64,000 nucleotides of DNA, taken from contig NZ_JAULRU010000705.1 in the NCBI RefSeq assembly GCF_030518155.1, forward strand, positions 62,001-126,000, in the 5' to 3' direction. The notes beneath the pieces were generated by a model. The model was not told where the DNA came from and searched no databases. It worked only from the letters and a program-made list of their open reading frames with translations. Every line of letters begins with the position of its first letter. Position 1 is the stretch's first letter. Position numbers and translations under genes: made by a program. This document shows positions 1 through 64,000 of this stretch, one piece after another. The DNA comes from Gilvimarinus gilvus (GTDB taxonomy: Bacteria > Pseudomonadota > Gammaproteobacteria > Pseudomonadales > Cellvibrionaceae).

Positions 1-2
1 TA

Positions 3-158
3 ACCACTTCACCGGGTTATATGTGGGTATTCTGGCCCGCTTTTGGTTGGGGAATCGGCCTCGCCCTACACGCACTCAATGTGTTTGAGGTGTTTAATCT
101 ATTCGGCCCCGACTGGGAGCGCAAACAGGTTGAGAAGCGGCTGGGAAGGAAGTTGTAG
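3..158 (+). CDS. 2TM domain protein, C-terminal fragment
   Basis: The open frame enters from the left edge of the window and ends at TAG 156-158, so only the last 51 residues are visible. They show a hydrophobic stretch rich in Trp, Phe and Gly (FWPAFGWGIGLALHAL), then an FGPDWE motif and a basic tail. This matches the second half of the small 2TM domain family (PF13239-like) as I remember it, in which a short loop with conserved Asp/Trp follows the second helix. The function of that family is not known to me. The start and the upstream gene lie outside the window. It converges with mnmE. Confidence 0.6.
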   Translation, partial: TTSPGYMWVFWPAFGWGIGLALHALNVFEVFNLFGPDWERKQVEKRLGRKL

Positions 159-170
159 AGTAAGTCGCTA

Positions 171-220
171 GAGGTCTGAAGTCTGATGTCGGACGCTATC
201 AGACCTCAGACCTCAGACCT
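171..220. terminator. Long hairpin built on a 7-bp tandem repeat between convergent genes
   Basis: Bases 200-220 are three perfect tandem copies of CAGACCT. Bases 171-187 carry the complementary AGGTCTG and AAGTCTG units, so 171-187 can pair with 198-214 (17 bp, one mismatch) around a 10-base loop. The third copy allows the stem to slip register. It lies between the 2TM gene and the mnmE stop codon (221-223). A short T-rich run (TATTTT) follows on the + strand, so a terminator for the rightward gene is the simplest reading. Confidence 0.5.
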
Positions 221-1579
221 CTATTTTCCTATACAAAAAGACGAGAAAATCCTTCCCAACAAGTCATCGGAGGTGAACTCTCCGGTGATTTCTGAAAGAT
301 AATTTTGCGCATCGCGCAGGTCTTCGGCTAACAGTTCTCCCGCCGCGTGTAGCTGTAGCTGTTCTTCTCCTTGTTGCAGGCAGCGCTGCGCCGATAAGAG
401 GGCGTCTATGTGTCTTTGCCTTGCCGTGAAGGTGGCTTCGGTTGTGCTCTGGTAGCCGATGCAGTCTTTCAGGTGTTGCTTTAGAGTCTTCAGGCCCTGA
501 CCGGTTTTGGCGCTGATGGCGAGAGCGTTGTCGGGAAGTTTTGAGGTATCAGCTAAGTCCACCTTATTGTAGATAACGCTAACCTTGTCTGAGTGTTTAA
601 GACGCTCAGTGAATTCTGGCCAAACATTTTCCGGTTGCCAGTCTGGGTGATTAATAGCGTCAACGGCATCGATCATAAGAAGAATGCGATCGGCCTTTTC
701 GATCTCTGCCCAGGCGCGCTCAATCCCAATTTTTTCCACTTGATCCGATGCTTCACGCAAACCAGCGGTATCGATAATGTGCAATGGCATACCGTCGATA
801 TGGATATGCTCCTTGAGCACATCGCGCGTGGTGCCGGCGATATCAGTAACAATAGCACTGTCGCGTTCAACCAAAGCGTTTAGCAAGCTGGATTTACCGG
901 CGTTGGGTTTACCTGCGATAACAACCTGCATGCCATCTCGAACCAGTTGTCCCTGGCGGGCCTGTTGAATCAGCTCGACCAAACTTTCGCTGATATGAGT
1001 TAGATCACCGGCGACTTTGCCATCACTGAGAAAATCGATCTCTTCTTCGGGGAAATCGATGGCCGCTTCTACGTAGATGCGCATGGCAATCAATGATTCC
1101 ACCAGCGCATGCACCTGATTAGAAAACAACCCCTGTAAGGAATTTAGGGCGTTGCGGGCCGCTTGTTCGGAGCTGGCTTCAATCAAGTCGGCTATTGCCT
1201 CAGCCTGAGCGAGGTCGAGTTTGTCGTTCAAAAAAGCACGCTCTGAGAACTCGCCGGGTCGAGCCTGCCGGGCACCCAGTTGTTTCACTCGCTCTAACAG
1301 TAGGCCTAGAACAATGGGGCCGCCGTGACCTTGTAGTTCGAGTATGTCTTCCCCGGTAAATGAGTTGGGGCCGCTAAACAGAAGTGCTATGCCCCGGTCT
1401 AGCTCTTGGGTATTTTCGTCCCAGAAAGGCAGATAGTGCGCCTGCCGAGGTGTCAGTGTGGCTTTGGTTATAGCTTTTGCAATCTCAGGGGCCTGAGGTC
1501 CAGAAACTCGAACAATGCCGACGCCACCGCGACCGGTGGCGGTCGCGACGGCGGCAATGGTGTCGGTGGGAGGTAACAC
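221..1579 (-). CDS. mnmE: tRNA uridine-5-carboxymethylaminomethyl(34) synthesis GTPase MnmE
   Basis: MnmE, working with MnmG, installs the 5-carboxymethylaminomethyl group on the wobble uridine of certain tRNAs, using a formyl-tetrahydrofolate carbon. The 452-residue protein has the family's usual length. The N-terminal tetrahydrofolate-binding domain opens with the typical [12 protein letters not shown]. The G domain shows G1 GKPNAGKS (about 223-230), G2 TDIAGTTRD (245-253), G3 DTAG (270-273) and G4 NKVD. The protein ends with the diagnostic catalytic CIGK. The start is GTG at 1579, with AAGGA about 11 bases upstream. It is the last gene of the leftward rpmH-rnpA-yidD-yidC-mnmE cluster, 21 bases after yidC, as in many Gammaproteobacteria. 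Confidence 0.97.
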
Positions 1580-1600
1580 CGGAATAAAGATCCTTTTGGT

Positions 1601-3274
1601 TTAAGCGCTGGCGCTTTCCGACTTTTCAATCTGCCGGGTAATAATCATCTGCTGTAAGAATGATAATGTGTTGTTGGTTACCCAGTACAGAACCAGACCG
1701 GCGGGGAACCATAGGAACATAAAGGTGAAGACCACAGGCATCATCTTCATAATTTTTGCCTGCATTGGGTCCGGTGGTTCTGGGTTAAGGCGCATAGTCA
1801 GCCACATGGTGAAACCCATCAACAGAGGCAATATAAATATTGGATCTTTGACCGATAAGTCCGCCATCCATAGGAACGGAGTATGGCGAAGTTCGACTGA
1901 CTCCATTAACACCCAATACAGAGCCAAAAATACAGGCATCTGAATAAGCATCGGTAAACATCCGCCCAGAGGGTTCACTTTCTCGTCGCGATAGAGCTTC
2001 ATGGTCTCTTGCGACATTTTTTGACGATCATCACCGTAGCGTTCTTTTAGGTCCTTCATTTTGGGAGCTAGCTTGCGCATACGAGCCATAGACCTATAGC
2101 TTGTGGCACTTAGCTTAAAGAAGATTGCTTTAATAATAATTGTCAGGGCAATAATTGATATACCCCAATTACCAATTAGTTCATGAATATACTTTAGAAC
2201 ACTGAACAATGGCTTGGCCATCCACCATAGCCAACCGTAATCAACGGTCAGGTCCAGGTAGGGAGCAATGGCTTCGAGCGCTTCAGTGTCTTTAGGGCCT
2301 GCGTAAAACTCTGCGCCAAAGGTTTTAGTTTCTCCGGCGGCGACGGACATCAGTGGTGAGGTGAAACCCATCAGGAAAATGTCTTGGTTACCCTGCTGGC
2401 GCAAGTAGTATTGATTTTTGCTTTCCTGAGCAGGGATCCAGGCGCTGATAAAGTAGTGCTGAACCATGGAGATCCAGCCGCCTTCAACAGTCGCTTTAAA
2501 GCTCTTATCTTCAAGATCGTCGAAAGAGAACTTTTTATAGCGCTCATCTTCGGTGGTTAGGGCTGCCCCCACAAATGGTTGCATACCGAAGCCATTGGCT
2601 GTGTTAGGTTTGTGGCTATCTCGCTTAATTTGACCGTATAGCGCCGCCTGCCAAGTAGAGCTGCTGGCATTGTTAATTAAGTAGTTCACCTCTACCCGGT
2701 ATTCACCGCGATAGAAGGTAAAGCGTTTGGTGATGACGACGCCGTCTTGCTCAGTGGTTAAATCTACTTGTAATGAACCGGCACCGTCGGCCATTTGAAA
2801 GTTATAGTCTGTGCTCACAAACAGAGGCCGTCCGTCCGCGCTGTCGGTGCCATTTGGTCCGACCAGACCGCTTTGAGCGGTATAAGTTTTCGTACCACTA
2901 TTATCGACCAGAACAAAGGGTTGATCCGGTGTATCCACTTCGGCGAAATGTTTCGGCAGTGCAACATTGACGATATCGCCACCGCGTGGATCGATGGAAA
3001 CCAGCAGAGAGTCAGTGGCAACTTCTATTAGTTGTCCGGTAGCTTGTTGTGCTGGCGTCGCGCCGGGTACATCGGGCTGGGGAACATCGTTGGTTACCAC
3101 AGCGGGAACATCATTATCACTGCGAGCGCTGCTGACCTGGCTTTCTGCCACTGCTGCAGTGTTGAGTGCTTGCCGCTCCTGGAACTCTTCCCAGCGAATC
3201 ACCAGGAGAATGATTACAGCGACCATTGCCGCGATTAACAGATTCTTTTGCCAATCCATCTTAGTGTTTGCCAT
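1601..3274 (-). CDS. yidC: Membrane protein insertase YidC
   Basis: YidC inserts and folds inner-membrane proteins, alone or with SecYEG. The 557 residues fit the gammaproteobacterial form: an N-terminal membrane helix (about 10-26), a large periplasmic beta-sandwich (about 60-340) and the conserved C-terminal insertase core with five helices. The core shows the MRKLAPKM segment, whose Arg corresponds to the groove arginine, and the NPLGGCLPMLIQMP signature. Two starts are possible. ATG at 3274 overlaps the end of yidD. ATG at 3259 (residue 6) falls one base after the yidD stop and matches the family N-terminus M-D-x-Q-[KR]-N better. Neither has a strong ribosome binding site, so translational coupling to yidD is likely. 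Confidence 0.97.
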   Translation of the reverse strand: MANTKMDWQKNLLIAAMVAVIILLVIRWEEFQERQALNTAAVAESQVSSARSDNDVPAVVTNDVPQPDVPGATPAQQATGQLIEVATDSLLVSIDPRGGDIVNVALPKHFAEVDTPDQPFVLVDNSGTKTYTAQSGLVGPNGTDSADGRPLFVSTDYNFQMADGAGSLQVDLTTEQDGVVITKRFTFYRGEYRVEVNYLINNASSSTWQAALYGQIKRDSHKPNTANGFGMQPFVGAALTTEDERYKKFSFDDLEDKSFKATVEGGWISMVQHYFISAWIPAQESKNQYYLRQQGNQDIFLMGFTSPLMSVAAGETKTFGAEFYAGPKDTEALEAIAPYLDLTVDYGWLWWMAKPLFSVLKYIHELIGNWGISIIALTIIIKAIFFKLSATSYRSMARMRKLAPKMKDLKERYGDDRQKMSQETMKLYRDEKVNPLGGCLPMLIQMPVFLALYWVLMESVELRHTPFLWMADLSVKDPIFILPLLMGFTMWLTMRLNPEPPDPMQAKIMKMMPVVFTFMFLWFPAGLVLYWVTNNTLSFLQQMIITRQIEKSESASA

Positions 3275-3509
3275 TGGTTAGTGGTTGATTGTTTGATTTT
3301 GCCGGTACCGGGTCCAATCCGCCTGGATGCCAAGGGTGACATTTTAAAAGGCGGCGGGTGGTTAGATAACCCCCTTTTATAAAACCGTGGGTTTTTATTG
3401 CTTCTTCGCCGTAGTGGGAACAACTGGGGTAAAACCGACATTGGTTGCCGACCCAGGGGCTGAGTAAGTACCGGTAGGTATGTATCAGTTTGATGGCGAG
3501 CCAACTCAC
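3261..3509 (-). CDS. yidD: Membrane protein insertion efficiency factor YidD
   Basis: YidD is a small membrane-associated protein that helps YidC-dependent insertion. The hallmark YRYLLSP...CRFYPSCSHY, with its Cys pair, is present, followed by the GGYLTTRRLLKCHPWHPGG-type motif. The frame stays open upstream to GTG 3560 (99 residues). GTG at 3509 is preferred because it overlaps the rnpA stop in a GTGA junction (3506-3509), has GAGG seven bases upstream, and gives 82 residues, close to the family's roughly 85. Its stop (3261-3263) touches the yidC start region, so the three genes look translationally coupled. Confidence 0.9.
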   Translation of the reverse strand: MSWLAIKLIHTYRYLLSPWVGNQCRFYPSCSHYGEEAIKTHGFIKGGYLTTRRLLKCHPWHPGGLDPVPAKSNNQPLTNGKH

Positions 3510-3886
3510 GATTGGGCCTCTTGGCTGGTTTGGGCTTTTTTGTTTTCTAAGCGTCGCCACTGCTTAGCGAGTAATTTAAATATCTGAGCGTTGTCGAGTT
3601 CGGCCAGACCGCGGCGAGCCAGTACAATAACATCTAACCCATATAAATGTTGCTGGTGTTCACGAAAACTTTCGCGAATAAGTCGTTTCACCCGATTGCG
3701 ATCGACAGCCCGACGGATGTTCTTTTTGGCGATGATTAACCCCAGACGAGCGGGTTGTTCTGCATTGGGTCGCGACAGCATCAATATGAACTGGTGAGAG
3801 GCGCGAAATGGCGCGTTATCAAAGACCGTTTGAAATTCGGTTGCGTTTAACAGGCGCTGGTGTTTGCTGAAGGTTTTCGAGCTCAC
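3506..3886 (-). CDS. rnpA: Ribonuclease P protein component
   Basis: RnpA is the basic protein subunit of RNase P, which trims the 5' leader of pre-tRNAs. The start of the mature family (TFSKHQRLLNATEFQTVF) and the RNR signature (AVDRNRVKRLIRESFR) are clear. The frame is open up to ATG 3937, which would add 17 residues that do not resemble the family. GTG at 3886 has GAGG ten bases upstream and gives 126 residues, the expected size, so I take that start. It lies downstream of rpmH and overlaps yidD by a GTGA junction. Confidence 0.93.
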   Translation of the reverse strand: MSSKTFSKHQRLLNATEFQTVFDNAPFRASHQFILMLSRPNAEQPARLGLIIAKKNIRRAVDRNRVKRLIRESFREHQQHLYGLDVIVLARRGLAELDNAQIFKLLAKQWRRLENKKAQTSQEAQS

Positions 3887-4011
3887 AGGGCTGCGACCTC
3901 GTATTGGGAGTATTATTGAGCCACAAACAAAAGGCACCGGTGTAGGGTCTCATACATGTGGCGAGACGCTACAGCGGTGCCCCTTGGGTCACACGCGGCC
4001 GATTGGCTAAC

Positions 4012-4146
4012 TTATGCAGTTAAGCTTTTACGACCTTTAGCGCGACGACGAGCCAGTACGGCACGACCGTTTTTGTTGGCCATACGTGCACGGAAGCCGT
4101 GGGCGCGGGCGCGTTTCAAAACGCTGGGCTGAAATGTTCTTTTCAT
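4012..4146 (-). CDS. rpmH: 50S ribosomal protein L34
   Basis: A 44-residue, very basic protein that begins MKRTFQPS and ends GRKSLTA. Between these are [11 protein letters not shown] and an Arg/Lys-rich [14 protein letters not shown] segment; this is the complete L34 sequence pattern. L34 is a late-assembling protein of the large ribosomal subunit. ATG is at 4144-4146 and TAA at 4012-4014. It leads the leftward rpmH-rnpA-yidD-yidC-mnmE cluster and faces away from dnaA across the origin, as in Pseudomonas. Confidence 0.97.
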
Positions 4147-4199
4147 GGGTTAACCTACCGATTACCTGTATTGATCACACAGTGTGCGAAAAAGAGGCG

Positions 4200-4569
4200 G
4201 CGAGTTTATAGAATATAGCGAGCAAAATCAACGTCTAAGTAGGTGATAACCTTAAATTAGTTTGTATGCAGGTTTTGCAGTGGTTTTATTCAGCTTACTC
4301 AGTAGTTATACAGTAGTTTTGCAGGGCTCAGTGTGTTTATGCGGTAATCTTGCAATTTTTGCTCAAATATGTGGATAAGTCTGTGGGAATCTTTTTGATA
4401 ACCTGAATAAAAGCTCTTAAAATTAACAATTTACGGCTATTAACGGCAATAATGCGTAAATTTGGTTTTACATGTGGATAACTTGTCGTGACAAGGGTAA
4501 ACTAGCGGGTTCTAACACGGGCGCCGACCGTTGTAGCAGTGTGCTTGTGATTAATATTGGGGGTTAGTT
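4200..4569. other. Chromosomal replication origin region (oriC) with DnaA boxes
   Basis: This 370-bp gene-free stretch between rpmH and dnaA occupies the position of oriC in Pseudomonas-type chromosomes. It carries two perfect DnaA boxes in the same orientation, TGTGGATAA at 4370-4378 and again at 4473-4481. A degenerate candidate, TTATACAGT, lies near 4308. Between and beside the boxes the DNA is AT-rich (about 4395-4470), suitable as an unwinding element. The dnaA promoter must also lie here, but I could not pick one with confidence. Only two consensus boxes were found, so other boxes are probably degenerate. Confidence 0.8.
4205..4232 (-). promoter_or_regulatory. Likely promoter of rpmH
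   Basis: Reading leftward, a -35-like GTTGAT (4227-4232) is followed after 16 bases by TATAAA (4205-4210). The start would fall about 50 bases before the rpmH ATG. The -10 is good and the -35 is only fair. Judged by eye. Confidence 0.4.
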
Positions 4570-6027
4570 TTGCCGGAATCGGTTTGGGAATATTGCGTTT
4601 CCAGTCTTCAGGACGAGTTGCCATCGCAACAGTTTAATACGTGGATTCGACCTTTAAAAATTGAAGGTGGTGCCGAGGGCGACTGTCTGCGCATTTTGGC
4701 CCCAAATCGGTTCGTTTGTGACTGGGTAAGAGAAAAGTTTCTCGATCGCATTGGAGAGCTGGCAAACCAGTACCAGGCTGACCCTGCTTTGAGCATCGAA
4801 GTTGGTGTGGGCAATCGCGGTACGACAACTAATGTAATGCGACGTCCAGCTCCCACTGCGCCACGTCCAGCCCCTGGCCATTTCAACAATAATGCCTCCG
4901 AGCCTATCGGGCGCTCCGACAGTCCGCTGCCATCCCCCGAAGAGCCGCGGCAACCATCCGCCGCAACAGTAGCGTCGAAGACTGATGTCGAAGGCGGATT
5001 GAAGCATCAGAGTAACGTGAACCGCGCTTTTACGTTTGCCAGTTTTGTTGAAGGTAAGTCTAACCAACTTGGGTTGGCTGCGGCGCGCCAGGTCGCGGAG
5101 AATCCTGGCGGTGCCTATAACCCCCTGTTTATTTACGGTGGCGTCGGCTTAGGTAAGACTCACTTAATGCAGGCCGTGGGCAATGCGTTGCTACAAAAGA
5201 ACCCTAACGCTAAGGTTATTTACCTGCACTCGGAGCGGTTTGTGGCGGATATGGTTAAGGCGCTGCAGCTTAACGCTATTAATGACTTTAAACGTTATTA
5301 TCGGTCTGTGGATGCGTTGCTGATTGATGATATTCAGTTTTTCGCAGGCAAGGAGCGCTCGCAAGAGGAATTTTTCCACACCTTCAATTCGTTACTGGAG
5401 GGTGGGCAGCAAATTATTCTGACGTGCGATCGATACCCGAAAGAGATTAACGGTCTTGAAGAGAGGTTAAAGTCTCGCTTTGGTTGGGGGCTCACGGTGG
5501 CGGTAGAGCCGCCTGAGTTGGAAATGCGCGTGGCTATCTTAAAGAAAAAGGCGCAGCAAGTGGAGGTGGATTTACCCGATGATGCGGCTTTTTTTATCGC
5601 CCAGAGAATCCGATCCAACGTTCGAGAGCTTGAAGGTGCGCTAAAAAGGGTGATAGCGAGCGCTCACTTCACTGGACGGTCAATCGATGTTGAACTGGTG
5701 CGAGAAGCCCTAAAAGACTTGTTAGCGCTGCAGGATAAGCAGGTGAGTGTTGATAATATTCAGCGAGTTGTCGGGGAGTACTACAAGATTAAAATCGCCG
5801 ATATGCTGTCTAAGCGCCGCAGTCGTTCCGTTGCCCGCCCTCGCCAGGTGGCTATGGCCTTGGCTAAGGAGCTGACCAACCACAGTTTACCGGAAATTGG
5901 CGAAGCGTTCGGGGGGCGTGATCATACGACAGTTTTACACGCTTGCCGTAAAATTAAACAGTTAGAAGAAGAGGATGCGGATATCAGGGAAGATTTGAAA
6001 AACCTGCTGCGCTCCTTGACCACTTAA
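4570..6027 (+). CDS. dnaA: Chromosomal replication initiator DnaA
   Basis: DnaA binds DnaA boxes, opens oriC and loads DnaB. The 485-residue protein has domain I ([14 protein letters not shown]), a Pro/Ser-rich linker at about 90-140, the AAA+ core with Walker [10 protein letters not shown] (190-198) and Walker B LLIDDIQF (250-257), and the C-terminal DnaA-box-binding helix-turn-helix with [15 protein letters not shown]. Translation starts at TTG 4570, with GGGGGTTAG just upstream; the first residues after it match the family N-terminus. dnaN follows 21 bases downstream, so the two probably form one transcript. A TTG start may keep synthesis low. Confidence 0.98.
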
Positions 6028-6048
6028 TTAGGACTAAGAGACCATCAC

Positions 6049-7152
6049 ATGAAATTCGTCGTATCGCGAGAGGCATTGATTAAACCCCTGCAGTTGGTGG
6101 CCGGTGTAGTTGAGCGTCGCCAGACCTTACCCGTACTTTCCAATGTGTTGCTGGTGCTAGAGGGCGATAAGCTCGCACTTACTGGTACCGATCTTGAAGT
6201 AGAGATAGTCGGTCGCGTTGAATTAGAGGCGCCAGGCGTTGATGGTGAGATCACTGTTCCCGCACGAAAGTTTGTCGATATCGTGCGCTCTTTGCCTGAT
6301 GACTCAATGATTGAAGTAATCGAAGAAGAAGGTCGTATTTTACTAAAAAGTGGCAGAAGCCGTTTTACTCTTTCTACTTTACCAGCCAGTGACTTCCCCA
6401 ATGTGGAAGATGGCCCAAGTGACCTGCAATTCAGTGCTCAACAAGGTGAGATTAAGCGCTTGATTGATCGCACGGCATTTGCAATGGCCCAACAAGATGT
6501 TCGCTATTACCTCAACGGCATGCTTTGGGAGGTAAAGCAGGACCAGTTGCGAGTCGTGGCAACCGATGGTCATCGTATGGCTATGTGCACCCGCGAATTG
6601 GGTATCAATACGGCCGAGTTGGTACAGGCAATTTTGCCTCGAAAAGGGGTGTTAGAGTTAGCGCGCCTGATGAACGATAACGAAGATTTGGTTGATATTA
6701 TTCTCAGTGCAAACCATATACGAGTTGCTTCAGAGGAGTACACGTTTACCTCTAAGTTGGTCGATGGCAAGTTTCCCGACTACGAGCGTGTTCTGCCCAG
6801 AGGCGGCGATAAGACTATGTACGGTTCGCGCAGCGAACTGAAACAGGCGTTTTCACGTACCGCGATTCTTTCTAATGAAAAGTATCGCGGAGTTCGGCTG
6901 CTATTAGACAGTGGTCAGTTGACTATAGTCGCAAATAACCCAGAGCAGGAAGAGGCGGAAGAGCAACTGACCGTTGATTATGATGGAGATTCGCTGGAAG
7001 TCGGTTTTAATGTGAGCTATTTGACCGATGTGGCGAATGTTTTGGACAGTGATACGGTCAAGATTACACTGTCAGATGCCAATAGTAGCGCGTTATTAGA
7101 AGAACCTGAAGAGGGTGACTCTCTTTATGTCGTAATGCCTATGAGGCTTTAA
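6049..7152 (+). CDS. dnaN: DNA polymerase III beta subunit (sliding clamp)
   Basis: The homodimeric ring clamp tethers DNA polymerase III to DNA and serves as a docking hub for other replication and repair proteins. The 367-residue length and three-fold repeated fold pattern are standard. The start MKFVVSREALIKPLQLVAGV and the C-terminal YVVMPMRL tail are diagnostic. ATG at 6049 follows an AGGACTAAGAG ribosome binding region. It lies 21 bases after dnaA and 10 bases before recF. Confidence 0.98.
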   Translation: MKFVVSREALIKPLQLVAGVVERRQTLPVLSNVLLVLEGDKLALTGTDLEVEIVGRVELEAPGVDGEITVPARKFVDIVRSLPDDSMIEVIEEEGRILLKSGRSRFTLSTLPASDFPNVEDGPSDLQFSAQQGEIKRLIDRTAFAMAQQDVRYYLNGMLWEVKQDQLRVVATDGHRMAMCTRELGINTAELVQAILPRKGVLELARLMNDNEDLVDIILSANHIRVASEEYTFTSKLVDGKFPDYERVLPRGGDKTMYGSRSELKQAFSRTAILSNEKYRGVRLLLDSGQLTIVANNPEQEEAEEQLTVDYDGDSLEVGFNVSYLTDVANVLDSDTVKITLSDANSSALLEEPEEGDSLYVVMPMRL

Positions 7153-7162
7153 GTATAACGTC

Positions 7163-10724
<3,562 letters not shown>

Positions 10725-10750
10725 GTAAGTATTCACTATTAAGTAATTTG

Positions 10751-10783
10751 AGGCGCCTTTACTTTGTATTGGCGCCTTTTTTA
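10751..10783 (+). terminator. Rho-independent terminator after gyrB
   Basis: AGGCGCC (10751-10757) and GGCGCCT (10771-10777) form a perfect 7-bp stem with a 13-base loop, followed by a run of T. It closes the dnaA-gyrB block. Confidence 0.85.
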
Positions 10784-11270
10784 TAGGAAGCTAATGTGTC
10801 GAAGCGAATCAACTGGGATATTATTAGGCTTGCACCTTTTGTCTGTTAGGTGCTCAGTGCGCCAACGCCTTTTTCTCTTCGTTTTTGCGGGTTCGCATCA
10901 TTCGTTGCAACTAAGGTGTGCCGCCCCTGCATCCTGATGTGCAATTGCCAAAAAAGCGCTCCAGAGTGACCAGAAATTGCAACAGTAAACCGATAATATG
11001 GAAGACATACCTAACACATAGATAATTGGATATACTTCTCCGAAGTCTGCGTTAGCTGGTACATGTCCCGTATCAGAGCATAAAATAAGGGGGCCAAGTT
11101 TCCGTCAGCGCCCTGTTTTAAGGATAAGCGCCCACTCATAAGGATATTGAATTATTTCTGCCCAAGCTAAAACACAACCCGTCCAGCACGCGTCTGCTAG
11201 TGTGCATTTGATACCCGAACTATCGTTTTTGATTGGCCCCAGTGCCGTAACTAAAACGATACTGTTGATA
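10784..11270. other. Gene-free spacer between the gyrB terminator and the stress operon
   Basis: About 490 bp without a convincing coding frame on either strand. I see one small hairpin (GCACCT 10832-10837 with AGGTGC 10848-10853) and nothing else recognisable: no tRNA, no IS end and no attachment-site repeat. It marks the left border of the accessory block that interrupts the Pseudomonas-type gene order. Confidence 0.5.
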
Positions 11271-11320
11271 TTACATGTAATTTCTTGACAGTATCACATG
11301 TAACAAACTAAGATGATCCT
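11271..11320 (+). promoter_or_regulatory. Promoter with two CATGTAA operator-like repeats
   Basis: A consensus -35 TTGACA (11285-11290), an 18-base spacer and a -10 TAAGAT (11309-11314) directly precede the ATG at 11321. The palindrome TTACATGTAA (11271-11280) lies just upstream of the -35. A near copy, TCACATGTAA (11294-11303), lies inside the spacer. The predicted transcription start falls at or next to the ATG and there is no ribosome binding site, so the message would be leaderless. A protein bound at the spacer repeat would block RNA polymerase. Confidence 0.65.
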
Positions 11321-11953
11321 ATGAAAGCGAAATCTTCTGCACACTATCAGCGCGAATATCGAAAAAGGCTCCGTGAACAGGGCCTGGTTAAGAAAGAAGT
11401 CTGGATACTTCCAGAAAATGCGGGACAACTTGCTGAGCTAGAGAAGTTGCTAAGAGAGCGTGGCGAGTCGTTTGCTTTAAAAGGAGAAAAAAGCATGACT
11501 GAGAGACGAGAGAATAGTTGGGATACTACCAGCCTATATGAAGCCCTTACCAATACAGAGTTGCTTACCAGTGATATGGCGAGTGTCGAGCTGATTGAGG
11601 GGGTAGACAAGGCGATACACATCACCATGAAAGAGTATGGTGACTTGCCGATTTTCCTAACCGTGGCGGGCGATCAGATTATTGTTGAGTCTGTACTTTG
11701 GTCGGTAGACGAAGTGGTTGATGTTGCTCGATTCAACGATTTAATTCTTAGGACTCATAAATACTTTCCGCTTTCTACCATTAGCCTTGACCAGATGGGC
11801 GCCAACGGAGATTACTATCAAATGTTCGGAGCCCTTAGTTCCACGTCATTGTTGCACAATGTGGTCTTTGAAATCGAGGTGTTGGCGAGCAATGTGATTC
11901 AGGCGACCGAGGCCTATGGCGAACATTTAAAACTATCCGTCGCGGCGAGTTAA
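11321..11953 (+). CDS. YjfI-like DUF2170 family protein with ribbon-helix-helix-like N-terminus
   Basis: This 210-residue protein matches the E. coli YjfI/DUF2170 family as I remember it: an N-terminal basic segment (HYQREYRKRLREQGLVKKEV) followed by WILPENAGQLAELEKLL, then a globular domain from about residue 60. The N-terminal strand-then-two-helices pattern resembles a ribbon-helix-helix DNA-binding fold. That would make it a candidate autoregulator of the CATGTAA repeats in its own promoter; this is inference. The role of DUF2170 is not established. It heads an operon and is followed after 14 bases by the PspA-like gene, the same pairing as yjfI-yjfJ in E. coli. ATG 11321 has no Shine-Dalgarno sequence. 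Confidence 0.75.
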   Translation: MKAKSSAHYQREYRKRLREQGLVKKEVWILPENAGQLAELEKLLRERGESFALKGEKSMTERRENSWDTTSLYEALTNTELLTSDMASVELIEGVDKAIHITMKEYGDLPIFLTVAGDQIIVESVLWSVDEVVDVARFNDLILRTHKYFPLSTISLDQMGANGDYYQMFGALSSTSLLHNVVFEIEVLASNVIQATEAYGEHLKLSVAAS

Positions 11954-11967
11954 TCAGGAGCATAGTA

Positions 11968-12651
11968 ATGAACATTTGGTCAAAAATGATGACAGCCCTT
12001 AAAGGCGGCGTAAACGAAGCCGGTGAAGCCATTGTAGATAGCCAGGCTTTGCGGATTCTGGATCAGGAAATTCGCGAATCTGCCGAGGAGCTAAAGCAAT
12101 CAAAAGACAGTCTCGCCGATATACTGGCGCGCAAAAAGGTCGCTGAAGAGCGGTGCGCTCAGATTGAAGGTCAGATCAAAGAGCACGAAAGTTATGCGAT
12201 AAAAGCGCTAGACAAGGGCGAAGAGGCGCTCGCCCGCGAGGTGGCGGAAAAGCTAGCTGACCTTGAGAATCAGTTGGCAAATGAGGCTGACGCAGCAAAA
12301 GGCTTTGAGCAAAGCCTGACGTCACTGCGCATTGCGATAAAGCAGGCCGAGCAAAACCTGAAACGCTTCAAACAGCAAGTGGATACGGTAAAGGCCACGG
12401 AGAATGTGCAAAGAGCGCAGGCCGCCGTGGCAGAAAGACATAGTGGCTCGCAGTCAAAAATGAGAACCGCAATGGACTCATTGGAACGAATTAAAGAAAA
12501 GCAAGCACTGAAAGCGGCACAAATGGAAGCGGCTAAAGAAATATCCGAAGAAACTACGGAGGCGTCTTTAAAGTCCAAACTTGAAGAAGCAGGTATTGCG
12601 CCCAGTGGCAAAAGTGCCGATGACATTCTTGAGCGTTTAAAGAAAAAATAA
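11968..12651 (+). CDS. PspA/IM30 family protein (YjfJ-like)
   Basis: PspA/IM30/Vipp1 proteins are bacterial relatives of ESCRT-III that polymerise on damaged membranes. The 227 residues are almost entirely predicted coiled-coil helix, rich in Glu, Lys, Ala and Gln. They begin with an amphipathic NIWSKMMTALKGGVNEAGE segment typical of the YjfJ branch. A short helix near the C-terminus (PSGKSADDILERLKKK) ends the protein. ATG 11968 follows AGGAG. It sits between the DUF2170 gene and the OB-fold and flotillin genes. pspB, pspC and pspF are not nearby, so this is not the classical phage-shock operon. Confidence 0.88.
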   Translation: MNIWSKMMTALKGGVNEAGEAIVDSQALRILDQEIRESAEELKQSKDSLADILARKKVAEERCAQIEGQIKEHESYAIKALDKGEEALAREVAEKLADLENQLANEADAAKGFEQSLTSLRIAIKQAEQNLKRFKQQVDTVKATENVQRAQAAVAERHSGSQSKMRTAMDSLERIKEKQALKAAQMEAAKEISEETTEASLKSKLEEAGIAPSGKSADDILERLKKK

Positions 12652-12660
12652 CAGCTATTA

Positions 12661-12683
12661 GGGCGGCCGTGTTTTGGTCGCCC
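12661..12683 (+). other. Intraoperonic hairpin between pspA-like and OB-fold genes
   Basis: GGGCGGCC (12661-12668) and GGTCGCCC (12676-12683) form an 8-bp stem with one G-T pair. There is no T run, so it is more likely an mRNA-stabilising or processing hairpin than a terminator. Confidence 0.4.
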
Positions 12684-12710
12684 ATCAAAATAGAATAGGG
12701 ACGTGGGCCA

Positions 12711-13400
12711 ATGTTTACAATCTTTTTTCTCGAAGATATGGACCCTTTTTATCAGAATATATCTTCCTTTCCCACCGTAATCTTTACGTTTCTACTGGTC
12801 ATAACGGTTTTGTACTGGTTGGTGGCTGTATTGGGTTTTATCGATATCGAATTTTTGGATTTCGATCTTCCGGACCCGGACGGCGTCGGCGCACAGGGTG
12901 ATGGGCTTAGCAATCCCGAGATGCTAGCAGGTTTAATGTTGCGCTTTGGCCTACACGGTGTGCCGTTAACGATTATTATTTCATTTATTGCTTTGTTCGG
13001 CTGGCTAATTTCCTACTATATCGTGCACTTCCTGTTTGGTTTTATTCCTGGCGGGTTTGTCAGTTTTCTGGTTGGAATACCCGTTCTGTTGTTCTGCCTA
13101 TATCTCGCGGTAATGGTGACAGCGGTGGTGATAAAACCGATTCGCCCCCTTTTTAAGAGCTCCCAGTACCAGGCCATTAAATATGTGGTGGGACAAACGG
13201 CTATTGTAAGAACATCAGTAGTCGATGAGACATTTGGCGAAGCAATTTTAGAAGACGGTGGTGCTGGTTTACTACTGAAAGTTAGGTCTACATCTGGCGA
13301 GACCTTTAGCAAGGGTGATCGTGTGGTTCTACTCGAGCACCTAAAAGAGAAAAACACTTTCCGGGTTATATCGGAAAAAGAGTTCTTAGGAAACGAATAA
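12711..13400 (+). CDS. OB-fold membrane protein of the YqiJ type
   Basis: A 229-residue inner-membrane protein. Hydrophobic segments lie at about 18-45 and as a pair between about 85 and 140. A soluble C-terminal beta-rich domain (about 155-225) has an OB-like pattern: VGQTAIVRTSVVDETFGEA, an internal Gly-rich turn and GDRVVLLE. This is the layout of YqiJ, encoded next to flotillin (yqiK) in E. coli, and of NfeD-like partners of SPFH proteins. Such proteins are thought to organise or assist flotillin assemblies. ATG 12711 follows AGGGACG; ATG 12738 is an alternative. Flotillin starts 34 bases downstream. Confidence 0.75.
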   Translation: MFTIFFLEDMDPFYQNISSFPTVIFTFLLVITVLYWLVAVLGFIDIEFLDFDLPDPDGVGAQGDGLSNPEMLAGLMLRFGLHGVPLTIIISFIALFGWLISYYIVHFLFGFIPGGFVSFLVGIPVLLFCLYLAVMVTAVVIKPIRPLFKSSQYQAIKYVVGQTAIVRTSVVDETFGEAILEDGGAGLLLKVRSTSGETFSKGDRVVLLEHLKEKNTFRVISEKEFLGNE

Positions 13401-13434
13401 TTACTTTAACTAATTTGGAAACGGAGTAACCACT

Positions 13435-15399
13435 ATGGCTGATCTATCAGGCCTTATGCCAATCGCAATTGGCGCTGGCATTTTCTTTATTGTCTTAATG
13501 GGGTTTGCGGCTCTATTCAAAGCCTTCTATGTCAAGGTCGATCAGGGTACGGCCCTTATCGTCAATGATATGTCAGCGAAACCCAAAGTGCATTTTACCG
13601 GTGCTCTGGTCTATCCGATCATCTACAAAAAAGAGATGATGAAAATCTCTTTGATTACGCTCGAAGTCGACAGAAGAGGCAAGGATGGCCTTATTTGTGC
13701 GGATAATATGCGAGCTGATATCACGGTTGCCTTCTACTTAAGAGTCAATGAAACCGCGGAGGATGTTTTGAAAGTGGCCAAATCCATTGGCGCCAATCGG
13801 GCCTCTGACAAAGGCGCGGTTAACGAACTGTTCAACGCGAAGTTTTCTGAGGCGCTAAAAACTGTAGGTAAACAAATTGACTTTGTTAAGTTATTTGAAG
13901 ACCGCTTAGAGTTCCGCGAAAAGATTATTCGAGTTATCGGGGAAGATCTCAACGGTTACGTGCTTGAAGACGTGGCAATCGACTATCTTGAACAAACACC
14001 AAAATCGTCACTCGACCCTACCAATATTCTCGACTCCGAGGGTATCAAAAAGATTACAGAGCTCACCGCGAAGCAGAATGTGACAACAAACATGCTGGAG
14101 CGCGATGAAGAGCTCGCCGTAAAGAAAAAGAACGTTGAAACCGTGGAGGCGATGCTAGAGCTGGATCGTCAGCAGGCGGATGCCGAAGCTAAGCAAGAAA
14201 GAGAAATTGCCACTATACGCGCACGCGAAGAAGCTGAAACCAAAAAGGTTCAGGAAGAAGAAAGGCTCAAATTTGAAACAGCAACCATTCAGGCCGATCA
14301 AGACCTTTCCGTTCAAACGGAGAACCAAAAACGCGAAATTGAAGTGGCCGAGCAAAATCGCCAAAGAGCCGTGGTTATTGAAGTTGAAAAAGTAACCCGG
14401 GCAAGGGACCTGGAAATTGTTTCCAGAGAGCGCGAAGTAGAACTCCAACGTATAGCCGCGGAAAAAGCTGTAGAGGTAGAGAGAAAAGAAATAGCGAATG
14501 TTATTCGCGAACGTATCGCTGTTGACAAAACAGTCGCCATTGAAGAAGAGCGAATTAAAGAGGTTCGTGAAATTTCAGAAGCGGATCGCGCCAAGCAAAC
14601 ACAAGTGCTTGCCGCCGAGGCGCAAGCCGACGAAGAGAAGGTCAAGCAGGTCAAGGCTGCTGAGGCCGAAGAGCTTGCGGCAAAACACAAAGCCGTAGAA
14701 ATCACTACTATTGCACAAGCTAACCTTGAAGCATCGGCTAAAGAAGCCGACTCCAAGAAAAAGCTTGCTGAAGGCGTTCAGGCTGAGCGAGCCGCTCCTG
14801 GTCTGGCTGACGCTAAAGTGCAGGAAGCCAAAGCGGATGCGTTGGAAAAAGAAGGTGTTGCAGAGGCCAACGTTATTCGCGCGAAAGGGGATGCCGAAGC
14901 AGACGCTCACTTAGGAACGGGTAAAGCAGAAGCTGAAGTAATTGCAGCAAAAGGCGAATCAGAAGCCAAAGCCGCGAGAGAAATTGGTATGTCAAATGCC
15001 GAAGTAACACGCGAACAGTTCAAAGCCGAAGCTGATGGTCTGGTCGATAAATTTGGCGCGATGAACAGCATGAGTGAAGATGCGCGCGCACACGAAGAAT
15101 ATCGTATGGGCTTAGAGACTGCGCTTAAAGAGGCATTGGCTTCTATTGACGCCGGTAAAGATATCGCGAAGGAGAATGCAGAAGTTCTTGCTGTTGCGCT
15201 GCAAAAAGCGAAAATCGATATTGTTGGCGGTGAGGATCATTTCTTCGACAACTTTGCGAAATCGCTGTCTATCGGTAAAGCTGTCGATGGTCTGGCTGAC
15301 AAAAGTAGCACGATTCAGTCGTTAATCGATCGTGTAATTTCCGGAAAGCCCATTATTCCAAGCTTTACATCGACAGATAAAGAAGAAACCCAAGGATAA
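13435..15399 (+). CDS. Flotillin-like SPFH/band 7 protein (YqiK type)
   Basis: Flotillins form large membrane-associated cages or scaffolds. The 654 residues begin with one membrane helix (about 8-30). An SPFH/band 7 domain follows (about 30-210, with VDQGTALIVNDMSAKPKVHF and DVAIDYLEQTPKSSLDPTNI). Next comes a very long Glu/Ala/Lys-rich coiled coil (about 220-560) and a flotillin C-terminal tail. The length and order match the YqiK/flotillin-1 branch. ATG 13435 follows CGGAG. The preceding gene is the usual OB-fold partner; the following gene is the giant AAA+ protein. A hairpin in the gap (15414-15433) may lower expression of the downstream genes. Confidence 0.9.
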   Translation: MADLSGLMPIAIGAGIFFIVLMGFAALFKAFYVKVDQGTALIVNDMSAKPKVHFTGALVYPIIYKKEMMKISLITLEVDRRGKDGLICADNMRADITVAFYLRVNETAEDVLKVAKSIGANRASDKGAVNELFNAKFSEALKTVGKQIDFVKLFEDRLEFREKIIRVIGEDLNGYVLEDVAIDYLEQTPKSSLDPTNILDSEGIKKITELTAKQNVTTNMLERDEELAVKKKNVETVEAMLELDRQQADAEAKQEREIATIRAREEAETKKVQEEERLKFETATIQADQDLSVQTENQKREIEVAEQNRQRAVVIEVEKVTRARDLEIVSREREVELQRIAAEKAVEVERKEIANVIRERIAVDKTVAIEEERIKEVREISEADRAKQTQVLAAEAQADEEKVKQVKAAEAEELAAKHKAVEITTIAQANLEASAKEADSKKKLAEGVQAERAAPGLADAKVQEAKADALEKEGVAEANVIRAKGDAEADAHLGTGKAEAEVIAAKGESEAKAAREIGMSNAEVTREQFKAEADGLVDKFGAMNSMSEDARAHEEYRMGLETALKEALASIDAGKDIAKENAEVLAVALQKAKIDIVGGEDHFFDNFAKSLSIGKAVDGLADKSSTIQSLIDRVISGKPIIPSFTSTDKEETQG

Positions 15400-15413
15400 A
15401 AATTTGCGGGTAA

Positions 15414-15433
15414 CAGGGGGCAGCTGCTCCCTG
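15414..15433 (+). terminator. Possible intraoperonic attenuator hairpin
   Basis: CAGGGGGCAGCTGCTCCCTG folds into a near-perfect hairpin (5 outer pairs, one mismatch, then an inner GCAGCTGC palindrome), followed by CTTCTTT. It lies between flotillin and the giant ATPase and could cause partial termination or processing, giving less of the large protein than of flotillin. Confidence 0.4.
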
Positions 15434-15466
15434 CTTCTTTAGGTGTACAGAGTAAAAGGTGGTGAT

Positions 15467-18400
15467 ATGGAACAACCGGATGTGGCGGTGGAAAACAATG
15501 ATGTTGTCGATAGCGCAGTAGCCGAAGGTGGTGCCTATGAAATCATACGCAAGCGGCTAGAAGCTCAAAGCAAAGCTCTTTTCGAACAGGCCTCGAATCT
15601 CAACGCTGCGCGACTTGAGGAGTTTGGTAGCGCGGATATGGAAGTTAAGGCGCGCGTTCGGGTGCGCACTGAAAACAACTGCATTGCCCGCGATATTGTG
15701 CAGGTTGGTGAGTACCTCCTATTTGGTTACAACGTTTTTATTGGGTTAAAAAAAGAAACCAAAGTTGAAGACGTTTTCGCATTATTTAAACTTGAAGAAA
15801 CCAATGAAAGTTATGAGATGAAGCCGGCTCCCTTTGCGGGTACTTTTTTGTCTCAGTCTGGCTTTGTCAACGACTTCGAGGAGCTCTATCGCTACTACAA
15901 GCAAACCCGATTGACCGAACTGACTATTAAAGATGGAAAGCTGTTAGCCGGATTTCAAATCGGTGAGCGCCCGGATGATATACGTGTTTTCCGCTGGTCG
16001 GTGTCGGCCGATGGCACAGAGGTTCAGTATATTGATAACCGCGGCGAACGAGACATAAAACTACCTTCGCGGTATGACTTTGAGTGGGTAAACACCACGC
16101 GTGATGATATTGTGCATGGTCGCCACGCTCATATCAATATTCTCGATACCGTTTTTGTAGAGACCACAAACGGTGACCTCACAATAAAAACGGAGAACAA
16201 TACGGAAGACGGGCTGGGCGTCTATCGCGAGCCTGTGGAAGATCGAACCCAATCTCTCGATGATGCAGAAATAGCCTATGCGTCGGTAGGCGACCTTATA
16301 CTAGTGCGTGTGAAACCCTACCGTGAAGACGAGTTTCGTTATCTTATATTCAATTCGTTGACTGAGACAGTTATTAGGGTTGATGCGATTGGCCAGTCAT
16401 GCGTCCAGCTACCAGAAGATCACGGGCTAGTCTTTCCCGGCGGATACTATTTGCAAACCGGAGAGTTCAAAAATTTCGACGAAGTCTCGGTTAGTTTAAA
16501 GTTTAAGCGCTCCATCCGATCGCCAAACGGTGAGGATGTACTCTACATATTCTACGATCCGATTGATGGAGTCGTAGGGCTTTTCGCTTACAATTTAATT
16601 GAAAAAAAGCTTCAGAATCCGATATACGGCCACGGTTATGCACTCGCCGAGAATGGGCAGTTGGTTATTTTTTCGGCAGAAAGTGAGCCAACGCGCGTAC
16701 ACCCCATGCAGGTATGGCAAACACCCTATCAAAGTGCAGAATTTGCGAGCAAGGTACCCAGTAGCCAAACCTTTCTCGGTAAAATTGGTAATGCGGAGTT
16801 AGTTCGAGGTGTTTCGGACCTGTTCAGTATAAGTCGTATTATCGATGATCAGTCTGTATCGCTTCGCCTATACGAAGAGCTTAGCAAAGCAGCCCAGAAA
16901 ATATTTGACGATCACTACTGGATTAGTACCGAACAAACCCAAGCGATCGTTGACATTGTAAAGGATATTGCAGCGACATCAGAGCTGGTTATTGATGAAT
17001 TTGAAAAGGTTCAAAGTATACGTCTGCAGTCAGATAAAACCATGTCTGAGGCCGAGCGGAATCAGCAAATACTGGTTCAATCGGTGCAATCTGAAAATTG
17101 GGTTGCAGCACAAGAGTATGTAGATGCTCTGGCAAAAATACGCCAGCAACGCGGTCACCTGACCACCATTAAAGATTATCGCTATATCGATGTTGTCAGA
17201 ATTGAAGAGCTCGATGAACAGCTACGGGAGGTTGAAGCAACGGTATCTAAAAAAACCGTTGAATTTCTATCACACGAGAACTCCCTAGACCCTTTTTTGC
17301 AGAAAATTGAAGACCTCAATAGCGAAGTTGAAAAAGCGAATACCAATGCGAGCCTGCAGCCGCTTATAGAGTCTATAGAGCAGTCAGCTTTTAGTCTTGA
17401 TTTGCTGTCTGAGTTGATGGGCACACTAAAGGTGGATGATGCTACTGTTAGAACTCGCATCATCGACGCCATTTCTACAGTTTATGCGAAGCTTAATCAG
17501 AGCAAGGCCAATGCAACACACAAACGAAAGAATCTAGGGTCAGAGGAGGCGAAATCTCAATTTTCGGCTCAATTTAAACTGTTCTCTCAAAGTATAACCA
17601 ATGCATTGGGCCTTTCCACAACCCCAGAAAAGTGCGACGAACAGTTATCGCGCCTGCTTGTTCAGTTGGAGGAATTTGAAAGTCAATTTAGTGATTTTGA
17701 CCAGTTTCTGACCGATATAATGGACAAGCGTGAAGAAGTCTATGAGTCCTTTGAAAGCCACAAGCAAAAGTTGCTTGACGCCAGACAGCGCAAGGCGCAA
17801 TCGGTCGGTGATGCTGCAGAGCGTATTTTGCTGAGTGTCGAAAAACGTTCGTTAAAATTCACAGATTCAGACAAGTTAAATACTTATTTCGCGTCAGACG
17901 CGCTCGTACTAAAGTCAAAAGAGCTGGTAGAACAGTTGCGCGAACTCGACAGCTCGGTAAAAGCCGATGATATTGAGTCGCGCTATAAAGCAATTAAAGA
18001 GCAAGCGCTGCGGTCGTTGCGCGATAAAAGTGACATTTTTGAAGATGGTGGCAATGTTATTAAGCTGGGCCCCCGCCACAAGTTTTCAGTTAACACCCAG
18101 GAGCTTGACCTTACGATAATACCGCGCGAAGGAAAACTGAACTTACATTTAACAGGAACAAATTATTTTGAGCCGGTGGAAGATCCCGGTCTACAGGATT
18201 CAGAAGACTTCTGGGATCTATCTCTGGAGTCTGAAACGCCGGACGTTTATCGCGGAGAGTTTTTGGCGTCGCTCATTATTGATGCGGCTCATAAGCAGCA
18301 ACATGGCCTCTCGCTGGACAAGTTAAACAAAGGGCTTCTTGACGAGGACGTGCTGGCGACAATTGTGAAGGACTTTGCCGCTCCCAGGTACAAAGAGGGG

Positions 18401-20752
18401 TATGAAAGAGGTATTCATGATCACGATGCGGTCGTCTTGCTGAAAGAAATACTGCCCGCACTGGAGCGCGCAGACCTCCTGCGTTTTGATCCATTGAGTC
18501 GCGGTTTAGCCCAAATATTCTGGGCAAATATAAACAGCCAGGTAAAACGTAAACCGAAACAATCCGAGCGCGAATTATTGTCTTTTAACACCTGGCCAGA
18601 ACGCGCTCAGTCTGCGTCGCACATGCAAACGGTATTTGCCAGTACAGAGGCGCTCGAGCTTTTAGCGACTGAAGTGCGCGAAGCACTTTGTGTTTTCATC
18701 GAGCGTCACCCAATACCGGTATCGAGTATTGATATTCGCCGGGCTGCGGACTATCTAGTCGCAGAGCTTAGCCGCGAACGTGTTGAATTTATTGGCAGTA
18801 AGTACGCAACACAGCTAGCCGAAGAGCTCAAGCGGTCTATGGACGATAATACCTGGCGCCGCTACCAGATGGCGCTGGAAAAAATGATGGGTTGGCCAGC
18901 GGAGCGCTGGAATCTATCCGTGGCATGGTTGCAAGCGCTCATCGTGGAAAAGGACTTGGAGCATTTGCGCCGTTATATACCGGAAGCAGTAGCGCTTATT
19001 AACGCCGATGAGAGGTTGGAGCGACGTTTTACGGAGGCTGATCTGGAGCTGACGTTTAACGGATTACTCGGCGATCACCCGCGTATCGAAAACAGACAAA
19101 CAAGCTTTGCGTTGGACGCCTACCTTCAGCGTATGGAGCAACACAAATTCGAAGTCATACCTACCTATCAGAAGTATTTAAACCTGCGACAGGAAGTAAT
19201 TGGCCGCAACCGCGAAGCATTGCGGTTAGAGGAATATAAGCCAAGACCGCTGAGTTCGTTCGTGCGCAACCGGTTAATCAACGAATCTTATTTGCCACTA
19301 ATTGGCGACAATTTAGCAAAACAAATGGGAACGGTGGGGGAAAACAAGCGTACTGATCTTATGGGCCTGTTGATGATGATTTCCCCTCCGGGCTACGGTA
19401 AAACCACTTTGATGGAATATGTGGCAAACCGTCTGGGGTTGATATTCATGAAAATCAACTGTCCCTCTTTGGGGCACGACGTAATGTCCTTGGACCCGGA
19501 CCAGGCTCCCAACGCAACCGCCAGACAGGAGTTGTATAAGCTAAATCTGGCCCTGGAAATGGGCAACAATGTCATGCTGTATTTAGATGATATTCAACAT
19601 ACACACCCGGAATTTCTGCAGAAATTTATATCCTTGTGTGATGGTACCCGGCGTATAGAAGGTGTTTGGAAGGGAAGAACAAAAACCTATGATATGCGTG
19701 GCAGAAAATTCTGTGTCGTTATGGCGGGTAACCCTTACACGGAATCAGGGGAGGCATTCAAAATTCCGGATATGCTTGCTAACCGGGCGGATATATACAA
19801 TCTGGGCGATATACTGGGTGGAATGGACGAGCAGTTTGCGTTGAGTTACGTTGAGAATGCGCTGACGTCCAATCCGGTATTGGCACCGCTAGCCGTTCGA
19901 GAAATGAATGATGTTTATAAACTCATCGATATGGCAAAAGGCGTGAACATTGCTACGACTGACTTGAGCCACTCCTATAGCGGGGCGGAAATTAACGAAA
20001 TCAAACAAGTACTGCAAAAGATGTTCGTTATTCAAGACGTTATTCTCAAAATTAACCAGCAGTATATTGCCTCTGCTGTGCAGAACGACAAATATCGAAC
20101 AGAGCCGCCCTTTAAGCTGCAAGGTAGCTATCGGAACATGAACAAAATGACGGAGAAGGTATCTGCCGTCATGAACGAACGCGAATTAATGCAAATGATT
20201 GAGGATCACTACCAGGGTGAGGCACAGTTATTAACCACAGGCGCAGAAGATAACCTACTGAAGTTGGCTGAAATTCGCGGAAATATGAGCCCAGAGCAGC
20301 AATCGCGTTGGCAGCAAATAAAAACAGACTTCCAGCGTAATAAAGCCATGGGTGGCGATGACGCAAATACGGGCGGCAAGATAGTCGTCCAATTGGCTGA
20401 TTTGGTGAGTGGGGTACAGACCCTGTCAAATGCTGTGATCAATACGAAAAAAGTTGAATCCAGTGATACCGCAGCAAGTGAAGCGCTAACCGCAATGATA
20501 GATAAACTGTCAGAGGTCGTGAAAAAGTCAAAACCCTCCATTAAAGTTGTCAATGAACCTGTGCCTGGTATCGACAAAGTACTGACCGTACTAGCTGAGA
20601 CAATAGAGCATAGTATATTTCCTCTGGTGAGGAGTATGGACAAGAAGCTTGAAATTGATTTGCGTACCCATGAAAAAATGTCTGACATTTCAAACCAATT
20701 GAGGTCACTGGAGGCGGAAGTGGCGAGTACCCCAAATAAAGGAACGAGCTAG
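15467..20752 (+). CDS. Giant AAA+ ATPase with N-terminal DUF3686 and coiled coil ('DNA repair ATPase' family)
   Basis: The 1761-residue protein has an N-terminal beta-rich region (about 20-450) that fits DUF3686 as I remember it, a long coiled-coil middle (about 490-830), an alpha-helical region (about 880-1270), and one AAA+ ATPase near the C-terminus. The ATPase shows Walker A GYGKTT (about 1309-1314), Walker B LYLDDIQ (Asp pair about 1374-1375) and sensor-1 Asn in VVMAGNPY (about 1422). Such proteins are often annotated as DNA repair ATPases, but I know of no evidence for that role. The operon suggests work on membrane or PspA/flotillin polymers. ATG 15467 is chosen over GTG 15443 because AAAGGTGG lies just upstream. 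No signal peptide. Confidence 0.8.
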   Translation: MEQPDVAVENNDVVDSAVAEGGAYEIIRKRLEAQSKALFEQASNLNAARLEEFGSADMEVKARVRVRTENNCIARDIVQVGEYLLFGYNVFIGLKKETKVEDVFALFKLEETNESYEMKPAPFAGTFLSQSGFVNDFEELYRYYKQTRLTELTIKDGKLLAGFQIGERPDDIRVFRWSVSADGTEVQYIDNRGERDIKLPSRYDFEWVNTTRDDIVHGRHAHINILDTVFVETTNGDLTIKTENNTEDGLGVYREPVEDRTQSLDDAEIAYASVGDLILVRVKPYREDEFRYLIFNSLTETVIRVDAIGQSCVQLPEDHGLVFPGGYYLQTGEFKNFDEVSVSLKFKRSIRSPNGEDVLYIFYDPIDGVVGLFAYNLIEKKLQNPIYGHGYALAENGQLVIFSAESEPTRVHPMQVWQTPYQSAEFASKVPSSQTFLGKIGNAELVRGVSDLFSISRIIDDQSVSLRLYEELSKAAQKIFDDHYWISTEQTQAIVDIVKDIAATSELVIDEFEKVQSIRLQSDKTMSEAERNQQILVQSVQSENWVAAQEYVDALAKIRQQRGHLTTIKDYRYIDVVRIEELDEQLREVEATVSKKTVEFLSHENSLDPFLQKIEDLNSEVEKANTNASLQPLIESIEQSAFSLDLLSELMGTLKVDDATVRTRIIDAISTVYAKLNQSKANATHKRKNLGSEEAKSQFSAQFKLFSQSITNALGLSTTPEKCDEQLSRLLVQLEEFESQFSDFDQFLTDIMDKREEVYESFESHKQKLLDARQRKAQSVGDAAERILLSVEKRSLKFTDSDKLNTYFASDALVLKSKELVEQLRELDSSVKADDIESRYKAIKEQALRSLRDKSDIFEDGGNVIKLGPRHKFSVNTQELDLTIIPREGKLNLHLTGTNYFEPVEDPGLQDSEDFWDLSLESETPDVYRGEFLASLIIDAAHKQQHGLSLDKLNKGLLDEDVLATIVKDFAAPRYKEGYERGIHDHDAVVLLKEILPALERADLLRFDPLSRGLAQIFWANINSQVKRKPKQSERELLSFNTWPERAQSASHMQTVFASTEALELLATEVREALCVFIERHPIPVSSIDIRRAADYLVAELSRERVEFIGSKYATQLAEELKRSMDDNTWRRYQMALEKMMGWPAERWNLSVAWLQALIVEKDLEHLRRYIPEAVALINADERLERRFTEADLELTFNGLLGDHPRIENRQTSFALDAYLQRMEQHKFEVIPTYQKYLNLRQEVIGRNREALRLEEYKPRPLSSFVRNRLINESYLPLIGDNLAKQMGTVGENKRTDLMGLLMMISPPGYGKTTLMEYVANRLGLIFMKINCPSLGHDVMSLDPDQAPNATARQELYKLNLALEMGNNVMLYLDDIQHTHPEFLQKFISLCDGTRRIEGVWKGRTKTYDMRGRKFCVVMAGNPYTESGEAFKIPDMLANRADIYNLGDILGGMDEQFALSYVENALTSNPVLAPLAVREMNDVYKLIDMAKGVNIATTDLSHSYSGAEINEIKQVLQKMFVIQDVILKINQQYIASAVQNDKYRTEPPFKLQGSYRNMNKMTEKVSAVMNERELMQMIEDHYQGEAQLLTTGAEDNLLKLAEIRGNMSPEQQSRWQQIKTDFQRNKAMGGDDANTGGKIVVQLADLVSGVQTLSNAVINTKKVESSDTAASEALTAMIDKLSEVVKKSKPSIKVVNEPVPGIDKVLTVLAETIEHSIFPLVRSMDKKLEIDLRTHEKMSDISNQLRSLEAEVASTPNKGTS

Positions 20753-20753
20753 T

Positions 20754-21323
20754 ATTACTACCGTTGAAAAATCTCTATACCTGCGCCTACGTATTATTGC
20801 AGGCCTGGTTTTGCTTTTACTCGCCGTACATATTATTAATCTAGGTATGGGGGGGGAATTGATTCAATATGGAATCATACCCCGCGACAAACAACACTGG
20901 TTTGGTGTATTGACGGCGCCGTTTATCCACGCAAGCTACAGTCATTTGCTTAACAATATAATTGGCCTTAGTGTGTTGGCCGGCATTTTTTTACTGCGCT
21001 CAATTCGTCAGTTTTTTACTGCCAGTGTCTTTATTATTGTTGTTGGCGGTACCCTGGTTTGGGCTTTCGGACGAAACGCTGTTCACATAGGAGCCAGTGG
21101 CTGGATTTTTGGGTTGTGGAGTTTTCTCATTGTCGCTGCTTGGTTTGAGCGAAGTTTAAAGAGTTTCGCTATCGCGATGTTAGTGGTATTTCTATATGGT
21201 GGGATGATTTACGGAGTACTACCAACTCGGGAAGGTGTCTCTTTTGAGTCTCATTTGTTCGGCGCATTGGCTGGTATTATTTTTTCCGCAATAGTTGGAA
21301 CAAAAAAACTTGGTTGCGGATAA
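20754..21323 (+). CDS. Rhomboid-family intramembrane serine protease
   Basis: The frame encodes about six membrane helices. The rhomboid signatures are present: HASYSHLLNN after the first helix, the catalytic serine in GASG, and the catalytic histidine in FESHLFGALAG. Rhomboids cleave membrane-spanning helices. The start is a problem. The first usual start codon (TTG 20811) lies in the middle of the first helix. The frame upstream (SLYLRLRIIAGLV...) completes that helix but has no ATG, GTG or TTG. An ATT codon at 20754 has AAAGGAA ten bases upstream and sits directly after the stop of the giant ATPase gene, so I give that provisional start (189 residues). CTG 20781 is another option. Confidence 0.75.
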   Translation: MTTVEKSLYLRLRIIAGLVLLLLAVHIINLGMGGELIQYGIIPRDKQHWFGVLTAPFIHASYSHLLNNIIGLSVLAGIFLLRSIRQFFTASVFIIVVGGTLVWAFGRNAVHIGASGWIFGLWSFLIVAAWFERSLKSFAIAMLVVFLYGGMIYGVLPTREGVSFESHLFGALAGIIFSAIVGTKKLGCG

Positions 21324-21359
21324 CAAGTGAATATTCCAACTCTGAGACAACGGCCAGAT

Positions 21360-23954
21360 CTACTTGTCTTCGAGGAGCAATAAAAATTCTTCACCGGGGA
21401 TAGGCTTACCAAAGAAATAGCCCTGGCCAAAGTCACAGTTCCATTTCATCAAAATAGCCAACTGACGATCGGTTTCCACGCCTTCCGCGACTACTTGCAA
21501 GCCCAAACTGTGTGCAAGGCTGAGGACGGCTTTAGTTAGAGATTCAGGTGTTTTCTGCACTCCCAGTTGGCTGACAAAAGATTTATCAACTTTTAGAATG
21601 TCGATAGGAAAGCGAGTTAGATAACTGAGCGATGAATAGCCAGTACCAAAATCATCGATGGCTAAACTTACACCCAACGACTTAAGCTTATTAAGGGTTG
21701 ACAGTATATGGTCAGATTCATCAATCAGTAAGCGCTCAGTGATTTCCACAGTAATGTGTAAATTTTGAGCTGCCTTTTCAATAATTGCTATCCATAACTC
21801 TAACGAATCGTCTTTACTACTGAATACCCTTGGCGACACGTTAACCGAAAGGCCTATGTCTTTACCGGTCTGCCTGTTTAACTGCGTAATATAGTCACTA
21901 GCGGTCTGTAATACATATCGGTCAATCTCATTGATGCGACCGGTTTCCTCTGCCAGAGAAATAAACGCTTCTGTTGTGATGTTGGTCGACGAATTGCTCC
22001 ATCGAACTAAGGCTTCACACTTGCAAATGGTGTGCGACGCTAAATCGATTATGGGTTGATAATGAACATTCAGTTCTCGGTTCTGTATAGCGTGAATTAA
22101 TTGGGTCGTAAGATTATGCTTTTTTTCCGATTCTATTTGCATGATCTTGGTAAAATACTGCCAGCCGTTGCGACCCGATCTCTTCACCTCGTACATGGCT
22201 TTGTCAGCGTTTGATACCAGCGACTCGGCATTTGTACCGTCATCCGGGTAAAGCGATATTCCGATACTAGCGCCACAAAATATGGTATTCTGATCGATAG
22301 AAAATGGCTTGTTGATACTAGATATAATACTCTGAGAAATGTTCACCGGTATTTTACCGTCGCTCAAATCAATCAATATGACAATAAACTCGTCTCCGCT
22401 ATAACGGGCAACGGTATCAGTTGTCCGGACACAGCTTTTGATTCTGGCAGCTACCTCCCTGAGAAGTTGATCACCGATTGCGTGGCCTAAGTTATCGTTC
22501 ACCGGCTTGAAATTGTCTAGATCAATAAACAAAATGGCGAGTTTCTCGCCGTTTCTTTGACTCAGATGAATTGCTTTGTTAAGACGATTGGAAAGAAGCA
22601 AGCGATTGGGCAAACCTGTGAGTTGGTCGTAAATAGCCTGATGCTGAATTTTATTGGTAATAATTTTACGCTGAGTTATATCTTGTACAGAGCCGAGAAC
22701 AGTGTAGGGCGGAGAAGTATCGTCCAGTGGTTTTCCTTTGAATCTAACCCAGTGTTGATCGCTATCTGGCGCCGTGAATTGTAGCTCTACATCAAAGGGT
22801 TTTCCACGAGAGGCTTTTTTAAAATGTCCGGCTAGGTCATTAGCCTGCTTCGGGTCAAATCTACGCAGTATCTCCGCTAAGCTGGGGTTGGGGGTATCCA
22901 TACACAGGATGTTCCCGGCTTGCTCGCTCCAAAGACTTAACACTAACGAGTCTCGCCTAGGGGTAAGCTGCCAGCCGCCGACTAACGCCAACTTACCCAC
23001 CTCTTCTAATAATGTCTGATTTTTATTTAGAGCAATCTGAAAATCCTGTTCCTGTGTCGTTTGCCGAAAGCGATATAAAACCAGAGCGCTTAAGGTAGCA
23101 CCTATGAGCAAAATCGCCAGGCGCAGCGCCCAGTAGGTAGTACCCTGACCCCCGGTTACGTTCGAGTTGGTTCTCGCCGCGAGTTGCCAAGTGCCATTGG
23201 CAACCGTTAATTCTGTGCGTTGGGTCAGAGGGTCGTCGAACAGTAAAGGGTCGCCAAAAAAGACGGCGCCGTCACGGCCTTTACCGTCGAAGCCTCGTAT
23301 GCCAATCTCAACAGGGAGATTGCTGTCGAGTATACCGGCTGCCTTATAAAGCTTTTGCGTATAGATAGGCGCTGAAACAATGCCCCAAAATTGATCGTCT
23401 GCGGTGATGACTGCGGCGCGGCCAATAACCGCTTCGCCACCCTGCACCATTTGTACCGGTCCCGCCAAAATCATATCGCCGCGTTTTGTTAAGCTGGCCA
23501 CAGCGGGAAGCTGTTCGATATTGGTTCGATAATTGAGACCGACGGCGCGTCGATTATTGTTATCCAGAGGGTAGATCAGTTCGACAACGAGATCGGGCGC
23601 AGCCGCAACATTAACCAGTAGAGGCTCCTGGCGAAAGATCGTACTGGCATAGCGTTCAAAATCACGCTGATTGATATCTGGGTATATCGCAATATGCGCG
23701 GCTAAGCCGCTGAGTAACGAAAGATTATTGTTGAGGACACCACTGAGTTCGGCACTGAGTCGGCTAAGCTCTTGGGTAGCGATCAATTGCTGCTGTTGAC
23801 CTTCCACCTGAGCGATATAGCGTTCAAGGCTTAGCTCAACGAGTAGCATGGTGACGATCACTATCAGGACACTAATAATGGCCCAGCGTTTGGCAGTCGC
23901 TCGAATGGATGAGTGGTGATTCATATATGCAGGGTATTGGTTGTCTACTGCCAA
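21360..23954 (-). CDS. CHASE-PAS-GGDEF-EAL c-di-GMP signalling protein
   Basis: An inner-membrane protein of 864 residues. It has a first helix (about 25-45), a periplasmic CHASE-type sensor domain (about 75-270), a second helix (about 285-303), a PAS domain (about 325-440), a GGDEF domain and an EAL domain. The GGDEF motif reads SGDEF, a variant that may be weak or inactive as a cyclase. The EAL domain keeps EALVRW, the Glu in VEITER, the DDFGTGYSS loop, KVDKSF and AEGVE, so phosphodiesterase activity is likely. The longest frame starts at TTG 23954; ATG 23924 (854 residues) is equally plausible, and neither has a clear ribosome binding site. It is divergent from the histidine kinase at 24237. 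Confidence 0.9.
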   Translation of the reverse strand: MAVDNQYPAYMNHHSSIRATAKRWAIISVLIVIVTMLLVELSLERYIAQVEGQQQQLIATQELSRLSAELSGVLNNNLSLLSGLAAHIAIYPDINQRDFERYASTIFRQEPLLVNVAAAPDLVVELIYPLDNNNRRAVGLNYRTNIEQLPAVASLTKRGDMILAGPVQMVQGGEAVIGRAAVITADDQFWGIVSAPIYTQKLYKAAGILDSNLPVEIGIRGFDGKGRDGAVFFGDPLLFDDPLTQRTELTVANGTWQLAARTNSNVTGGQGTTYWALRLAILLIGATLSALVLYRFRQTTQEQDFQIALNKNQTLLEEVGKLALVGGWQLTPRRDSLVLSLWSEQAGNILCMDTPNPSLAEILRRFDPKQANDLAGHFKKASRGKPFDVELQFTAPDSDQHWVRFKGKPLDDTSPPYTVLGSVQDITQRKIITNKIQHQAIYDQLTGLPNRLLLSNRLNKAIHLSQRNGEKLAILFIDLDNFKPVNDNLGHAIGDQLLREVAARIKSCVRTTDTVARYSGDEFIVILIDLSDGKIPVNISQSIISSINKPFSIDQNTIFCGASIGISLYPDDGTNAESLVSNADKAMYEVKRSGRNGWQYFTKIMQIESEKKHNLTTQLIHAIQNRELNVHYQPIIDLASHTICKCEALVRWSNSSTNITTEAFISLAEETGRINEIDRYVLQTASDYITQLNRQTGKDIGLSVNVSPRVFSSKDDSLELWIAIIEKAAQNLHITVEITERLLIDESDHILSTLNKLKSLGVSLAIDDFGTGYSSLSYLTRFPIDILKVDKSFVSQLGVQKTPESLTKAVLSLAHSLGLQVVAEGVETDRQLAILMKWNCDFGQGYFFGKPIPGEEFLLLLEDK

Positions 23955-24236
23955 AATTTAATACATCGTTGCAATGACTATAGCCGTATTTGGCGCGACA
24001 TGCTTAAAAATACGCCAACGAAAACAGTTGTGGTTCTTTTATTGGTGTCGAAGTGGCCCTATGCGCTTAATAATTGAGCTAGTTGGAGAAAGCGGGCGCT
24101 CTTAAGCTGCGGGCGATCAATGCTCACAAGCCTTCGCCGGGCAATGTTTATGGTGTTCTGATGATATATTGCTTTGGCACCAGATTATCAGACTACAATT
24201 TCTAATAGCCTCGGGTAACTAGTTAAGGATCGCCGC

Positions 24237-26861
24237 TTGTTTAAGTTTTTTATTCAATCCCTATCGTTAGTGGTTGCTTACTGGGTGGTGGGCCTATTGG
24301 CGCTCATGCTAGCCATTCCTCCTGGTTTCGCCACGGCTATTTTTCCACCTATTGGGATTGCCATTGGCGCCGTACTGCTTGTAGGCGTACGGCTATTGCC
24401 TGCAGTCTTTTTGGGGTCGCTGGCGCTCAATCTGACGGTTAGCTTTCAGAGTAACCAAACACTCACCACAGAAGGTGGCTTATTAGCGTCTGGTATCGCG
24501 TTGGGCACTACACTCGCGGTTTCAGTGGCTCACGCGCTGAGCCGGGTCATATTAAAAGAGCGACAAGCGTTTACCCGCGAGGGCGAAATAGCGACCCTGC
24601 TTTTGGCAACAGGGCCTATCGCTTGCGTGCTCAGTGCTAGCTTTTGTACCGCCGCTCTGTACGCAGCAGGGGTTGTGGGACTCGGCAGCCTTGGTGTTAC
24701 CTGGTGGACCTGGTGGATCGGCGACAGCATTGGTGTCATGTTGGCGTTACCCTTGATGTATGTAGCGTTTGGCAAACCGGCGGATGTATGGCGAAAACGC
24801 GCTCTTCACGTTGGTTTGCCTATTGTCATAGCGACGAGCTTAATGACGCTTGTTTTTGTGAGAATTAATACCGCTGAACTTGATCGGCTAGAAAAGGCCT
24901 TTAATCAATTGAGTGTCCCGTTCGCAGCAAACTTCAATTCGGCTCTGGCGGGGCAACTGGGAGTCCTGAGAAGTATTGATGGCTTGCTACAAGCTTCACA
25001 AGATGTCACCGAACAGGACTTTGCAGTTTTTACGCAGGATGTGTTGGAAACCAATCCGGCGTTCTATGCACTATCGTGGAATGCTTACATTGCACACCCT
25101 GAACGTGCAAAAGAGGAGCGAGCCCTGGCAGCGCGAGGCTTGCCCGCGATGATTCGCGAGCGTTCCGAAGAGGGCGTGTTGGTAGGTGCCGGACAGCATA
25201 GTGATTATATTTTCGTAAAATATATAGAGCCGAAAGTCGGCAATGAAATGGCGCAAAGTTTCAATGTCGGTTCCATAGCAAATCGTCGCGAAGCGTTGGT
25301 ACGTAGTGCAAATACAGGCGAGGCGGTGATGACCTCACCGATACAGCTGGTACAAGATACCGTGCAACGTAAAGCGTTACTTATTTTTTACCCTGTATAT
25401 AAAAAAGGTGTCAGTCGTCAACAACTCAGCGCTACTCAGGGCTTCGCCACCGCCGTCGTTGTCATGGAAGAACTGATCAATAAGCTGATAAGTGATTACG
25501 GTACAAGCCCGGGATTTACTGTCGCGGTAGATTATGTTGGCAACCAACAAGAAAATCTCGCGACTTTAGATAGCGCAAAGCTGTCTCAATTGGCGCCATT
25601 GTTGCGATTTGAGCAGACCTACCCCTTCGCAGGTGCGGCGTTGAAAATAACGTTAGAGCCTACCGATACGTTTATTACCAAGCACAAAAGTACACTAACG
25701 TGGACGGTGCTGGCGGGTGGTTTTCTTTTTTGTGCGTTGCTGGGAGGTTTTTTACTTTCGCTGAGTGTTCGTTCTGAACGTATTGGCGAACTGGTGGATG
25801 AAAGGACCGCCGAACTTTCGTCTATTTTGAACAGCGCAACCGATGTCATCTTAACGGTCGACGCAAACGGTGTAATACATCGCCACAATCAATCTGCTGT
25901 AACACTGTTCTCGACAACCGATGCGACGATCAGTGGCTCTCATATTGATGAATGGCTAGAGGCATTTGCCAGAGAAAAAGTCACTATTAGCCGATTCTTC
26001 GATGAACACAACAATACGGTTTTTGATACCACATTAATTACCCAAAATGGCGAAAGAGTGGCGGTAGAGGTCGGTATTAGCTCGGTAGAATTGAGTCAAG
26101 GCTCCTACTATGTAGTGATGTTGCATGATATTACCGAGCGGAAAAAAACTGAAAAACTAAAAAGTGAATTTATCAGTACCGTCAGTCACGAATTGCGTAC
26201 ACCGTTAACGTCTATTGTGGGCTCCTTGAAATTAGTAGAGGCTGGTGTCACGGGTGAAATCAGTGCTAAGGCAAAAAGCATGATTACCATTGCCCGCAAT
26301 AATACCGAGCGCCTGAACGCCTTAGTGAATGATATATTGGATGTTGAAAAGCTGGAGTTTGATCAACTAAAAATTGCAATCAGCGATGTTCCCTTGGTAT
26401 CGATAGTGAAACAGGTCGTTCAGCAAGTTGAAGGCTTTGCGGATGGTTTCGGTGTGACCCTAGAGTTAAGTTGGCAAGAGCACGTGACAGATGCCACCTG
26501 TATTCGGGCCGACGCACATCGCTTGACACAGGTCATTGTAAATATTTTGTCTAACGCAATTAAATATTCGAATAAGGGTGCGAGCGTTATCGTATCTGTG
26601 GGCGTAGAAGGTAAACATGCCGTGATTGCGGTTCGGGACTCAGGCCGGGGTATGCCAGAGTATTTTAGAAAACAAATTTTCCAAAAATTCTCTCAAGCTG
26701 ATTCCACCGACACGCGGGAAAAGAGCGGCACCGGCCTTGGATTATACATTGCAAAATCGCTGACAGAAAAAATGCAAGGCAGCATCAGTTTTGAGTCTGA
26801 ACTTGGCAAAGGCAGTGAATTCTTTATCAGCTTGCCTTTGGCCGAGCCCAACAATAGCTAA
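24237..26861 (+). CDS. MASE1-CHASE-PAS sensor histidine kinase
   Basis: The 874-residue protein starts with an eight-helix MASE1-like membrane domain (about 1-210). A periplasmic CHASE domain (about 230-480), another membrane helix (about 485-505), a PAS domain (about 520-640), HisKA and HATPase_c follow. The phospho-accepting His lies in STVSHELRTPLTS. The ATPase shows the N box (NILSNAIKYS), DSGRGMP and GTGLGLYIAKS. No receiver domain and no adjacent response regulator gene are present, so its partner is encoded elsewhere. The start is TTG 24237 with AAGGAT seven bases upstream. The shared CHASE sensor type with its divergent c-di-GMP neighbour suggests a related signal. Confidence 0.88.
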   Translation: MFKFFIQSLSLVVAYWVVGLLALMLAIPPGFATAIFPPIGIAIGAVLLVGVRLLPAVFLGSLALNLTVSFQSNQTLTTEGGLLASGIALGTTLAVSVAHALSRVILKERQAFTREGEIATLLLATGPIACVLSASFCTAALYAAGVVGLGSLGVTWWTWWIGDSIGVMLALPLMYVAFGKPADVWRKRALHVGLPIVIATSLMTLVFVRINTAELDRLEKAFNQLSVPFAANFNSALAGQLGVLRSIDGLLQASQDVTEQDFAVFTQDVLETNPAFYALSWNAYIAHPERAKEERALAARGLPAMIRERSEEGVLVGAGQHSDYIFVKYIEPKVGNEMAQSFNVGSIANRREALVRSANTGEAVMTSPIQLVQDTVQRKALLIFYPVYKKGVSRQQLSATQGFATAVVVMEELINKLISDYGTSPGFTVAVDYVGNQQENLATLDSAKLSQLAPLLRFEQTYPFAGAALKITLEPTDTFITKHKSTLTWTVLAGGFLFCALLGGFLLSLSVRSERIGELVDERTAELSSILNSATDVILTVDANGVIHRHNQSAVTLFSTTDATISGSHIDEWLEAFAREKVTISRFFDEHNNTVFDTTLITQNGERVAVEVGISSVELSQGSYYVVMLHDITERKKTEKLKSEFISTVSHELRTPLTSIVGSLKLVEAGVTGEISAKAKSMITIARNNTERLNALVNDILDVEKLEFDQLKIAISDVPLVSIVKQVVQQVEGFADGFGVTLELSWQEHVTDATCIRADAHRLTQVIVNILSNAIKYSNKGASVIVSVGVEGKHAVIAVRDSGRGMPEYFRKQIFQKFSQADSTDTREKSGTGLGLYIAKSLTEKMQGSISFESELGKGSEFFISLPLAEPNNS

Positions 26862-26906
26862 TCCGTCGCGGCCAACGGTTTTGGCTGAGGTGTATACCGC
26901 CCAGCG

Positions 26907-27830
26907 CTAGCGGCTTTGGTCGAGCAGCCAGCGGTAGAAGTCTTCACTGCGGTAGACCCGCCGCCAGGCGTCGTGTCCCATGTCCTCATGAATGGTGAAT
27001 CGGACGTTGGGGTGGCCGAGCTGTTCGAGTCGATTAAGCGCCGGGTAAAAGTACTGCGCCGGCACGGTTTGATCACGGCCGCCAGCGAATTGCCAAATTG
27101 GGATCTGATGTTTGGCGATAGGCGCAATATAGGACGGATGCCCCCAGCCCACAACCGGGGCAATGGCTGCAAACAGCTCGGGGTGTTTACTGGCAAGCCA
27201 CCAGGCGCCAAAGCCGCCATAACTCATGCCGGTTAAATAAAGTCGGTTTTTATCGGTTCTGTAGTTGGTTTGCACCGTGCTAATAATGTTGAGTAGGTCG
27301 GTTTCCACCTTGTCCCATCCTTCGGGCAGCATGGGTGGCACGTTACTCATGTCCTTATGTTCTGGCATGCCAGTCATAGCTTGTGGCGTGGCAAAATACG
27401 GGTCTCTTGGCGGTGTTCCATCCTCCAGGCGCTGCGGTATTTGTGATCGGGTGCGATTGTCAATGTAGCTTATGCCCCGTTTGTCCATATCAAACATGTG
27501 CAGCTGAGGGGAGATGATAATAAACGGCAAGTCATTTTTCTGTATCCAGGCTTCGTAAACGGGGCCATGTATTAGCACATAATCCAGTTCATCTTTTCCG
27601 TTGCCTCTTTCGCCGTTGCCGTGCAGGAATACGATAACAGGCCATGAGCGCTCGCTGTCGGTCTCGTATTCGCGCGGTAAATAAAGATAAAAGTCGCGCG
27701 CCTTATTGTCTGCCGTGCTGTTATAGCTTATGCGTTTGAGCTGTGGTTCGGCGCGCGCGGTCTCGCTGTCGGCTGTGGCGGACCCGGTCGCGAGTAGCCC
27801 TGACAGAAAAAATGTAGATATAAAGCGCAT
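26907..27830 (-). CDS. Secreted alpha/beta-hydrolase (esterase/prolyl-oligopeptidase-like)
   Basis: The 307-residue protein has a signal peptide (FISTFFLSGLLATGSATA) and an alpha/beta-hydrolase fold. The nucleophile Ser is in GMSYGGFG (about 203), the acid Asp in GGRDQTV and the His in MGHDAWRRVY. The HGNGERG loop supplies the oxyanion hole. The sequence is like the PHB-depolymerase/feruloyl-esterase-like group found beside carbohydrate-degrading enzymes. The substrate cannot be read from sequence. ATG 27830 is chosen because GAGGT lies six bases upstream and the signal peptide begins there; the frame is open to 27860. It follows the Lrp/AsnC gene on the same strand by 29 bases. Confidence 0.8.
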   Translation of the reverse strand: MRFISTFFLSGLLATGSATADSETARAEPQLKRISYNSTADNKARDFYLYLPREYETDSERSWPVIVFLHGNGERGNGKDELDYVLIHGPVYEAWIQKNDLPFIIISPQLHMFDMDKRGISYIDNRTRSQIPQRLEDGTPPRDPYFATPQAMTGMPEHKDMSNVPPMLPEGWDKVETDLLNIISTVQTNYRTDKNRLYLTGMSYGGFGAWWLASKHPELFAAIAPVVGWGHPSYIAPIAKHQIPIWQFAGGRDQTVPAQYFYPALNRLEQLGHPNVRFTIHEDMGHDAWRRVYRSEDFYRWLLDQSR

Positions 27831-27859
27831 TGAGCAACCTCGAATTTGCATGGTATGCA

Positions 27860-28339
27860 TTAGGCCCTGTGTTGTATTGGCAGAGCTGTCGTGCGAATCG
27901 GGGATTTCAGCACGAATGAAGATTGAACACCGTTGACCCCTTCAACACGGGTGAGCTTACCCAGTAAAAACTGCTGAAATGCATCCATGTCCTCAACAAT
28001 AACTTTAAGCAAATAGTCAGCACTTTGACCGGTGATCAAATGACACTCCAGTACCTCGGGGTAGCTGGCTATTGTGGTCTCAAAATGCTCGAATCGCTCG
28101 GGTGTATGTTTATCCATGCTGATATGGATAAACGCCATTAGGTTCAAGCCTAGTTTGCGGGCGTTAAGCAAAGCAACGTAGCCGTCGATCAGTCCGTCTT
28201 CTTCAAGCTGTCGTACCCGCCGTAAGCACGGTGAGGGCGATAGGCTAATGGCATCGGCCAATTCCTGATTGGAAATACGCCCTTCGCGCTGTAAGCGCTC
28301 TAATATCATGCCATCGTATCGGTCGAGTTGCGTTGTCAC
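27860..28339 (-). CDS. Lrp/AsnC family transcriptional regulator
   Basis: The 159 residues show an N-terminal winged helix-turn-helix (LDRYDGMILERLQREGRISN, SPSPCLRRVRQLEEDGLI) and the C-terminal RAM ligand-binding domain (about 65-145) with VLECHLITGQSADYLLKV. Lrp/AsnC proteins form octamers and respond to amino acids. The start is GTG 28339 with GGAAGG upstream. It is divergent from leuA, and the shared intergenic region carries two look-alike boxes 40 bp apart, so control of leuA and of its own gene, perhaps by leucine, is a reasonable inference. Confidence 0.93.
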   Translation of the reverse strand: MTTQLDRYDGMILERLQREGRISNQELADAISLSPSPCLRRVRQLEEDGLIDGYVALLNARKLGLNLMAFIHISMDKHTPERFEHFETTIASYPEVLECHLITGQSADYLLKVIVEDMDAFQQFLLGKLTRVEGVNGVQSSFVLKSPIRTTALPIQHRA

Positions 28340-28380
28340 TGAGCCTTCCCTTTCTAAATTTCACTTATGGAGATAGTAGC

Positions 28381-28433
28381 GCAACAATATGCTAATTAAT
28401 GTAAATATAACGGTAGTTTCGCAATCATATGCT
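28381..28433. promoter_or_regulatory. Two repeated GCAA(N)ATATGCT boxes, probable Lrp/AsnC operators
   Basis: GCAACAATATGCT (28381-28393) and GCAATCATATGCT (28421-28433) agree at 11 of 13 positions. They have the same orientation and start exactly 40 bp apart, close to four helical turns. Each contains an inverted GCA-N6-TGC. This is the arrangement expected for cooperative binding of a multimeric Lrp-like regulator. They lie in the lrp-leuA intergenic region. The rest of that region (28434-28602) holds only small hairpins. Confidence 0.55.
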
Positions 28434-28602
28434 GCTGTAGCTCCTTTAGACTTTACGCAAAGGGTAGGAAAGTCAGCGCGGGTCACCCGCCGGCAATGGC
28501 TTCGAGCCAAAAGCTCATAGTAGCGCGTTCCTTGGGTGATCCCCATGACACCGAGTTACTGCCTTACCCGCTTACCTAACTACACAGACACGGGAAAACG
28601 AT

Positions 28603-30297
28603 ATGTTGAAGCAGCCAAGCCAAAAATACCAAGCCTTCAGGCCCGTTGCTCTGCCAGAGCGCCAGTGGCCGAACAGAGCCATTGAGCAGCCTCCGATTTG
28701 GATGAGTACCGATTTGCGCGATGGTAATCAGGCGTTGATTGACCCTATGTCAGTGGCGACTAAACTGAAGTTTTTCAAAGCCTTGGTCGCTATGGGCTTC
28801 AAAGAAATTGAGGTTGGCTTTCCGTCCGCGTCGGCCACGGATTTTGAGTTTGTCCGGTTGCTGATCGAGCAAGATCATATTCCGGCGGACGTCACCATCG
28901 AGGTTCTGACCCAAGCCCGCGAAGAGTTGATTAACCGCACTGTAGAATCCGTACAGGGAGCCCATCGGGCCATTGTGCATATGTACAACCCCACCGCACC
29001 GGATTTTCGCGAGATTGTCTATCGCACGGATCAGGACGGTGTCAAAGCCATTGCCGAGCAGGGTACCCATTGGGTGAAACAGGCGGTAGCTCAATATCCG
29101 AATACCGAGTGGGTTTATCAGTACTCGCCCGAAGTGTTTTCCAGTACGGAGCTTGAGTTTGCAAAAGAGGTTGTGGATGCCGTGTCGGCCATATGGCAGC
29201 CCACCGCTGATCACAAAATGATAGTAAATTTGCCCGCCACGGTAGAAATGTCGACGCCCAACACCTATGCCGATCAAATTGAGTGGATGCATCGGCATAT
29301 TGCGCGGCGTGAAAGCATCACACTCAGTGTGCACCCGCACAATGATCGCGGCACTGCCGTGGCCGCCGCAGAGTTAGCGATCATGGCGGGGGCAGATCGA
29401 GTCGAGGGATGTCTTTTTGGCAACGGTGAACGCACCGGAAATGTTGACTTGGTGACATTGGCTTTGAATATGTACACTCAGGGGGTGGCGCCGGGTCTGG
29501 ATTTTAGTCGCATCGATGAAGTGCGCCAATTAGTCGAGCAATGCAACAAAATACCCGTTCATCCACGTCACCCGTACGCGGGGGAGTTGGTTTTTACCGC
29601 ATTTTCTGGATCGCATCAGGATGCTATTAAAAAGGGTTTTGCTGTCCGCAGGGAAGGGGAGCATTGGCGTGTGCCCTACTTACCCATTGACCCCAAGGAT
29701 TTGGGCCGCGATTATGAGTCTGTGGTGAGGGTCAATAGCCAGTCCGGCAAGGGCGGGATCAGTTTTCTGCTGGCACAGGAGTATGGGTTGGATATACCGC
29801 GCCGGCTGCAAATTGAATTTAGCCGTATCGTCCAGGCCCACACAGATAGCACGGGAAAAGAGGCGCGCAGTGCCGATATTTTTGCCCTGTTTGAGTCGGA
29901 ATATTTACAGCGCCCGAACGAGCTGGCCTATAAGAACATCGAGCAACACAGTACCGACGAGTCTGTCACACTGGCCGTCGACGTCGACTTCAAAGGTAAT
30001 ACTGAGCGGCTCTTTGGTCAGGGTAGTGGTCCGATTGCGGCTGCTGTGGCCGCTTTGGCAGACCGGTTAGGTGTCGATATTCAGGTCGTGGATTACCATG
30101 AGCACGCGATTCAAGGCGGTGGAGCATTGGGAGAGGCGGTCGGCTATATTGAGTTGAAAATCTCTGATCAGCCGCCCGTTTTTGGCGTTGGGCGCGATAA
30201 AAGTATTGTCGCGGCGGCGGTTCGCGCCTTGCTAAACGGTATTAGTCGTTCCCAGGCCTTGACGGTTGATGGTTCCCAACGCGACCAAGTTGGCTAA
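28603..30297 (+). CDS. leuA: 2-isopropylmalate synthase
   Basis: LeuA condenses 2-oxoisovalerate with acetyl-CoA, the first step of leucine synthesis. The 564-residue length and the N-terminal [20 protein letters not shown] fit the long form. The DRE-TIM barrel shows [15 protein letters not shown], the metal-binding HPHNDRGT and [10 protein letters not shown]. The C-terminal regulatory domain (about 430-550), which gives leucine feedback, is complete. ATG 28603 is preceded by a weak ribosome binding site (ACGGGAAAACG). Other leu genes are not nearby. The divergent Lrp/AsnC gene probably controls it. Confidence 0.96.
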
Positions 30298-30380
30298 TTT
30301 TTGGCTCTCTGAAGGTCTGTTTTTACTGCTAAACTGATATAAGCCGCCTTTGAGCGGCCTATATGAGGAGAGCGATCGGG

Positions 30381-31682
30381 TTGAGTCAATCGGTTAAAAA
30401 AGGTCACCTTGCTATTGTCGTTCTACTTATAGTGTCGGCACTATTTGTTCTTGTTTACCGCTGGATTCCCGAGCGGCGGCTCGTGCTTATGCCTCATCCG
30501 GAGGGCACCTACTATTTGTATGATGATTCCGGTATAGGTGGCGCTAACACCGCCAGTTGGGTCAATGCTGATCAACACCATTGGCGCTGCCGGCGCGAGG
30601 CGACGTTGGAATCACAGTTCTGTGGGTTTAATCTGGCGCTCGGACATGAGTATTCGCAAGGTATTGATTTTTCCGATTACAGCGAACTCGTTCTAGCGTT
30701 GGACTATCGCACGCAGGCCGATCTTATCACCGTTTTTTTGCGCAACTTCAATCCTGCGTATTCGACACTCGAGGACGGCAATAGCGCGCAGTATATTCAG
30801 TTTGTTATCCGCCCCGAGGATCGTGAACCCGAGCTCCGTATAGATTTTTCAGAGTTCAGTCTGGCCGATTGGTGGATGAACCAGCGCAAGTTAGAAAGGC
30901 CGTATCGGTCACCCGAGTTCAATAACATTACACTGCTTGGCATCAATATGGGGAGCAATTTACCGGCGGGTAACAACGATATTGTTATAAAGCATATTGC
31001 GCTCACCGGCCCTTGGTTCAGTGAAAAGCATTGGTATCTCGGCATTATTGTGTTTTTTTGGAGTGGAACTTTGCTCTACCTGATTTTTGTTAGCGTAACA
31101 CACCGTAAAAAAGCGATAGAGACGGCAAAGAAATACGAAAATCTGGCGGATGAGCACAAGAACCTGTACGACAAAACGCAAGTGCTTACGGAAATTAGCC
31201 GGCGCGACGGGCTGTCCGGTCTGCTCAATCGATACGGCTTGGCGCAGGCGATAGAGCAGTGGCATATACCCAGTGTAGCGCCGGTGTCGCTTGTGATGTT
31301 CGATATTGATCACTTTAAGCGAATCAATGATCGACGAGGTCATCTGGAGGGCGACAAAGTTATTTGCCGGGTTGCAGAGATATTGCACAATCACAGCCGC
31401 GAGCAGGATGTACTTTCACGTTGGGGAGGAGAAGAGTTTCTGCTCGTGCTGCCGCATACATCGACACAGCAAGCGCATCAAGTGGGAGAAAAAATCCGCC
31501 AACGTATTTTTAATGACGAGTATTTTACCGCTAAAAAATTGACCGTAACCATAAGTTTAGGTATCGCTGCTATGGGCTCAGAACAATCATTTGAACACGC
31601 CCTGCGCCGCGCAGACGATTGCCTCTATCGTGCAAAAGCTATGGGGCGCAATTGCAGTGTTGTTGAAACAGAAGATGTTTGA
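30381..31682 (+). CDS. Membrane diguanylate cyclase with periplasmic jelly-roll-like domain (copy 1)
   Basis: The protein has one N-terminal membrane helix, a periplasmic domain of about 180 residues, a second helix and a C-terminal GGDEF domain with GGEEF, an active-site variant. An RxxD inhibitory site (REQD) lies five residues before it, so product inhibition by c-di-GMP is expected. The periplasmic domain has the GIDFS-Y and FLRNFNP motifs and two Cys (RC...FCG) conserved in the neighbouring paralogue; its pattern recalls CIA30/carbohydrate-binding jelly rolls, which is inference. TTG 30381 with AGGAG upstream gives 433 residues; ATG 30363 is open but has no ribosome binding site. Confidence 0.85.
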   Translation: MSQSVKKGHLAIVVLLIVSALFVLVYRWIPERRLVLMPHPEGTYYLYDDSGIGGANTASWVNADQHHWRCRREATLESQFCGFNLALGHEYSQGIDFSDYSELVLALDYRTQADLITVFLRNFNPAYSTLEDGNSAQYIQFVIRPEDREPELRIDFSEFSLADWWMNQRKLERPYRSPEFNNITLLGINMGSNLPAGNNDIVIKHIALTGPWFSEKHWYLGIIVFFWSGTLLYLIFVSVTHRKKAIETAKKYENLADEHKNLYDKTQVLTEISRRDGLSGLLNRYGLAQAIEQWHIPSVAPVSLVMFDIDHFKRINDRRGHLEGDKVICRVAEILHNHSREQDVLSRWGGEEFLLVLPHTSTQQAHQVGEKIRQRIFNDEYFTAKKLTVTISLGIAAMGSEQSFEHALRRADDCLYRAKAMGRNCSVVETEDV

Positions 31683-31739
31683 CGCAAAATTTTCTGTATT
31701 GACAAGTGGTGCCACAATGGCTTTTCCGAGGTGACCTGA

Positions 31740-33050
31740 TTGGCTGTAGCGGATAATCAAAAACAGTGGGTATTGCTTTGTGCTCTCCTACTGACCATTT
31801 TGCTTATTGCCCTTCGCGATTATTTACCGAAGCGGCAGTTGCAATTAGTCGCTGGTGCCGACCAAATCACCTACCTTTATTACGATAAAACTGAGGGCGG
31901 AGGCACTCTTGGTGAGTGGATAGATCAGGAAAATCTCAGTTTTCGTTGTATTCGCTTTAACATGGAGCTGCCCTCTACCTACTGCGGCGTCAGTCTAGAG
32001 TTAACGCTAGATCCGGGAGATTTTACCCGAGGGATCGACTTCAGTCATTACGACACCTTGTTGTTGGATATCGATATTAACAGTGATCAGTCTCGAATAT
32101 CTTTAATTTTTCGCAACTTTAATCCGGATTATTCGGACGCCTCTGATTTCAATTCAACACAGCATATTTCCCTGCCATTGCGAGTAAGGGATTTAGACCA
32201 ACCGATAGCAATTAGCTTTGATGAGTTTTCGGTTTCGGAATGGTGGCTTGTGAACCGCGACATTGAGCGAGAGTACACCCAACCCGACTTTAGCAATGTT
32301 GTGTTAATGGGGATTGATGCGCGAGATCGGTTAAATGGTGGAGTACATGAATTTACCATCAATCAGGTGACCTTATCCGGTGACATGGTGAAAGCAGAAA
32401 CCTGGTACTTGGCAATCCTGCTGACGTGGATTATCGGGATGGTACTTTATTTACTCTACAATGCGGTTTACTGGCGGAAACAGGCCCGCGGTAGTGAAAA
32501 AAAATTCAGGCACCTTGCCAGCCGTCACCGCGAGTTGCGTGGCGAAGCGGCCAGCCTGAAGTCATTGTCTGAGCGCGACACATTGTCGGGTTTGCCTAAT
32601 CGACGGGCGTTAACCAGCGCGTTTGAAAAATTGGATATGGCGGCTGTTCAACCGATGGCATTTATCTTGATCGATATTGATCATTTTAAGCGCATCAACG
32701 ACAGACGCGGCCACTCCGAAGGCGACCGCGTTATTCGTGAGGTATCAAATATATTATTGAACAATACCCGGGGCGATGATTTGCTGGCGCGCTGGGGGGG
32801 AGAGGAGTACCTACTTGTTTGCCCCGCAACCAATTCGGCGCAGTCGTTGATGATCGCGGAAAAAATTCGTCACCGGGTGTTTTCTAGCGAGTTCTTTGTC
32901 GAACAGCCCATGGCGGTCAGCGTCAGTTTGGGTGTGGCGCAAATGCGTGACGGTGAGAGTTTTGAAAGTGTATTTGATCGCGCTGACACGTGTTTGTACA
33001 AAGCTAAGGCTCTGGGCAGGAATTGCTCCATTTTGGACGATGAGCTTTAG
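31740..33050 (+). CDS. Membrane diguanylate cyclase with periplasmic jelly-roll-like domain (copy 2)
   Basis: A 436-residue tandem paralogue of the preceding gene with the same layout: helix, periplasmic domain, helix, GGDEF. The catalytic motif reads GGEEY, with an RGDD inhibitory site five residues upstream. Conserved positions shared with copy 1 include the Cys pair (RC...YCG), GIDFSHY, IFRNFNPDYS and the EWW motif. The TTG start at 31740 has GAGGTGA five bases upstream. The 57-base gap suggests one transcript, although a TTGACA at 31699 could serve a second promoter. The two copies have diverged clearly, so the duplication is not recent. Confidence 0.85.
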   Translation: MAVADNQKQWVLLCALLLTILLIALRDYLPKRQLQLVAGADQITYLYYDKTEGGGTLGEWIDQENLSFRCIRFNMELPSTYCGVSLELTLDPGDFTRGIDFSHYDTLLLDIDINSDQSRISLIFRNFNPDYSDASDFNSTQHISLPLRVRDLDQPIAISFDEFSVSEWWLVNRDIEREYTQPDFSNVVLMGIDARDRLNGGVHEFTINQVTLSGDMVKAETWYLAILLTWIIGMVLYLLYNAVYWRKQARGSEKKFRHLASRHRELRGEAASLKSLSERDTLSGLPNRRALTSAFEKLDMAAVQPMAFILIDIDHFKRINDRRGHSEGDRVIREVSNILLNNTRGDDLLARWGGEEYLLVCPATNSAQSLMIAEKIRHRVFSSEFFVEQPMAVSVSLGVAQMRDGESFESVFDRADTCLYKAKALGRNCSILDDEL

Positions 33051-33147
33051 CGATTCTTAACGTGGGTGACTTTTACGAAAGGGCCATGGCATCGCCGCCA
33101 GTCGGTCTTTGCGCTACAATGGTTGGCCATTGCCGACGCCACATAGA

Positions 33148-34296
33148 ATGAATAATCAGCCGCTTATTTCGCTCAGTCTCAGTATACTGCTGGCCGCCTT
33201 GATGGGGGTAGTGGGCTGTACGGCTCACGAGCCGGTATATCGCGAAATTCCCACAGCGAATTTTGCCAGCGTGGTTGATTTTTGGCATCAGCAAAGTGGC
33301 TTATCCGGCGCACAGAAAAGTCAGTATCCGCCTGCCGATATTTTGCCTGTTGCCGAAAATTTACTGCTAATGCAGCGCAATAATGGCGGCTGGCCGGCTT
33401 ATCACAATCCTTTTCGCCGGCTCAGTGACACAGAGCGCCTGCAGTATCTTAAAGATCAGAATGCGAAAGATTCCAGCTTTCGCAACTACAATATTTTTCC
33501 GCAAGTGTTTTATTTGTCCCATGTGTATCTGCAAACCGGTGATGTGCGCTATCGCAACGCAGCGCGCCGGGCGATACGATTGATTATGGCTTCACAGGTC
33601 TATAATGGCGGCTGGACGTTGCAGGCCAGTGATCAGCCCCAAGAGGGCGAAGCCGTGCTGATTGATACCGCGACAACCCTCGATGCACAGGTGTTTTTGC
33701 GCAAAGTTGCAGCCGGAGAGATTCCCTACGGTTACATTCCCTTTGATATGCGCCGGCAGGCGGCCGAAGCTGTGCGCAAAGGCGACCAATTGTTGTTGCG
33801 TATGCAGCAGGCCTACGACAGCCGACTCGCAATCTGGGCGTCGGCGTATCGGTTGAGTACTTCCCTTGCCGATGCAGCGGATGGTGAGGCTATAGCGGCA
33901 CTCAATGTCCCGCTAAGTGTGCGAGTGGTTCGGTACTTAATGGCCATAAAACGCCCACCTGCGGAGATCGTGCGCTCGGTGGAAGGAGCGGCCGAGTGGT
34001 TTCGCGGCAACACGCTGCAGCGCTGGTTGGCGAGGCAATCCGAGGCGTCGACGCGCTCCGTCACGTCGCTTAAAAGTAGGGAACGTCTACCCGATAAGGC
34101 CCTCTGGGCACAGCGATATGACATTGTCAGCTCCACCCCGTTGCACAGTTCCGCCACCGGTTCGGCGCGCACAGTTTGGTTTGGGCGGCCCGTCGATACA
34201 GGCGCTTGGGCGAGGCCACTATTGCAGGCAGAGCTCAAACAGTGGCGGCAGAACGTTGTTGCGAGGCCCGTCTCTAAGGTGCCAGAAGCACCTTGA
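33148..34296 (+). CDS. Pectate-lyase-like (PL10-type) lipoprotein
   Basis: A 382-residue protein with a lipoprotein signal (LAALMGVVGC). An alpha-helical barrel-type fold is suggested by repeated NGGW motifs (NNGGWPAYHNPF, YNGGWTLQ) and by LIDTATTLDAQVFLRKV, which resemble family 10 pectic acid lyases. These cleave pectate by beta-elimination. I could not confirm the catalytic Arg/Asp positions, so it may be a relative without activity. ATG 33148 is chosen because the signal peptide begins there; TTG 33109 would add 13 residues. It follows the tandem cyclases by about 100 bases and converges with plsC. Confidence 0.6.
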   Translation: MNNQPLISLSLSILLAALMGVVGCTAHEPVYREIPTANFASVVDFWHQQSGLSGAQKSQYPPADILPVAENLLLMQRNNGGWPAYHNPFRRLSDTERLQYLKDQNAKDSSFRNYNIFPQVFYLSHVYLQTGDVRYRNAARRAIRLIMASQVYNGGWTLQASDQPQEGEAVLIDTATTLDAQVFLRKVAAGEIPYGYIPFDMRRQAAEAVRKGDQLLLRMQQAYDSRLAIWASAYRLSTSLADAADGEAIAALNVPLSVRVVRYLMAIKRPPAEIVRSVEGAAEWFRGNTLQRWLARQSEASTRSVTSLKSRERLPDKALWAQRYDIVSSTPLHSSATGSARTVWFGRPVDTGAWARPLLQAELKQWRQNVVARPVSKVPEAP

Positions 34297-34311
34297 TTAA
34301 TTGGCGCACCG

Positions 34312-35103
34312 TTACGATGCCTGCTCTTGTTCAGGCTGGGTGTTTTTCACGGCTTGTTGCGGGCTGTATATACCGTCTTTGCGCGCCAGCGGTAGATTGG
34401 CAATGGTTGTTTCAGTCCAGACTTTTACCTGCTCTGTCAGCGCTTTGCGGTCGGCATTTTCCGTATACATCGCCTCGCCAATGACCACGGTAATCGTGCC
34501 CGGGTACTTGCGGAAGTGCTTGTGTGGCCAACACTCGGCGGCATTGTGCGCTACCGGCACCACGGGAACCTTAGCAGCGCAAGCAATGTCAGCGCCACTT
34601 CGGTAGTAAGTGCCTACTTTGCCGAGGGGCATACGGGTTCCCTCGGGAAAAATCAGCACGCTGATACCTTCCTGTAAACGCTCAATTCCTTTGCTTTTTA
34701 CTTCCTTGAGTGCCTGCATACGGTTGGACCGGTCGATGGCAATAGGCTTCAATGCGGCCAGGCCCCAACCGAAAAACGGTATGCGCATCAATTCTTTTTT
34801 AAGAATAGTGCTAATGGGGGCCATATAATATTGTAAAAACATGGTTTCCCAGGTGCTTTGGTGTTTGGCCATGACCACAACTGGGTGGTCTTTACGGGTG
34901 CGCTGATCAATGACTTTAAAACGGATACCGCAGGTTACCCGCAGCCAAAACATAACAAACCGATTCCATAAGGTGATAAAGCGCCAACGCAACCGGTAGG
35001 GCAATAGAGGCCACAGCAGAACGCTAAGGCTACCGGCAATCACCCCGGTCAGGTAATAACCGGCATTGAAAAGCAGTGTGCGTAGGTAGAGCAATGGGGT
35101 CAT
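34312..35103 (-). CDS. plsC: 1-acyl-sn-glycerol-3-phosphate acyltransferase
   Basis: PlsC adds the second acyl chain to lysophosphatidic acid at the inner membrane. The 263 residues include an N-terminal membrane helix, the catalytic H-x4-E motif (KHQSTWE, common in proteobacterial PlsC), FFGWG, and the substrate-binding FPEGTR. The H-x4-E in place of H-x4-D is normal for this branch. It is 14 bases downstream of gmhB and in the same order as the lptA-gmhB-glyS-glyQ block of Pseudomonas, and is probably cotranscribed with it. Confidence 0.92.
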   Translation of the reverse strand: MTPLLYLRTLLFNAGYYLTGVIAGSLSVLLWPLLPYRLRWRFITLWNRFVMFWLRVTCGIRFKVIDQRTRKDHPVVVMAKHQSTWETMFLQYYMAPISTILKKELMRIPFFGWGLAALKPIAIDRSNRMQALKEVKSKGIERLQEGISVLIFPEGTRMPLGKVGTYYRSGADIACAAKVPVVPVAHNAAECWPHKHFRKYPGTITVVIGEAMYTENADRKALTEQVKVWTETTIANLPLARKDGIYSPQQAVKNTQPEQEQAS

Positions 35104-35117
35104 CCTTGTAGGAAAAT

Positions 35118-35678
35118 TTACGACAGTAGCTTATCGACAACAGCACTCAAATCAGAGAATACTTCGACCGGGTTGTCATCTAATGTGTAAGAGCCGGTTG
35201 CTTGGCCATTCAATTGGTTTAGTGTTTGTTCGCCATTGCCGGTTAATACCAAACATAGTTGGCAGCCCTTTGCGAGGCCAGCCTGTAAGTCGCGCAAGCT
35301 GTCGCCCACCAATATAGCGTCTTGCGCACCGACATTAAATTCAGCCTCGATGGCATCCAGCAGACCCGGTAACGGTTTGCGGCACTTGCACTGATCGTCG
35401 GGCCCGTGTGGGCAATAAAAAATAGCGCTTATTTGGCCACCGGCATCTTCCACCAATTCGGTCAGTTTGGCGTGCATGGCCTCGAGGTCGTCGAGATCGA
35501 AAAAGCCGCGTGCCAACCCGGATTGATTGGTCGCGACCACCACGGTATAGCCCGCCGCACTGAGCCGGGCAATGGCTTCAATGCTGCCGGCAATGGGAAT
35601 CCACTGGTCGGCCGAGCGGATGTAGTTACCGCTGTCGCGGTTGATGACTCCGTCCCGGTCGAGAATCGCCAGTTTCAT
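35118..35678 (-). CDS. gmhB: D-glycero-beta-D-manno-heptose 1,7-bisphosphate 7-phosphatase
   Basis: GmhB removes the 7-phosphate in the ADP-heptose pathway for lipopolysaccharide core. This HAD phosphatase has the nucleophile motif LDRDGVIN (Asp pair), the TNQSGLARG motif and the Cys-rich zinc loop CPHGPDDQCKCRKP. The 186-residue product starts at ATG 35678, four bases after the glyS stop with AGGA upstream. The frame is open to 35720, but those residues overlap glyS and precede the family start. Confidence 0.95.
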   Translation of the reverse strand: MKLAILDRDGVINRDSGNYIRSADQWIPIAGSIEAIARLSAAGYTVVVATNQSGLARGFFDLDDLEAMHAKLTELVEDAGGQISAIFYCPHGPDDQCKCRKPLPGLLDAIEAEFNVGAQDAILVGDSLRDLQAGLAKGCQLCLVLTGNGEQTLNQLNGQATGSYTLDDNPVEVFSDLSAVVDKLLS

Positions 35679-35682
35679 ATTC

Positions 35683-37761
35683 CTACCCCTTACTGGGCGC
35701 AAGCAGTGAAATGTCGGCAACTTGCAAAAATAAGCTGCGCAGTTGATGTAAGAGTGCTAAACGGTTATTGCGCAAAGATTCATCCTCGGCCATGACCATC
35801 ACCTCGTCGAAGAAACGATCGACCGGCTCGCGCAGGCTCGCAAGTTCCGCCAGAGCGTCGGCGTAGCGGCGCTCCTGATACAGCGGCGTTACCGAGGTCG
35901 CTTTTTGGGCAACCGCTTCGGCCAAACGTTTTTCGGCGTCTTCGCTCAGCAGTTCGGTATTGACCGCACCGCTTGGCTGTTGGTCAAGTTTGCTAAGGAT
36001 GTTCGACACGCGCTTGTTGGCGGCGGCCAGCGCCGCGGCTTCGTTCATGCGAGCGAAGGCATCGACTGCTAGTACGCGAGCGTTGATATCCAGCGGATGG
36101 CTGATACCTTTGGCGGCAACGGCCAAATACACCTCGGTGGCAATAGCGTCCTCTTCATACCAGGCGCGAAAGCGCTCCAGCATATAGGCCAAAGCTTCAG
36201 CGACAGTGTCTTCTGGCTTGACGATACTGTCGCCGTGAGCGGCTACAGCGGTTTCCAGCAGTGCCTTAAGGTCGAGGTTTATGTCTTGCTCGACCATTAG
36301 GCGCAGCGCTCCGAGGCTGGCACGACGCAGGCCGAACGGATCCTTGGAGCCTGTCGGTTTTTGGCCAATGCCAAAAATTCCTACGATGGTATCGAGCCGG
36401 TCGGCCAGCGCAATCAAGGTGCCTGTAGTGGTCTCGGGCAGTTTGTCACCCGCGTATTTCGGCAAATATTGCTCGGTTAGTGCCTTAGCGACTTCTTCGT
36501 CCTCGCCGTCGTTGAGCGCGTAGTAGTAGCCAGCAATGCCCTGCATTTTATCGAACTCTAGTACCATTTCGGTGACCAGATCCGCCTTGGACAGCTCACC
36601 GGCGCGTTTGGCCTTGGTGGCATCAGCGCCAATCTCAGCGGCAATGGCGGCGGCGAGGCTCGCAATGCGTTCGGTTTTATCAAAAATACTGCCAAGCTTG
36701 GCTTGAAACACAATGCTTTTAAGCCGGGCACGCTGGTTGGCGAGAGGGGTTTTCTTATCGGTTTCGAAGAAAAAAGCCGCGTCGGACAAGCGTGGCCGAA
36801 TAACGCGCTCATTGCCGTCGATGACCTGGGCGGGGTCTTTTGATTCAATGTTGGCGAGAGTGATAAAGTTTGGTTTCAGCTCGCCGTTATTGTCCACCAC
36901 GTGGAAGTACTTTTGGTGCTCGGCCATCGACGAAATCAAAGCCTCCGCCGGCACTTGCAAAAAGCGCTCTTCAAATTTGCCAGTAAGGGCCACTGGCCAC
37001 TCCACCAGCGCAGTCACTTCGTCTAGCAGGTCTTCATCAATCACCGCGACGCCGCCTATTTGGCTCGCTTGCTGATTCACCTGTTCGATAATGAGTGAGC
37101 GGCGCTCGGTCATATCCACCAGCACGTAGGCTGAGCGCATAGCTTCTACATAATCAGAAGCATTTGCCAGGCTGACGGCTTCATTGTGGTGGAAGCGATG
37201 GCCGCGAGATTCACGGCCGGACTTAAGACCAAGGATTTGTGCATCGACTACGGCCTCGCCATACACCATGACCAACCAATGTACCGGGCGCACGAACTCA
37301 GTGCGTCGGGCTCCCCAGCGCATGCGCTTAGGAATAGGCAGTTTGGCCAGCGCATCATTAAAAATATCGCCCAGTAGCAAGGTTGCTTGTTCGCCACCGG
37401 CCTGTTGACGGGCCACCAGTTTGTCGGCCTTGCCGTCGTTTTCGGTCGTCAGCTCACTGACGGCTAAACCGTTCTTACTGGCAAAGGCTGCAGCGGCCTT
37501 GGTGGGGTTGCCTTCGCCATCAAAGGCGATTTTTGCCGGCGGCCCCCACACGGTGACTTCTTTTACCGGTGTGGCCGGCGCCAGATCTTTAATGATAATG
37601 GCCAGTCGGCGCGGGGCGGCATAGCTCTCTAGGCCGGCGTGTTCCAGGCCGGCTTTTGCCAGGCCGTCGGTGACCCCAGCGGCAAGCGCACTGAGCAGTG
37701 ATTTTAGGGCAACGGGGGGCAGCTCTTCGGTACCCAGTTCAAACAAAAAATCGGCAGACAT
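35683..37761 (-). CDS. glyS: Glycyl-tRNA synthetase beta subunit
   Basis: The beta subunit of the alpha2beta2 bacterial glycyl-tRNA synthetase carries the tRNA-recognition domains. The 692 residues start MSADFLFELGTEELPP, the family signature, and include the HD-like core (EHQKYFHVVD) and the C-terminal anticodon-binding (DALR) region. The ribosome binding site GGAG overlaps the end of glyQ. The 3-base gap between the subunits' genes indicates coupled translation and equal output. Confidence 0.97.
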   Translation of the reverse strand: MSADFLFELGTEELPPVALKSLLSALAAGVTDGLAKAGLEHAGLESYAAPRRLAIIIKDLAPATPVKEVTVWGPPAKIAFDGEGNPTKAAAAFASKNGLAVSELTTENDGKADKLVARQQAGGEQATLLLGDIFNDALAKLPIPKRMRWGARRTEFVRPVHWLVMVYGEAVVDAQILGLKSGRESRGHRFHHNEAVSLANASDYVEAMRSAYVLVDMTERRSLIIEQVNQQASQIGGVAVIDEDLLDEVTALVEWPVALTGKFEERFLQVPAEALISSMAEHQKYFHVVDNNGELKPNFITLANIESKDPAQVIDGNERVIRPRLSDAAFFFETDKKTPLANQRARLKSIVFQAKLGSIFDKTERIASLAAAIAAEIGADATKAKRAGELSKADLVTEMVLEFDKMQGIAGYYYALNDGEDEEVAKALTEQYLPKYAGDKLPETTTGTLIALADRLDTIVGIFGIGQKPTGSKDPFGLRRASLGALRLMVEQDINLDLKALLETAVAAHGDSIVKPEDTVAEALAYMLERFRAWYEEDAIATEVYLAVAAKGISHPLDINARVLAVDAFARMNEAAALAAANKRVSNILSKLDQQPSGAVNTELLSEDAEKRLAEAVAQKATSVTPLYQERRYADALAELASLREPVDRFFDEVMVMAEDESLRNNRLALLHQLRSLFLQVADISLLAPSKG

Positions 37762-37764
37762 GGC

Positions 37765-38712
37765 TTATTTCTCCTCCGCGGCGAGTACTTCCTGGCGTAA
37801 TGTTTCCTCCGCCAGAGGAAAGCCCAGTTGTTTGCGGGCATCAAAGTAGGCTTGAGCCACAGCTCGGGCCAAGGTACGCACGCGCAAAATAAAGCGCTGA
37901 CGCTCGGTAACGGAAATAGCGTGACGCGCATCGAGCAAGTTAAAGGCGTGTGAAGCCTTCATGACCATTTCGTAGGCGGGCAGGGGCAGTCCGGCTTCCA
38001 CTAAACGCTGGCTTTCGCGCTCGCATACATCAAAGGTTTGGAACAGGAATTCGACATCGGCCTGTTCAAAGTTGTAGGTCGACATTTCCACCTCATTTTG
38101 GTGAAAGACATCGCCATAGGTGACTTTTTCGCCGGCCGGGCTAATGGTCCAGGTCAAATCAAAAATTGAGTCAACGCCCTGTAAGTACATGGCAATGCGT
38201 TCCAGACCGTAGGTAATTTCACCGGTAACCGGGTAGCATTCAATGCCGCCGACTTGCTGAAAGTAAGTAAATTGGGTGACTTCCATACCGTTTAGCCAAA
38301 CTTCCCAGCCGAGCCCCCAGGCCCCAAGTGTGGGCGATTCCCAGTTGTCTTCAACGAAGCGAATGTCGTGAATGCTGGTATCAATGCCAAGCTCGCGCAG
38401 GGATTCTAAGTAGAGTTCCTGAATATTGTCCGGTGAAGGTTTCAACGCCACCTGAAACTGGTAATAGTGCTGCAGCCGGTTAGGGTTTTCGCCGTAACGG
38501 CCGTCGGTTGGGCGACGGCAGGGTTGCACATAAGCACTGTTCCAGGTTTCCGGGCCGATAGCACGCAGAAAGGTGGCGGGGTGGAATGTGCCTGCACCCA
38601 CCTCCATATCGAGCGGTTGCAATACAACACAGCCCTGGCGAGCCCAGTATTCTTGCAGGGCGAGAATTAGCCCCTGAAAGGTGCTTACGTCGGCTTGGGG
38701 TCTTTCGGACAC
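37765..38712 (-). CDS. glyQ: Glycyl-tRNA synthetase alpha subunit
   Basis: The alpha subunit holds the class II catalytic site for glycine activation. The [20 protein letters not shown] start, [19 protein letters not shown] and the [17 protein letters not shown] motif are diagnostic. GTG 38712 is chosen because GGAG lies seven bases upstream and it gives 315 residues, the normal size. The frame is open to 38772. A TATAAT (reading leftward, 38781-38786) about 70 bases upstream probably belongs to its promoter. Confidence 0.96.
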
Positions 38713-38780
38713 AAGATTTCTCCGGATTTTGGTGTTGCAGCCCCCGTGATTTCGAGGCTCTGCGGAATTCAAAGGGGCGA

Positions 38781-38809
38781 ATTATAGCGTCACAGCGGGT
38801 GCATTGGTA
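38781..38809 (-). promoter_or_regulatory. Likely promoter of glyQ-glyS-gmhB-plsC
   Basis: Reading leftward, a perfect -10 TATAAT occupies 38781-38786. Seventeen bases upstream is a poor -35 (TACCAA, 38804-38809). The start would lie about 60 bases before the GTG of glyQ. Confidence 0.45.
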
Positions 38810-38907
38810 TGGCAGGAGCACAAACTGACTGCAAAGTGTGCCAGTGTTCTTTCCGCTGGCGGATAAATTCCGGTAAGCTTCACCTCTTTTTGAGGTTGAG
38901 GTGTATC

Positions 38908-39777
38908 TTGAAGCAGCGTTTCGTTCTCTGGTTATTAAAAGGTGTGGGACGTCTACCTTTGGGGATGGCTCGGGCCCTGGGTGCTTGTGTGGGGTGGTTA
39001 CTGTATAAAACCAACTCCAGAGCCGCCCGTGTCACCAAAGTGAATTTGGCCCTTTGCTTTCCGGCTATGCCGCAACCGGAGCGAGATCAGTTAGCGCGCA
39101 AGAGTTTGATAGAAACGGGGCGTACCGGCGCTGAAATCCCCGTTCTTTGGCAGCGTAAAGAGTCCTGGTTGCGTCAACATGCGCTCGAGTATGAGGGCAT
39201 CGAGTATATTCGGCGCTCGCGCGAGGCGGGCAAAGGCATCATTATGCTGACGCCCCACTTGGGTAATTGGGAGCTACTTCCCTGCATCCTCACCTTGCAT
39301 GGCAAAATCACTGTGTTGTACCAGCCGCCCAAGGACAATGCGCTGGAAGACTATATTGCGAGTGCGCGCCGGCGCAGCCAGGTTGCATTAGCGCCGACTA
39401 ATCGCCGTGGCGTCGCAATGTTGATTAAGGCTTTAAAAGCTGGAGAAATGGTCGGAATTCTGCCCGATCAGGTGCCGGATTCAGGTAATGGCGGTGTTGA
39501 GGCGCTATTTTTCGGCGAGCCCGCAATGACAATGACGCTGGTACACAATCTGATGCGTCGCACCGATTGTGAGGTGCTGATGTGCTATGCACTGCGAGTG
39601 GCGGGGGGATTTAAGGTTGTGGTTACACCGTGCGAAGGTGGTATTAATGAGCCTGACCTAATCGTCGGCGCTACGGCGCTAAACAAAACGGTACAGAGCA
39701 GTATTGAAAAAGCGCCCGCGCAATATCAGTGGGAGTACAAACGATTTAAAGGGCGCAAACAGGGCGAACCCTACTAA
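38908..39777 (+). CDS. Lipid A biosynthesis acyltransferase (LpxL/HtrB family)
   Basis: The family adds secondary acyl chains to lipid A at the inner membrane. The protein shows an N-terminal helix, the catalytic H-x4-E (PHLGNWE), the NRRGVAMLIKALKAGE region and the DQVPDSGNGG loop. TTG 38908 is preferred because GAGGT lies five bases upstream and it gives 289 residues. The frame is open to 38809, but the extra 33 residues are Cys/Arg-rich and unlike the family. It is divergent from glyQ, the position of an htrB gene (PA0011) in Pseudomonas. Whether it acts on lipid A or another lipid is not visible. Confidence 0.88.
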   Translation: MKQRFVLWLLKGVGRLPLGMARALGACVGWLLYKTNSRAARVTKVNLALCFPAMPQPERDQLARKSLIETGRTGAEIPVLWQRKESWLRQHALEYEGIEYIRRSREAGKGIIMLTPHLGNWELLPCILTLHGKITVLYQPPKDNALEDYIASARRRSQVALAPTNRRGVAMLIKALKAGEMVGILPDQVPDSGNGGVEALFFGEPAMTMTLVHNLMRRTDCEVLMCYALRVAGGFKVVVTPCEGGINEPDLIVGATALNKTVQSSIEKAPAQYQWEYKRFKGRKQGEPY

Positions 39778-39794
39778 ATTTAAGGTATAAAGGC

Positions 39795-40517
39795 ATGAAT
39801 TTACCGAAGCGTGTTCTTACGCTTGGCTTAATAACCGCCACTTTGACAGCGTGCAGTAACTCCCACTATCAATTGGTCGCAACTGAGGACCTATCGCAAT
39901 TGCACGCCTGCGCAATCAGCGCTGACAACCAGCACCAGCTACTGTTGCAGCAACAGCTGGAGCTCAAACAGGGTATGGCGGATTTGCTGACGGAGTTAGA
40001 ACATTCGCGCTCAGAGGTTGCTGAGCTAAGTGCAACACCTCAAGAGTGTATCAGCGTATCTGTTATGCCCGAGACACCGCAGCGGGGCACCGATGATGTG
40101 GATGAAGTCGCCAAGCAATTGGTGGGTGCTAACGAAACGGTACGTTTTGAGGAGTTCGGATTGGCGTTACCGGCCACGATCGATACCGGTGTTAGTTTGT
40201 CGGTCCTTTACGTGACAGATGTGCAGCTCTTTGAGCGCAATGGTGAAGACTGGGTTGGCTTTGCGATTGACAGCGCTACGAGCCTGGAGAAAAAACTGTT
40301 GCGCCAGGCGCTTGTTACAGGCCAGCGCGATAAGAAAAAACCCGTGGTTGAGTTGCGCTTTACGTTGGGCAACGTTACCCAGAGTGCCGAGTTTGCACTG
40401 ACGCAAACAGCGATGCCGCGCAACCCGGTTCGAATTGGCCGAATGGCCCTGCGCGATGTCATGGTGGTGGACGTGAGTCGCGACCATATTGCTTCCAACG
40501 TGGATGAGGCTCAATGA
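39795..40517 (+). CDS. Retropepsin-like lipoprotein (RimB-type 'ATP-dependent zinc protease' family)
   Basis: A 240-residue protein with a lipoprotein signal (LGLITATLTAC), a coiled segment (about 45-85) and a C-terminal aspartic-protease-like domain (about 115-230). The domain has the DTG motif in ATIDTGVSLSVLYV and the FERNGEDWVGF strand typical of the RimK-associated protease family (PF05618). Single-domain enzymes of this kind dimerise to form the active site. The family commonly sits next to ATP-grasp peptide ligases, as here. It overlaps the next gene by ATGA (40514-40517), so all three genes form one operon. Membrane anchoring by lipid fits its multi-helix neighbour. Confidence 0.8.
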   Translation: MNLPKRVLTLGLITATLTACSNSHYQLVATEDLSQLHACAISADNQHQLLLQQQLELKQGMADLLTELEHSRSEVAELSATPQECISVSVMPETPQRGTDDVDEVAKQLVGANETVRFEEFGLALPATIDTGVSLSVLYVTDVQLFERNGEDWVGFAIDSATSLEKKLLRQALVTGQRDKKKPVVELRFTLGNVTQSAEFALTQTAMPRNPVRIGRMALRDVMVVDVSRDHIASNVDEAQ

Positions 40518-42037
40518 ATCGAGGCAAAATACCTTTTTACCTATTAGTTCTCTCGCTTATTGGTGCTGGATTGACGACGGCATGGTTGCGACATTCAACC
40601 ACCGAAATTCCACTCGTTCCCGGCGAACAAAAACCCGTGTGGTTGATTGAGGCCAGAGTTGATTTTTTTGCCGATGGCGGAGCCACCACCATAACGCTAG
40701 ATTTGCCAGATGAGGCGCCGGCGTTTCGTTTGATTCGCGAGCAGGCGGCAAGTCCCGGTTATGGGTTTGCCGTACTCGATGATCAAAAAAATCGTCGGGC
40801 CGAATGGACAAAGCGCGAAGCCTATGGCTTACAAACACTATATTACAATGCGCAGTATCAACCAGTAGAAGCTGACACCGCCGAGTCCGCTAACCTGCCC
40901 AAAACTCAATCTGTGTACTGGAGCGAACCTCAGTCCACCGCAGCCCGCGAGTTATTGCGAGGCGCTCTCGCACGCTCAAGCACCCCGGCGAGCACCGCTC
41001 GCGAGTTAATTAAATTACTCAACCCCAATGCCGCAGATCAAAATGCGGAGCTGCTGCTGGCAAACGAGTCGAGCCGAGCCGAGTTGTTGGTTAAGTTGCT
41101 CAATCAGGCGGAGGTTCCCGCCCGCCAAGTCATGGCGCTTAAACTTGAAGATGCGCGCCGGCGCCAGGTACTGCAGCCTATGGTGGAGCTCTATGCCGAT
41201 GGGCGCTGGTTGCTGATTGATTCTATGACCGGCGAGCAGGGCCTACCTGACAATTTGTTACTTTGGTCGCGAGGAGAAAATTCACAACTGGATGTTATCG
41301 GCGGTCAAAACTCGCGGCTAACCTTCTCTATGATTCGTCAAACTGTACCGGCGATGGCGCTTTCGCAGGTACAGTTTACCGATAACCTGTTCAGTATGTT
41401 AGGCGTTTACAGCTTGCCTATTGAAGAACAAAGCATGTTTAAAATGCTCTTTTTGTTGCCACTGGGGGCAATGGTGGTGGTATTTATGCGGGTTATGATC
41501 GGCCTAAAAACCGCAGGGACTTTTATGCCGATTTTGATCTCTTTGGCCTTTTTACAAACGTCACTGGTACCCGGGCTCATTAGTTTTGTACTCATTGTCG
41601 GACTGGGCTTATTGTTGCGCAGTTACCTGTCCTATCTCAACCTGCTACTGGTGGCTCGTATAGCCACACTTATCGTGTTGGTCATTTTCTTGATATCCAT
41701 ATTAAGTTTGGTGGGTTACCAGCTTGGTTTCAATACGGGAATCACGATTACGTTCTTCCCAATGATTATTATTGCCTGGACCATCGAGCGGATGAGTATT
41801 CTCTGGGAAGAAGAGGGCGCGCATGAAGTGTTGATTCAGGGCGGCGGCAGCCTGTTGGTTGCGGTGTTTGCCTTTTTGCTTATGAACATACAAGTGATCA
41901 GTCACCTGAGTTTTAATTTCCCCGAACTCAATCTCGTGATCTTGGCATTGATTTTAATGATGGGCCAGTACACCGGTTATAAGCTGTCTGAACTCCATCG
42001 TTTCCGCTCCATGAGTAATGCCAACGATGTTGATTAG
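40514..42037 (+). CDS. Inactive transglutaminase fused to a 7TM domain
   Basis: The 507 residues begin with one membrane helix, followed by a periplasmic domain (about 30-300) related to transglutaminase-like proteins. This domain lacks an evident Cys-His-Asp triad, in line with the 'inactive transglutaminase' family (PF14400). The C-terminal part (about 310-500) has about seven membrane helices (PF14402). It overlaps both neighbours. It probably presents or transports the peptide made by the ATP-grasp ligase encoded next; this is inference from conserved neighbourhood. Confidence 0.85.
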   Translation: MNRGKIPFYLLVLSLIGAGLTTAWLRHSTTEIPLVPGEQKPVWLIEARVDFFADGGATTITLDLPDEAPAFRLIREQAASPGYGFAVLDDQKNRRAEWTKREAYGLQTLYYNAQYQPVEADTAESANLPKTQSVYWSEPQSTAARELLRGALARSSTPASTARELIKLLNPNAADQNAELLLANESSRAELLVKLLNQAEVPARQVMALKLEDARRRQVLQPMVELYADGRWLLIDSMTGEQGLPDNLLLWSRGENSQLDVIGGQNSRLTFSMIRQTVPAMALSQVQFTDNLFSMLGVYSLPIEEQSMFKMLFLLPLGAMVVVFMRVMIGLKTAGTFMPILISLAFLQTSLVPGLISFVLIVGLGLLLRSYLSYLNLLLVARIATLIVLVIFLISILSLVGYQLGFNTGITITFFPMIIIAWTIERMSILWEEEGAHEVLIQGGGSLLVAVFAFLLMNIQVISHLSFNFPELNLVILALILMMGQYTGYKLSELHRFRSMSNANDVD

Positions 42038-42977
42038 TCCTTTCAAACTACGCGATTTAGGCATGCTCGGGATGAATTGCCGCAATCGCGATTTTATAGG
42101 GCGTTACAATCGACGCGAATTGTATCCACTCGTTGATAACAAACTCGAAACCAAGCTACTGGCTCAAGATTATGACGTGGCCACACCGCAACTACGGTTT
42201 GTGGTGCGGGAGCAGCATGAAATAGTTCATATTGAGCAACAGCTCAGGGACCTCAAAGGTTTTGCCATCAAGCCGGCCAAAGGCTCAGGCGGCAAAGGGA
42301 TCTGGGTAATCACCCATCGTCAGGACGCCAACTTTATAAAGTCATCCGGCGCGGAAATTACTCTGAACGATATTCGTCGGCATATGAGTAACACGTTAGC
42401 GGGCCTCTACTCATTGGGGGGCGTGAGCGATGAAGTCATCGTTGAGGATCTCATTGAAATAGACGACTGTTTTGAAGGCTATTCGTTTGAAGGTGTGCCA
42501 GATATTCGGATTGTGGTTTTTCGAGGCTTTCCGGTTATGGCTATGTTGCGTTTGGCCACCCACGCCTCAGACGGAAAGGCTAATCTGCACCAGGGGGCGG
42601 TGGGTGTTGGTTTAGATTTGGCAACCGGGCGATGTTTAAATGCGGTGCAGTACGGCATGCCAATATCTGAACATCCCGACACCAAACAACCGCTTAAAGA
42701 AATCAAAATTCCCGGTTGGCAAGGAATGCTGACACTGGCGTCGCGCTGCTACGATATGACGGGGTTGGGTTACATAGGCGCCGATTTAGTATTGGATGCT
42801 AATCGTGGCCCTGAACTGCTTGAGTTAAATGCAAGGCCCGGTCTGGCGATTCAGGTGGCCAATGGATTTGGTTTGCTCCCGCGCTTGCGCCATGTCGAAA
42901 AATTAAGTGAGAAAAAGTTTGCAAACGCGGACGCACGCGTAGCTTATGTAATGCAGAACTTTGCCAAGTTCGATTGA
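42018..42977 (+). CDS. ATP-grasp alpha-L-glutamate ligase-like protein (RimK-type)
   Basis: The 319-residue protein has the ATP-grasp features: FAIKPAKGSGGKGIWVI nucleotide loop, EDLIEID, an Arg-rich DIRIVVFRGFPVMAML strand and the metal-binding ELNARPGLAIQ near the C-terminus. Such ligases form amide bonds between a carboxylate (often Glu) and an amine. The family is known to co-occur with the 7TM transglutaminase-like and retropepsin-like genes found just upstream. ATG 42018 overlaps the preceding gene by 20 bases; ATG 42027 is an alternative. Substrate and product are unknown. Confidence 0.85.
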   Translation: MPTMLISPFKLRDLGMLGMNCRNRDFIGRYNRRELYPLVDNKLETKLLAQDYDVATPQLRFVVREQHEIVHIEQQLRDLKGFAIKPAKGSGGKGIWVITHRQDANFIKSSGAEITLNDIRRHMSNTLAGLYSLGGVSDEVIVEDLIEIDDCFEGYSFEGVPDIRIVVFRGFPVMAMLRLATHASDGKANLHQGAVGVGLDLATGRCLNAVQYGMPISEHPDTKQPLKEIKIPGWQGMLTLASRCYDMTGLGYIGADLVLDANRGPELLELNARPGLAIQVANGFGLLPRLRHVEKLSEKKFANADARVAYVMQNFAKFD

Positions 42978-42998
42978 TTGCGAATTTTATGCAAAACC

Positions 42999-43723
42999 CT
43001 ACCAGTATTTTTTATCTTGATGCATAAGATAGCCAGGCTCCTGACGTCTTGCGGGATCGCGATGCGTCCAGTGTACAACGCCACCTTTGTCGTTCCATTC
43101 ATAAATGCCATAAAACTCAATCGTATCGCCGCGTCGCAGATTATTAATGCGAGGTGCTAGCAGGCTGTTGAAAAACCCCATGCATGCTCAGCGTAGCCTG
43201 AAGCGTGCAGGTGTTGTGTCTTGTCTCGACGGACAGGGTGGTTCCCTTTGCTAGAGGCAAGGCGCAGCAGATGTGCGCTTCAGGCCACGCCCCCGGGGCT
43301 TTCAGGCTGGCCCGCACTCGTCGTTGCCCTTTTTCGATGGGTGGACACACACCTTCAAAAGGCCGCCTAGATTACGAGCCTGCCTGAAAGCCTGAGTACG
43401 CTTGGGGTTTTCCAACAGCCTGCCAGGTCAATATTGTGAGCAATCAGTAGGGTTTGGCGTGTCGGTAGTTCGACGATGAATCGCTGGTGACGGTCCCCTT
43501 TATTATCATCGGCCAATATTCGCAACACCCGACCTCGACCAAAGGTTTGTACATTGTGTGCGCGCTCTTGCCAAAGCTTACCCAAATCGCTGGTTGCTAA
43601 ATCTTGATCCGATAGTTGTTGCGATAAATGCTGCTCGTCATTTTGTTTATTGCAAGCACTTGCTGTTACAAAAAGGCAGAGTAACAGGCCGTGGATTGTT
43701 GCTATATCGAGTGAATATTTCAC
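42999..43723 (-). pseudogene. DUF3465 family gene interrupted by a MITE-like insertion
   Basis: The N-terminal half (43423-43723) encodes a lipoprotein-like signal (LLLCLFVTASAC) and DDNKGDRHQRFIVELP...LLIAHNIDLA. The C-terminal half (42999-43156) continues PRINNLRRGDTIEFYGIYEW and GGVVHWTHRDP. Together they make a complete DUF3465 protein (function unknown). The 262-bp element at 43161-43422 splits them. Removing it plus one 4-bp target copy leaves 459 bases, exactly 153 codons with the frame restored. As it stands, the N-terminal frame would end after the Leu-Ser-Gly-rich residues read from the element. Confidence 0.85.
43161..43422. mobile_element. 262-bp MITE-like element with 31-bp terminal inverted repeats
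   Basis: The ends are 31-bp inverted repeats (43161-43191 and 43392-43422) that agree at 27 positions; the outer 20 differ once (CAGGCTGTTGAAAAACCCCA against CAGGCTGTTGGAAAACCCCA). The flanks are CTAG on the left and CCAG on the right, a 4-bp target duplication with one change. CTAG fits the YTAR target of IS5-group elements. Inside lie two more inverted pairs: GCCTGAAGCG (43196-43205) with CGCTTCAGGC (43276-43285), and GGCTTTCAGGC (43297-43307) with GCCTGAAAGCC (43382-43392). No transposase frame exists, so it would need an element elsewhere to move it. Confidence 0.85.
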
Positions 43724-43734
43724 TGTGGGGGCAT

Positions 43735-44088
43735 TTAGGTATCAGACCAAACGGCAAATTCACTGCCGCCGGGTTCGCAAAAGTGAAAGCGGCGGCCCCC
43801 GGGAAACTCAAAGGTGGGTTGGACAATAGTTGCGCCGGCACCCACAACCAATTGTTCAGTCTCTTCCAAATCTGTACTGTAAAAAATAATTAGGCAAGCG
43901 CCCTGTTCGGTCCGTGAAACGGCCGAGCTTTTAAAAAAGCCGCCCTCGATAGTGGCGCTGGTAAAGGCGGTGTATTCGGAGCCATAGTCGGTAAAAATCC
44001 AGTTAAAGGCCGCCTGAAAGAATGCCTTGGTTGCATCTAAGTCTTGGGAGGGAATTTCCAGGTACTGAATATTGTTATGGTAATCCAT
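43735..44088 (-). CDS. VOC (glyoxalase/bleomycin-resistance-like) family protein
   Basis: The 117-residue single-domain protein has the paired beta-alpha-beta-beta-beta pattern of the VOC fold: IQYLEIPSQDLDATKAFFQAAF in the first half and GGRRFHFCEPGGSEFAVWSDT in the second. VOC proteins bind a metal and act as lyases, isomerases, dioxygenases or drug-binding proteins; the reaction cannot be told here. It is 11 bases upstream of the broken DUF3465 gene on the same strand and 44 bases downstream of trkH. Confidence 0.85.
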   Translation of the reverse strand: MDYHNNIQYLEIPSQDLDATKAFFQAAFNWIFTDYGSEYTAFTSATIEGGFFKSSAVSRTEQGACLIIFYSTDLEETEQLVVGAGATIVQPTFEFPGGRRFHFCEPGGSEFAVWSDT

Positions 44089-44132
44089 ACAGATGTCCCT
44101 TGTATAAAGTCACTTACATAGTTCGTGTCTAC

Positions 44133-45578
44133 TTAGCGTCGCCAAAACACGGGGCTAAACAATACTAACAGCGTAAACACTTCTAGCCGGCCCAGCAGCA
44201 TTGCAAAACACAGTACCCATTTTGCCGGACTGTTGATGTCCCCGTAATGAGACGCTACCTTGCCCATGCCGGGCCCCAAATTTGTGATGCAGGCGCCAAT
44301 TGCTGAGAAGGCCGTTTGCAAATCGAGGCCAGTGGCGATGAGCACCAAAAACATGGCGGCAAAGGCCACTACATACATTGCGAAAAAACCCCAAACGGCT
44401 TCAATAACGCGATCGGGTACGGTGATTTTGCCAATCTTGACCGAAATAACCGCGTTGGGGTGAATCAGTCGGTGAATTTCGCGGATGCCTTGTTTGTAAA
44501 GTAGCAGCACCCGCATTGCTTTCATGCCGCCGCCGGTGGAGCCGGCACAGCCGCCAACAAAGGCAAATATAAATAGCATATAGGGCAAAAAGCTGGGAAA
44601 GCTGGAGTAGTTGCTGGCAAAACCCGCGGTGGTCATGGTGGAGACAAAGTTAAATGTCCCCAGATAGAAACTTTCTGAAGGTGTATATGATTTAGAACCG
44701 GCGAGATAGGCGACAGTAATCACAGTGCCAACCACTATCCAATACAAAAAGAATTTGAGTTCAGCGTCGGCAAAGTAATGGCGTAGAGATTTTTCTCGCC
44801 AGACAAAAAAGTGCAGGGCGAAGTTGATTCCGGCAATCAGCATAAAGACCGTACACACCATCATAATGGCGGGAGACTGATAGTGCAGAATGCTGGCATC
44901 GTGGGTTGAAAAGCCGCCGTTGGCAATGGTGGAAAATGCGTGGCTGATGGCCTCAAACCAATTCATACCTGCAACGCGGTAGGCGACTGCGCAGGCAACA
45001 GTGAACACCAGGTACATAGTGAACAGTGCTTTCGCCGTTTCGGTAATGCGCGGTGTTAACTTGTTGTCTTTTACCGGGCCCGGTGCCTCAGCACGGTATA
45101 ACTGCATGCCGCCGATGCCCAGCATTGGGAGGATGGCCACGGCGATTACAATAATACCGATACCGCCAAACCACTGTAGCTGCTGACGGTAAAACAGGAT
45201 CGAGGGCGGCAGCGTGTCGAGCCCGGTGATGACTGTCGCACCCGTGGTGGTCAGGCCCGAGATAGATTCAAATATGGCATCGGTAATAGATAAATCCAGA
45301 CCGTTGGAAAAGAACAAGGGCACGGCGCCGAAGGAGCCCAGAACAAACCAAAACAACGCGGTGATCAAGAAGCCGTCGCGGGTACGCAGGTCGGCGCGAC
45401 TTTTATAAACCGGTGCCCATATGGCGAGGCCACAGCCAAATGTGACGGCGAAGGCCATAAGAAAGGTCATGTAATTGTGGTCGTTAAACCAGAGACTGAC
45501 GCTGATGGGAATAAGCAGCGTTAGGCTGAACATCATCAGGAGTACGCCGAGCACGCGGGCGATTACCGCAAAATGCAT
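44133..45578 (-). CDS. trkH: Trk potassium uptake system membrane protein TrkH
   Basis: TrkH is the potassium-conducting subunit. The 481 residues contain about ten membrane helices with four pore-loop repeats whose filter Gly lie in TTTGATV, ANGGFSTHD, TTAGFASN and TNLGPGMG. The GGCAGSTGGGMKAMR loop is typical of TrkH. It is 68 bases downstream of trkA on the same strand and likely in its operon. In Pseudomonas, trkA has no trkH beside it, so this pairing differs from that gene order. Confidence 0.95.
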   Translation of the reverse strand: MHFAVIARVLGVLLMMFSLTLLIPISVSLWFNDHNYMTFLMAFAVTFGCGLAIWAPVYKSRADLRTRDGFLITALFWFVLGSFGAVPLFFSNGLDLSITDAIFESISGLTTTGATVITGLDTLPPSILFYRQQLQWFGGIGIIVIAVAILPMLGIGGMQLYRAEAPGPVKDNKLTPRITETAKALFTMYLVFTVACAVAYRVAGMNWFEAISHAFSTIANGGFSTHDASILHYQSPAIMMVCTVFMLIAGINFALHFFVWREKSLRHYFADAELKFFLYWIVVGTVITVAYLAGSKSYTPSESFYLGTFNFVSTMTTAGFASNYSSFPSFLPYMLFIFAFVGGCAGSTGGGMKAMRVLLLYKQGIREIHRLIHPNAVISVKIGKITVPDRVIEAVWGFFAMYVVAFAAMFLVLIATGLDLQTAFSAIGACITNLGPGMGKVASHYGDINSPAKWVLCFAMLLGRLEVFTLLVLFSPVFWRR

Positions 45579-45646
45579 AGCGTCTCCGGAATGGTGCTCT
45601 CAACTGTGGGCATAGGTGTAATCATCAAAGTATCTTAGAAACCTGT

Positions 45647-47032
45647 TTAGAAAAAGGTAAACCCCACCTGAAACAGCTTTTCGATATCGCGGGTATGTTT
45701 TTTATTGAGCAAAAACACAATCACATGATCGCCGCTTTCTACCACGACATCGTCATGGGCAATAATCACTTCACTGCCTGAGCCGTTCTCGCGCACAATA
45801 GCGCCAATGTTGGCGCCTTGCGGTAAGTCGATATCCTCCAGCGCCCGCCCCACCACTTTGGACGAGTTTTTATCGCCGTGTGCAATAAGTTCGATGGCTT
45901 CCGCTGCGCCGCGGCGCAGCGAGTAAACACTGACCATATCGCCCCGGCGAACATGAGTGAGCAAGCTGCCGATGGTGGTTGTTTGCGGCGATATGGCGAT
46001 ATCGATGTCGCCACCTTGCACCAGGTCAACGTAGGCTGGGTTGTTGATCAGTGCCATGACCTTGCGAGCCCCCAATCGTTTGGCCAGCATTGAGGACATA
46101 ATATTGGCTTCGTCGTCATTGGTGAGGGCTAAAAATACATCGGTATCTTCGATGTTCTCGTCGGCCAGTAAGTCCTGATCAGAGGCGCTGCCCTGCAAGA
46201 CAATGGCTCTTTCCAGGTGTTCTGACAAGTGCGCGGCGCGCTCCTTGTTGTGCTCGACGACGCGAACGCTATAGCGGTTCTCCAATTTGCGGGCCAGGCG
46301 CATACCGATGTTGCCACCACCGGCAATTATGATGCGTTTGTAGGCGGTTTCCATGCGTCGTAATTCGCTGATTACCGCGCGAATGTCATTTTTACCGGCG
46401 ATAAAAAACACTTCGTCATCGGCTTCAATAACCGTGGCACCGGTTGGTAATATAGCTTTGCCGCGACGATAAATAGCGGCGACTCGCGTGTCCACCGAAG
46501 GCATGTGCTCGCGCAAAAAGCGAAGTTCTTGCCCCACCAGCGGCCCGCCGTGATAGGCCTTTACCGCTACCAGTTGCACCTTACCCTCAGCAAAATCGAG
46601 AACCTGCAAGGCCCCCGGTGTTTCAATGAGGCGGTGAATGTAATCAGACACTAATTGTTCCGGGCTGATCAACACATCGATTGGGATCGCATCGTTGGAA
46701 AATAGATTGTTGTTGGTGAGGTAAGCGGTTGCTCTTACCCGGGCAATTTTCGTCGGGGTGCGAAACAAGCTGTGTGCCACCTGACAGGCAATCATATTGA
46801 TTTCATCGTTGTTGGTGACGGCCACCAGCATATCGGCATCCTCAACACCCGCTTGTATCAATATGTCAGGGTGTGAGCCCTCGCCATGAACCACGCCGAT
46901 ATCAAGCCGGTCGCGCAACTCACGCAGGCGCCCTTGATTGGTGTCAATGATGGTAATGTCGTTCGATTCGTCGGCGAGGTTTTCCGCAAGGCTGGCGCCT
47001 ACTTGTCCTGCACCCAGAATAATGATTTTCAT
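45647..47032 (-). CDS. trkA: Trk system potassium uptake regulator TrkA
   Basis: TrkA is the cytoplasmic NAD-binding gating subunit of the Trk potassium system. The 461 residues show two repeats of RCK_N plus RCK_C. The first nucleotide site is [19 protein letters not shown] and the second is [18 protein letters not shown], each followed by an acidic residue at the end of the next strand (IIDTN, VVEHN). It precedes trkH and follows rsmB on the same strand, in the usual rsmB-trkA neighbourhood. Confidence 0.97.
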
Positions 47033-47125
47033 AAACCTGCCAGGTTATCCCTTAACATTGGGGCTTCACTGATGTGTCAGTGCTGGTTTTGCTTGCTGCT
47101 CGCACAACTTTACCGCTTTTGGCGG

Positions 47126-48427
47126 TCATTTGGCTATTTTTCTCAACTTTGCATAGTAAAAGCCATCGTGGCCATCACTAGACTGCAATAACTGCCGGCC
47201 CACATCTTGGGCGATGCCCCAATCAGCGGCAATGGTTATGGTCTCGCAATCTGGCGTGCGAGCGAGAAACTGTTTAACTACTTGTCGGTTCTCTTGTGGA
47301 AGCGCCGAGCAAGTCGCGTACAGTAATATGCCACCAGGCTTAAGGGTGGGCCAAAGTGCATCGAGCAAATGGTTTTGCAGTTCGCTCAACTTGTCTATGT
47401 CAGCGGCGCTGCGCAAAAATTTAATGTCGCTCTGGCGACGAACAATGCCTGTGGCCGAGCAGGGGGCGTCGAGTAATATACGATCAAAACCTGCACCGTC
47501 CCACCAGTCGTGAGGCTTTGTGGCGTCTCCTTTTTGCACGCTTGCCGCGACGTTGAGGCGGCTGAGGTTTTCTTGCACGCGGCTCAGTCGGCGCTCGTCA
47601 CAATCGAGCGCGATCACCTCGTTGAGGTTCGGCTCAGTCTGCAACAGGTGCCCGGTTTTGCCACCGGGGGCGCTGCAGGCATCGAGTACGCGCAGCCCCG
47701 GGGCTAAATCCAACAAGGGCGCCGCAAGTTGCGCCGCCTCGTCTTGAACACTGATTAAACCACTGTCGAAACCGGGCAGGGCGGTTGGGTCGGTTGCCTT
47801 TGCCAGGGTAAATCCGCAGGCGCTGTGTAGGCAGGGCTTGGCACCTATTCCGGCCTCTCGCAGCGCGTCTAAATAAGCGTCGCGCGTTTGCTGTTGGGTG
47901 TCGATGCGCAATGTCAGCGGCGGGTGGGCGTTATTGGCCTCGATCATGTTGGCAAATTGCTCGGGCCAGGCGTTGCGATAGGCGTCGATAAGCCACATAG
48001 GGTGCGACTTTTGAAATTCAGGGTTGCCGCCCAGCTTGGCGACAATGGTCGTTTTTTCACGCTGGTAGCGGCGCAAAGCGGCGTTGATCACCCCGGTTGC
48101 CCAGTTCTTTTTCAGCGCCTTAGCGGCACCCGCGGTTTCGCCGATTGCGGCGTGATCGGGAACGCGCATGTAATCTAACTGATATAAGCCCAGCAACAAC
48201 AAGGCCTGAATATCGCTGTCTTTTGCGCGCAAGGGTTTGTCGAGTAGCTTGCGAACGATCAGTTGCAGTCTCGGGTAGTAGCGCATTGTGCCGTAGCACA
48301 ATTCTCGTAGTAAGGCCTCATTGCCTTCATCGACCCGTTCCTGCATGGCGGGCAGGCTGCTCGCTAAAGAGCCCTTGTGACGCAATAGATCGGCGAGTAC
48401 GCGAGCTGCGGCTACTCGTGGTTTCAC
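47126..48427 (-). CDS. rsmB: 16S rRNA (cytosine-967-C5)-methyltransferase RsmB
   Basis: RsmB methylates C967 of 16S rRNA using S-adenosylmethionine. The N-terminal NusB-like domain (about 1-140) is followed by the Rossmann methyltransferase: the SAM motif VLDACSAPGGKT, the catalytic PCSATGIVRR with the first Cys, and TCSALPQENRQVV with the second Cys. The 433-residue length is standard. It overlaps fmt by four bases (ATGA type, 48424-48427), so translation is coupled. Confidence 0.96.
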   Translation of the reverse strand: MKPRVAAARVLADLLRHKGSLASSLPAMQERVDEGNEALLRELCYGTMRYYPRLQLIVRKLLDKPLRAKDSDIQALLLLGLYQLDYMRVPDHAAIGETAGAAKALKKNWATGVINAALRRYQREKTTIVAKLGGNPEFQKSHPMWLIDAYRNAWPEQFANMIEANNAHPPLTLRIDTQQQTRDAYLDALREAGIGAKPCLHSACGFTLAKATDPTALPGFDSGLISVQDEAAQLAAPLLDLAPGLRVLDACSAPGGKTGHLLQTEPNLNEVIALDCDERRLSRVQENLSRLNVAASVQKGDATKPHDWWDGAGFDRILLDAPCSATGIVRRQSDIKFLRSAADIDKLSELQNHLLDALWPTLKPGGILLYATCSALPQENRQVVKQFLARTPDCETITIAADWGIAQDVGRQLLQSSDGHDGFYYAKLRKIAK

Positions 48428-49389
48428 TGGCCGGGCTCCAGCATACGATCGCCGATGGCAAACAAGTTGGCATTGCCACGCAGAATATCGGCCACAGGCA
48501 GAGCGCGTTTGCCTGGCATTTGTAGAGTTTCAATACAGAGGCTGCCTGCACCGCAGGCAACGACAATATGATCGCGGTTGATTGCGAGGATCTGACCGGC
48601 TTGCCCCTGCGAGTTTGGCCCCGGGCTGGCCTGCCAAATACGGATACGGTCGTCCGGAGCTTGCGCGGGGCGCGTAAAAGCGACGGGAAAAGGGTTGAAT
48701 GCACGGATTTTACGGTCGATTTCACAGGCGGGGGCTGACCAGTCTATTTCGGCTTCGGCCTTGCTTATTTTGGCGGCGTAGTTTGCTTTAGTGTCGTCTT
48801 GTTTACGCGGTTTTGCGGTGCCCGTTGCCAGCTGCCCGATGGCCGTCAGAAGTGCCGGACCACCGAGTCGCATCAGGTTGTCATGCAGGCTACCACCGGT
48901 ATCACTGGGGGTGATGGGGCAGTGGGCCTCAACCAGCATGGCGCCGGTATCCAGTCCAACATCCATTTGCATGATGGTAACCCCGCTTTCACTGTCGCCG
49001 GCTTCAATGGCCCGCTGAATCGGCGCCGCGCCGCGCCAGCGCGGCAGCAGTGAGGCGTGGACGTTGATGCAACCTAGAGGGGGGGTGTCTAGCACGGCCT
49101 TGGGTAGCAGCAAGCCATAGGCGACCACTACCATAAGATCGGCGTTCAGCGCAGCCAGTTCGGCCTGGGCATCGGCTTCTTTGAAATTGTGGGGCTGCAG
49201 AACTGGAATGCCGGCAGCTTCGGCGGCCTGTTTGACCGGGCTGGGTTTGAGTTTCTTGCCGCGCCCGGCCGGGCGATCTGGCTGGGTGTAGCAGCCGACA
49301 ATCTGGTGCGGGCTGTCTATAAGCACTTGCAGGTGGGTCGCCGCAAACTCAGGCGTACCCGCGAAAATAATTCGCAGGGGTGAACTCAT
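48424..49389 (-). CDS. fmt: Methionyl-tRNA formyltransferase
   Basis: Fmt formylates initiator Met-tRNA with 10-formyl-tetrahydrofolate. The start region LRIIFAGTPEFAATHL, the folate-site SLLPRWRGAAPIQRAI and the catalytic Asn-His-Asp set (NVHASLL, DVGLDTGAML) are clear. The C-terminal OB-type domain begins near residue 205. ATG 49389 has AGGAAG upstream and gives 321 residues. The frame is open to 49593, but those 68 residues overlap def and do not resemble the family. Confidence 0.97.
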   Translation of the reverse strand: MSSPLRIIFAGTPEFAATHLQVLIDSPHQIVGCYTQPDRPAGRGKKLKPSPVKQAAEAAGIPVLQPHNFKEADAQAELAALNADLMVVVAYGLLLPKAVLDTPPLGCINVHASLLPRWRGAAPIQRAIEAGDSESGVTIMQMDVGLDTGAMLVEAHCPITPSDTGGSLHDNLMRLGGPALLTAIGQLATGTAKPRKQDDTKANYAAKISKAEAEIDWSAPACEIDRKIRAFNPFPVAFTRPAQAPDDRIRIWQASPGPNSQGQAGQILAINRDHIVVACGAGSLCIETLQMPGKRALPVADILRGNANLFAIGDRMLEPGQ

Positions 49390-49417
49390 AAAATCTTCCT
49401 GTTGAGCGCGGCTGTGA

Positions 49418-49924
49418 CTAGGCTTTGGCGCGGTGGAGCTTTTCCAATTTTTTGCGAATTCGCTGGCGTTTGATTTGCGATATGTAGTCGACAAAAAGCT
49501 TGCCATTAAGGTGGTCGAGTTCGTGCTGAATGCACACCGCCAGCAGCCCATCGGGCTCCAGAGTGAAAGATTTGCCGTCGCGGTCGAGCGCATCGACGCG
49601 GATTTGCGTGGGACGGTCTACGCTTTCATAGAAACCGGGCACAGAGAGGCAGCCCTCGTCATAAGGGGCTGCGTCGTCACCGAGCACAGTAACCTCAGGG
49701 TTGATAAGCACCCGGGGTTCGCTTTGGTCTTCGGATATATCCATGACCACAATGCGCCGGTGGACGTTGACCTGTGTGGCGGCGAGGCCGATGCCCGGCG
49801 CGGCATACATGGTTTCAAACATGTTGTCGATCAGCTCGCGAACACTGTCATCGACATTTTCCACAGGCTTGGCGATAGTGCGCAAACGTGGGTCGGGAAA
49901 TTCAAGAATTTCAAGTAGGGCCAT
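49418..49924 (-). CDS. def: Peptide deformylase
   Basis: Def removes the formyl group from nascent proteins. The 168-residue metalloenzyme shows all three motifs: [16 protein letters not shown] (metal-binding Cys) and QHELDHLNG (two His and the catalytic Glu). It is 28 bases upstream of fmt on the same strand, the usual def-fmt pair, and is divergent from the LysM gene. Confidence 0.97.
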
Positions 49925-50093
49925 AAGCTTTGTGACAAACTTCTAGTAAAAAGGTAACAAGCGCTGCTAACATGATGATCGTACAGGAATTAACCTGAGT
50001 CCAGAGACATGCTTACTGGTCGCGTAGTGCGCAACATTGCGCTATTATAACGGCTAAACCGCTCAGGGCCGAACAAAAACAGGATCGGTTTCT

Positions 50094-51137
50094 ATGAAAA
50101 AAATGATTTTTGCTGTTCTGGCACTATCCGTCGCCAGTGTGTTTTCTTGGGCCGAGTCCTCGCCGTTCAAGTCGGATTCACCCAAAGAGTACGTGGTGGC
50201 CGATGGTGACACGCTCTGGGGAATTTCGGAAAAATTCCTCGATGCGCCCTGGCTGTGGCCGGAAATTTGGCACGCCAACCCGGAAATTGATAACCCCCAC
50301 CTCATTTTCCCGGGCGACGTTGTACGTATGGTGTACATCGATGGCAAGCCGCGCTTGACGGTAGATCGCACGGTTCGGTTGGTTCCCTCTGGTGATGCCA
50401 AGCTGGAACCTACGATTCGGGTGCTGCCCATTGAGGCTGCAATCCCGGCCATATCACTGGACAAAATCGCCTCTTACCTATCGCGCTCTCGCATCGTAAT
50501 GCCGGAGGACGTTGAAGGTGTGCCATACATAGTGGCTGGCCCGGATAAACGCTTAATCGTAGCCATTGGCGATATCGGCTACGCGCGCGGTGATTTCCCC
50601 GATGATATTTACAATTTCAGTGTATTTCGTCAGGGTGAGACGTTTGTTGATGAGACTGGCGAAGAGGATGAGCTGTTGGGCGTTCACGCTGTTGGCGTGG
50701 GTGCAGTTTCCGTCGATAAAGTGCAAGGTGATATCGCCCGGGTTCTTGTCACCCGCTCTGATGAAGAGCTGCGTGCGGGTGACATTTTGCTGCCAAGTGC
50801 GGAGCGGGCGGTTGATTCGATCTTCTATCCCAGCGCTGCAGATTTCCCCATTGAGGCCGAAATTATCGCGGTAGAAGGTGGTGTAAGCAAAATAGGCACC
50901 ATGGACGTTGCCATTATTAATAGAGGTCGTCGCGACGGCGTGCAGGTGGGCAATGTCTTTGAGGGCTTTGTCCGCGGCGAGACCATTCAGGATCGAGTGT
51001 CCGGCGATACTATTCAGCTCTTGGATGAATCGGCTGGTCTGCTGATGGTGTTCCGCACCTTCGAGAAACTGAGTTTTGTGATTGTGGTGGAAGCTGAGCG
51101 TCCGATGGCAGTCGGCGATATTTTGCGCAACCCCTAA
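50094..51137 (+). CDS. tsaP: LysM-domain periplasmic protein, TsaP-like
   Basis: The 347 residues start with a signal peptide (KKMIFAVLALSVASVFSWA). A LysM peptidoglycan-binding domain follows (about 32-82: EYVVADGDTLWGISEKFL, PDNPHLIFPGD-like). The C-terminal region (about 120-345) is beta-rich. This architecture and the position between def and dprA match PA0020/TsaP, which anchors the type IV pilus secretin to peptidoglycan. The assignment rests on synteny and layout from memory. An inverted repeat GCGCAA-CA-TTGCGC lies upstream (50029-50042), beside an AT-rich TATTATAA. Confidence 0.75.
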   Translation: MKKMIFAVLALSVASVFSWAESSPFKSDSPKEYVVADGDTLWGISEKFLDAPWLWPEIWHANPEIDNPHLIFPGDVVRMVYIDGKPRLTVDRTVRLVPSGDAKLEPTIRVLPIEAAIPAISLDKIASYLSRSRIVMPEDVEGVPYIVAGPDKRLIVAIGDIGYARGDFPDDIYNFSVFRQGETFVDETGEEDELLGVHAVGVGAVSVDKVQGDIARVLVTRSDEELRAGDILLPSAERAVDSIFYPSAADFPIEAEIIAVEGGVSKIGTMDVAIINRGRRDGVQVGNVFEGFVRGETIQDRVSGDTIQLLDESAGLLMVFRTFEKLSFVIVVEAERPMAVGDILRNP

Positions 51138-51183
51138 TTTCGGTAATATTGCCTTAGGGCGATCAAATTAAAGGATACTTGCC

Positions 51184-52287
51184 ATGGATGGCATCGAAGC
51201 GGCGTTGACGCTGTCTTACCTCCCCCAATTGGGCCCCGCCCGACTCAAACAAGTGCATCAAGCACTTGGCCCTCTCCCCAATTTGTTAGACATGGGCGAA
51301 GAGCAATTAATCGACCATATGCCGGGCGCTGCACTGTGTGCATTGCGAGCTTGGCAGGACAACCTTTCTCATCCAATTCGCGAGCGAGTTCAGCGTGATC
51401 TTGACCGGGTGGCCAGCACTCGCGGTGTAACGCACTTATGCCTTGCCGATGATGACTATCCTCACTTGTTGTACAACACCAGTGCTCCGCCGCCAATATT
51501 AAGTGTTCGCGGGAGTATAGCGGCGCTGGAGCTGCCGCAGATTGCCATGGTAGGCACACGCCGCCCTACGGTGGGGGGCAGTGAAATTGCCAGAGACTTC
51601 GCCCGTTATTTGGCGGCCTCTGGTTTCGCTGTGACGAGCGGTTTGGCGTTGGGTATCGATGCTTGCGCGCACCGGGGAGCTCTTGATGCTAAGGGTGTAA
51701 CCTTGGCCGTACTGGGTTCGGGGATTGATCGCGTTTATCCCGCGCGCAACCGGGCGTTGGCGGAAGAAATTGTGGATGGAGGGGGCGCCCTAGTGAGTGA
51801 GTTTTTACCGGGCACTGCACCGGAGGCAAAAAATTTTCCGCGGCGTAATCGTGTTATCAGTGGATTAAGTTTGGGCACCATGGTCGTGGAGGCGGCGATA
51901 AAGAGCGGCTCACTGATTACGGCGCGCTATGCGTTGGAGCAGGAGCGCGAGGTATTCGCTGTGCCCGGTTCTATACACAACCCCATGAGCCGGGGCTGTC
52001 ATAGTCTTATTAATTCGGGCGCAAAATTGGTGGAGTGTGCGCAGGATATCATCGAAGAATTAGGCGCCGGCCTGGCTTTTAAACATGAACAGTGCCAGCC
52101 TACCGGCGACATCAATGAGGCTCAGGAGCATTGGTTGCTGCAAACTATGGGGTATGACCCGGTCACCGTTGACCACCTGTGTTCGCGCAGCGGGGCGCCA
52201 GCGGCCGATATACTAACCAGTTTAATCGAACTCGAGCTTCATGGCGCGGTAGAGCAGCGCGGTAGCTACTATTGCCGTGTGCGATAG
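51184..52287 (+). CDS. dprA: DNA-processing protein DprA
   Basis: DprA protects incoming single-stranded DNA and loads RecA during natural transformation. The 367 residues hold an N-terminal SAM-like helical domain (about 1-70), the Rossmann-like core with MVGTRRPT, SGLALGIDACAHRGAL, LGSGIDRVYP and NRVISGLS, and a C-terminal winged helix (about 305-365). ATG 51184 follows AAAGGATACTTGCC. With the TsaP-like gene just upstream, it hints at pilus-mediated DNA uptake, though no other competence gene is in the window. Confidence 0.95.
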   Translation: MDGIEAALTLSYLPQLGPARLKQVHQALGPLPNLLDMGEEQLIDHMPGAALCALRAWQDNLSHPIRERVQRDLDRVASTRGVTHLCLADDDYPHLLYNTSAPPPILSVRGSIAALELPQIAMVGTRRPTVGGSEIARDFARYLAASGFAVTSGLALGIDACAHRGALDAKGVTLAVLGSGIDRVYPARNRALAEEIVDGGGALVSEFLPGTAPEAKNFPRRNRVISGLSLGTMVVEAAIKSGSLITARYALEQEREVFAVPGSIHNPMSRGCHSLINSGAKLVECAQDIIEELGAGLAFKHEQCQPTGDINEAQEHWLLQTMGYDPVTVDHLCSRSGAPAADILTSLIELELHGAVEQRGSYYCRVR

Positions 52288-52294
52288 CGCGAGC

Positions 52295-52447
52295 TTAAGG
52301 CATCGGGTCTTTTCTACCCGCAGCGGTTTCAGGGTGGGCGCGGCTATCATCTTGAATGTGCCGATAAGCGTAGTAACCGAGGTAACCCATAATCAGCAAA
52401 ATGGCGATGATAGTAGCCGTACTAAGCAGCAAGACAAAGTCAAACAT
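52295..52447 (-). CDS. Small single-helix membrane protein (50 residues)
   Basis: An ATG at 52447 with GGAG seven bases upstream opens a 50-codon frame ending at TAA 52295-52297. The product has one strongly hydrophobic helix (FDFVLLLSTATIIAILLIMG), a Tyr-rich turn (YLGYYAYRH) and a polar, charged tail. It converges with dprA with a 7-base gap. I do not recognise a family. The clean ribosome binding site and complete membrane helix argue that it is a real gene, but its function is unknown. Confidence 0.55.
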   Translation of the reverse strand: MFDFVLLLSTATIIAILLIMGYLGYYAYRHIQDDSRAHPETAAGRKDPMP

Positions 52448-52551
52448 AAGTAAGCTCCGAAATTCCTATGGTGGCTAATAGCTTAATCCCCACAGTGAGT
52501 AAGGCTATTGATGCGGATCAAACTTTGTATTGCTTGGATCGCGGCAAATCG

Positions 52552-52580
52552 TTGACAGCTTGTGGTTCTGCCTTTTGTAT
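52552..52580 (+). promoter_or_regulatory. Likely promoter of tsaC
   Basis: A perfect -35 TTGACA (52552-52557), a 17-base spacer and TTGTAT (52575-52580). It would leave a leader of about 160 bases before tsaC. The leader contains a 32-codon frame (ATG 52652) that overlaps the tsaC start in an ATGA junction; whether it is translated is unknown. The rest of 52448-52746 shows nothing else. Confidence 0.5.
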
Positions 52581-52746
52581 TAAGGGGTTTTTATTGTTTG
52601 AGCACCGCAATTAATGTAAATTTGCGCGTTTTTCCAGCGGGGTTTGGCACTATGCGCAAATCATATCTTACGATGCTTGCAGGTTCTGGCTCGCGGGCAA
52701 TGGTGGCCCTTCGCAATAATCTAGCCGGGCAACAAGGCTTTTACTC

Positions 52747-53316
52747 ATGACGGCTTGGCTCGGGCATCACCGTATTCGGCAGGCCGCGCAAGTGTTACGG
52801 CAAGGTGGGGTTATAGCCTACCCGACAGAATCCGTTTGGGGGCTCGGTGCGGACCCGGCGAACCCTCGGGCCATTGCCCGACTGCTAGACTTAAAACACC
52901 GTCCTCGGGATAAGGGTTTGATTCTTATTGCCGCCTCTTTGGCGCAGGTAGAGCCCTGGCTCGTCTCCCTACCCAGTGATCTGCGTGCCCAGTTGGAAGC
53001 CTCCTGGCCCGGCCCAAATACCTGGCTAGTGCCCAATTGCGCCATAGCTTCACCGTGGGTGACCGGGAATCACACCAGTGTTGCCCTGCGGGTGACCGAC
53101 CATCCAGTAGCGAAAGCCTTATGCCTCGCATTTGGTGGCCCGCTGATCAGCACTTCTGCCAATCCGCAAAAACGGCCTGCCGCTAAAACTGCCGTTGAGG
53201 TAAGACGCTATTTTGGCCGCAAGTTAGACTTCATTGCACCTGGGCAAACGTCGGGGCGGCGTCAGCCTTCGCAAATTCGCGATTTGTTAACAGGTAGAAT
53301 TTTGCGCGGCGGCTAA
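52747..53316 (+). CDS. tsaC: L-threonylcarbamoyladenylate synthase (Sua5/YciO/YrdC family)
   Basis: TsaC makes threonylcarbamoyl-AMP, the donor for the t6A modification of tRNAs reading ANN codons. The 189 residues carry YrdC features: GGVIAYPTESVWGLGADP, the KHRPRDKGLILIA loop, SWPGPNTWLVP and the SANPQKRPA segment. It has the short form without the C-terminal Sua5 domain, as in E. coli. ATG 52747 has no obvious ribosome binding site, so coupling to the short upstream frame is possible. hemF follows 55 bases downstream. Confidence 0.95.
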   Translation: MTAWLGHHRIRQAAQVLRQGGVIAYPTESVWGLGADPANPRAIARLLDLKHRPRDKGLILIAASLAQVEPWLVSLPSDLRAQLEASWPGPNTWLVPNCAIASPWVTGNHTSVALRVTDHPVAKALCLAFGGPLISTSANPQKRPAAKTAVEVRRYFGRKLDFIAPGQTSGRRQPSQIRDLLTGRILRGG

Positions 53317-53353
53317 CGCCAGATGTACCCTCAGGCCGGTGCTGGTACAATAG

Positions 53354-54289
<936 letters not shown>

Positions 54290-54365
54290 AAATAAAGAAT
54301 CTTAGTAAACGTTCGGTAAAGAACATCTGTTAGCTTTGCCGCTCGTTGCAAACAGTAGGTACCCA

Positions 54366-55208
54366 ATGACCGATAATTACGCCGTATTTGGCAATCCCAT
54401 CGCCCAGAGTAAATCTCCGGTTATTCATCGACAGTTTTGCGATCAAACCGGCGAGGATATGAGTTATACCAAACAGTTGGTGGCCGAGGGCGAATTTAAA
54501 CAAGCGGCGGATGAGTTCTTTCGTGCAGGTGGTCGCGGTTTAAACATTACAGCGCCGTTTAAGCTAGATGCATACGCCTATGCCAACGCACTAACACCGC
54601 GAGCAAAGCGTGCCAAAGCTGTGAATTTATTGATTAAAGAAGCTGACGGCAGTGTTACGGGGGATAACTCCGATGGTATTGGCATGGTGAATGATATGCT
54701 AAACCTAGGTTGGGACATTCAAGATAAGCACGTGCTTTTGCTGGGAGCTGGCGGGGCCGTGCGAGGCGTATTACAACCCCTGCTGAACCAGAATCCTGCA
54801 CAGGTAACCATTGCCAATCGCACCGTTGAAAAAGCGGAGGAATTAGCGCAAGACTTTCACGATCTGGGCAGTATTGACGGCTGTGGCTTCGAAGCTTTGG
54901 CCGGAAAAAAGTATGATCTGATTATCAATGGCACTTCAGCTGGATTGCACGGAAGCTTACCGACGTTGCCTGATCAGCTCTGTCGTTCGGGAGCGGCTTG
55001 TTATGACATGACATACGCTGCTGAGCCGACCTTATTTATGCAGTGGGCAGAGCAGCAAGGTGCCGACAAGCTATCTGATGGTTTGGGAATGCTGGTGGGT
55101 CAGGCTGCGGAATCCTTTTATGCCTGGCGACATATCCGCCCGGAAGTGGTACCCGTTATTACTGACTTACGTCGTAAAATGAAAGAAAGTAAAAAGAAGG
55201 CGAGTTAG
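54366..55208 (+). CDS. aroE: Shikimate dehydrogenase (NADP+)
   Basis: AroE reduces 3-dehydroshikimate to shikimate. The 280-residue protein begins MTDNYAVFGNPIAQSKSP, with the substrate-binding Ser pair, then the catalytic Lys in TAPFKLDAY, the NSDG motif, the Rossmann GAGGAVRGVL loop and NRTVEKAEELA (the Arg favours NADP). ATG 54366 follows AGGT; the frame is open to TTG-type codons upstream (54336), which would add 10 residues. A strong terminator follows. Confidence 0.96.
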   Translation: MTDNYAVFGNPIAQSKSPVIHRQFCDQTGEDMSYTKQLVAEGEFKQAADEFFRAGGRGLNITAPFKLDAYAYANALTPRAKRAKAVNLLIKEADGSVTGDNSDGIGMVNDMLNLGWDIQDKHVLLLGAGGAVRGVLQPLLNQNPAQVTIANRTVEKAEELAQDFHDLGSIDGCGFEALAGKKYDLIINGTSAGLHGSLPTLPDQLCRSGAACYDMTYAAEPTLFMQWAEQQGADKLSDGLGMLVGQAAESFYAWRHIRPEVVPVITDLRRKMKESKKKAS

Positions 55209-55228
55209 TCTAAGTCTTAATTGCTTAA

Positions 55229-55270
55229 AGAAATCGCCGACAACCTTTGGGGGTGTCGGCGATTTCTTTT
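55229..55270. terminator. Terminator after aroE, probably bidirectional
   Basis: AAATCGCCGACA (55231-55242) and TGTCGGCGATTT (55254-55265) form a perfect 12-bp stem. T-rich sequence follows on the right and A-rich on the left, so it can stop both aroE and the converging diheme gene. Confidence 0.88.
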
Positions 55271-55271
55271 A

Positions 55272-56951
55272 CTAAGGCGTTGTTTCTTTTGTTTCATTTG
55301 TTTGCAGGGCGGTCACATTCAAAGTGTCTGTGGCGTGCCAGTCGAGCCGAATATCCCATTGGTAGCGAAACTCACCGGCCAGTGGCTCAATCGCCGTATC
55401 AATTTCACGGTAAACATTCTTAGCTGGTGAGAGTACGGCATCGCGTCCAAACAAATAACTTTGCTCTTGCACTATGCGAAAGTAGGCTTTGTTAAGATCC
55501 AGTGCGCGGCGCTTTGACGGTGCCACTAGATCATAAATGGATTCAGCCGTCGCGACTTTTGTGTGGTCGAGCTTTCCTTGTGCATCAAACCAGCGCTCTA
55601 ACATCTCACCGTTTTGACGAAATTCATCGCCTCCGCCCACACGCTCCATATAGGTAAGATATTCGCCTTTACTTTCGCCTAAATTGGGAGCATCCCGAAG
55701 CGCTTTTAAGTCAATATAACCCCAGCCTTCGCTTCCCCGTTGTTTGCGGGCAAACGCAAACGTGCTATCAATGGTGGTGCCGATGGTTTTATGACAGCCC
55801 ATGCAAAAGAATTGCTCCTGCTCATTTTGTTTGCGCAGCTCGCCTTTGGCATCTTCAATAAAGCCCCAAAGTAACCATCCCATTCCGTTGCTGGTGCCGC
55901 GGTCGCCGTGACTGGATACAGCAGGGAGGTTACCAAAGTGCTTTTCTTTAGCCTCGCGATAGTAGGAATTTTTCAAACGCTCTTTGGGCATAAAAGTGTG
56001 CTTGCGCATGTAGCGCACTTCTTTCATCCGTCGGGCGTTAACTATCTCTTCGCCGTCTATTCCGACATAACGAACCGAGTGCAGAAATTCGGTACCTTCA
56101 GGGTATAGCATGTAGGTCGTGACGATGTCAGAAGCGTCGCCAAAGTAGTGGTTCTGATACTTAATCTCGCTAACAGAAGTTTCCAAACTACCATTGCCAT
56201 TGAAATCGACTTGGGATTCAACTTCATTGAGTGCAATGGTGGAAACCGAGGACAGTTCCGTCATCGCCATTTCCAGTAGTGCCAGATTGGCAAAGTAGAC
56301 GTCTTCAGAGAATTCTCCATCTATCTCACTGAATGCCGGTGGCAAACGAATCATAACGTCGTCGGTAGAGCCGTTGGTGGGCCAAAACGTGCTGGGCAAG
56401 GGTTTGTAGTTGAAGGCGACCCAGCGGCTACCGTCGAGCGCCAGCCCCTTGTTATCAAACGCTTTTGCACCGTCTGCCAGACTATCTATGGCCGGCGCTT
56501 GTCCCTGCCATGCGTCTGTTGCAAACCAGTCTACCAATGCCGAGTAGTTATCCTGATTAATGTAATCAAGCATAAACTCGTCACTGATCTCGCCAATTTC
56601 GGCGGATCTATTTTTGAATAAGTTGCTCCAGCGATTGGTGTTACCGATGTCGGAAAAATCGTAGGAGCCCTGCAGAAAACCATCGTTCATCATGTTGGGA
56701 CGGGTTTTTTCGCCAAGATAACTTTGGTGGCACACATAACAGGGGTTATTGGCACCCTCGGTTTTGGTGTAGCACTGTGGTGGAATGACCGCTTCGGGGT
56801 TGTAGGTTTCGTTGTGTGTCACGAAATCTTGTGCCGAAGGTTCAGCCGAAACTGTTGTTATGGAGCTGTTACTTGGTGCTGTCGTTGTTGAGTCTTTGCA
56901 GGCGCTGAGTGTTACAACGCCGAAGAAAACTGCGGTTATTAGCCGATACAT
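55272..56951 (-). CDS. Diheme c-type cytochrome lipoprotein, unknown family
   Basis: The 559 residues start with a lipoprotein signal (TAVFFGVVTLSAC) and contain two c-type haem sites, CYVCH (about 71-75) and CMGCH (about 396-400). Four Cys other than the lipobox Cys are thus haem ligands. The region between is mixed alpha/beta with the motif FNYKPLPSTFWPTNGSTDD and a stretch DFNGNGSLE that could bind calcium. I do not recognise a characterised family. It could be a periplasmic or outer-membrane electron-transfer enzyme. It is downstream of the PhoX gene on the same strand, but a terminator separates them, so it probably has its own promoter. Confidence 0.75.
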   Translation of the reverse strand: MYRLITAVFFGVVTLSACKDSTTTAPSNSSITTVSAEPSAQDFVTHNETYNPEAVIPPQCYTKTEGANNPCYVCHQSYLGEKTRPNMMNDGFLQGSYDFSDIGNTNRWSNLFKNRSAEIGEISDEFMLDYINQDNYSALVDWFATDAWQGQAPAIDSLADGAKAFDNKGLALDGSRWVAFNYKPLPSTFWPTNGSTDDVMIRLPPAFSEIDGEFSEDVYFANLALLEMAMTELSSVSTIALNEVESQVDFNGNGSLETSVSEIKYQNHYFGDASDIVTTYMLYPEGTEFLHSVRYVGIDGEEIVNARRMKEVRYMRKHTFMPKERLKNSYYREAKEKHFGNLPAVSSHGDRGTSNGMGWLLWGFIEDAKGELRKQNEQEQFFCMGCHKTIGTTIDSTFAFARKQRGSEGWGYIDLKALRDAPNLGESKGEYLTYMERVGGGDEFRQNGEMLERWFDAQGKLDHTKVATAESIYDLVAPSKRRALDLNKAYFRIVQEQSYLFGRDAVLSPAKNVYREIDTAIEPLAGEFRYQWDIRLDWHATDTLNVTALQTNETKETTP

Positions 56952-56981
56952 ATTGTCTGCCTTTGCAGGTCTTGCTATACG

Positions 56982-57007
56982 AAAAAAGGAGCCGCAATGC
57001 GGCTCCT
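56982..57007 (-). terminator. Rho-independent terminator of the phoX-like gene
   Basis: AGGAGCCGC (56987-56995) and GCGGCTCCT (56999-57007) form a perfect 9-bp stem with loop AAT. Reading leftward, a run of T follows (the A run at 56982-56987). Confidence 0.92.
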
Positions 57008-57035
57008 GTCAAACGAGGTAATGGGTCGGTGTCGA

Positions 57036-58949
57036 CTAGTCGTTAACGGATGGGTCGTACAACCACAGGGTGTTATTTTCCTGGAAGCCATCTTCACCGA
57101 TTACGATACGGCCATCCTCCAATACGATCACATTGTCCGGCTGCGACAGGGCATTCACATCACAACGCTCGGCGCCGTCCAGAGTAGAGCGGTAGGTAGA
57201 ACCCATTACGACGGGTTCGATGCGACTAACGTCATAGGCATCGGCACCGGTCATCAGTGGCATACGGTAAACGCCACCGCAGTCTTTGACTCGTGGGGTC
57301 AGTTGGATATCGCCCTCGTCGTCCACCATGCCGTTATCCATATCGGCAATGGCGAAGTAGACATAGGCCTGGTTCACTTCTTCGCCTTCGATCAGGTCAG
57401 TGCCTTCAACCGCTTCTTCGGCGCGCTTGTGGTTAACGTAAATACCTTCGAACTTGCGCCACTCAGCAGTAGCGCCTTTGGCGCGCGCCGCTTTGCGCGA
57501 CTCCAAAAAGGCGATGCGATCATCCATTGGCATACCGGCGGTGGTGCTGCCGCCGCCGTTGGCAACGCTCGGGTAGTTGGTCTCACCGGCGGCCCAGGCT
57601 TCGGCGTCGGCATCGGTCAGGTAGTTGCTCTGGCCTTCCACAAAATCAGCGGTGGTGATGTCATCGAAGTCGGCAATCCAACCGTCAATAGTGGTGTTGT
57701 CGCTGTGGGCCAGCTCGATCCATTCGATATCAAAACCGGTGGTCAGTGGTTCAAAGCTGCCGGCATCCTGGGTCAGCTTGGCGCCATACAAAGTACCCGA
57801 GGACAAGTCGCCGGCGGTGTCGGCAACAAACTTATAAAAAACACCATTGGTATCGTCTTGTGACAGGTACACGGTTTTTGAGTCGGGCATAACGATGGAG
57901 TTTTCATGCTCGAAACGTCCCATGGAGTAGTGCTTAACCGGCACCGGATTGTCGCTGGTGGGCTCGGTGATTTCCACAATATAGTGATAGCGATAGGTGT
58001 TGGGGAAACTGGCGGCACCATCGGCATCGGTGGCGGTGGGGTCAATGTACATCGCCAGCATGTCGCGTGCGGTCTGCATCGAGGGGTCGTTCCACTCTTG
58101 GGTGTCATCCCCCTGATTGCCCCACTCTTCTGAGGTCAGCGGCGTGCCCCAGGGTGATACTGAACCGAAGCAGTTGGCGATGGTGCCGTAAGTGCCAAAG
58201 TCCAGCATTTGAACATCGTTGCTGTCTACAGACCAGTACCCGGTATTGGTGTTTTTGTTCAGTTTGATGCGACTCATGCCGCCGGGAATCGATTCCCAGT
58301 TGGTGAACAGATAACCTTCGTTGTCACCAGTAGGGATGTAAGCGTTAAAGTCCGGCATATCACTGGAGACGACCTGGGTGCTGCCGTCGGTGGCCATCAC
58401 GCTACCAATGCCTTCGGGTAGGGCACCGCCAAAGGTATCCATAGTTTGTGCTAGCACTTGATATTCACCATAGGCCACTTGAATGGTTTCGCGTTCTTGC
58501 TGGCTCTGAGGAACGCCTACTGAGACTAGATTTTTAGGCAGGTTGTTAATATTAACACCGGCAACTACGCCTACCGTGCCGGTGTGGAAGGTTTTGCCTT
58601 CGCTGTCCACGGCTGCGTTGGCGTCGCTTGGGTGTTGAGCGTTGAAGAAAAGGTCGCCGTTTTCGGTAACGTAAGCACCGGTGACCTCAGCGCCTGCAGG
58701 CACGGTTGCCAGGCGGGTCAAGCCCGGAGTCATTAGGCCAGCGGTACTGCTGTCACCGTCTGTGGTGCTTTCGCCATCCGCGCCGTCTGCACCAGCTTCG
58801 CCGGCCGGACCCTGTTCGCCTTGTGGCCCTTGCTCGCCCTGAGGTCCTTGTGCGCCATCTTTACCATCATCACCATCGCAGGCGGACAGTGCCATCGCGC
58901 TGAGTATGGCCATTAGCAAACGGCCCTTCGCATTCAATTCAAATGTCAT
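57036..58949 (-). CDS. PhoX-family (DUF839) phosphatase-like lipoprotein with collagen-like linker
   Basis: PhoX enzymes are iron- and calcium-dependent alkaline phosphatases outside the inner membrane. The 637-residue protein has a lipoprotein signal (LMAILSAMALSAC), then a collagen-like Gly-x-y stretch (about 26-60, with repeated GPQGEQ), then a beta-propeller-like DUF839 domain. Visible motifs are NCFGSVSPWGTPLTSEEW with its Cys and Glu, RFEHENSIVMPD, YLSQDD and the C-terminal QPDNVIVLEDGRIVIGEDG. Canonical PhoX is usually Tat-exported; this one is not, so it may be a divergent member. A GTCAT half-site upstream is too weak to call a Pho box. Confidence 0.8.
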   Translation of the reverse strand: MTFELNAKGRLLMAILSAMALSACDGDDGKDGAQGPQGEQGPQGEQGPAGEAGADGADGESTTDGDSSTAGLMTPGLTRLATVPAGAEVTGAYVTENGDLFFNAQHPSDANAAVDSEGKTFHTGTVGVVAGVNINNLPKNLVSVGVPQSQQERETIQVAYGEYQVLAQTMDTFGGALPEGIGSVMATDGSTQVVSSDMPDFNAYIPTGDNEGYLFTNWESIPGGMSRIKLNKNTNTGYWSVDSNDVQMLDFGTYGTIANCFGSVSPWGTPLTSEEWGNQGDDTQEWNDPSMQTARDMLAMYIDPTATDADGAASFPNTYRYHYIVEITEPTSDNPVPVKHYSMGRFEHENSIVMPDSKTVYLSQDDTNGVFYKFVADTAGDLSSGTLYGAKLTQDAGSFEPLTTGFDIEWIELAHSDNTTIDGWIADFDDITTADFVEGQSNYLTDADAEAWAAGETNYPSVANGGGSTTAGMPMDDRIAFLESRKAARAKGATAEWRKFEGIYVNHKRAEEAVEGTDLIEGEEVNQAYVYFAIADMDNGMVDDEGDIQLTPRVKDCGGVYRMPLMTGADAYDVSRIEPVVMGSTYRSTLDGAERCDVNALSQPDNVIVLEDGRIVIGEDGFQENNTLWLYDPSVND

Positions 58950-59069
58950 TCTTATCTCCTGATGTTGCTTTGGCTAATCGGTTGTTGAACGCCGGCAACT
59001 ATAAGAAGTGAAAATGACGGTTAAATAGTACGAAGGTGAAGGTTTAGTGAAATTTAAAAGACGTCTTCA

Positions 59070-59089
59070 CCCGGCGCTCGCGCGCCGGG
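59070..59089 (-). terminator. Hairpin downstream of hpf
   Basis: CCCGGCGC (59070-59077) and GCGCCGGG (59082-59089) form a perfect 8-bp stem with a 4-base loop. Reading leftward, a TCTTTT run follows after about ten bases, so termination would be imperfect. It lies between hpf and the phoX-like gene. Confidence 0.5.
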
Positions 59090-59115
59090 CGTAAAGCCAG
59101 AGACAAATCAGAGCT

Positions 59116-59436
59116 TTAGGAGGCTTCGGCGATGGTAGGTTTGTCGTGCCGATGGCCTTTGACCGCGCCTTTGCGGTGAGCCAGGGCGGCTTCGAGTTTT
59201 TTCGCCGCTTGAGCGATCGCGCTGTACATATCTTGATGTGATGCTTGCACGGCGACGGGGGCTCCGAGGTATTGAGTGGTAACTTCAACACTCTGCGCAG
59301 CGCGCTCTACGGTAAGGGTGACATTGGCTAAATCGAGCTGTGGGAAGTGACTGGCGACCTTGCCTAATTTTGCTTCTACATTGTCTTTGATTGCGTCGGT
59401 AATAGTAACGTGATGACCGGAAAGATTGATTTGCAT
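59116..59436 (-). CDS. hpf: Ribosome hibernation promoting factor (short HPF/YfiA family)
   Basis: HPF binds the decoding centre of idle 30S subunits and stabilises inactive ribosomes. The 106 residues show MQINLSGHHVTITDAIKDNV, the alpha/beta fold with VTLTVERAA and the basic C-terminal KKLEAALAHRKGAVKGHRH. The short form without a dimerisation domain suggests 100S formation with a partner such as RMF. ATG 59436 has GGAAGGA upstream. It is not next to rpoN, where hpf often lies in Proteobacteria. Confidence 0.92.
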   Translation of the reverse strand: MQINLSGHHVTITDAIKDNVEAKLGKVASHFPQLDLANVTLTVERAAQSVEVTTQYLGAPVAVQASHQDMYSAIAQAAKKLEAALAHRKGAVKGHRHDKPTIAEAS

Positions 59437-59695
59437 AGGGTATATTCCTTCCTTTTACCTCTGATAAGTGGCTGTCAGGTCCGGACGATTTTTTGCCGGG
59501 CCACGCTTTAAACATGAGCCCGATTTAGAAAAAATTCAAGCCTTTTACTGATTAAATTTGACAGAATTGTAATATTCGTCAATTTGACAGGGCTATATCA
59601 ACGACAACACTAGTGTCAGAAATGCCTGTCGGCAAGCAATAATAGCTGTTTAAACCGTGCCCTGAGGGGCGAGTGAATGAGGGAAGGACTTGCAT

Positions 59696-60121
59696 ATGTG
59701 GATACAAACTGAGATTTCGCTGGCGCCCAAGCCTCGGGGGTTTCACCTGGTAACGGATGAAATCGAGCGTCAGATTTCGGATTTGAGCTCGATAGGGGTG
59801 GGCTGGGTGCAAGTGTTTATAAAACATACGTCTGCCAGCCTGACAATTAACGAAAACGCCGATCCGACGGTGCGAGGCGACCTGGAGCGACATTTCAACA
59901 AGTTTGTGCCAGAGCGTGCGCCCTATTATGAGCATGATTACGAAGGCGATGATGACATGCCCGCTCATATTAAAAGCTGTATTTTGGGGGCTAGCGTGAT
60001 GCTGCCTATCTCTTCCGGTCGTTTTAATCTCGGTATTTGGCAGGGTATATATTTGTGCGAACACCGCAACCGAGCCGGCAGTCGTCAGTTAGTCGTTACC
60101 ATAAATGGAGAGGCTAATTAG
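59696..60121 (+). CDS. Secondary thiamine-phosphate synthase-like protein (YjbQ/UPF0047)
   Basis: The 141 residues match the YjbQ family: FHLVTDEIERQISDL, the VFIKHTSASLTINENADP block with its conserved His, and DMPAHIKS and GTWQGIYLCEHR-like (here GIWQGIYLCEHR) motifs. Some members can make thiamine phosphate, but the true role is uncertain. ATG 59696 has AAGGA seven bases upstream; TTG 59690 would add two residues. It is divergent from hpf. The gap 59437-59695 shows AT-rich sequence and repeated TTGACA-like words (59547 and 59581 areas) but no clear structure. Confidence 0.9.
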   Translation: MWIQTEISLAPKPRGFHLVTDEIERQISDLSSIGVGWVQVFIKHTSASLTINENADPTVRGDLERHFNKFVPERAPYYEHDYEGDDDMPAHIKSCILGASVMLPISSGRFNLGIWQGIYLCEHRNRAGSRQLVVTINGEAN

Positions 60122-60249
60122 AAACTTTCTATAAACGGTTACATTTTTATCATATATAGGCAGAATATTGCCAATGATTGCGGTAACATCGTGCTGAGAG
60201 GCTGAGATTCCAATTCCAGCCCCACCTACAATAAATACATGGATTCGTG

Positions 60250-60987
60250 ATGAATAATTTCGAAGGCAGCCGTAATCTAACCCAACAAGTGGTCTACGAG
60301 CTTGGGTTGTCCATCGTCCAGGGTAAATATTCGGGCGTGGATGTTTTTCCCACAGAAGCGCAGTTGAGCGCGCACTTTCAAATTAGTCGCAGTGTTATTC
60401 GTGAAGCCGTTAAAATGCTGACGGCAAAAGGTTTGATCAACTCCAGGCCTCGCCAGGGCATACGCGTTCAGCCGACGGCCTGTTGGAATGTGTTTGACAG
60501 TGACGTGCTCAATTGGATACTTCAGGGGCGGCCTTCGCTATCCCTGCTGCAAGAGTTTACTGAGTTGCGTAGCGGCGTCGAGCCAGAGGCTGCCATGTTG
60601 GCCGCCTCCAGGCAAAATGCGGCGGAAATAGGCGCAATTGAGCGAGGACTGGAGCGGCTCAAGCGAGCCGGCGATGGGCTGGATGATCCACTGGCGGCAG
60701 ACATAGAATTTCATACAGCTGTATTGCTCGCTAGCGGCAACCGCTTCTATATTCAGCTGACCAGTTTCATCCAGACGGCTTTGCAGGCCAGTATCAGTTG
60801 TACCAACCAACTCAAAGGAATCTCGGCGGGTAGCTACCGAGATCACAAGCGTATCTACGATGCCATTTGTGAAGGTAACTCAGAGGCGGCGGGAGCAGCT
60901 ATGCGTGAGCTGTTGAGCGAGGCCTTGGGGTTAATCAGCGAGTCTAATTCACCGCAAAAAACCGGGGTAATTGCCCAGGCCAGTTGA
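60250..60987 (+). CDS. GntR/FadR-family transcriptional regulator
   Basis: The 245-residue protein has an N-terminal winged helix (about 10-80: FPTEAQLSAHFQISRSVIREAVKML, SRPRQGIRV) and a C-terminal FCD effector domain (about 90-235), with the metal-binding Asp/His set in DIEFHTAVLLAS and YRDHKRIYDAI. FCD regulators of this branch respond to sugar acids such as galactonate or gluconate. The adjacent dehydrogenase and lactonase genes fit that. ATG 60250 is chosen; GTG 60247 is adjacent in frame. The 128-base upstream region shows no clear operator. Confidence 0.9.
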   Translation: MNNFEGSRNLTQQVVYELGLSIVQGKYSGVDVFPTEAQLSAHFQISRSVIREAVKMLTAKGLINSRPRQGIRVQPTACWNVFDSDVLNWILQGRPSLSLLQEFTELRSGVEPEAAMLAASRQNAAEIGAIERGLERLKRAGDGLDDPLAADIEFHTAVLLASGNRFYIQLTSFIQTALQASISCTNQLKGISAGSYRDHKRIYDAICEGNSEAAGAAMRELLSEALGLISESNSPQKTGVIAQAS

Positions 60988-61125
60988 AGCTATACCCGCC
61001 GCATACAATCCCGAGCGAGAGTCGACAACGATATTCTGTGTATTTTCCGCAGAAATTGACTGCAGAAGGCGATATACTCTGCACCGTTTCAGTGATTTTA
61101 CCGTTTCGGTGACTAGAGGTGTGGC

Positions 61126-61902
61126 ATGACACAAACCCCTGAGCGAACCCAGTATCCCAGCTTGCGCAATAAGTCGGTATTTATTACCGGCGGTGCCACG
61201 GGTATTGGCGCCTGCATGGTGGAGGCGTTCTTGTATCAGGGCTGTCGTGTTGGGTTTGTCGATATCGCTGCTGAAGAGGGAGACTTGCTGTGTCAGACGC
61301 TGAGTCAGCAGTATCCGCATTCGGTGTTTTTTGCCCCCTGCGATGTCACCGATGTGCCGGCGTTGAGAACAGCGATTGAGTCGCTCAAAGCGAAGACGGG
61401 CGCCTTTAGCGTACTGATTAATAATGTGGCCAACGATAAGCGCTGTGATCCGCGCGCGCTTTCCGACGAAAATTGGCACAGCTCGCTGGCGGTTAACCTC
61501 GATGCAGCGTTTTTCACGACTCGTGCTATTGTGCCGGATATGGTAGACATAGGCGGTGGCTCGATCATTAACTTCAGTTCCATCAATGCCATACTCGGGC
61601 CCGCACAAATGCCAAGTTACGCTACGGCTAAAGCCGGGTTGCTGGGCTTAACCCGGGCGCTCGCCTCTGATTTTGCTCCGGATAATGTGCGTGTAAATGC
61701 CATTATTCCCGGCTGGGTGGTAACGGATAAACAGCTGGAAAAATTCCTGACGCCAGAAAGCGAGGCAGAGTGGATGGAGCATGTGCGTCTCAAGCGTCGG
61801 TTGATGCCGCAAGATGTTGCCAATATGGCTTTGTTTCTGGCCTCCGATGATGCGAACATGATTACCGGTCAGCAGTTTGTGGTGGATGGCGGCCGACTGT
61901 AA
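61126..61902 (+). CDS. SDR-family NAD(P)-dependent oxidoreductase, probable sugar dehydrogenase
   Basis: The 258 residues show the short-chain dehydrogenase pattern: nucleotide loop TGGATGIG (21-28), an acidic residue after the second strand (VDIA, favouring NAD), NNVA, the catalytic Ser in NFSSINA and the SYATAK motif with Tyr and Lys. The C-terminal GQQFVVDGG is typical. Between a GntR regulator and an SMP-30 lactonase, it most likely oxidises an aldose to its lactone; the sugar is not known. ATG 61126 follows AGAGGTGTGGC. Confidence 0.85.
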   Translation: MTQTPERTQYPSLRNKSVFITGGATGIGACMVEAFLYQGCRVGFVDIAAEEGDLLCQTLSQQYPHSVFFAPCDVTDVPALRTAIESLKAKTGAFSVLINNVANDKRCDPRALSDENWHSSLAVNLDAAFFTTRAIVPDMVDIGGGSIINFSSINAILGPAQMPSYATAKAGLLGLTRALASDFAPDNVRVNAIIPGWVVTDKQLEKFLTPESEAEWMEHVRLKRRLMPQDVANMALFLASDDANMITGQQFVVDGGRL

Positions 61903-62049
61903 GATTCTGTTGTTCGCCATTGCTTAACAGTTGTCGCTAACAAAGCCGATATCACTAGAATAATAATTTCGTAATTTATAGATGAATCTCATCAAACTTC
62001 TGTCAATCACATATTTCCCCCAAAGCCGCTACACTTAAGCGGAGGTCAT

Positions 62050-62901
62050 GTGCAATTAGTTGCTGAAATTCCCTGTGGATGCGAGCTGGGCGAAGCTATT
62101 TTGTGGCACCCCGTACAGCGCCGCATGTGGTGGGCAGATATTCTGGGCTGCCGGTTGTACAGTGCAAACCTGTTCGGGGATGCACAGCAGTGGTACCCAA
62201 CCCCCGAGCCAGTTACGGCCTTTGGTTTTACCTCAGTGGCGGGAAAATTCATTGTTAGCTTCGCCTCAGGTATCGCGTATTTTTGGCCGGCAACAGGCGC
62301 CGTTGAGTGGTTGGCGCAGCCAGACCTGGGTGGTGCGGAGCGCTTCAATGACGGGCGTGTTGGTCCCGATGGCGCTTTTTGGGCGGGTACTATGTCACCC
62401 AGCGCGCCGGGCGAGTCGCAACTGTATCGATTTGATGGATCACTACAGTCCATTTTACAGGGTTTAACGATTGCAAATGGTTTGTGCTGGTCGACCGATG
62501 GCGGCTATCTTCATCACGCCGACTCACCATCGCGGCTTATTCGTCGATTTAAAATGCGAGCCGCAGGCGTAGAGGCGGGCGAGCTGCTGGTTGAGACGCC
62601 GGTTAATAGCTATCCGGATGGCGCCGTTATAGATGCGGCTGACAATCTATGGAGCGCTCACTGGGGTGGCTCTTGTGTGGTCGCTTACGACCATAGCGGT
62701 GCAGTGTTGGACAGGTTGGCATTGCCGATAACCCAGCCCACTTGTGTGGCGTTTGGCGGCGATCAGTTTGATCACCTTTTGGTCACCAGTGCCTGGGAAC
62801 ATATGACCCCAGAGCAGCGCCAACGGGAGCCTCGAGCCGGCAATGTGTTCGTTTTTCGCACCACTTATCGGGGGCGGCCCTGTGATTTTTATACCTCTTG
62901 A
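62050..62901 (+). CDS. SMP-30/gluconolactonase family sugar lactonase
   Basis: The six-bladed beta-propeller lactonases open sugar lactones to acids with a bound divalent metal. The 283 residues show the four metal ligands in order: Glu in GCELGEAILWHP (Glu15), Asn in ERFNDGRVGPDG, Asn in TIANGLCWS and Asp in YPDGAVID. WWADILG and FWAGTM are further hallmarks. The start is GTG 62050 with GGAGG four bases upstream. It would act on the product of the SDR enzyme encoded 147 bases upstream. Confidence 0.92.
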   Translation: MQLVAEIPCGCELGEAILWHPVQRRMWWADILGCRLYSANLFGDAQQWYPTPEPVTAFGFTSVAGKFIVSFASGIAYFWPATGAVEWLAQPDLGGAERFNDGRVGPDGAFWAGTMSPSAPGESQLYRFDGSLQSILQGLTIANGLCWSTDGGYLHHADSPSRLIRRFKMRAAGVEAGELLVETPVNSYPDGAVIDAADNLWSAHWGGSCVVAYDHSGAVLDRLALPITQPTCVAFGGDQFDHLLVTSAWEHMTPEQRQREPRAGNVFVFRTTYRGRPCDFYTS

Positions 62902-63061
62902 GTATAAGCATGAGTTCTGTCATTGTTGGAAGCTGTAAATAATGGACTTAGCTCAGCATTGGTATCAACACGGAAGGTTGGTAAACCGTGGTTCCAACTA
63001 TCCCAGTTAAATGTGATCTTCAGTTGAGAGCAGTATGACCATTAAAAGTCCAGCGTAACTT

Positions 63062-64000
63062 ATGACCATAGACTTATTTCAGCGACTATCCTACAAACTG
63101 GCGCGTACCAGCTTTGTTGTTGTTGTTGTTTTGGGGGTATTGGTTGCAAGCTTGCAGGTTTATTTGGACTTTCGTACCCAGTATCGGGAAATTCTCAGCA
63201 ATGTCGATGAAATTAGCCGGGTCAGTCGAACGTCGGCTCAAAGGGCGGTGTTTTTACTCGATGAAAGTCTTGCCGAGCAGGTGGTGCAGGGCTTAGCGGA
63301 GTACCGGTTTCTCAGCCATATCGCTATCTTTGACGATCAAAACCAGTTGATGGCGCAGTACCGCCAAAACGTTAATCCGAGTCAGACTTTATGGTTAACC
63401 CGGCTGCTGGTCGGTGAAAAGGAGACCTTTGACTACTCGCTTGTTTCTAACGGCGATTTGGTTGTCGGTACCCTGAGCTTAGAGCTTAACAAAGATCGCG
63501 CTCTCAACCCCTTCTATCACCGCGCCTGGCGCGTTTTGCTAACCGGTACTGCGCGCAATATCGGCATTGCTTTGGTATTGGTGATGGTCTATCACTTTTT
63601 GCTAACCCGGCCGCTGGTGAATCTGGCCACGCGCTTTGCCGCTTTGGATCACGCCCAGGTACCGGTGCGTGATATTGCCCACCTGCGCAAGCACGAACAC
63701 GATGAGCTGGGCTATATCGTCAACTCGGCAAACCGGCTACTCAGTAACTTCAACGAGAAGCACGCCGAGCTCCAACATCAACAGCAGCAGTTGAGCCTGA
63801 TTCTCGACGCCAGCCCTAACCAGGTTTTCGCGGTCGACTTCGACGGTAATATGTTGTTTTTTAATCAGGCGTTTAAGCGCTATTTTGGCACCGATAACAT
63901 AGATAATTACTATGCTCTTCTGGAATCTTGCAACATTAAAGAGTCGAGCCAAATTCGCTCGCTCATACAGCGCGTCTGTAAGAAGCAATCGCCGGTTTTT
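63062..64000 (+). CDS. Membrane sensor protein with PAS domain, truncated by window end
   Basis: An ATG at 63062 opens a frame still open at the right edge (313 codons visible). The product has a first helix (about 17-34, coded in part by five GTT repeats), a periplasmic region of about 130 residues, a second helix (about 160-180), a HAMP-like linker (about 180-230), a short coiled coil rich in Gln and a PAS domain beginning near 245 (LILDASPNQVFAVDFDGNML). The output domain lies beyond the window; a GGDEF, EAL or histidine kinase module is expected. There is no clear ribosome binding site. Confidence 0.8.
   Translation, partial: MTIDLFQRLSYKLARTSFVVVVVLGVLVASLQVYLDFRTQYREILSNVDEISRVSRTSAQRAVFLLDESLAEQVVQGLAEYRFLSHIAIFDDQNQLMAQYRQNVNPSQTLWLTRLLVGEKETFDYSLVSNGDLVVGTLSLELNKDRALNPFYHRAWRVLLTGTARNIGIALVLVMVYHFLLTRPLVNLATRFAALDHAQVPVRDIAHLRKHEHDELGYIVNSANRLLSNFNEKHAELQHQQQQLSLILDASPNQVFAVDFDGNMLFFNQAFKRYFGTDNIDNYYALLESCNIKESSQIRSLIQRVCKKQSPVF

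What the first reader, a model, noticed from the sequence alone, without database searches (positions are those of the whole stretch)
11271..21323. Six-gene membrane-maintenance operon: DUF2170, PspA/IM30, OB-fold protein, flotillin, giant AAA+ ATPase, rhomboid
Six same-strand genes with short gaps, read from one strong promoter, join an ESCRT-III-like polymer former, an SPFH scaffold with its usual OB-fold partner, a 1761-residue AAA+ ATPase and an intramembrane protease. Parts are known separately (yjfI-yjfJ and yqiJ-yqiK in E. coli), but I know of no assigned function for the whole. By analogy with ESCRT-III and Vps4, the ATPase could remodel PspA or flotillin assemblies, with the rhomboid trimming a membrane partner. 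It is inserted beside gyrB in a block otherwise absent from the Pseudomonas-type order.
Basis: partly seen in the sequence, partly recalled or inferred. Interest (0 to 1): 0.82.

Follow-up and report, generated by a model that had tools for sequence, protein, structure and literature searches.

The report
Self-repressed membrane-repair operon (bac/PspA)
A six-gene bacterial membrane-maintenance operon, already known in Pseudomonas as bac, begins with a protein that very probably carries an overlooked DNA-reading arm and shuts off its own operon through a conserved pair of DNA palindromes.

Summary
In detail: six same-strand genes (11321-21323) encode DUF2170, PspA/IM30, a YqiJ/NfeD-like membrane protein, an SPFH flotillin, a DUF3686 AAA+ ATPase and a rhomboid. 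The set is not unassigned: it is the bac operon of Pseudomonas aeruginosa, and an ESCRT-like reading is in print. New here is the control circuit. BacA has an N-terminal domain of about 50 residues that the published 16-kDa protein and crystal lack; the Pseudomonas frame opens 59 codons earlier. Palindromes TYACATGTRA lie upstream of bacA in 81 of 81 loci examined, usually two, 21-24 bp apart, one inside the -35/-10 spacer, and are nearly confined to that promoter. They occur with the N-terminal domain (13 of 14 DUF2170 genes that have it, 1 of 16 that lack it); palindrome centre and a domain residue changed together once. The promoter abuts the ATG, so bacA mRNA should be leaderless. Best reading: BacA is a direct autorepressor whose chaperone-like domain binds PspA, tying membrane state to transcription. 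The sixth gene varies (rhomboid, PLD-like or other); Pseudomonas also has a bacA-pspA-rhomboid version. The sensing direction and all bench claims are untested.

The parts
11271..11280 (.). operator 1, TTACATGTAA, just upstream of the -35
   Evidence: only exact copy in the 4.78 Mb assembly; conserved in orthologues
11285..11314 (+). promoter TTGACA-18-TAAGAT, -10 ends 6 nt before the ATG (leaderless start predicted)
11294..11303 (.). operator 2, TCACATGTAA, inside the -35/-10 spacer
11321..11470 (+). bacA N-terminal domain (first 50 residues), predicted DNA-reading arm (helix, low-confidence stretch, helix)
11321..11953 (+). bacA: DUF2170 with CesT-like C-terminal domain; NCBIfam NF050185 BacA 307.6 bits over cut-off 300
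11968..12651 (+). bacB: PspA/IM30, the only one found in this genome
12711..13400 (+). bacC: YqiJ/short-NfeD-like membrane protein (weak Pfam match)
   Evidence: orthologue named short NfeD in PMC13086221
13435..15399 (+). bacD: SPFH/Band 7 flotillin-like protein
15443..20752 (+). bacE: DUF3686 + DUF7902 + single AAA+ module (Walker A PPGYGKT at residue 1315); likely start ATG 15467
20811..21323 (+). rhomboid protease, sixth gene; GxSG Ser96 and His148 conserved

Best explanation
This is a bac operon: a PspA-type membrane-maintenance system under its own one-protein control. BacA is a two-domain autorepressor. Its N-terminal arm reads TYACATGTRA; two copies flank and fill the -35/-10 region of the bacA promoter, so bound BacA blocks RNA polymerase (inferred from anatomy and conservation). 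Its C-terminal CesT/YbjN-like chaperone domain binds BacB, the PspA polymer former (predicted and reported by others, not tested here). The likely logic: when BacB is drawn to damaged membrane, BacA is drawn off DNA with it and the operon is derepressed (inferred; the sign is open). The products work as a sub-membrane hub: BacB covers and remodels membrane, BacD/BacC form an SPFH scaffold, BacE is the ATP-driven remodeller acting chiefly on that scaffold, and the rhomboid (in other species a PLD-family protein) processes a membrane partner (all inferred). bacA mRNA is predicted to be leaderless, while bacB, bacC and bacD have ordinary ribosome sites.
For: Operator: 81 of 81 bacA upstreams (80 named loci + window) hold a copy with at most 1 mismatch to TTACATGTAA, 47 exact; 3 of 3908 control stretches from the same loci do. 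Wider set: 239 sites T[CT]AC-NN-GT[AG]A in 40,260 upstream bases of 122 loci against 20 in 1.80 Mb of the rest. Nearly operon-specific: one exact copy in the own genome; the paired pattern was found in 23 of 32 genomes searched, each time at the bacA promoter, with one further site in G285. Tied to the N-terminal domain: among 30 DUF2170 loci from 58 relatives, not chosen for that domain, 13 of 14 with it have a site and 1 of 16 without it (p 2e-6, kinship not corrected). In another sample, 15 DUF2170 matches that do not reach the domain and 3 bacCDE loci without bacA show no T[CT]ACATGT[AG]A site, only stray one-mismatch words. Change together: 109 loci with K or R at residue 25 have only AT centres, 10 with H have at least one GC, GT or AC centre; one event on the tree. 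Anatomy: the inner site lies between conserved TTG and TAnnnT. The arm resembles phrog_536 'transcriptional regulator' in 10 of 17 and MazE-like in 9 of 17 sequences, weakly; UrfF 'plasmid repression protein' E 0.003. Published: the bacA mutant has BacB-F up 6.1- to 13.5-fold (PMC10948618, section read); BacA-BacB pairing predicted at 0.981 (PMC13092808, section read); an SPFH protein localises PspA in B. subtilis (PMC8581546, abstract).
Against: No binding was measured. The arm has no solved relative, its Pfam matches for the window protein are below cut-off, and its middle stretch (21-30) is modelled below pLDDT 50. The arm-operator change is a single evolutionary event. One locus with the arm (L049 = L254) lacks this site and has TTACAGGTAATATTACCTGTAA instead; one without it (L255) has a lone TTACGCGTAA. 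Two KREFW loci (L194, L196) show no full site by the regular expression, only a near one. The published bacA mutant is a transposon insertion with a resistance cassette, so part of the rise could be read-through from the cassette. Others propose a sigma-54 promoter. In Pseudomonas the -35/-10 pair is weak (often 7 of 12). The PspA-sensing step rests on other people's prediction and an unpublished remark.
Confidence: 0.77

Rival explanations
1. BacA controls the operon only by protein-protein contact, as T3SS chaperones such as ExsC do, on a sigma-54 promoter; another protein reads the palindromes.
For: Published view (PMC10948618); CesT/ExsC/YbjN-like fold of the crystallised domain, seen also in the model of the window protein.
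Against: The crystallised chain 8Q8O is 146 aa and aligns only to residues 66-205; the arm was absent from it. Operators track the arm and are nearly confined to this promoter. With my three strict sigma-54 patterns no match was found within 250 bases before or 240 after the full-length start in L193, only four loose GG-N10-GC; the papers' own site sequence is in a figure that I could not see.
Confidence: 0.12
2. One reading: BacE is a Vps4-like motor that disassembles PspA (ESCRT-III-like) polymers, helped by the rhomboid.
For: AAA+ with intact Walker motifs; bacB and bacE in one operon; a similar proposal in Ravi et al.. The three genomes with bacC-D-E apart from bacA-B still carry an unlinked short DUF2170-PspA pair.
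Against: bacC-D-E occur without adjacent bacA-B (L043, L050, L051) and bacA-B without bacE; no Vps4/MIT match; nearest folds of a low-confidence model are Skd3/ClpB, RuvB, MCM and NorQ.
Confidence: 0.3
3. Quality-control hub built on the flotillin: SPFH scaffold + AAA+ + rhomboid, as in the mitochondrial SLP2-YME1L-PARL complex, with PspA as an add-on.
For: bacD and bacE followed by rhomboid in 43 of 80 named loci and in L051 without bacA-B; GxSG Ser and the His kept in 69 and 68 of 71 rhomboid rows, some of them repeats of one genome; PARL-YME1L-SLP2 hub described in PMC7966987 (passages).
Against: BacE has no peptidase domain in Pfam; the rhomboid also travels with bacA-bacB without BacD or BacE, and is missing or replaced in others.
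Confidence: 0.25
4. Anti-phage defence operon.
For: Patchy presence (0 of 7 congeners); large AAA+ protein.
Against: PADLOC gives only weak matches for the coiled-coil BacB and none for the other five at E 0.1; the gene order is kept across many Pseudomonadales.
Confidence: 0.04

Closest known systems
bac operon bacABCDEF of Pseudomonas aeruginosa (PA14_16140-16200)
   Different: Sixth gene is a rhomboid here, a PLD-family protein in L193. Control by direct DNA binding and the 59-residue longer BacA are not described in the parts of the papers that I read.
CesT/Tir-PspA-band-7-AAA+ neighbourhood of Ravi et al. 2024 (PMC11237479)
   Same: Same components; ESCRT-like role proposed there; optional HKD (PLD) gene noted there (passages).
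   Different: 'Rhomboid' does not occur in its main text; ribbon-helix-helix is named there only for other operons; no operator or arm in the passages seen.
Classical PSP response (PspF-PspABC)
   Same: PspA/IM30 effector; feedback control through the PspA partner is plausible.
   Different: No PspB, PspC or PspF among the six genes; a predicted repressor in place of the PspF activator.
Bacillus subtilis YdjGHI-PspA
   Same: SPFH protein linked to PspA (PMC8581546, abstract).
   Different: No DUF2170, AAA+ or rhomboid named in that abstract.
Mitochondrial SLP2-PARL-YME1L hub
   Same: SPFH + rhomboid + AAA+ set (PMC7966987, passages).
   Different: Analogy only; BacE lacks a peptidase domain; no homology claimed.

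Membership tests
bac operon | bacA-B-C-D-E in order, BacA model over cut-off | tested here: met
   (307.6 of 300 bits)
bac operon | sixth gene as in P. aeruginosa (PLD) | tested here: not met
   rhomboid in the window, PLDc_2 in L193
bac operon | one transcript, BacA negative control | not testable with these tools
   published for P. aeruginosa only
PSP system | PspA/IM30 protein | tested here: met
   156.8 bits, cut-off 33.9
PSP system | PspB, PspC, PspF in the operon | tested here: not met
   none among the six; elsewhere in the genome not tested
SPFH-NfeD pair | Band 7 protein | tested here: met
   29.4 bits, cut-off 23.6, N-terminal 202 aa; whole protein gave no hit
SPFH-NfeD pair | NfeD/YqiJ partner by Pfam | tested here: inconclusive
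   YqiJ_N 14.1 bits under cut-off 23
ESCRT-III/Vps4 | Vps4-type AAA+ with MIT domain | tested here: not met
   no MIT or Vps4 domain in Pfam, no Vps4 in PDB by sequence; fold closest to Skd3/RuvB/NorQ in a model of mean pLDDT 70.8
Rhomboid protease | Rhomboid domain with Ser-His pair | tested here: met
   67.7 bits; Ser 69 of 71, His 68 of 71
Rhombosortase | TIGR03902 over cut-off | tested here: not met
   40.1 bits, cut-off 84
MazE-like / ribbon-helix-helix repressors | family model over cut-off | tested here: not met
   PF11455 12.7-13.9 bits for the window protein, cut-off 22; 9 of 17 arms match weakly
MazE-like / ribbon-helix-helix repressors | palindromic site at the own promoter | tested here: met
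   (presence of the site; binding not tested)
Anti-phage defence systems | match to a PADLOC model beyond coiled coil | tested here: not met

The most novel reading that the evidence does not exclude
BacA founds a new wiring of the envelope-stress response: one protein that is at once PspA's chaperone partner and a direct DNA-reading repressor with a leaderless mRNA, so that PspA's move to the membrane is converted to transcription without sigma-54, PspF or a two-component system. This arm-chaperone-PspA cassette is portable and drives at least three different membrane outputs (SPFH-AAA+ hub, rhomboid alone, ion channel-DUF350 set), with arm and operator changing together.
Probability: 0.42. 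Interest if true: 0.78.

Novelty: new variant of a known kind. Interest (0 to 1): 0.63.

Why it matters
The bac operon is reported to affect biofilm, swarming and virulence in P. aeruginosa, yet how it is controlled is open, and the protein studied (16 kDa; crystal 8Q8O) lacks the part that most likely touches DNA. If right, a late start codon hid a simple mechanism: a palindrome pair, a repressor and its PspA partner. It gives an immediate test (gel-shift with the 206-residue protein), a way to find such operons by their operator, and a PSP response that works without PspF. It also splits the operon into movable parts (A-B switch, C-D-E hub, rhomboid or PLD accessory), which guides pull-downs.

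Tried and rejected
Considered and rejected: (1) anti-phage reading: PADLOC gave nothing specific. (2) A regulon of many genes: the operator is nearly confined to the bacA promoter; the one extra paired site (G285:C1:227782) lies after an ORF that looks like a secreted carbohydrate-active protein (my reading of the translation) and may be accidental. (3) Calling the arm ribbon-helix-helix: AlphaFold gives helix 6-19, an unmodelled stretch 21-30 and helix 31-45, one helix after the presumed strand; the profile found no natural solved relative, only designed coiled coils. (4) Using the promoter scan as proof: no more hits than shuffles. (5) Independent-contrast proof of arm-operator change: only one event, so no test is possible. 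(6) Whole-length BacD against Pfam and PDB gave nothing; scanning its N-terminus helped. (7) Literature: TTACATGTAA 0 papers; searches by bac locus tags and by BacA with repressor terms listed no title or abstract on DNA binding by BacA; a leaderless-mRNA search gave nothing on bacA. Only open-licence PMC text was searched and most listed papers were not opened.

Selection notes: the 80 named loci are the best 80 of 152 and were found partly with a pattern from the arm itself (G[LF]VKKEVW), so arm presence there is partly by construction; operator presence is not. Some named loci are the same genomes as L038-L056. The samples not chosen for the arm are and 115/117. The regular expression missed three named loci that align over the arm (L076, L090, L116); 146 loci were cut to 122 by identical upstream DNA; one search used 119 of the 122. 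In one search, 75 of 81 bacA starts, 80 bacB, 28 bacC and 22 bacD starts entered; 8 bacD positions without a start codon were dropped, hits not beginning at residue 1 were left out, and the promoter was only sought ending 4-10 nt before the start codon. In one search the operator columns are fixed by the anchor, so only the other columns are informative.

Full report
OBSERVATION. Pfam/NCBIfam: DUF2170 (and NCBIfam BacA, 307.6 bits over a cut-off of 300), PspA_IM30, YqiJ_N-like (below cut-off), Band_7 (29.4 bits when the N-terminal 202 residues are scanned alone), DUF3686 + DUF7902 + AAA, and Rhomboid. One PspA/IM30 and one DUF2170 gene were found in the genome.

IDENTITY. The operon is bac. 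PMC10948618 (sections 3.4-3.6, the methods on structure, part 1 of 2 of the discussion, and passages) describes bacABCDEF in P. aeruginosa PA14 as one RT-PCR operon, BacB-F raised 6.1- to 13.5-fold in a bacA transposon mutant, and a crystal of BacA. PMC2587700 (passages) named the cluster and gives PA3732 as 16 kDa. PMC11237479 (passages) describes the same neighbourhood with an ESCRT-like proposal. PMC13086221 (passages) names the flotillin PaFlo3 and the PA14_16160 product a short NfeD, and finds about 20% less biofilm on deletion of paFlo3. PMC8855297 (one passage) lists the ATPase gene among the genes most affected in its RsmA analysis.

CONSERVATION. Of 19 fetched regions, 14 carry bacA, B, C, D and E in that order (in L041 and L049 the BacB match is only 29-35%); bacC-D-E without adjacent A-B in L043, L050, L051; bacA-B without C-E in L053 and L054. 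Among 80 named loci: A-E with rhomboid next 43; A-E without a recognised rhomboid in the locus 23 (8 of these have a PLD-like ORF next, read by eye from the translations; Pfam was run on the L193 one only); 6 with bacE at the locus end; 6 with bacA-B and no C-E (two of these, L072 and L111, are cut soon after bacB); 2 with A-D and no bacE in the locus. In 58 relatives, 15 have DUF3686 and all 15 have DUF2170; of the 43 without DUF3686, 11 have DUF2170 (Fisher 2.6e-7, kinship not corrected). The three genomes with bacC-D-E but no bacA-B beside them carry a short DUF2170 gene next to a PspA gene elsewhere. None of 7 congeners has DUF3686 or DUF2170. In two congeners (L232, L234) the EAL gene that follows the operon here lies directly after gyrB, in L233 after about 1.7 kb; in the other four it was not found within the 12 kb taken. 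One other genus of the family has the operon next to gyrB as well (L040). Whether the window species gained it or its congeners lost it was not settled.

THE HIDDEN ARM. The window BacA is 210 aa; its first 45 residues hold many of the invariant positions of 17 orthologues (K4, S6, A7, Y9, Q10, R11, R14, R16, R18, G21, V23-W28, L37, E41, L44, R45). The PDB chain 8Q8O is 146 aa and aligns to residues 66-205 only. In L193, whose protein is 99% identical to 8Q8O over 140 residues, the frame is open 59 codons upstream of the internal Met that begins MTEARVW: the full protein is 206 aa and 22.8 kDa, the product from the internal Met 147 aa and 15.9 kDa, matching the published 16 kDa. NCBIfam's BacA model (206 positions) includes the arm. 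The arm matches phrog_536 'transcriptional regulator' in 10 of 17 and MazE-like in 9 of 17 sequences, all weak; a plainly irrelevant family reached 4 of 17. AlphaFold: helix 6-19, helix 31-45, under pLDDT 50 at 21-30; C-terminal domain mostly 84-93; nearest structures 8Q8O, YbjN and T3SS chaperones.

THE OPERATOR. TTACATGTAA (11271-11280) and TCACATGTAA (11294-11303) frame the -35 of the bacA promoter. The exact 10-mer occurs once in the assembly, as does its backward-read control, so the genome count alone is not striking; the conservation is. 81 of 81 upstreams (80 named loci + window) hold a copy with at most one mismatch; 3 of 3908 random stretches of the same loci do. Over 122 distinct arm-bearing loci there are 239 sites in 40,260 upstream bases against 20 in 1.80 Mb of the remaining DNA. 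Spacing between neighbouring sites is 21-24 bp in 90 of 101 cases of the main (KKE) class and 45-46 or 52 bp in 17 of 19 of the other class. Aligned on the site nearest the gene in 100 loci, whose own columns are fixed by the anchor, the strongest other upstream columns are T at -8 and T, A, T at +15, +16, +20, i.e. -35 and -10 with the site between them. The paired pattern was sought in 32 genomes: found in 23, each time at bacA, plus one further place in G285; the backward-read control found none. Of the nine misses, three genomes have no arm-bearing bacA at the operon (G297, G326, G322); the other six have variant or differently spaced sites.

ARM AND OPERATOR GO TOGETHER. Of 32 DUF2170 matches, 30 had a locus: 13 of 14 with the arm have a site, 1 of 16 without. 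In the class sample the 15 matches that do not reach the arm (L008-L022) had only two stray one-mismatch words, and the three bacCDE loci without bacA four. In Pseudomonas a second class, bacA-bacB often with rhomboid and no C, D, E in the stretch fetched, was taken in 23 loci: a clear rhomboid match in 14, a partial one in 2 (L200, L211), none in 7. There, arms with KRE keep the AT centre, arms with KHE have TCACGCGTGA, TCACACGTGA or TCACGTGTGA as at least one site, and two loci without a recognisable arm (L200, L216) show no site by eye. L194 and L196 (KREFW) have no full site. On a tree of the C-terminal domains both traits change once, together: suggestive, one event.

LEADERLESS. A Shine-Dalgarno word of 4 or more is present at 6 of 75 bacA starts, 80 of 80 bacB, 27 of 28 bacC and 22 of 22 bacD starts. 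The initiation point is therefore predicted at or next to the A of ATG (inference). In L193 the same layout is seen, TTGAAG-17-TAGTGT-6-ATG, read from the sequence; this speaks against the sigma-54 promoter that the papers propose from sequence. The Pseudomonas three-gene class has its sites further upstream of the arm codons and was not tested for leaders.

MECHANISM. Shown by sequence: arm, operators, promoter geometry, gene sets. Published: BacB-F rise without BacA (transposon caveat); BacA-BacB pairing predicted at 0.981 (PMC13092808, section read); strong BacA-BacB interaction mentioned as unpublished. Inferred: BacA occludes RNA polymerase; BacB, when engaged at the membrane, takes BacA away. 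Effector side: the separable A-B and C-D-E blocks suggest that BacE acts mainly with BacD/BacC; its AAA+ part resembles Skd3/ClpB, RuvB and NorQ rather than Vps4, in a model of 70.8 mean pLDDT. The rhomboid keeps its GxSG Ser (69 of 71 rows) and His (68 of 71; some rows are the same genome twice) and goes with bacA-bacB even without C-D-E, so its substrate may be a PspA-linked membrane protein.

VERDICT. Known operon, new control logic: a new variant of the PSP kind, with a direct, cheap test.

Noticed in passing
L194-L216 (genomes of the Pseudomonas family set): bacA2-pspA2 version with its own diverged arm and operators (TCACATGTGA, TCACGCGTGA), followed by a clear rhomboid in 14 of 23 loci; no bacC-D-E within the stretches fetched.
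   Followed up: partly
L096, L116, L128, L131, downstream of bacB: Arm-bearing bacA-bacB with operators heads a different operon; in L116 it holds an ion channel, DUF2491 and DUF350 genes (Pfam), the others look alike by eye, so the same switch seems to serve a third output.
   Followed up: partly
L049 upstream of bacA: Variant operator TTACAGGTAATATTACCTGTAA with a BacA whose arm reads KKEVWINQ instead of KKEVWILP: a possible second specificity change.
   Followed up: no
G285:C1:227782-227811 (L141): The only paired operator away from bacA among 32 genomes searched, downstream of an ORF that looks like a secreted carbohydrate-active protein.
   Followed up: partly
L066, L068, L073 downstream of bacE: Where no rhomboid follows bacE, an MscS-like channel gene lies next (Pfam match for L066; L068 and L073 alike by eye); in L060 (Pfam) and L085 (by eye) a zinc-ribbon protein.
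   Followed up: partly
window 21360-26861: The operon is followed by a convergent CHASE-GGDEF-EAL gene and a MASE1-CHASE-PAS histidine kinase gene; the EAL gene follows gyrB without the bac block in congeners L232 and L234, and after about 1.7 kb in L233.
   Followed up: partly
window 20811: Rhomboid start uncertain: the listed start is TTG; some homologues are longer at the N-terminus, so a non-standard or later start is possible.
   Followed up: no
L095 between bacD and bacE: About 3.6 kb of extra DNA separates bacD and the bacE match in a genome titled Methylococcales.
   Followed up: no
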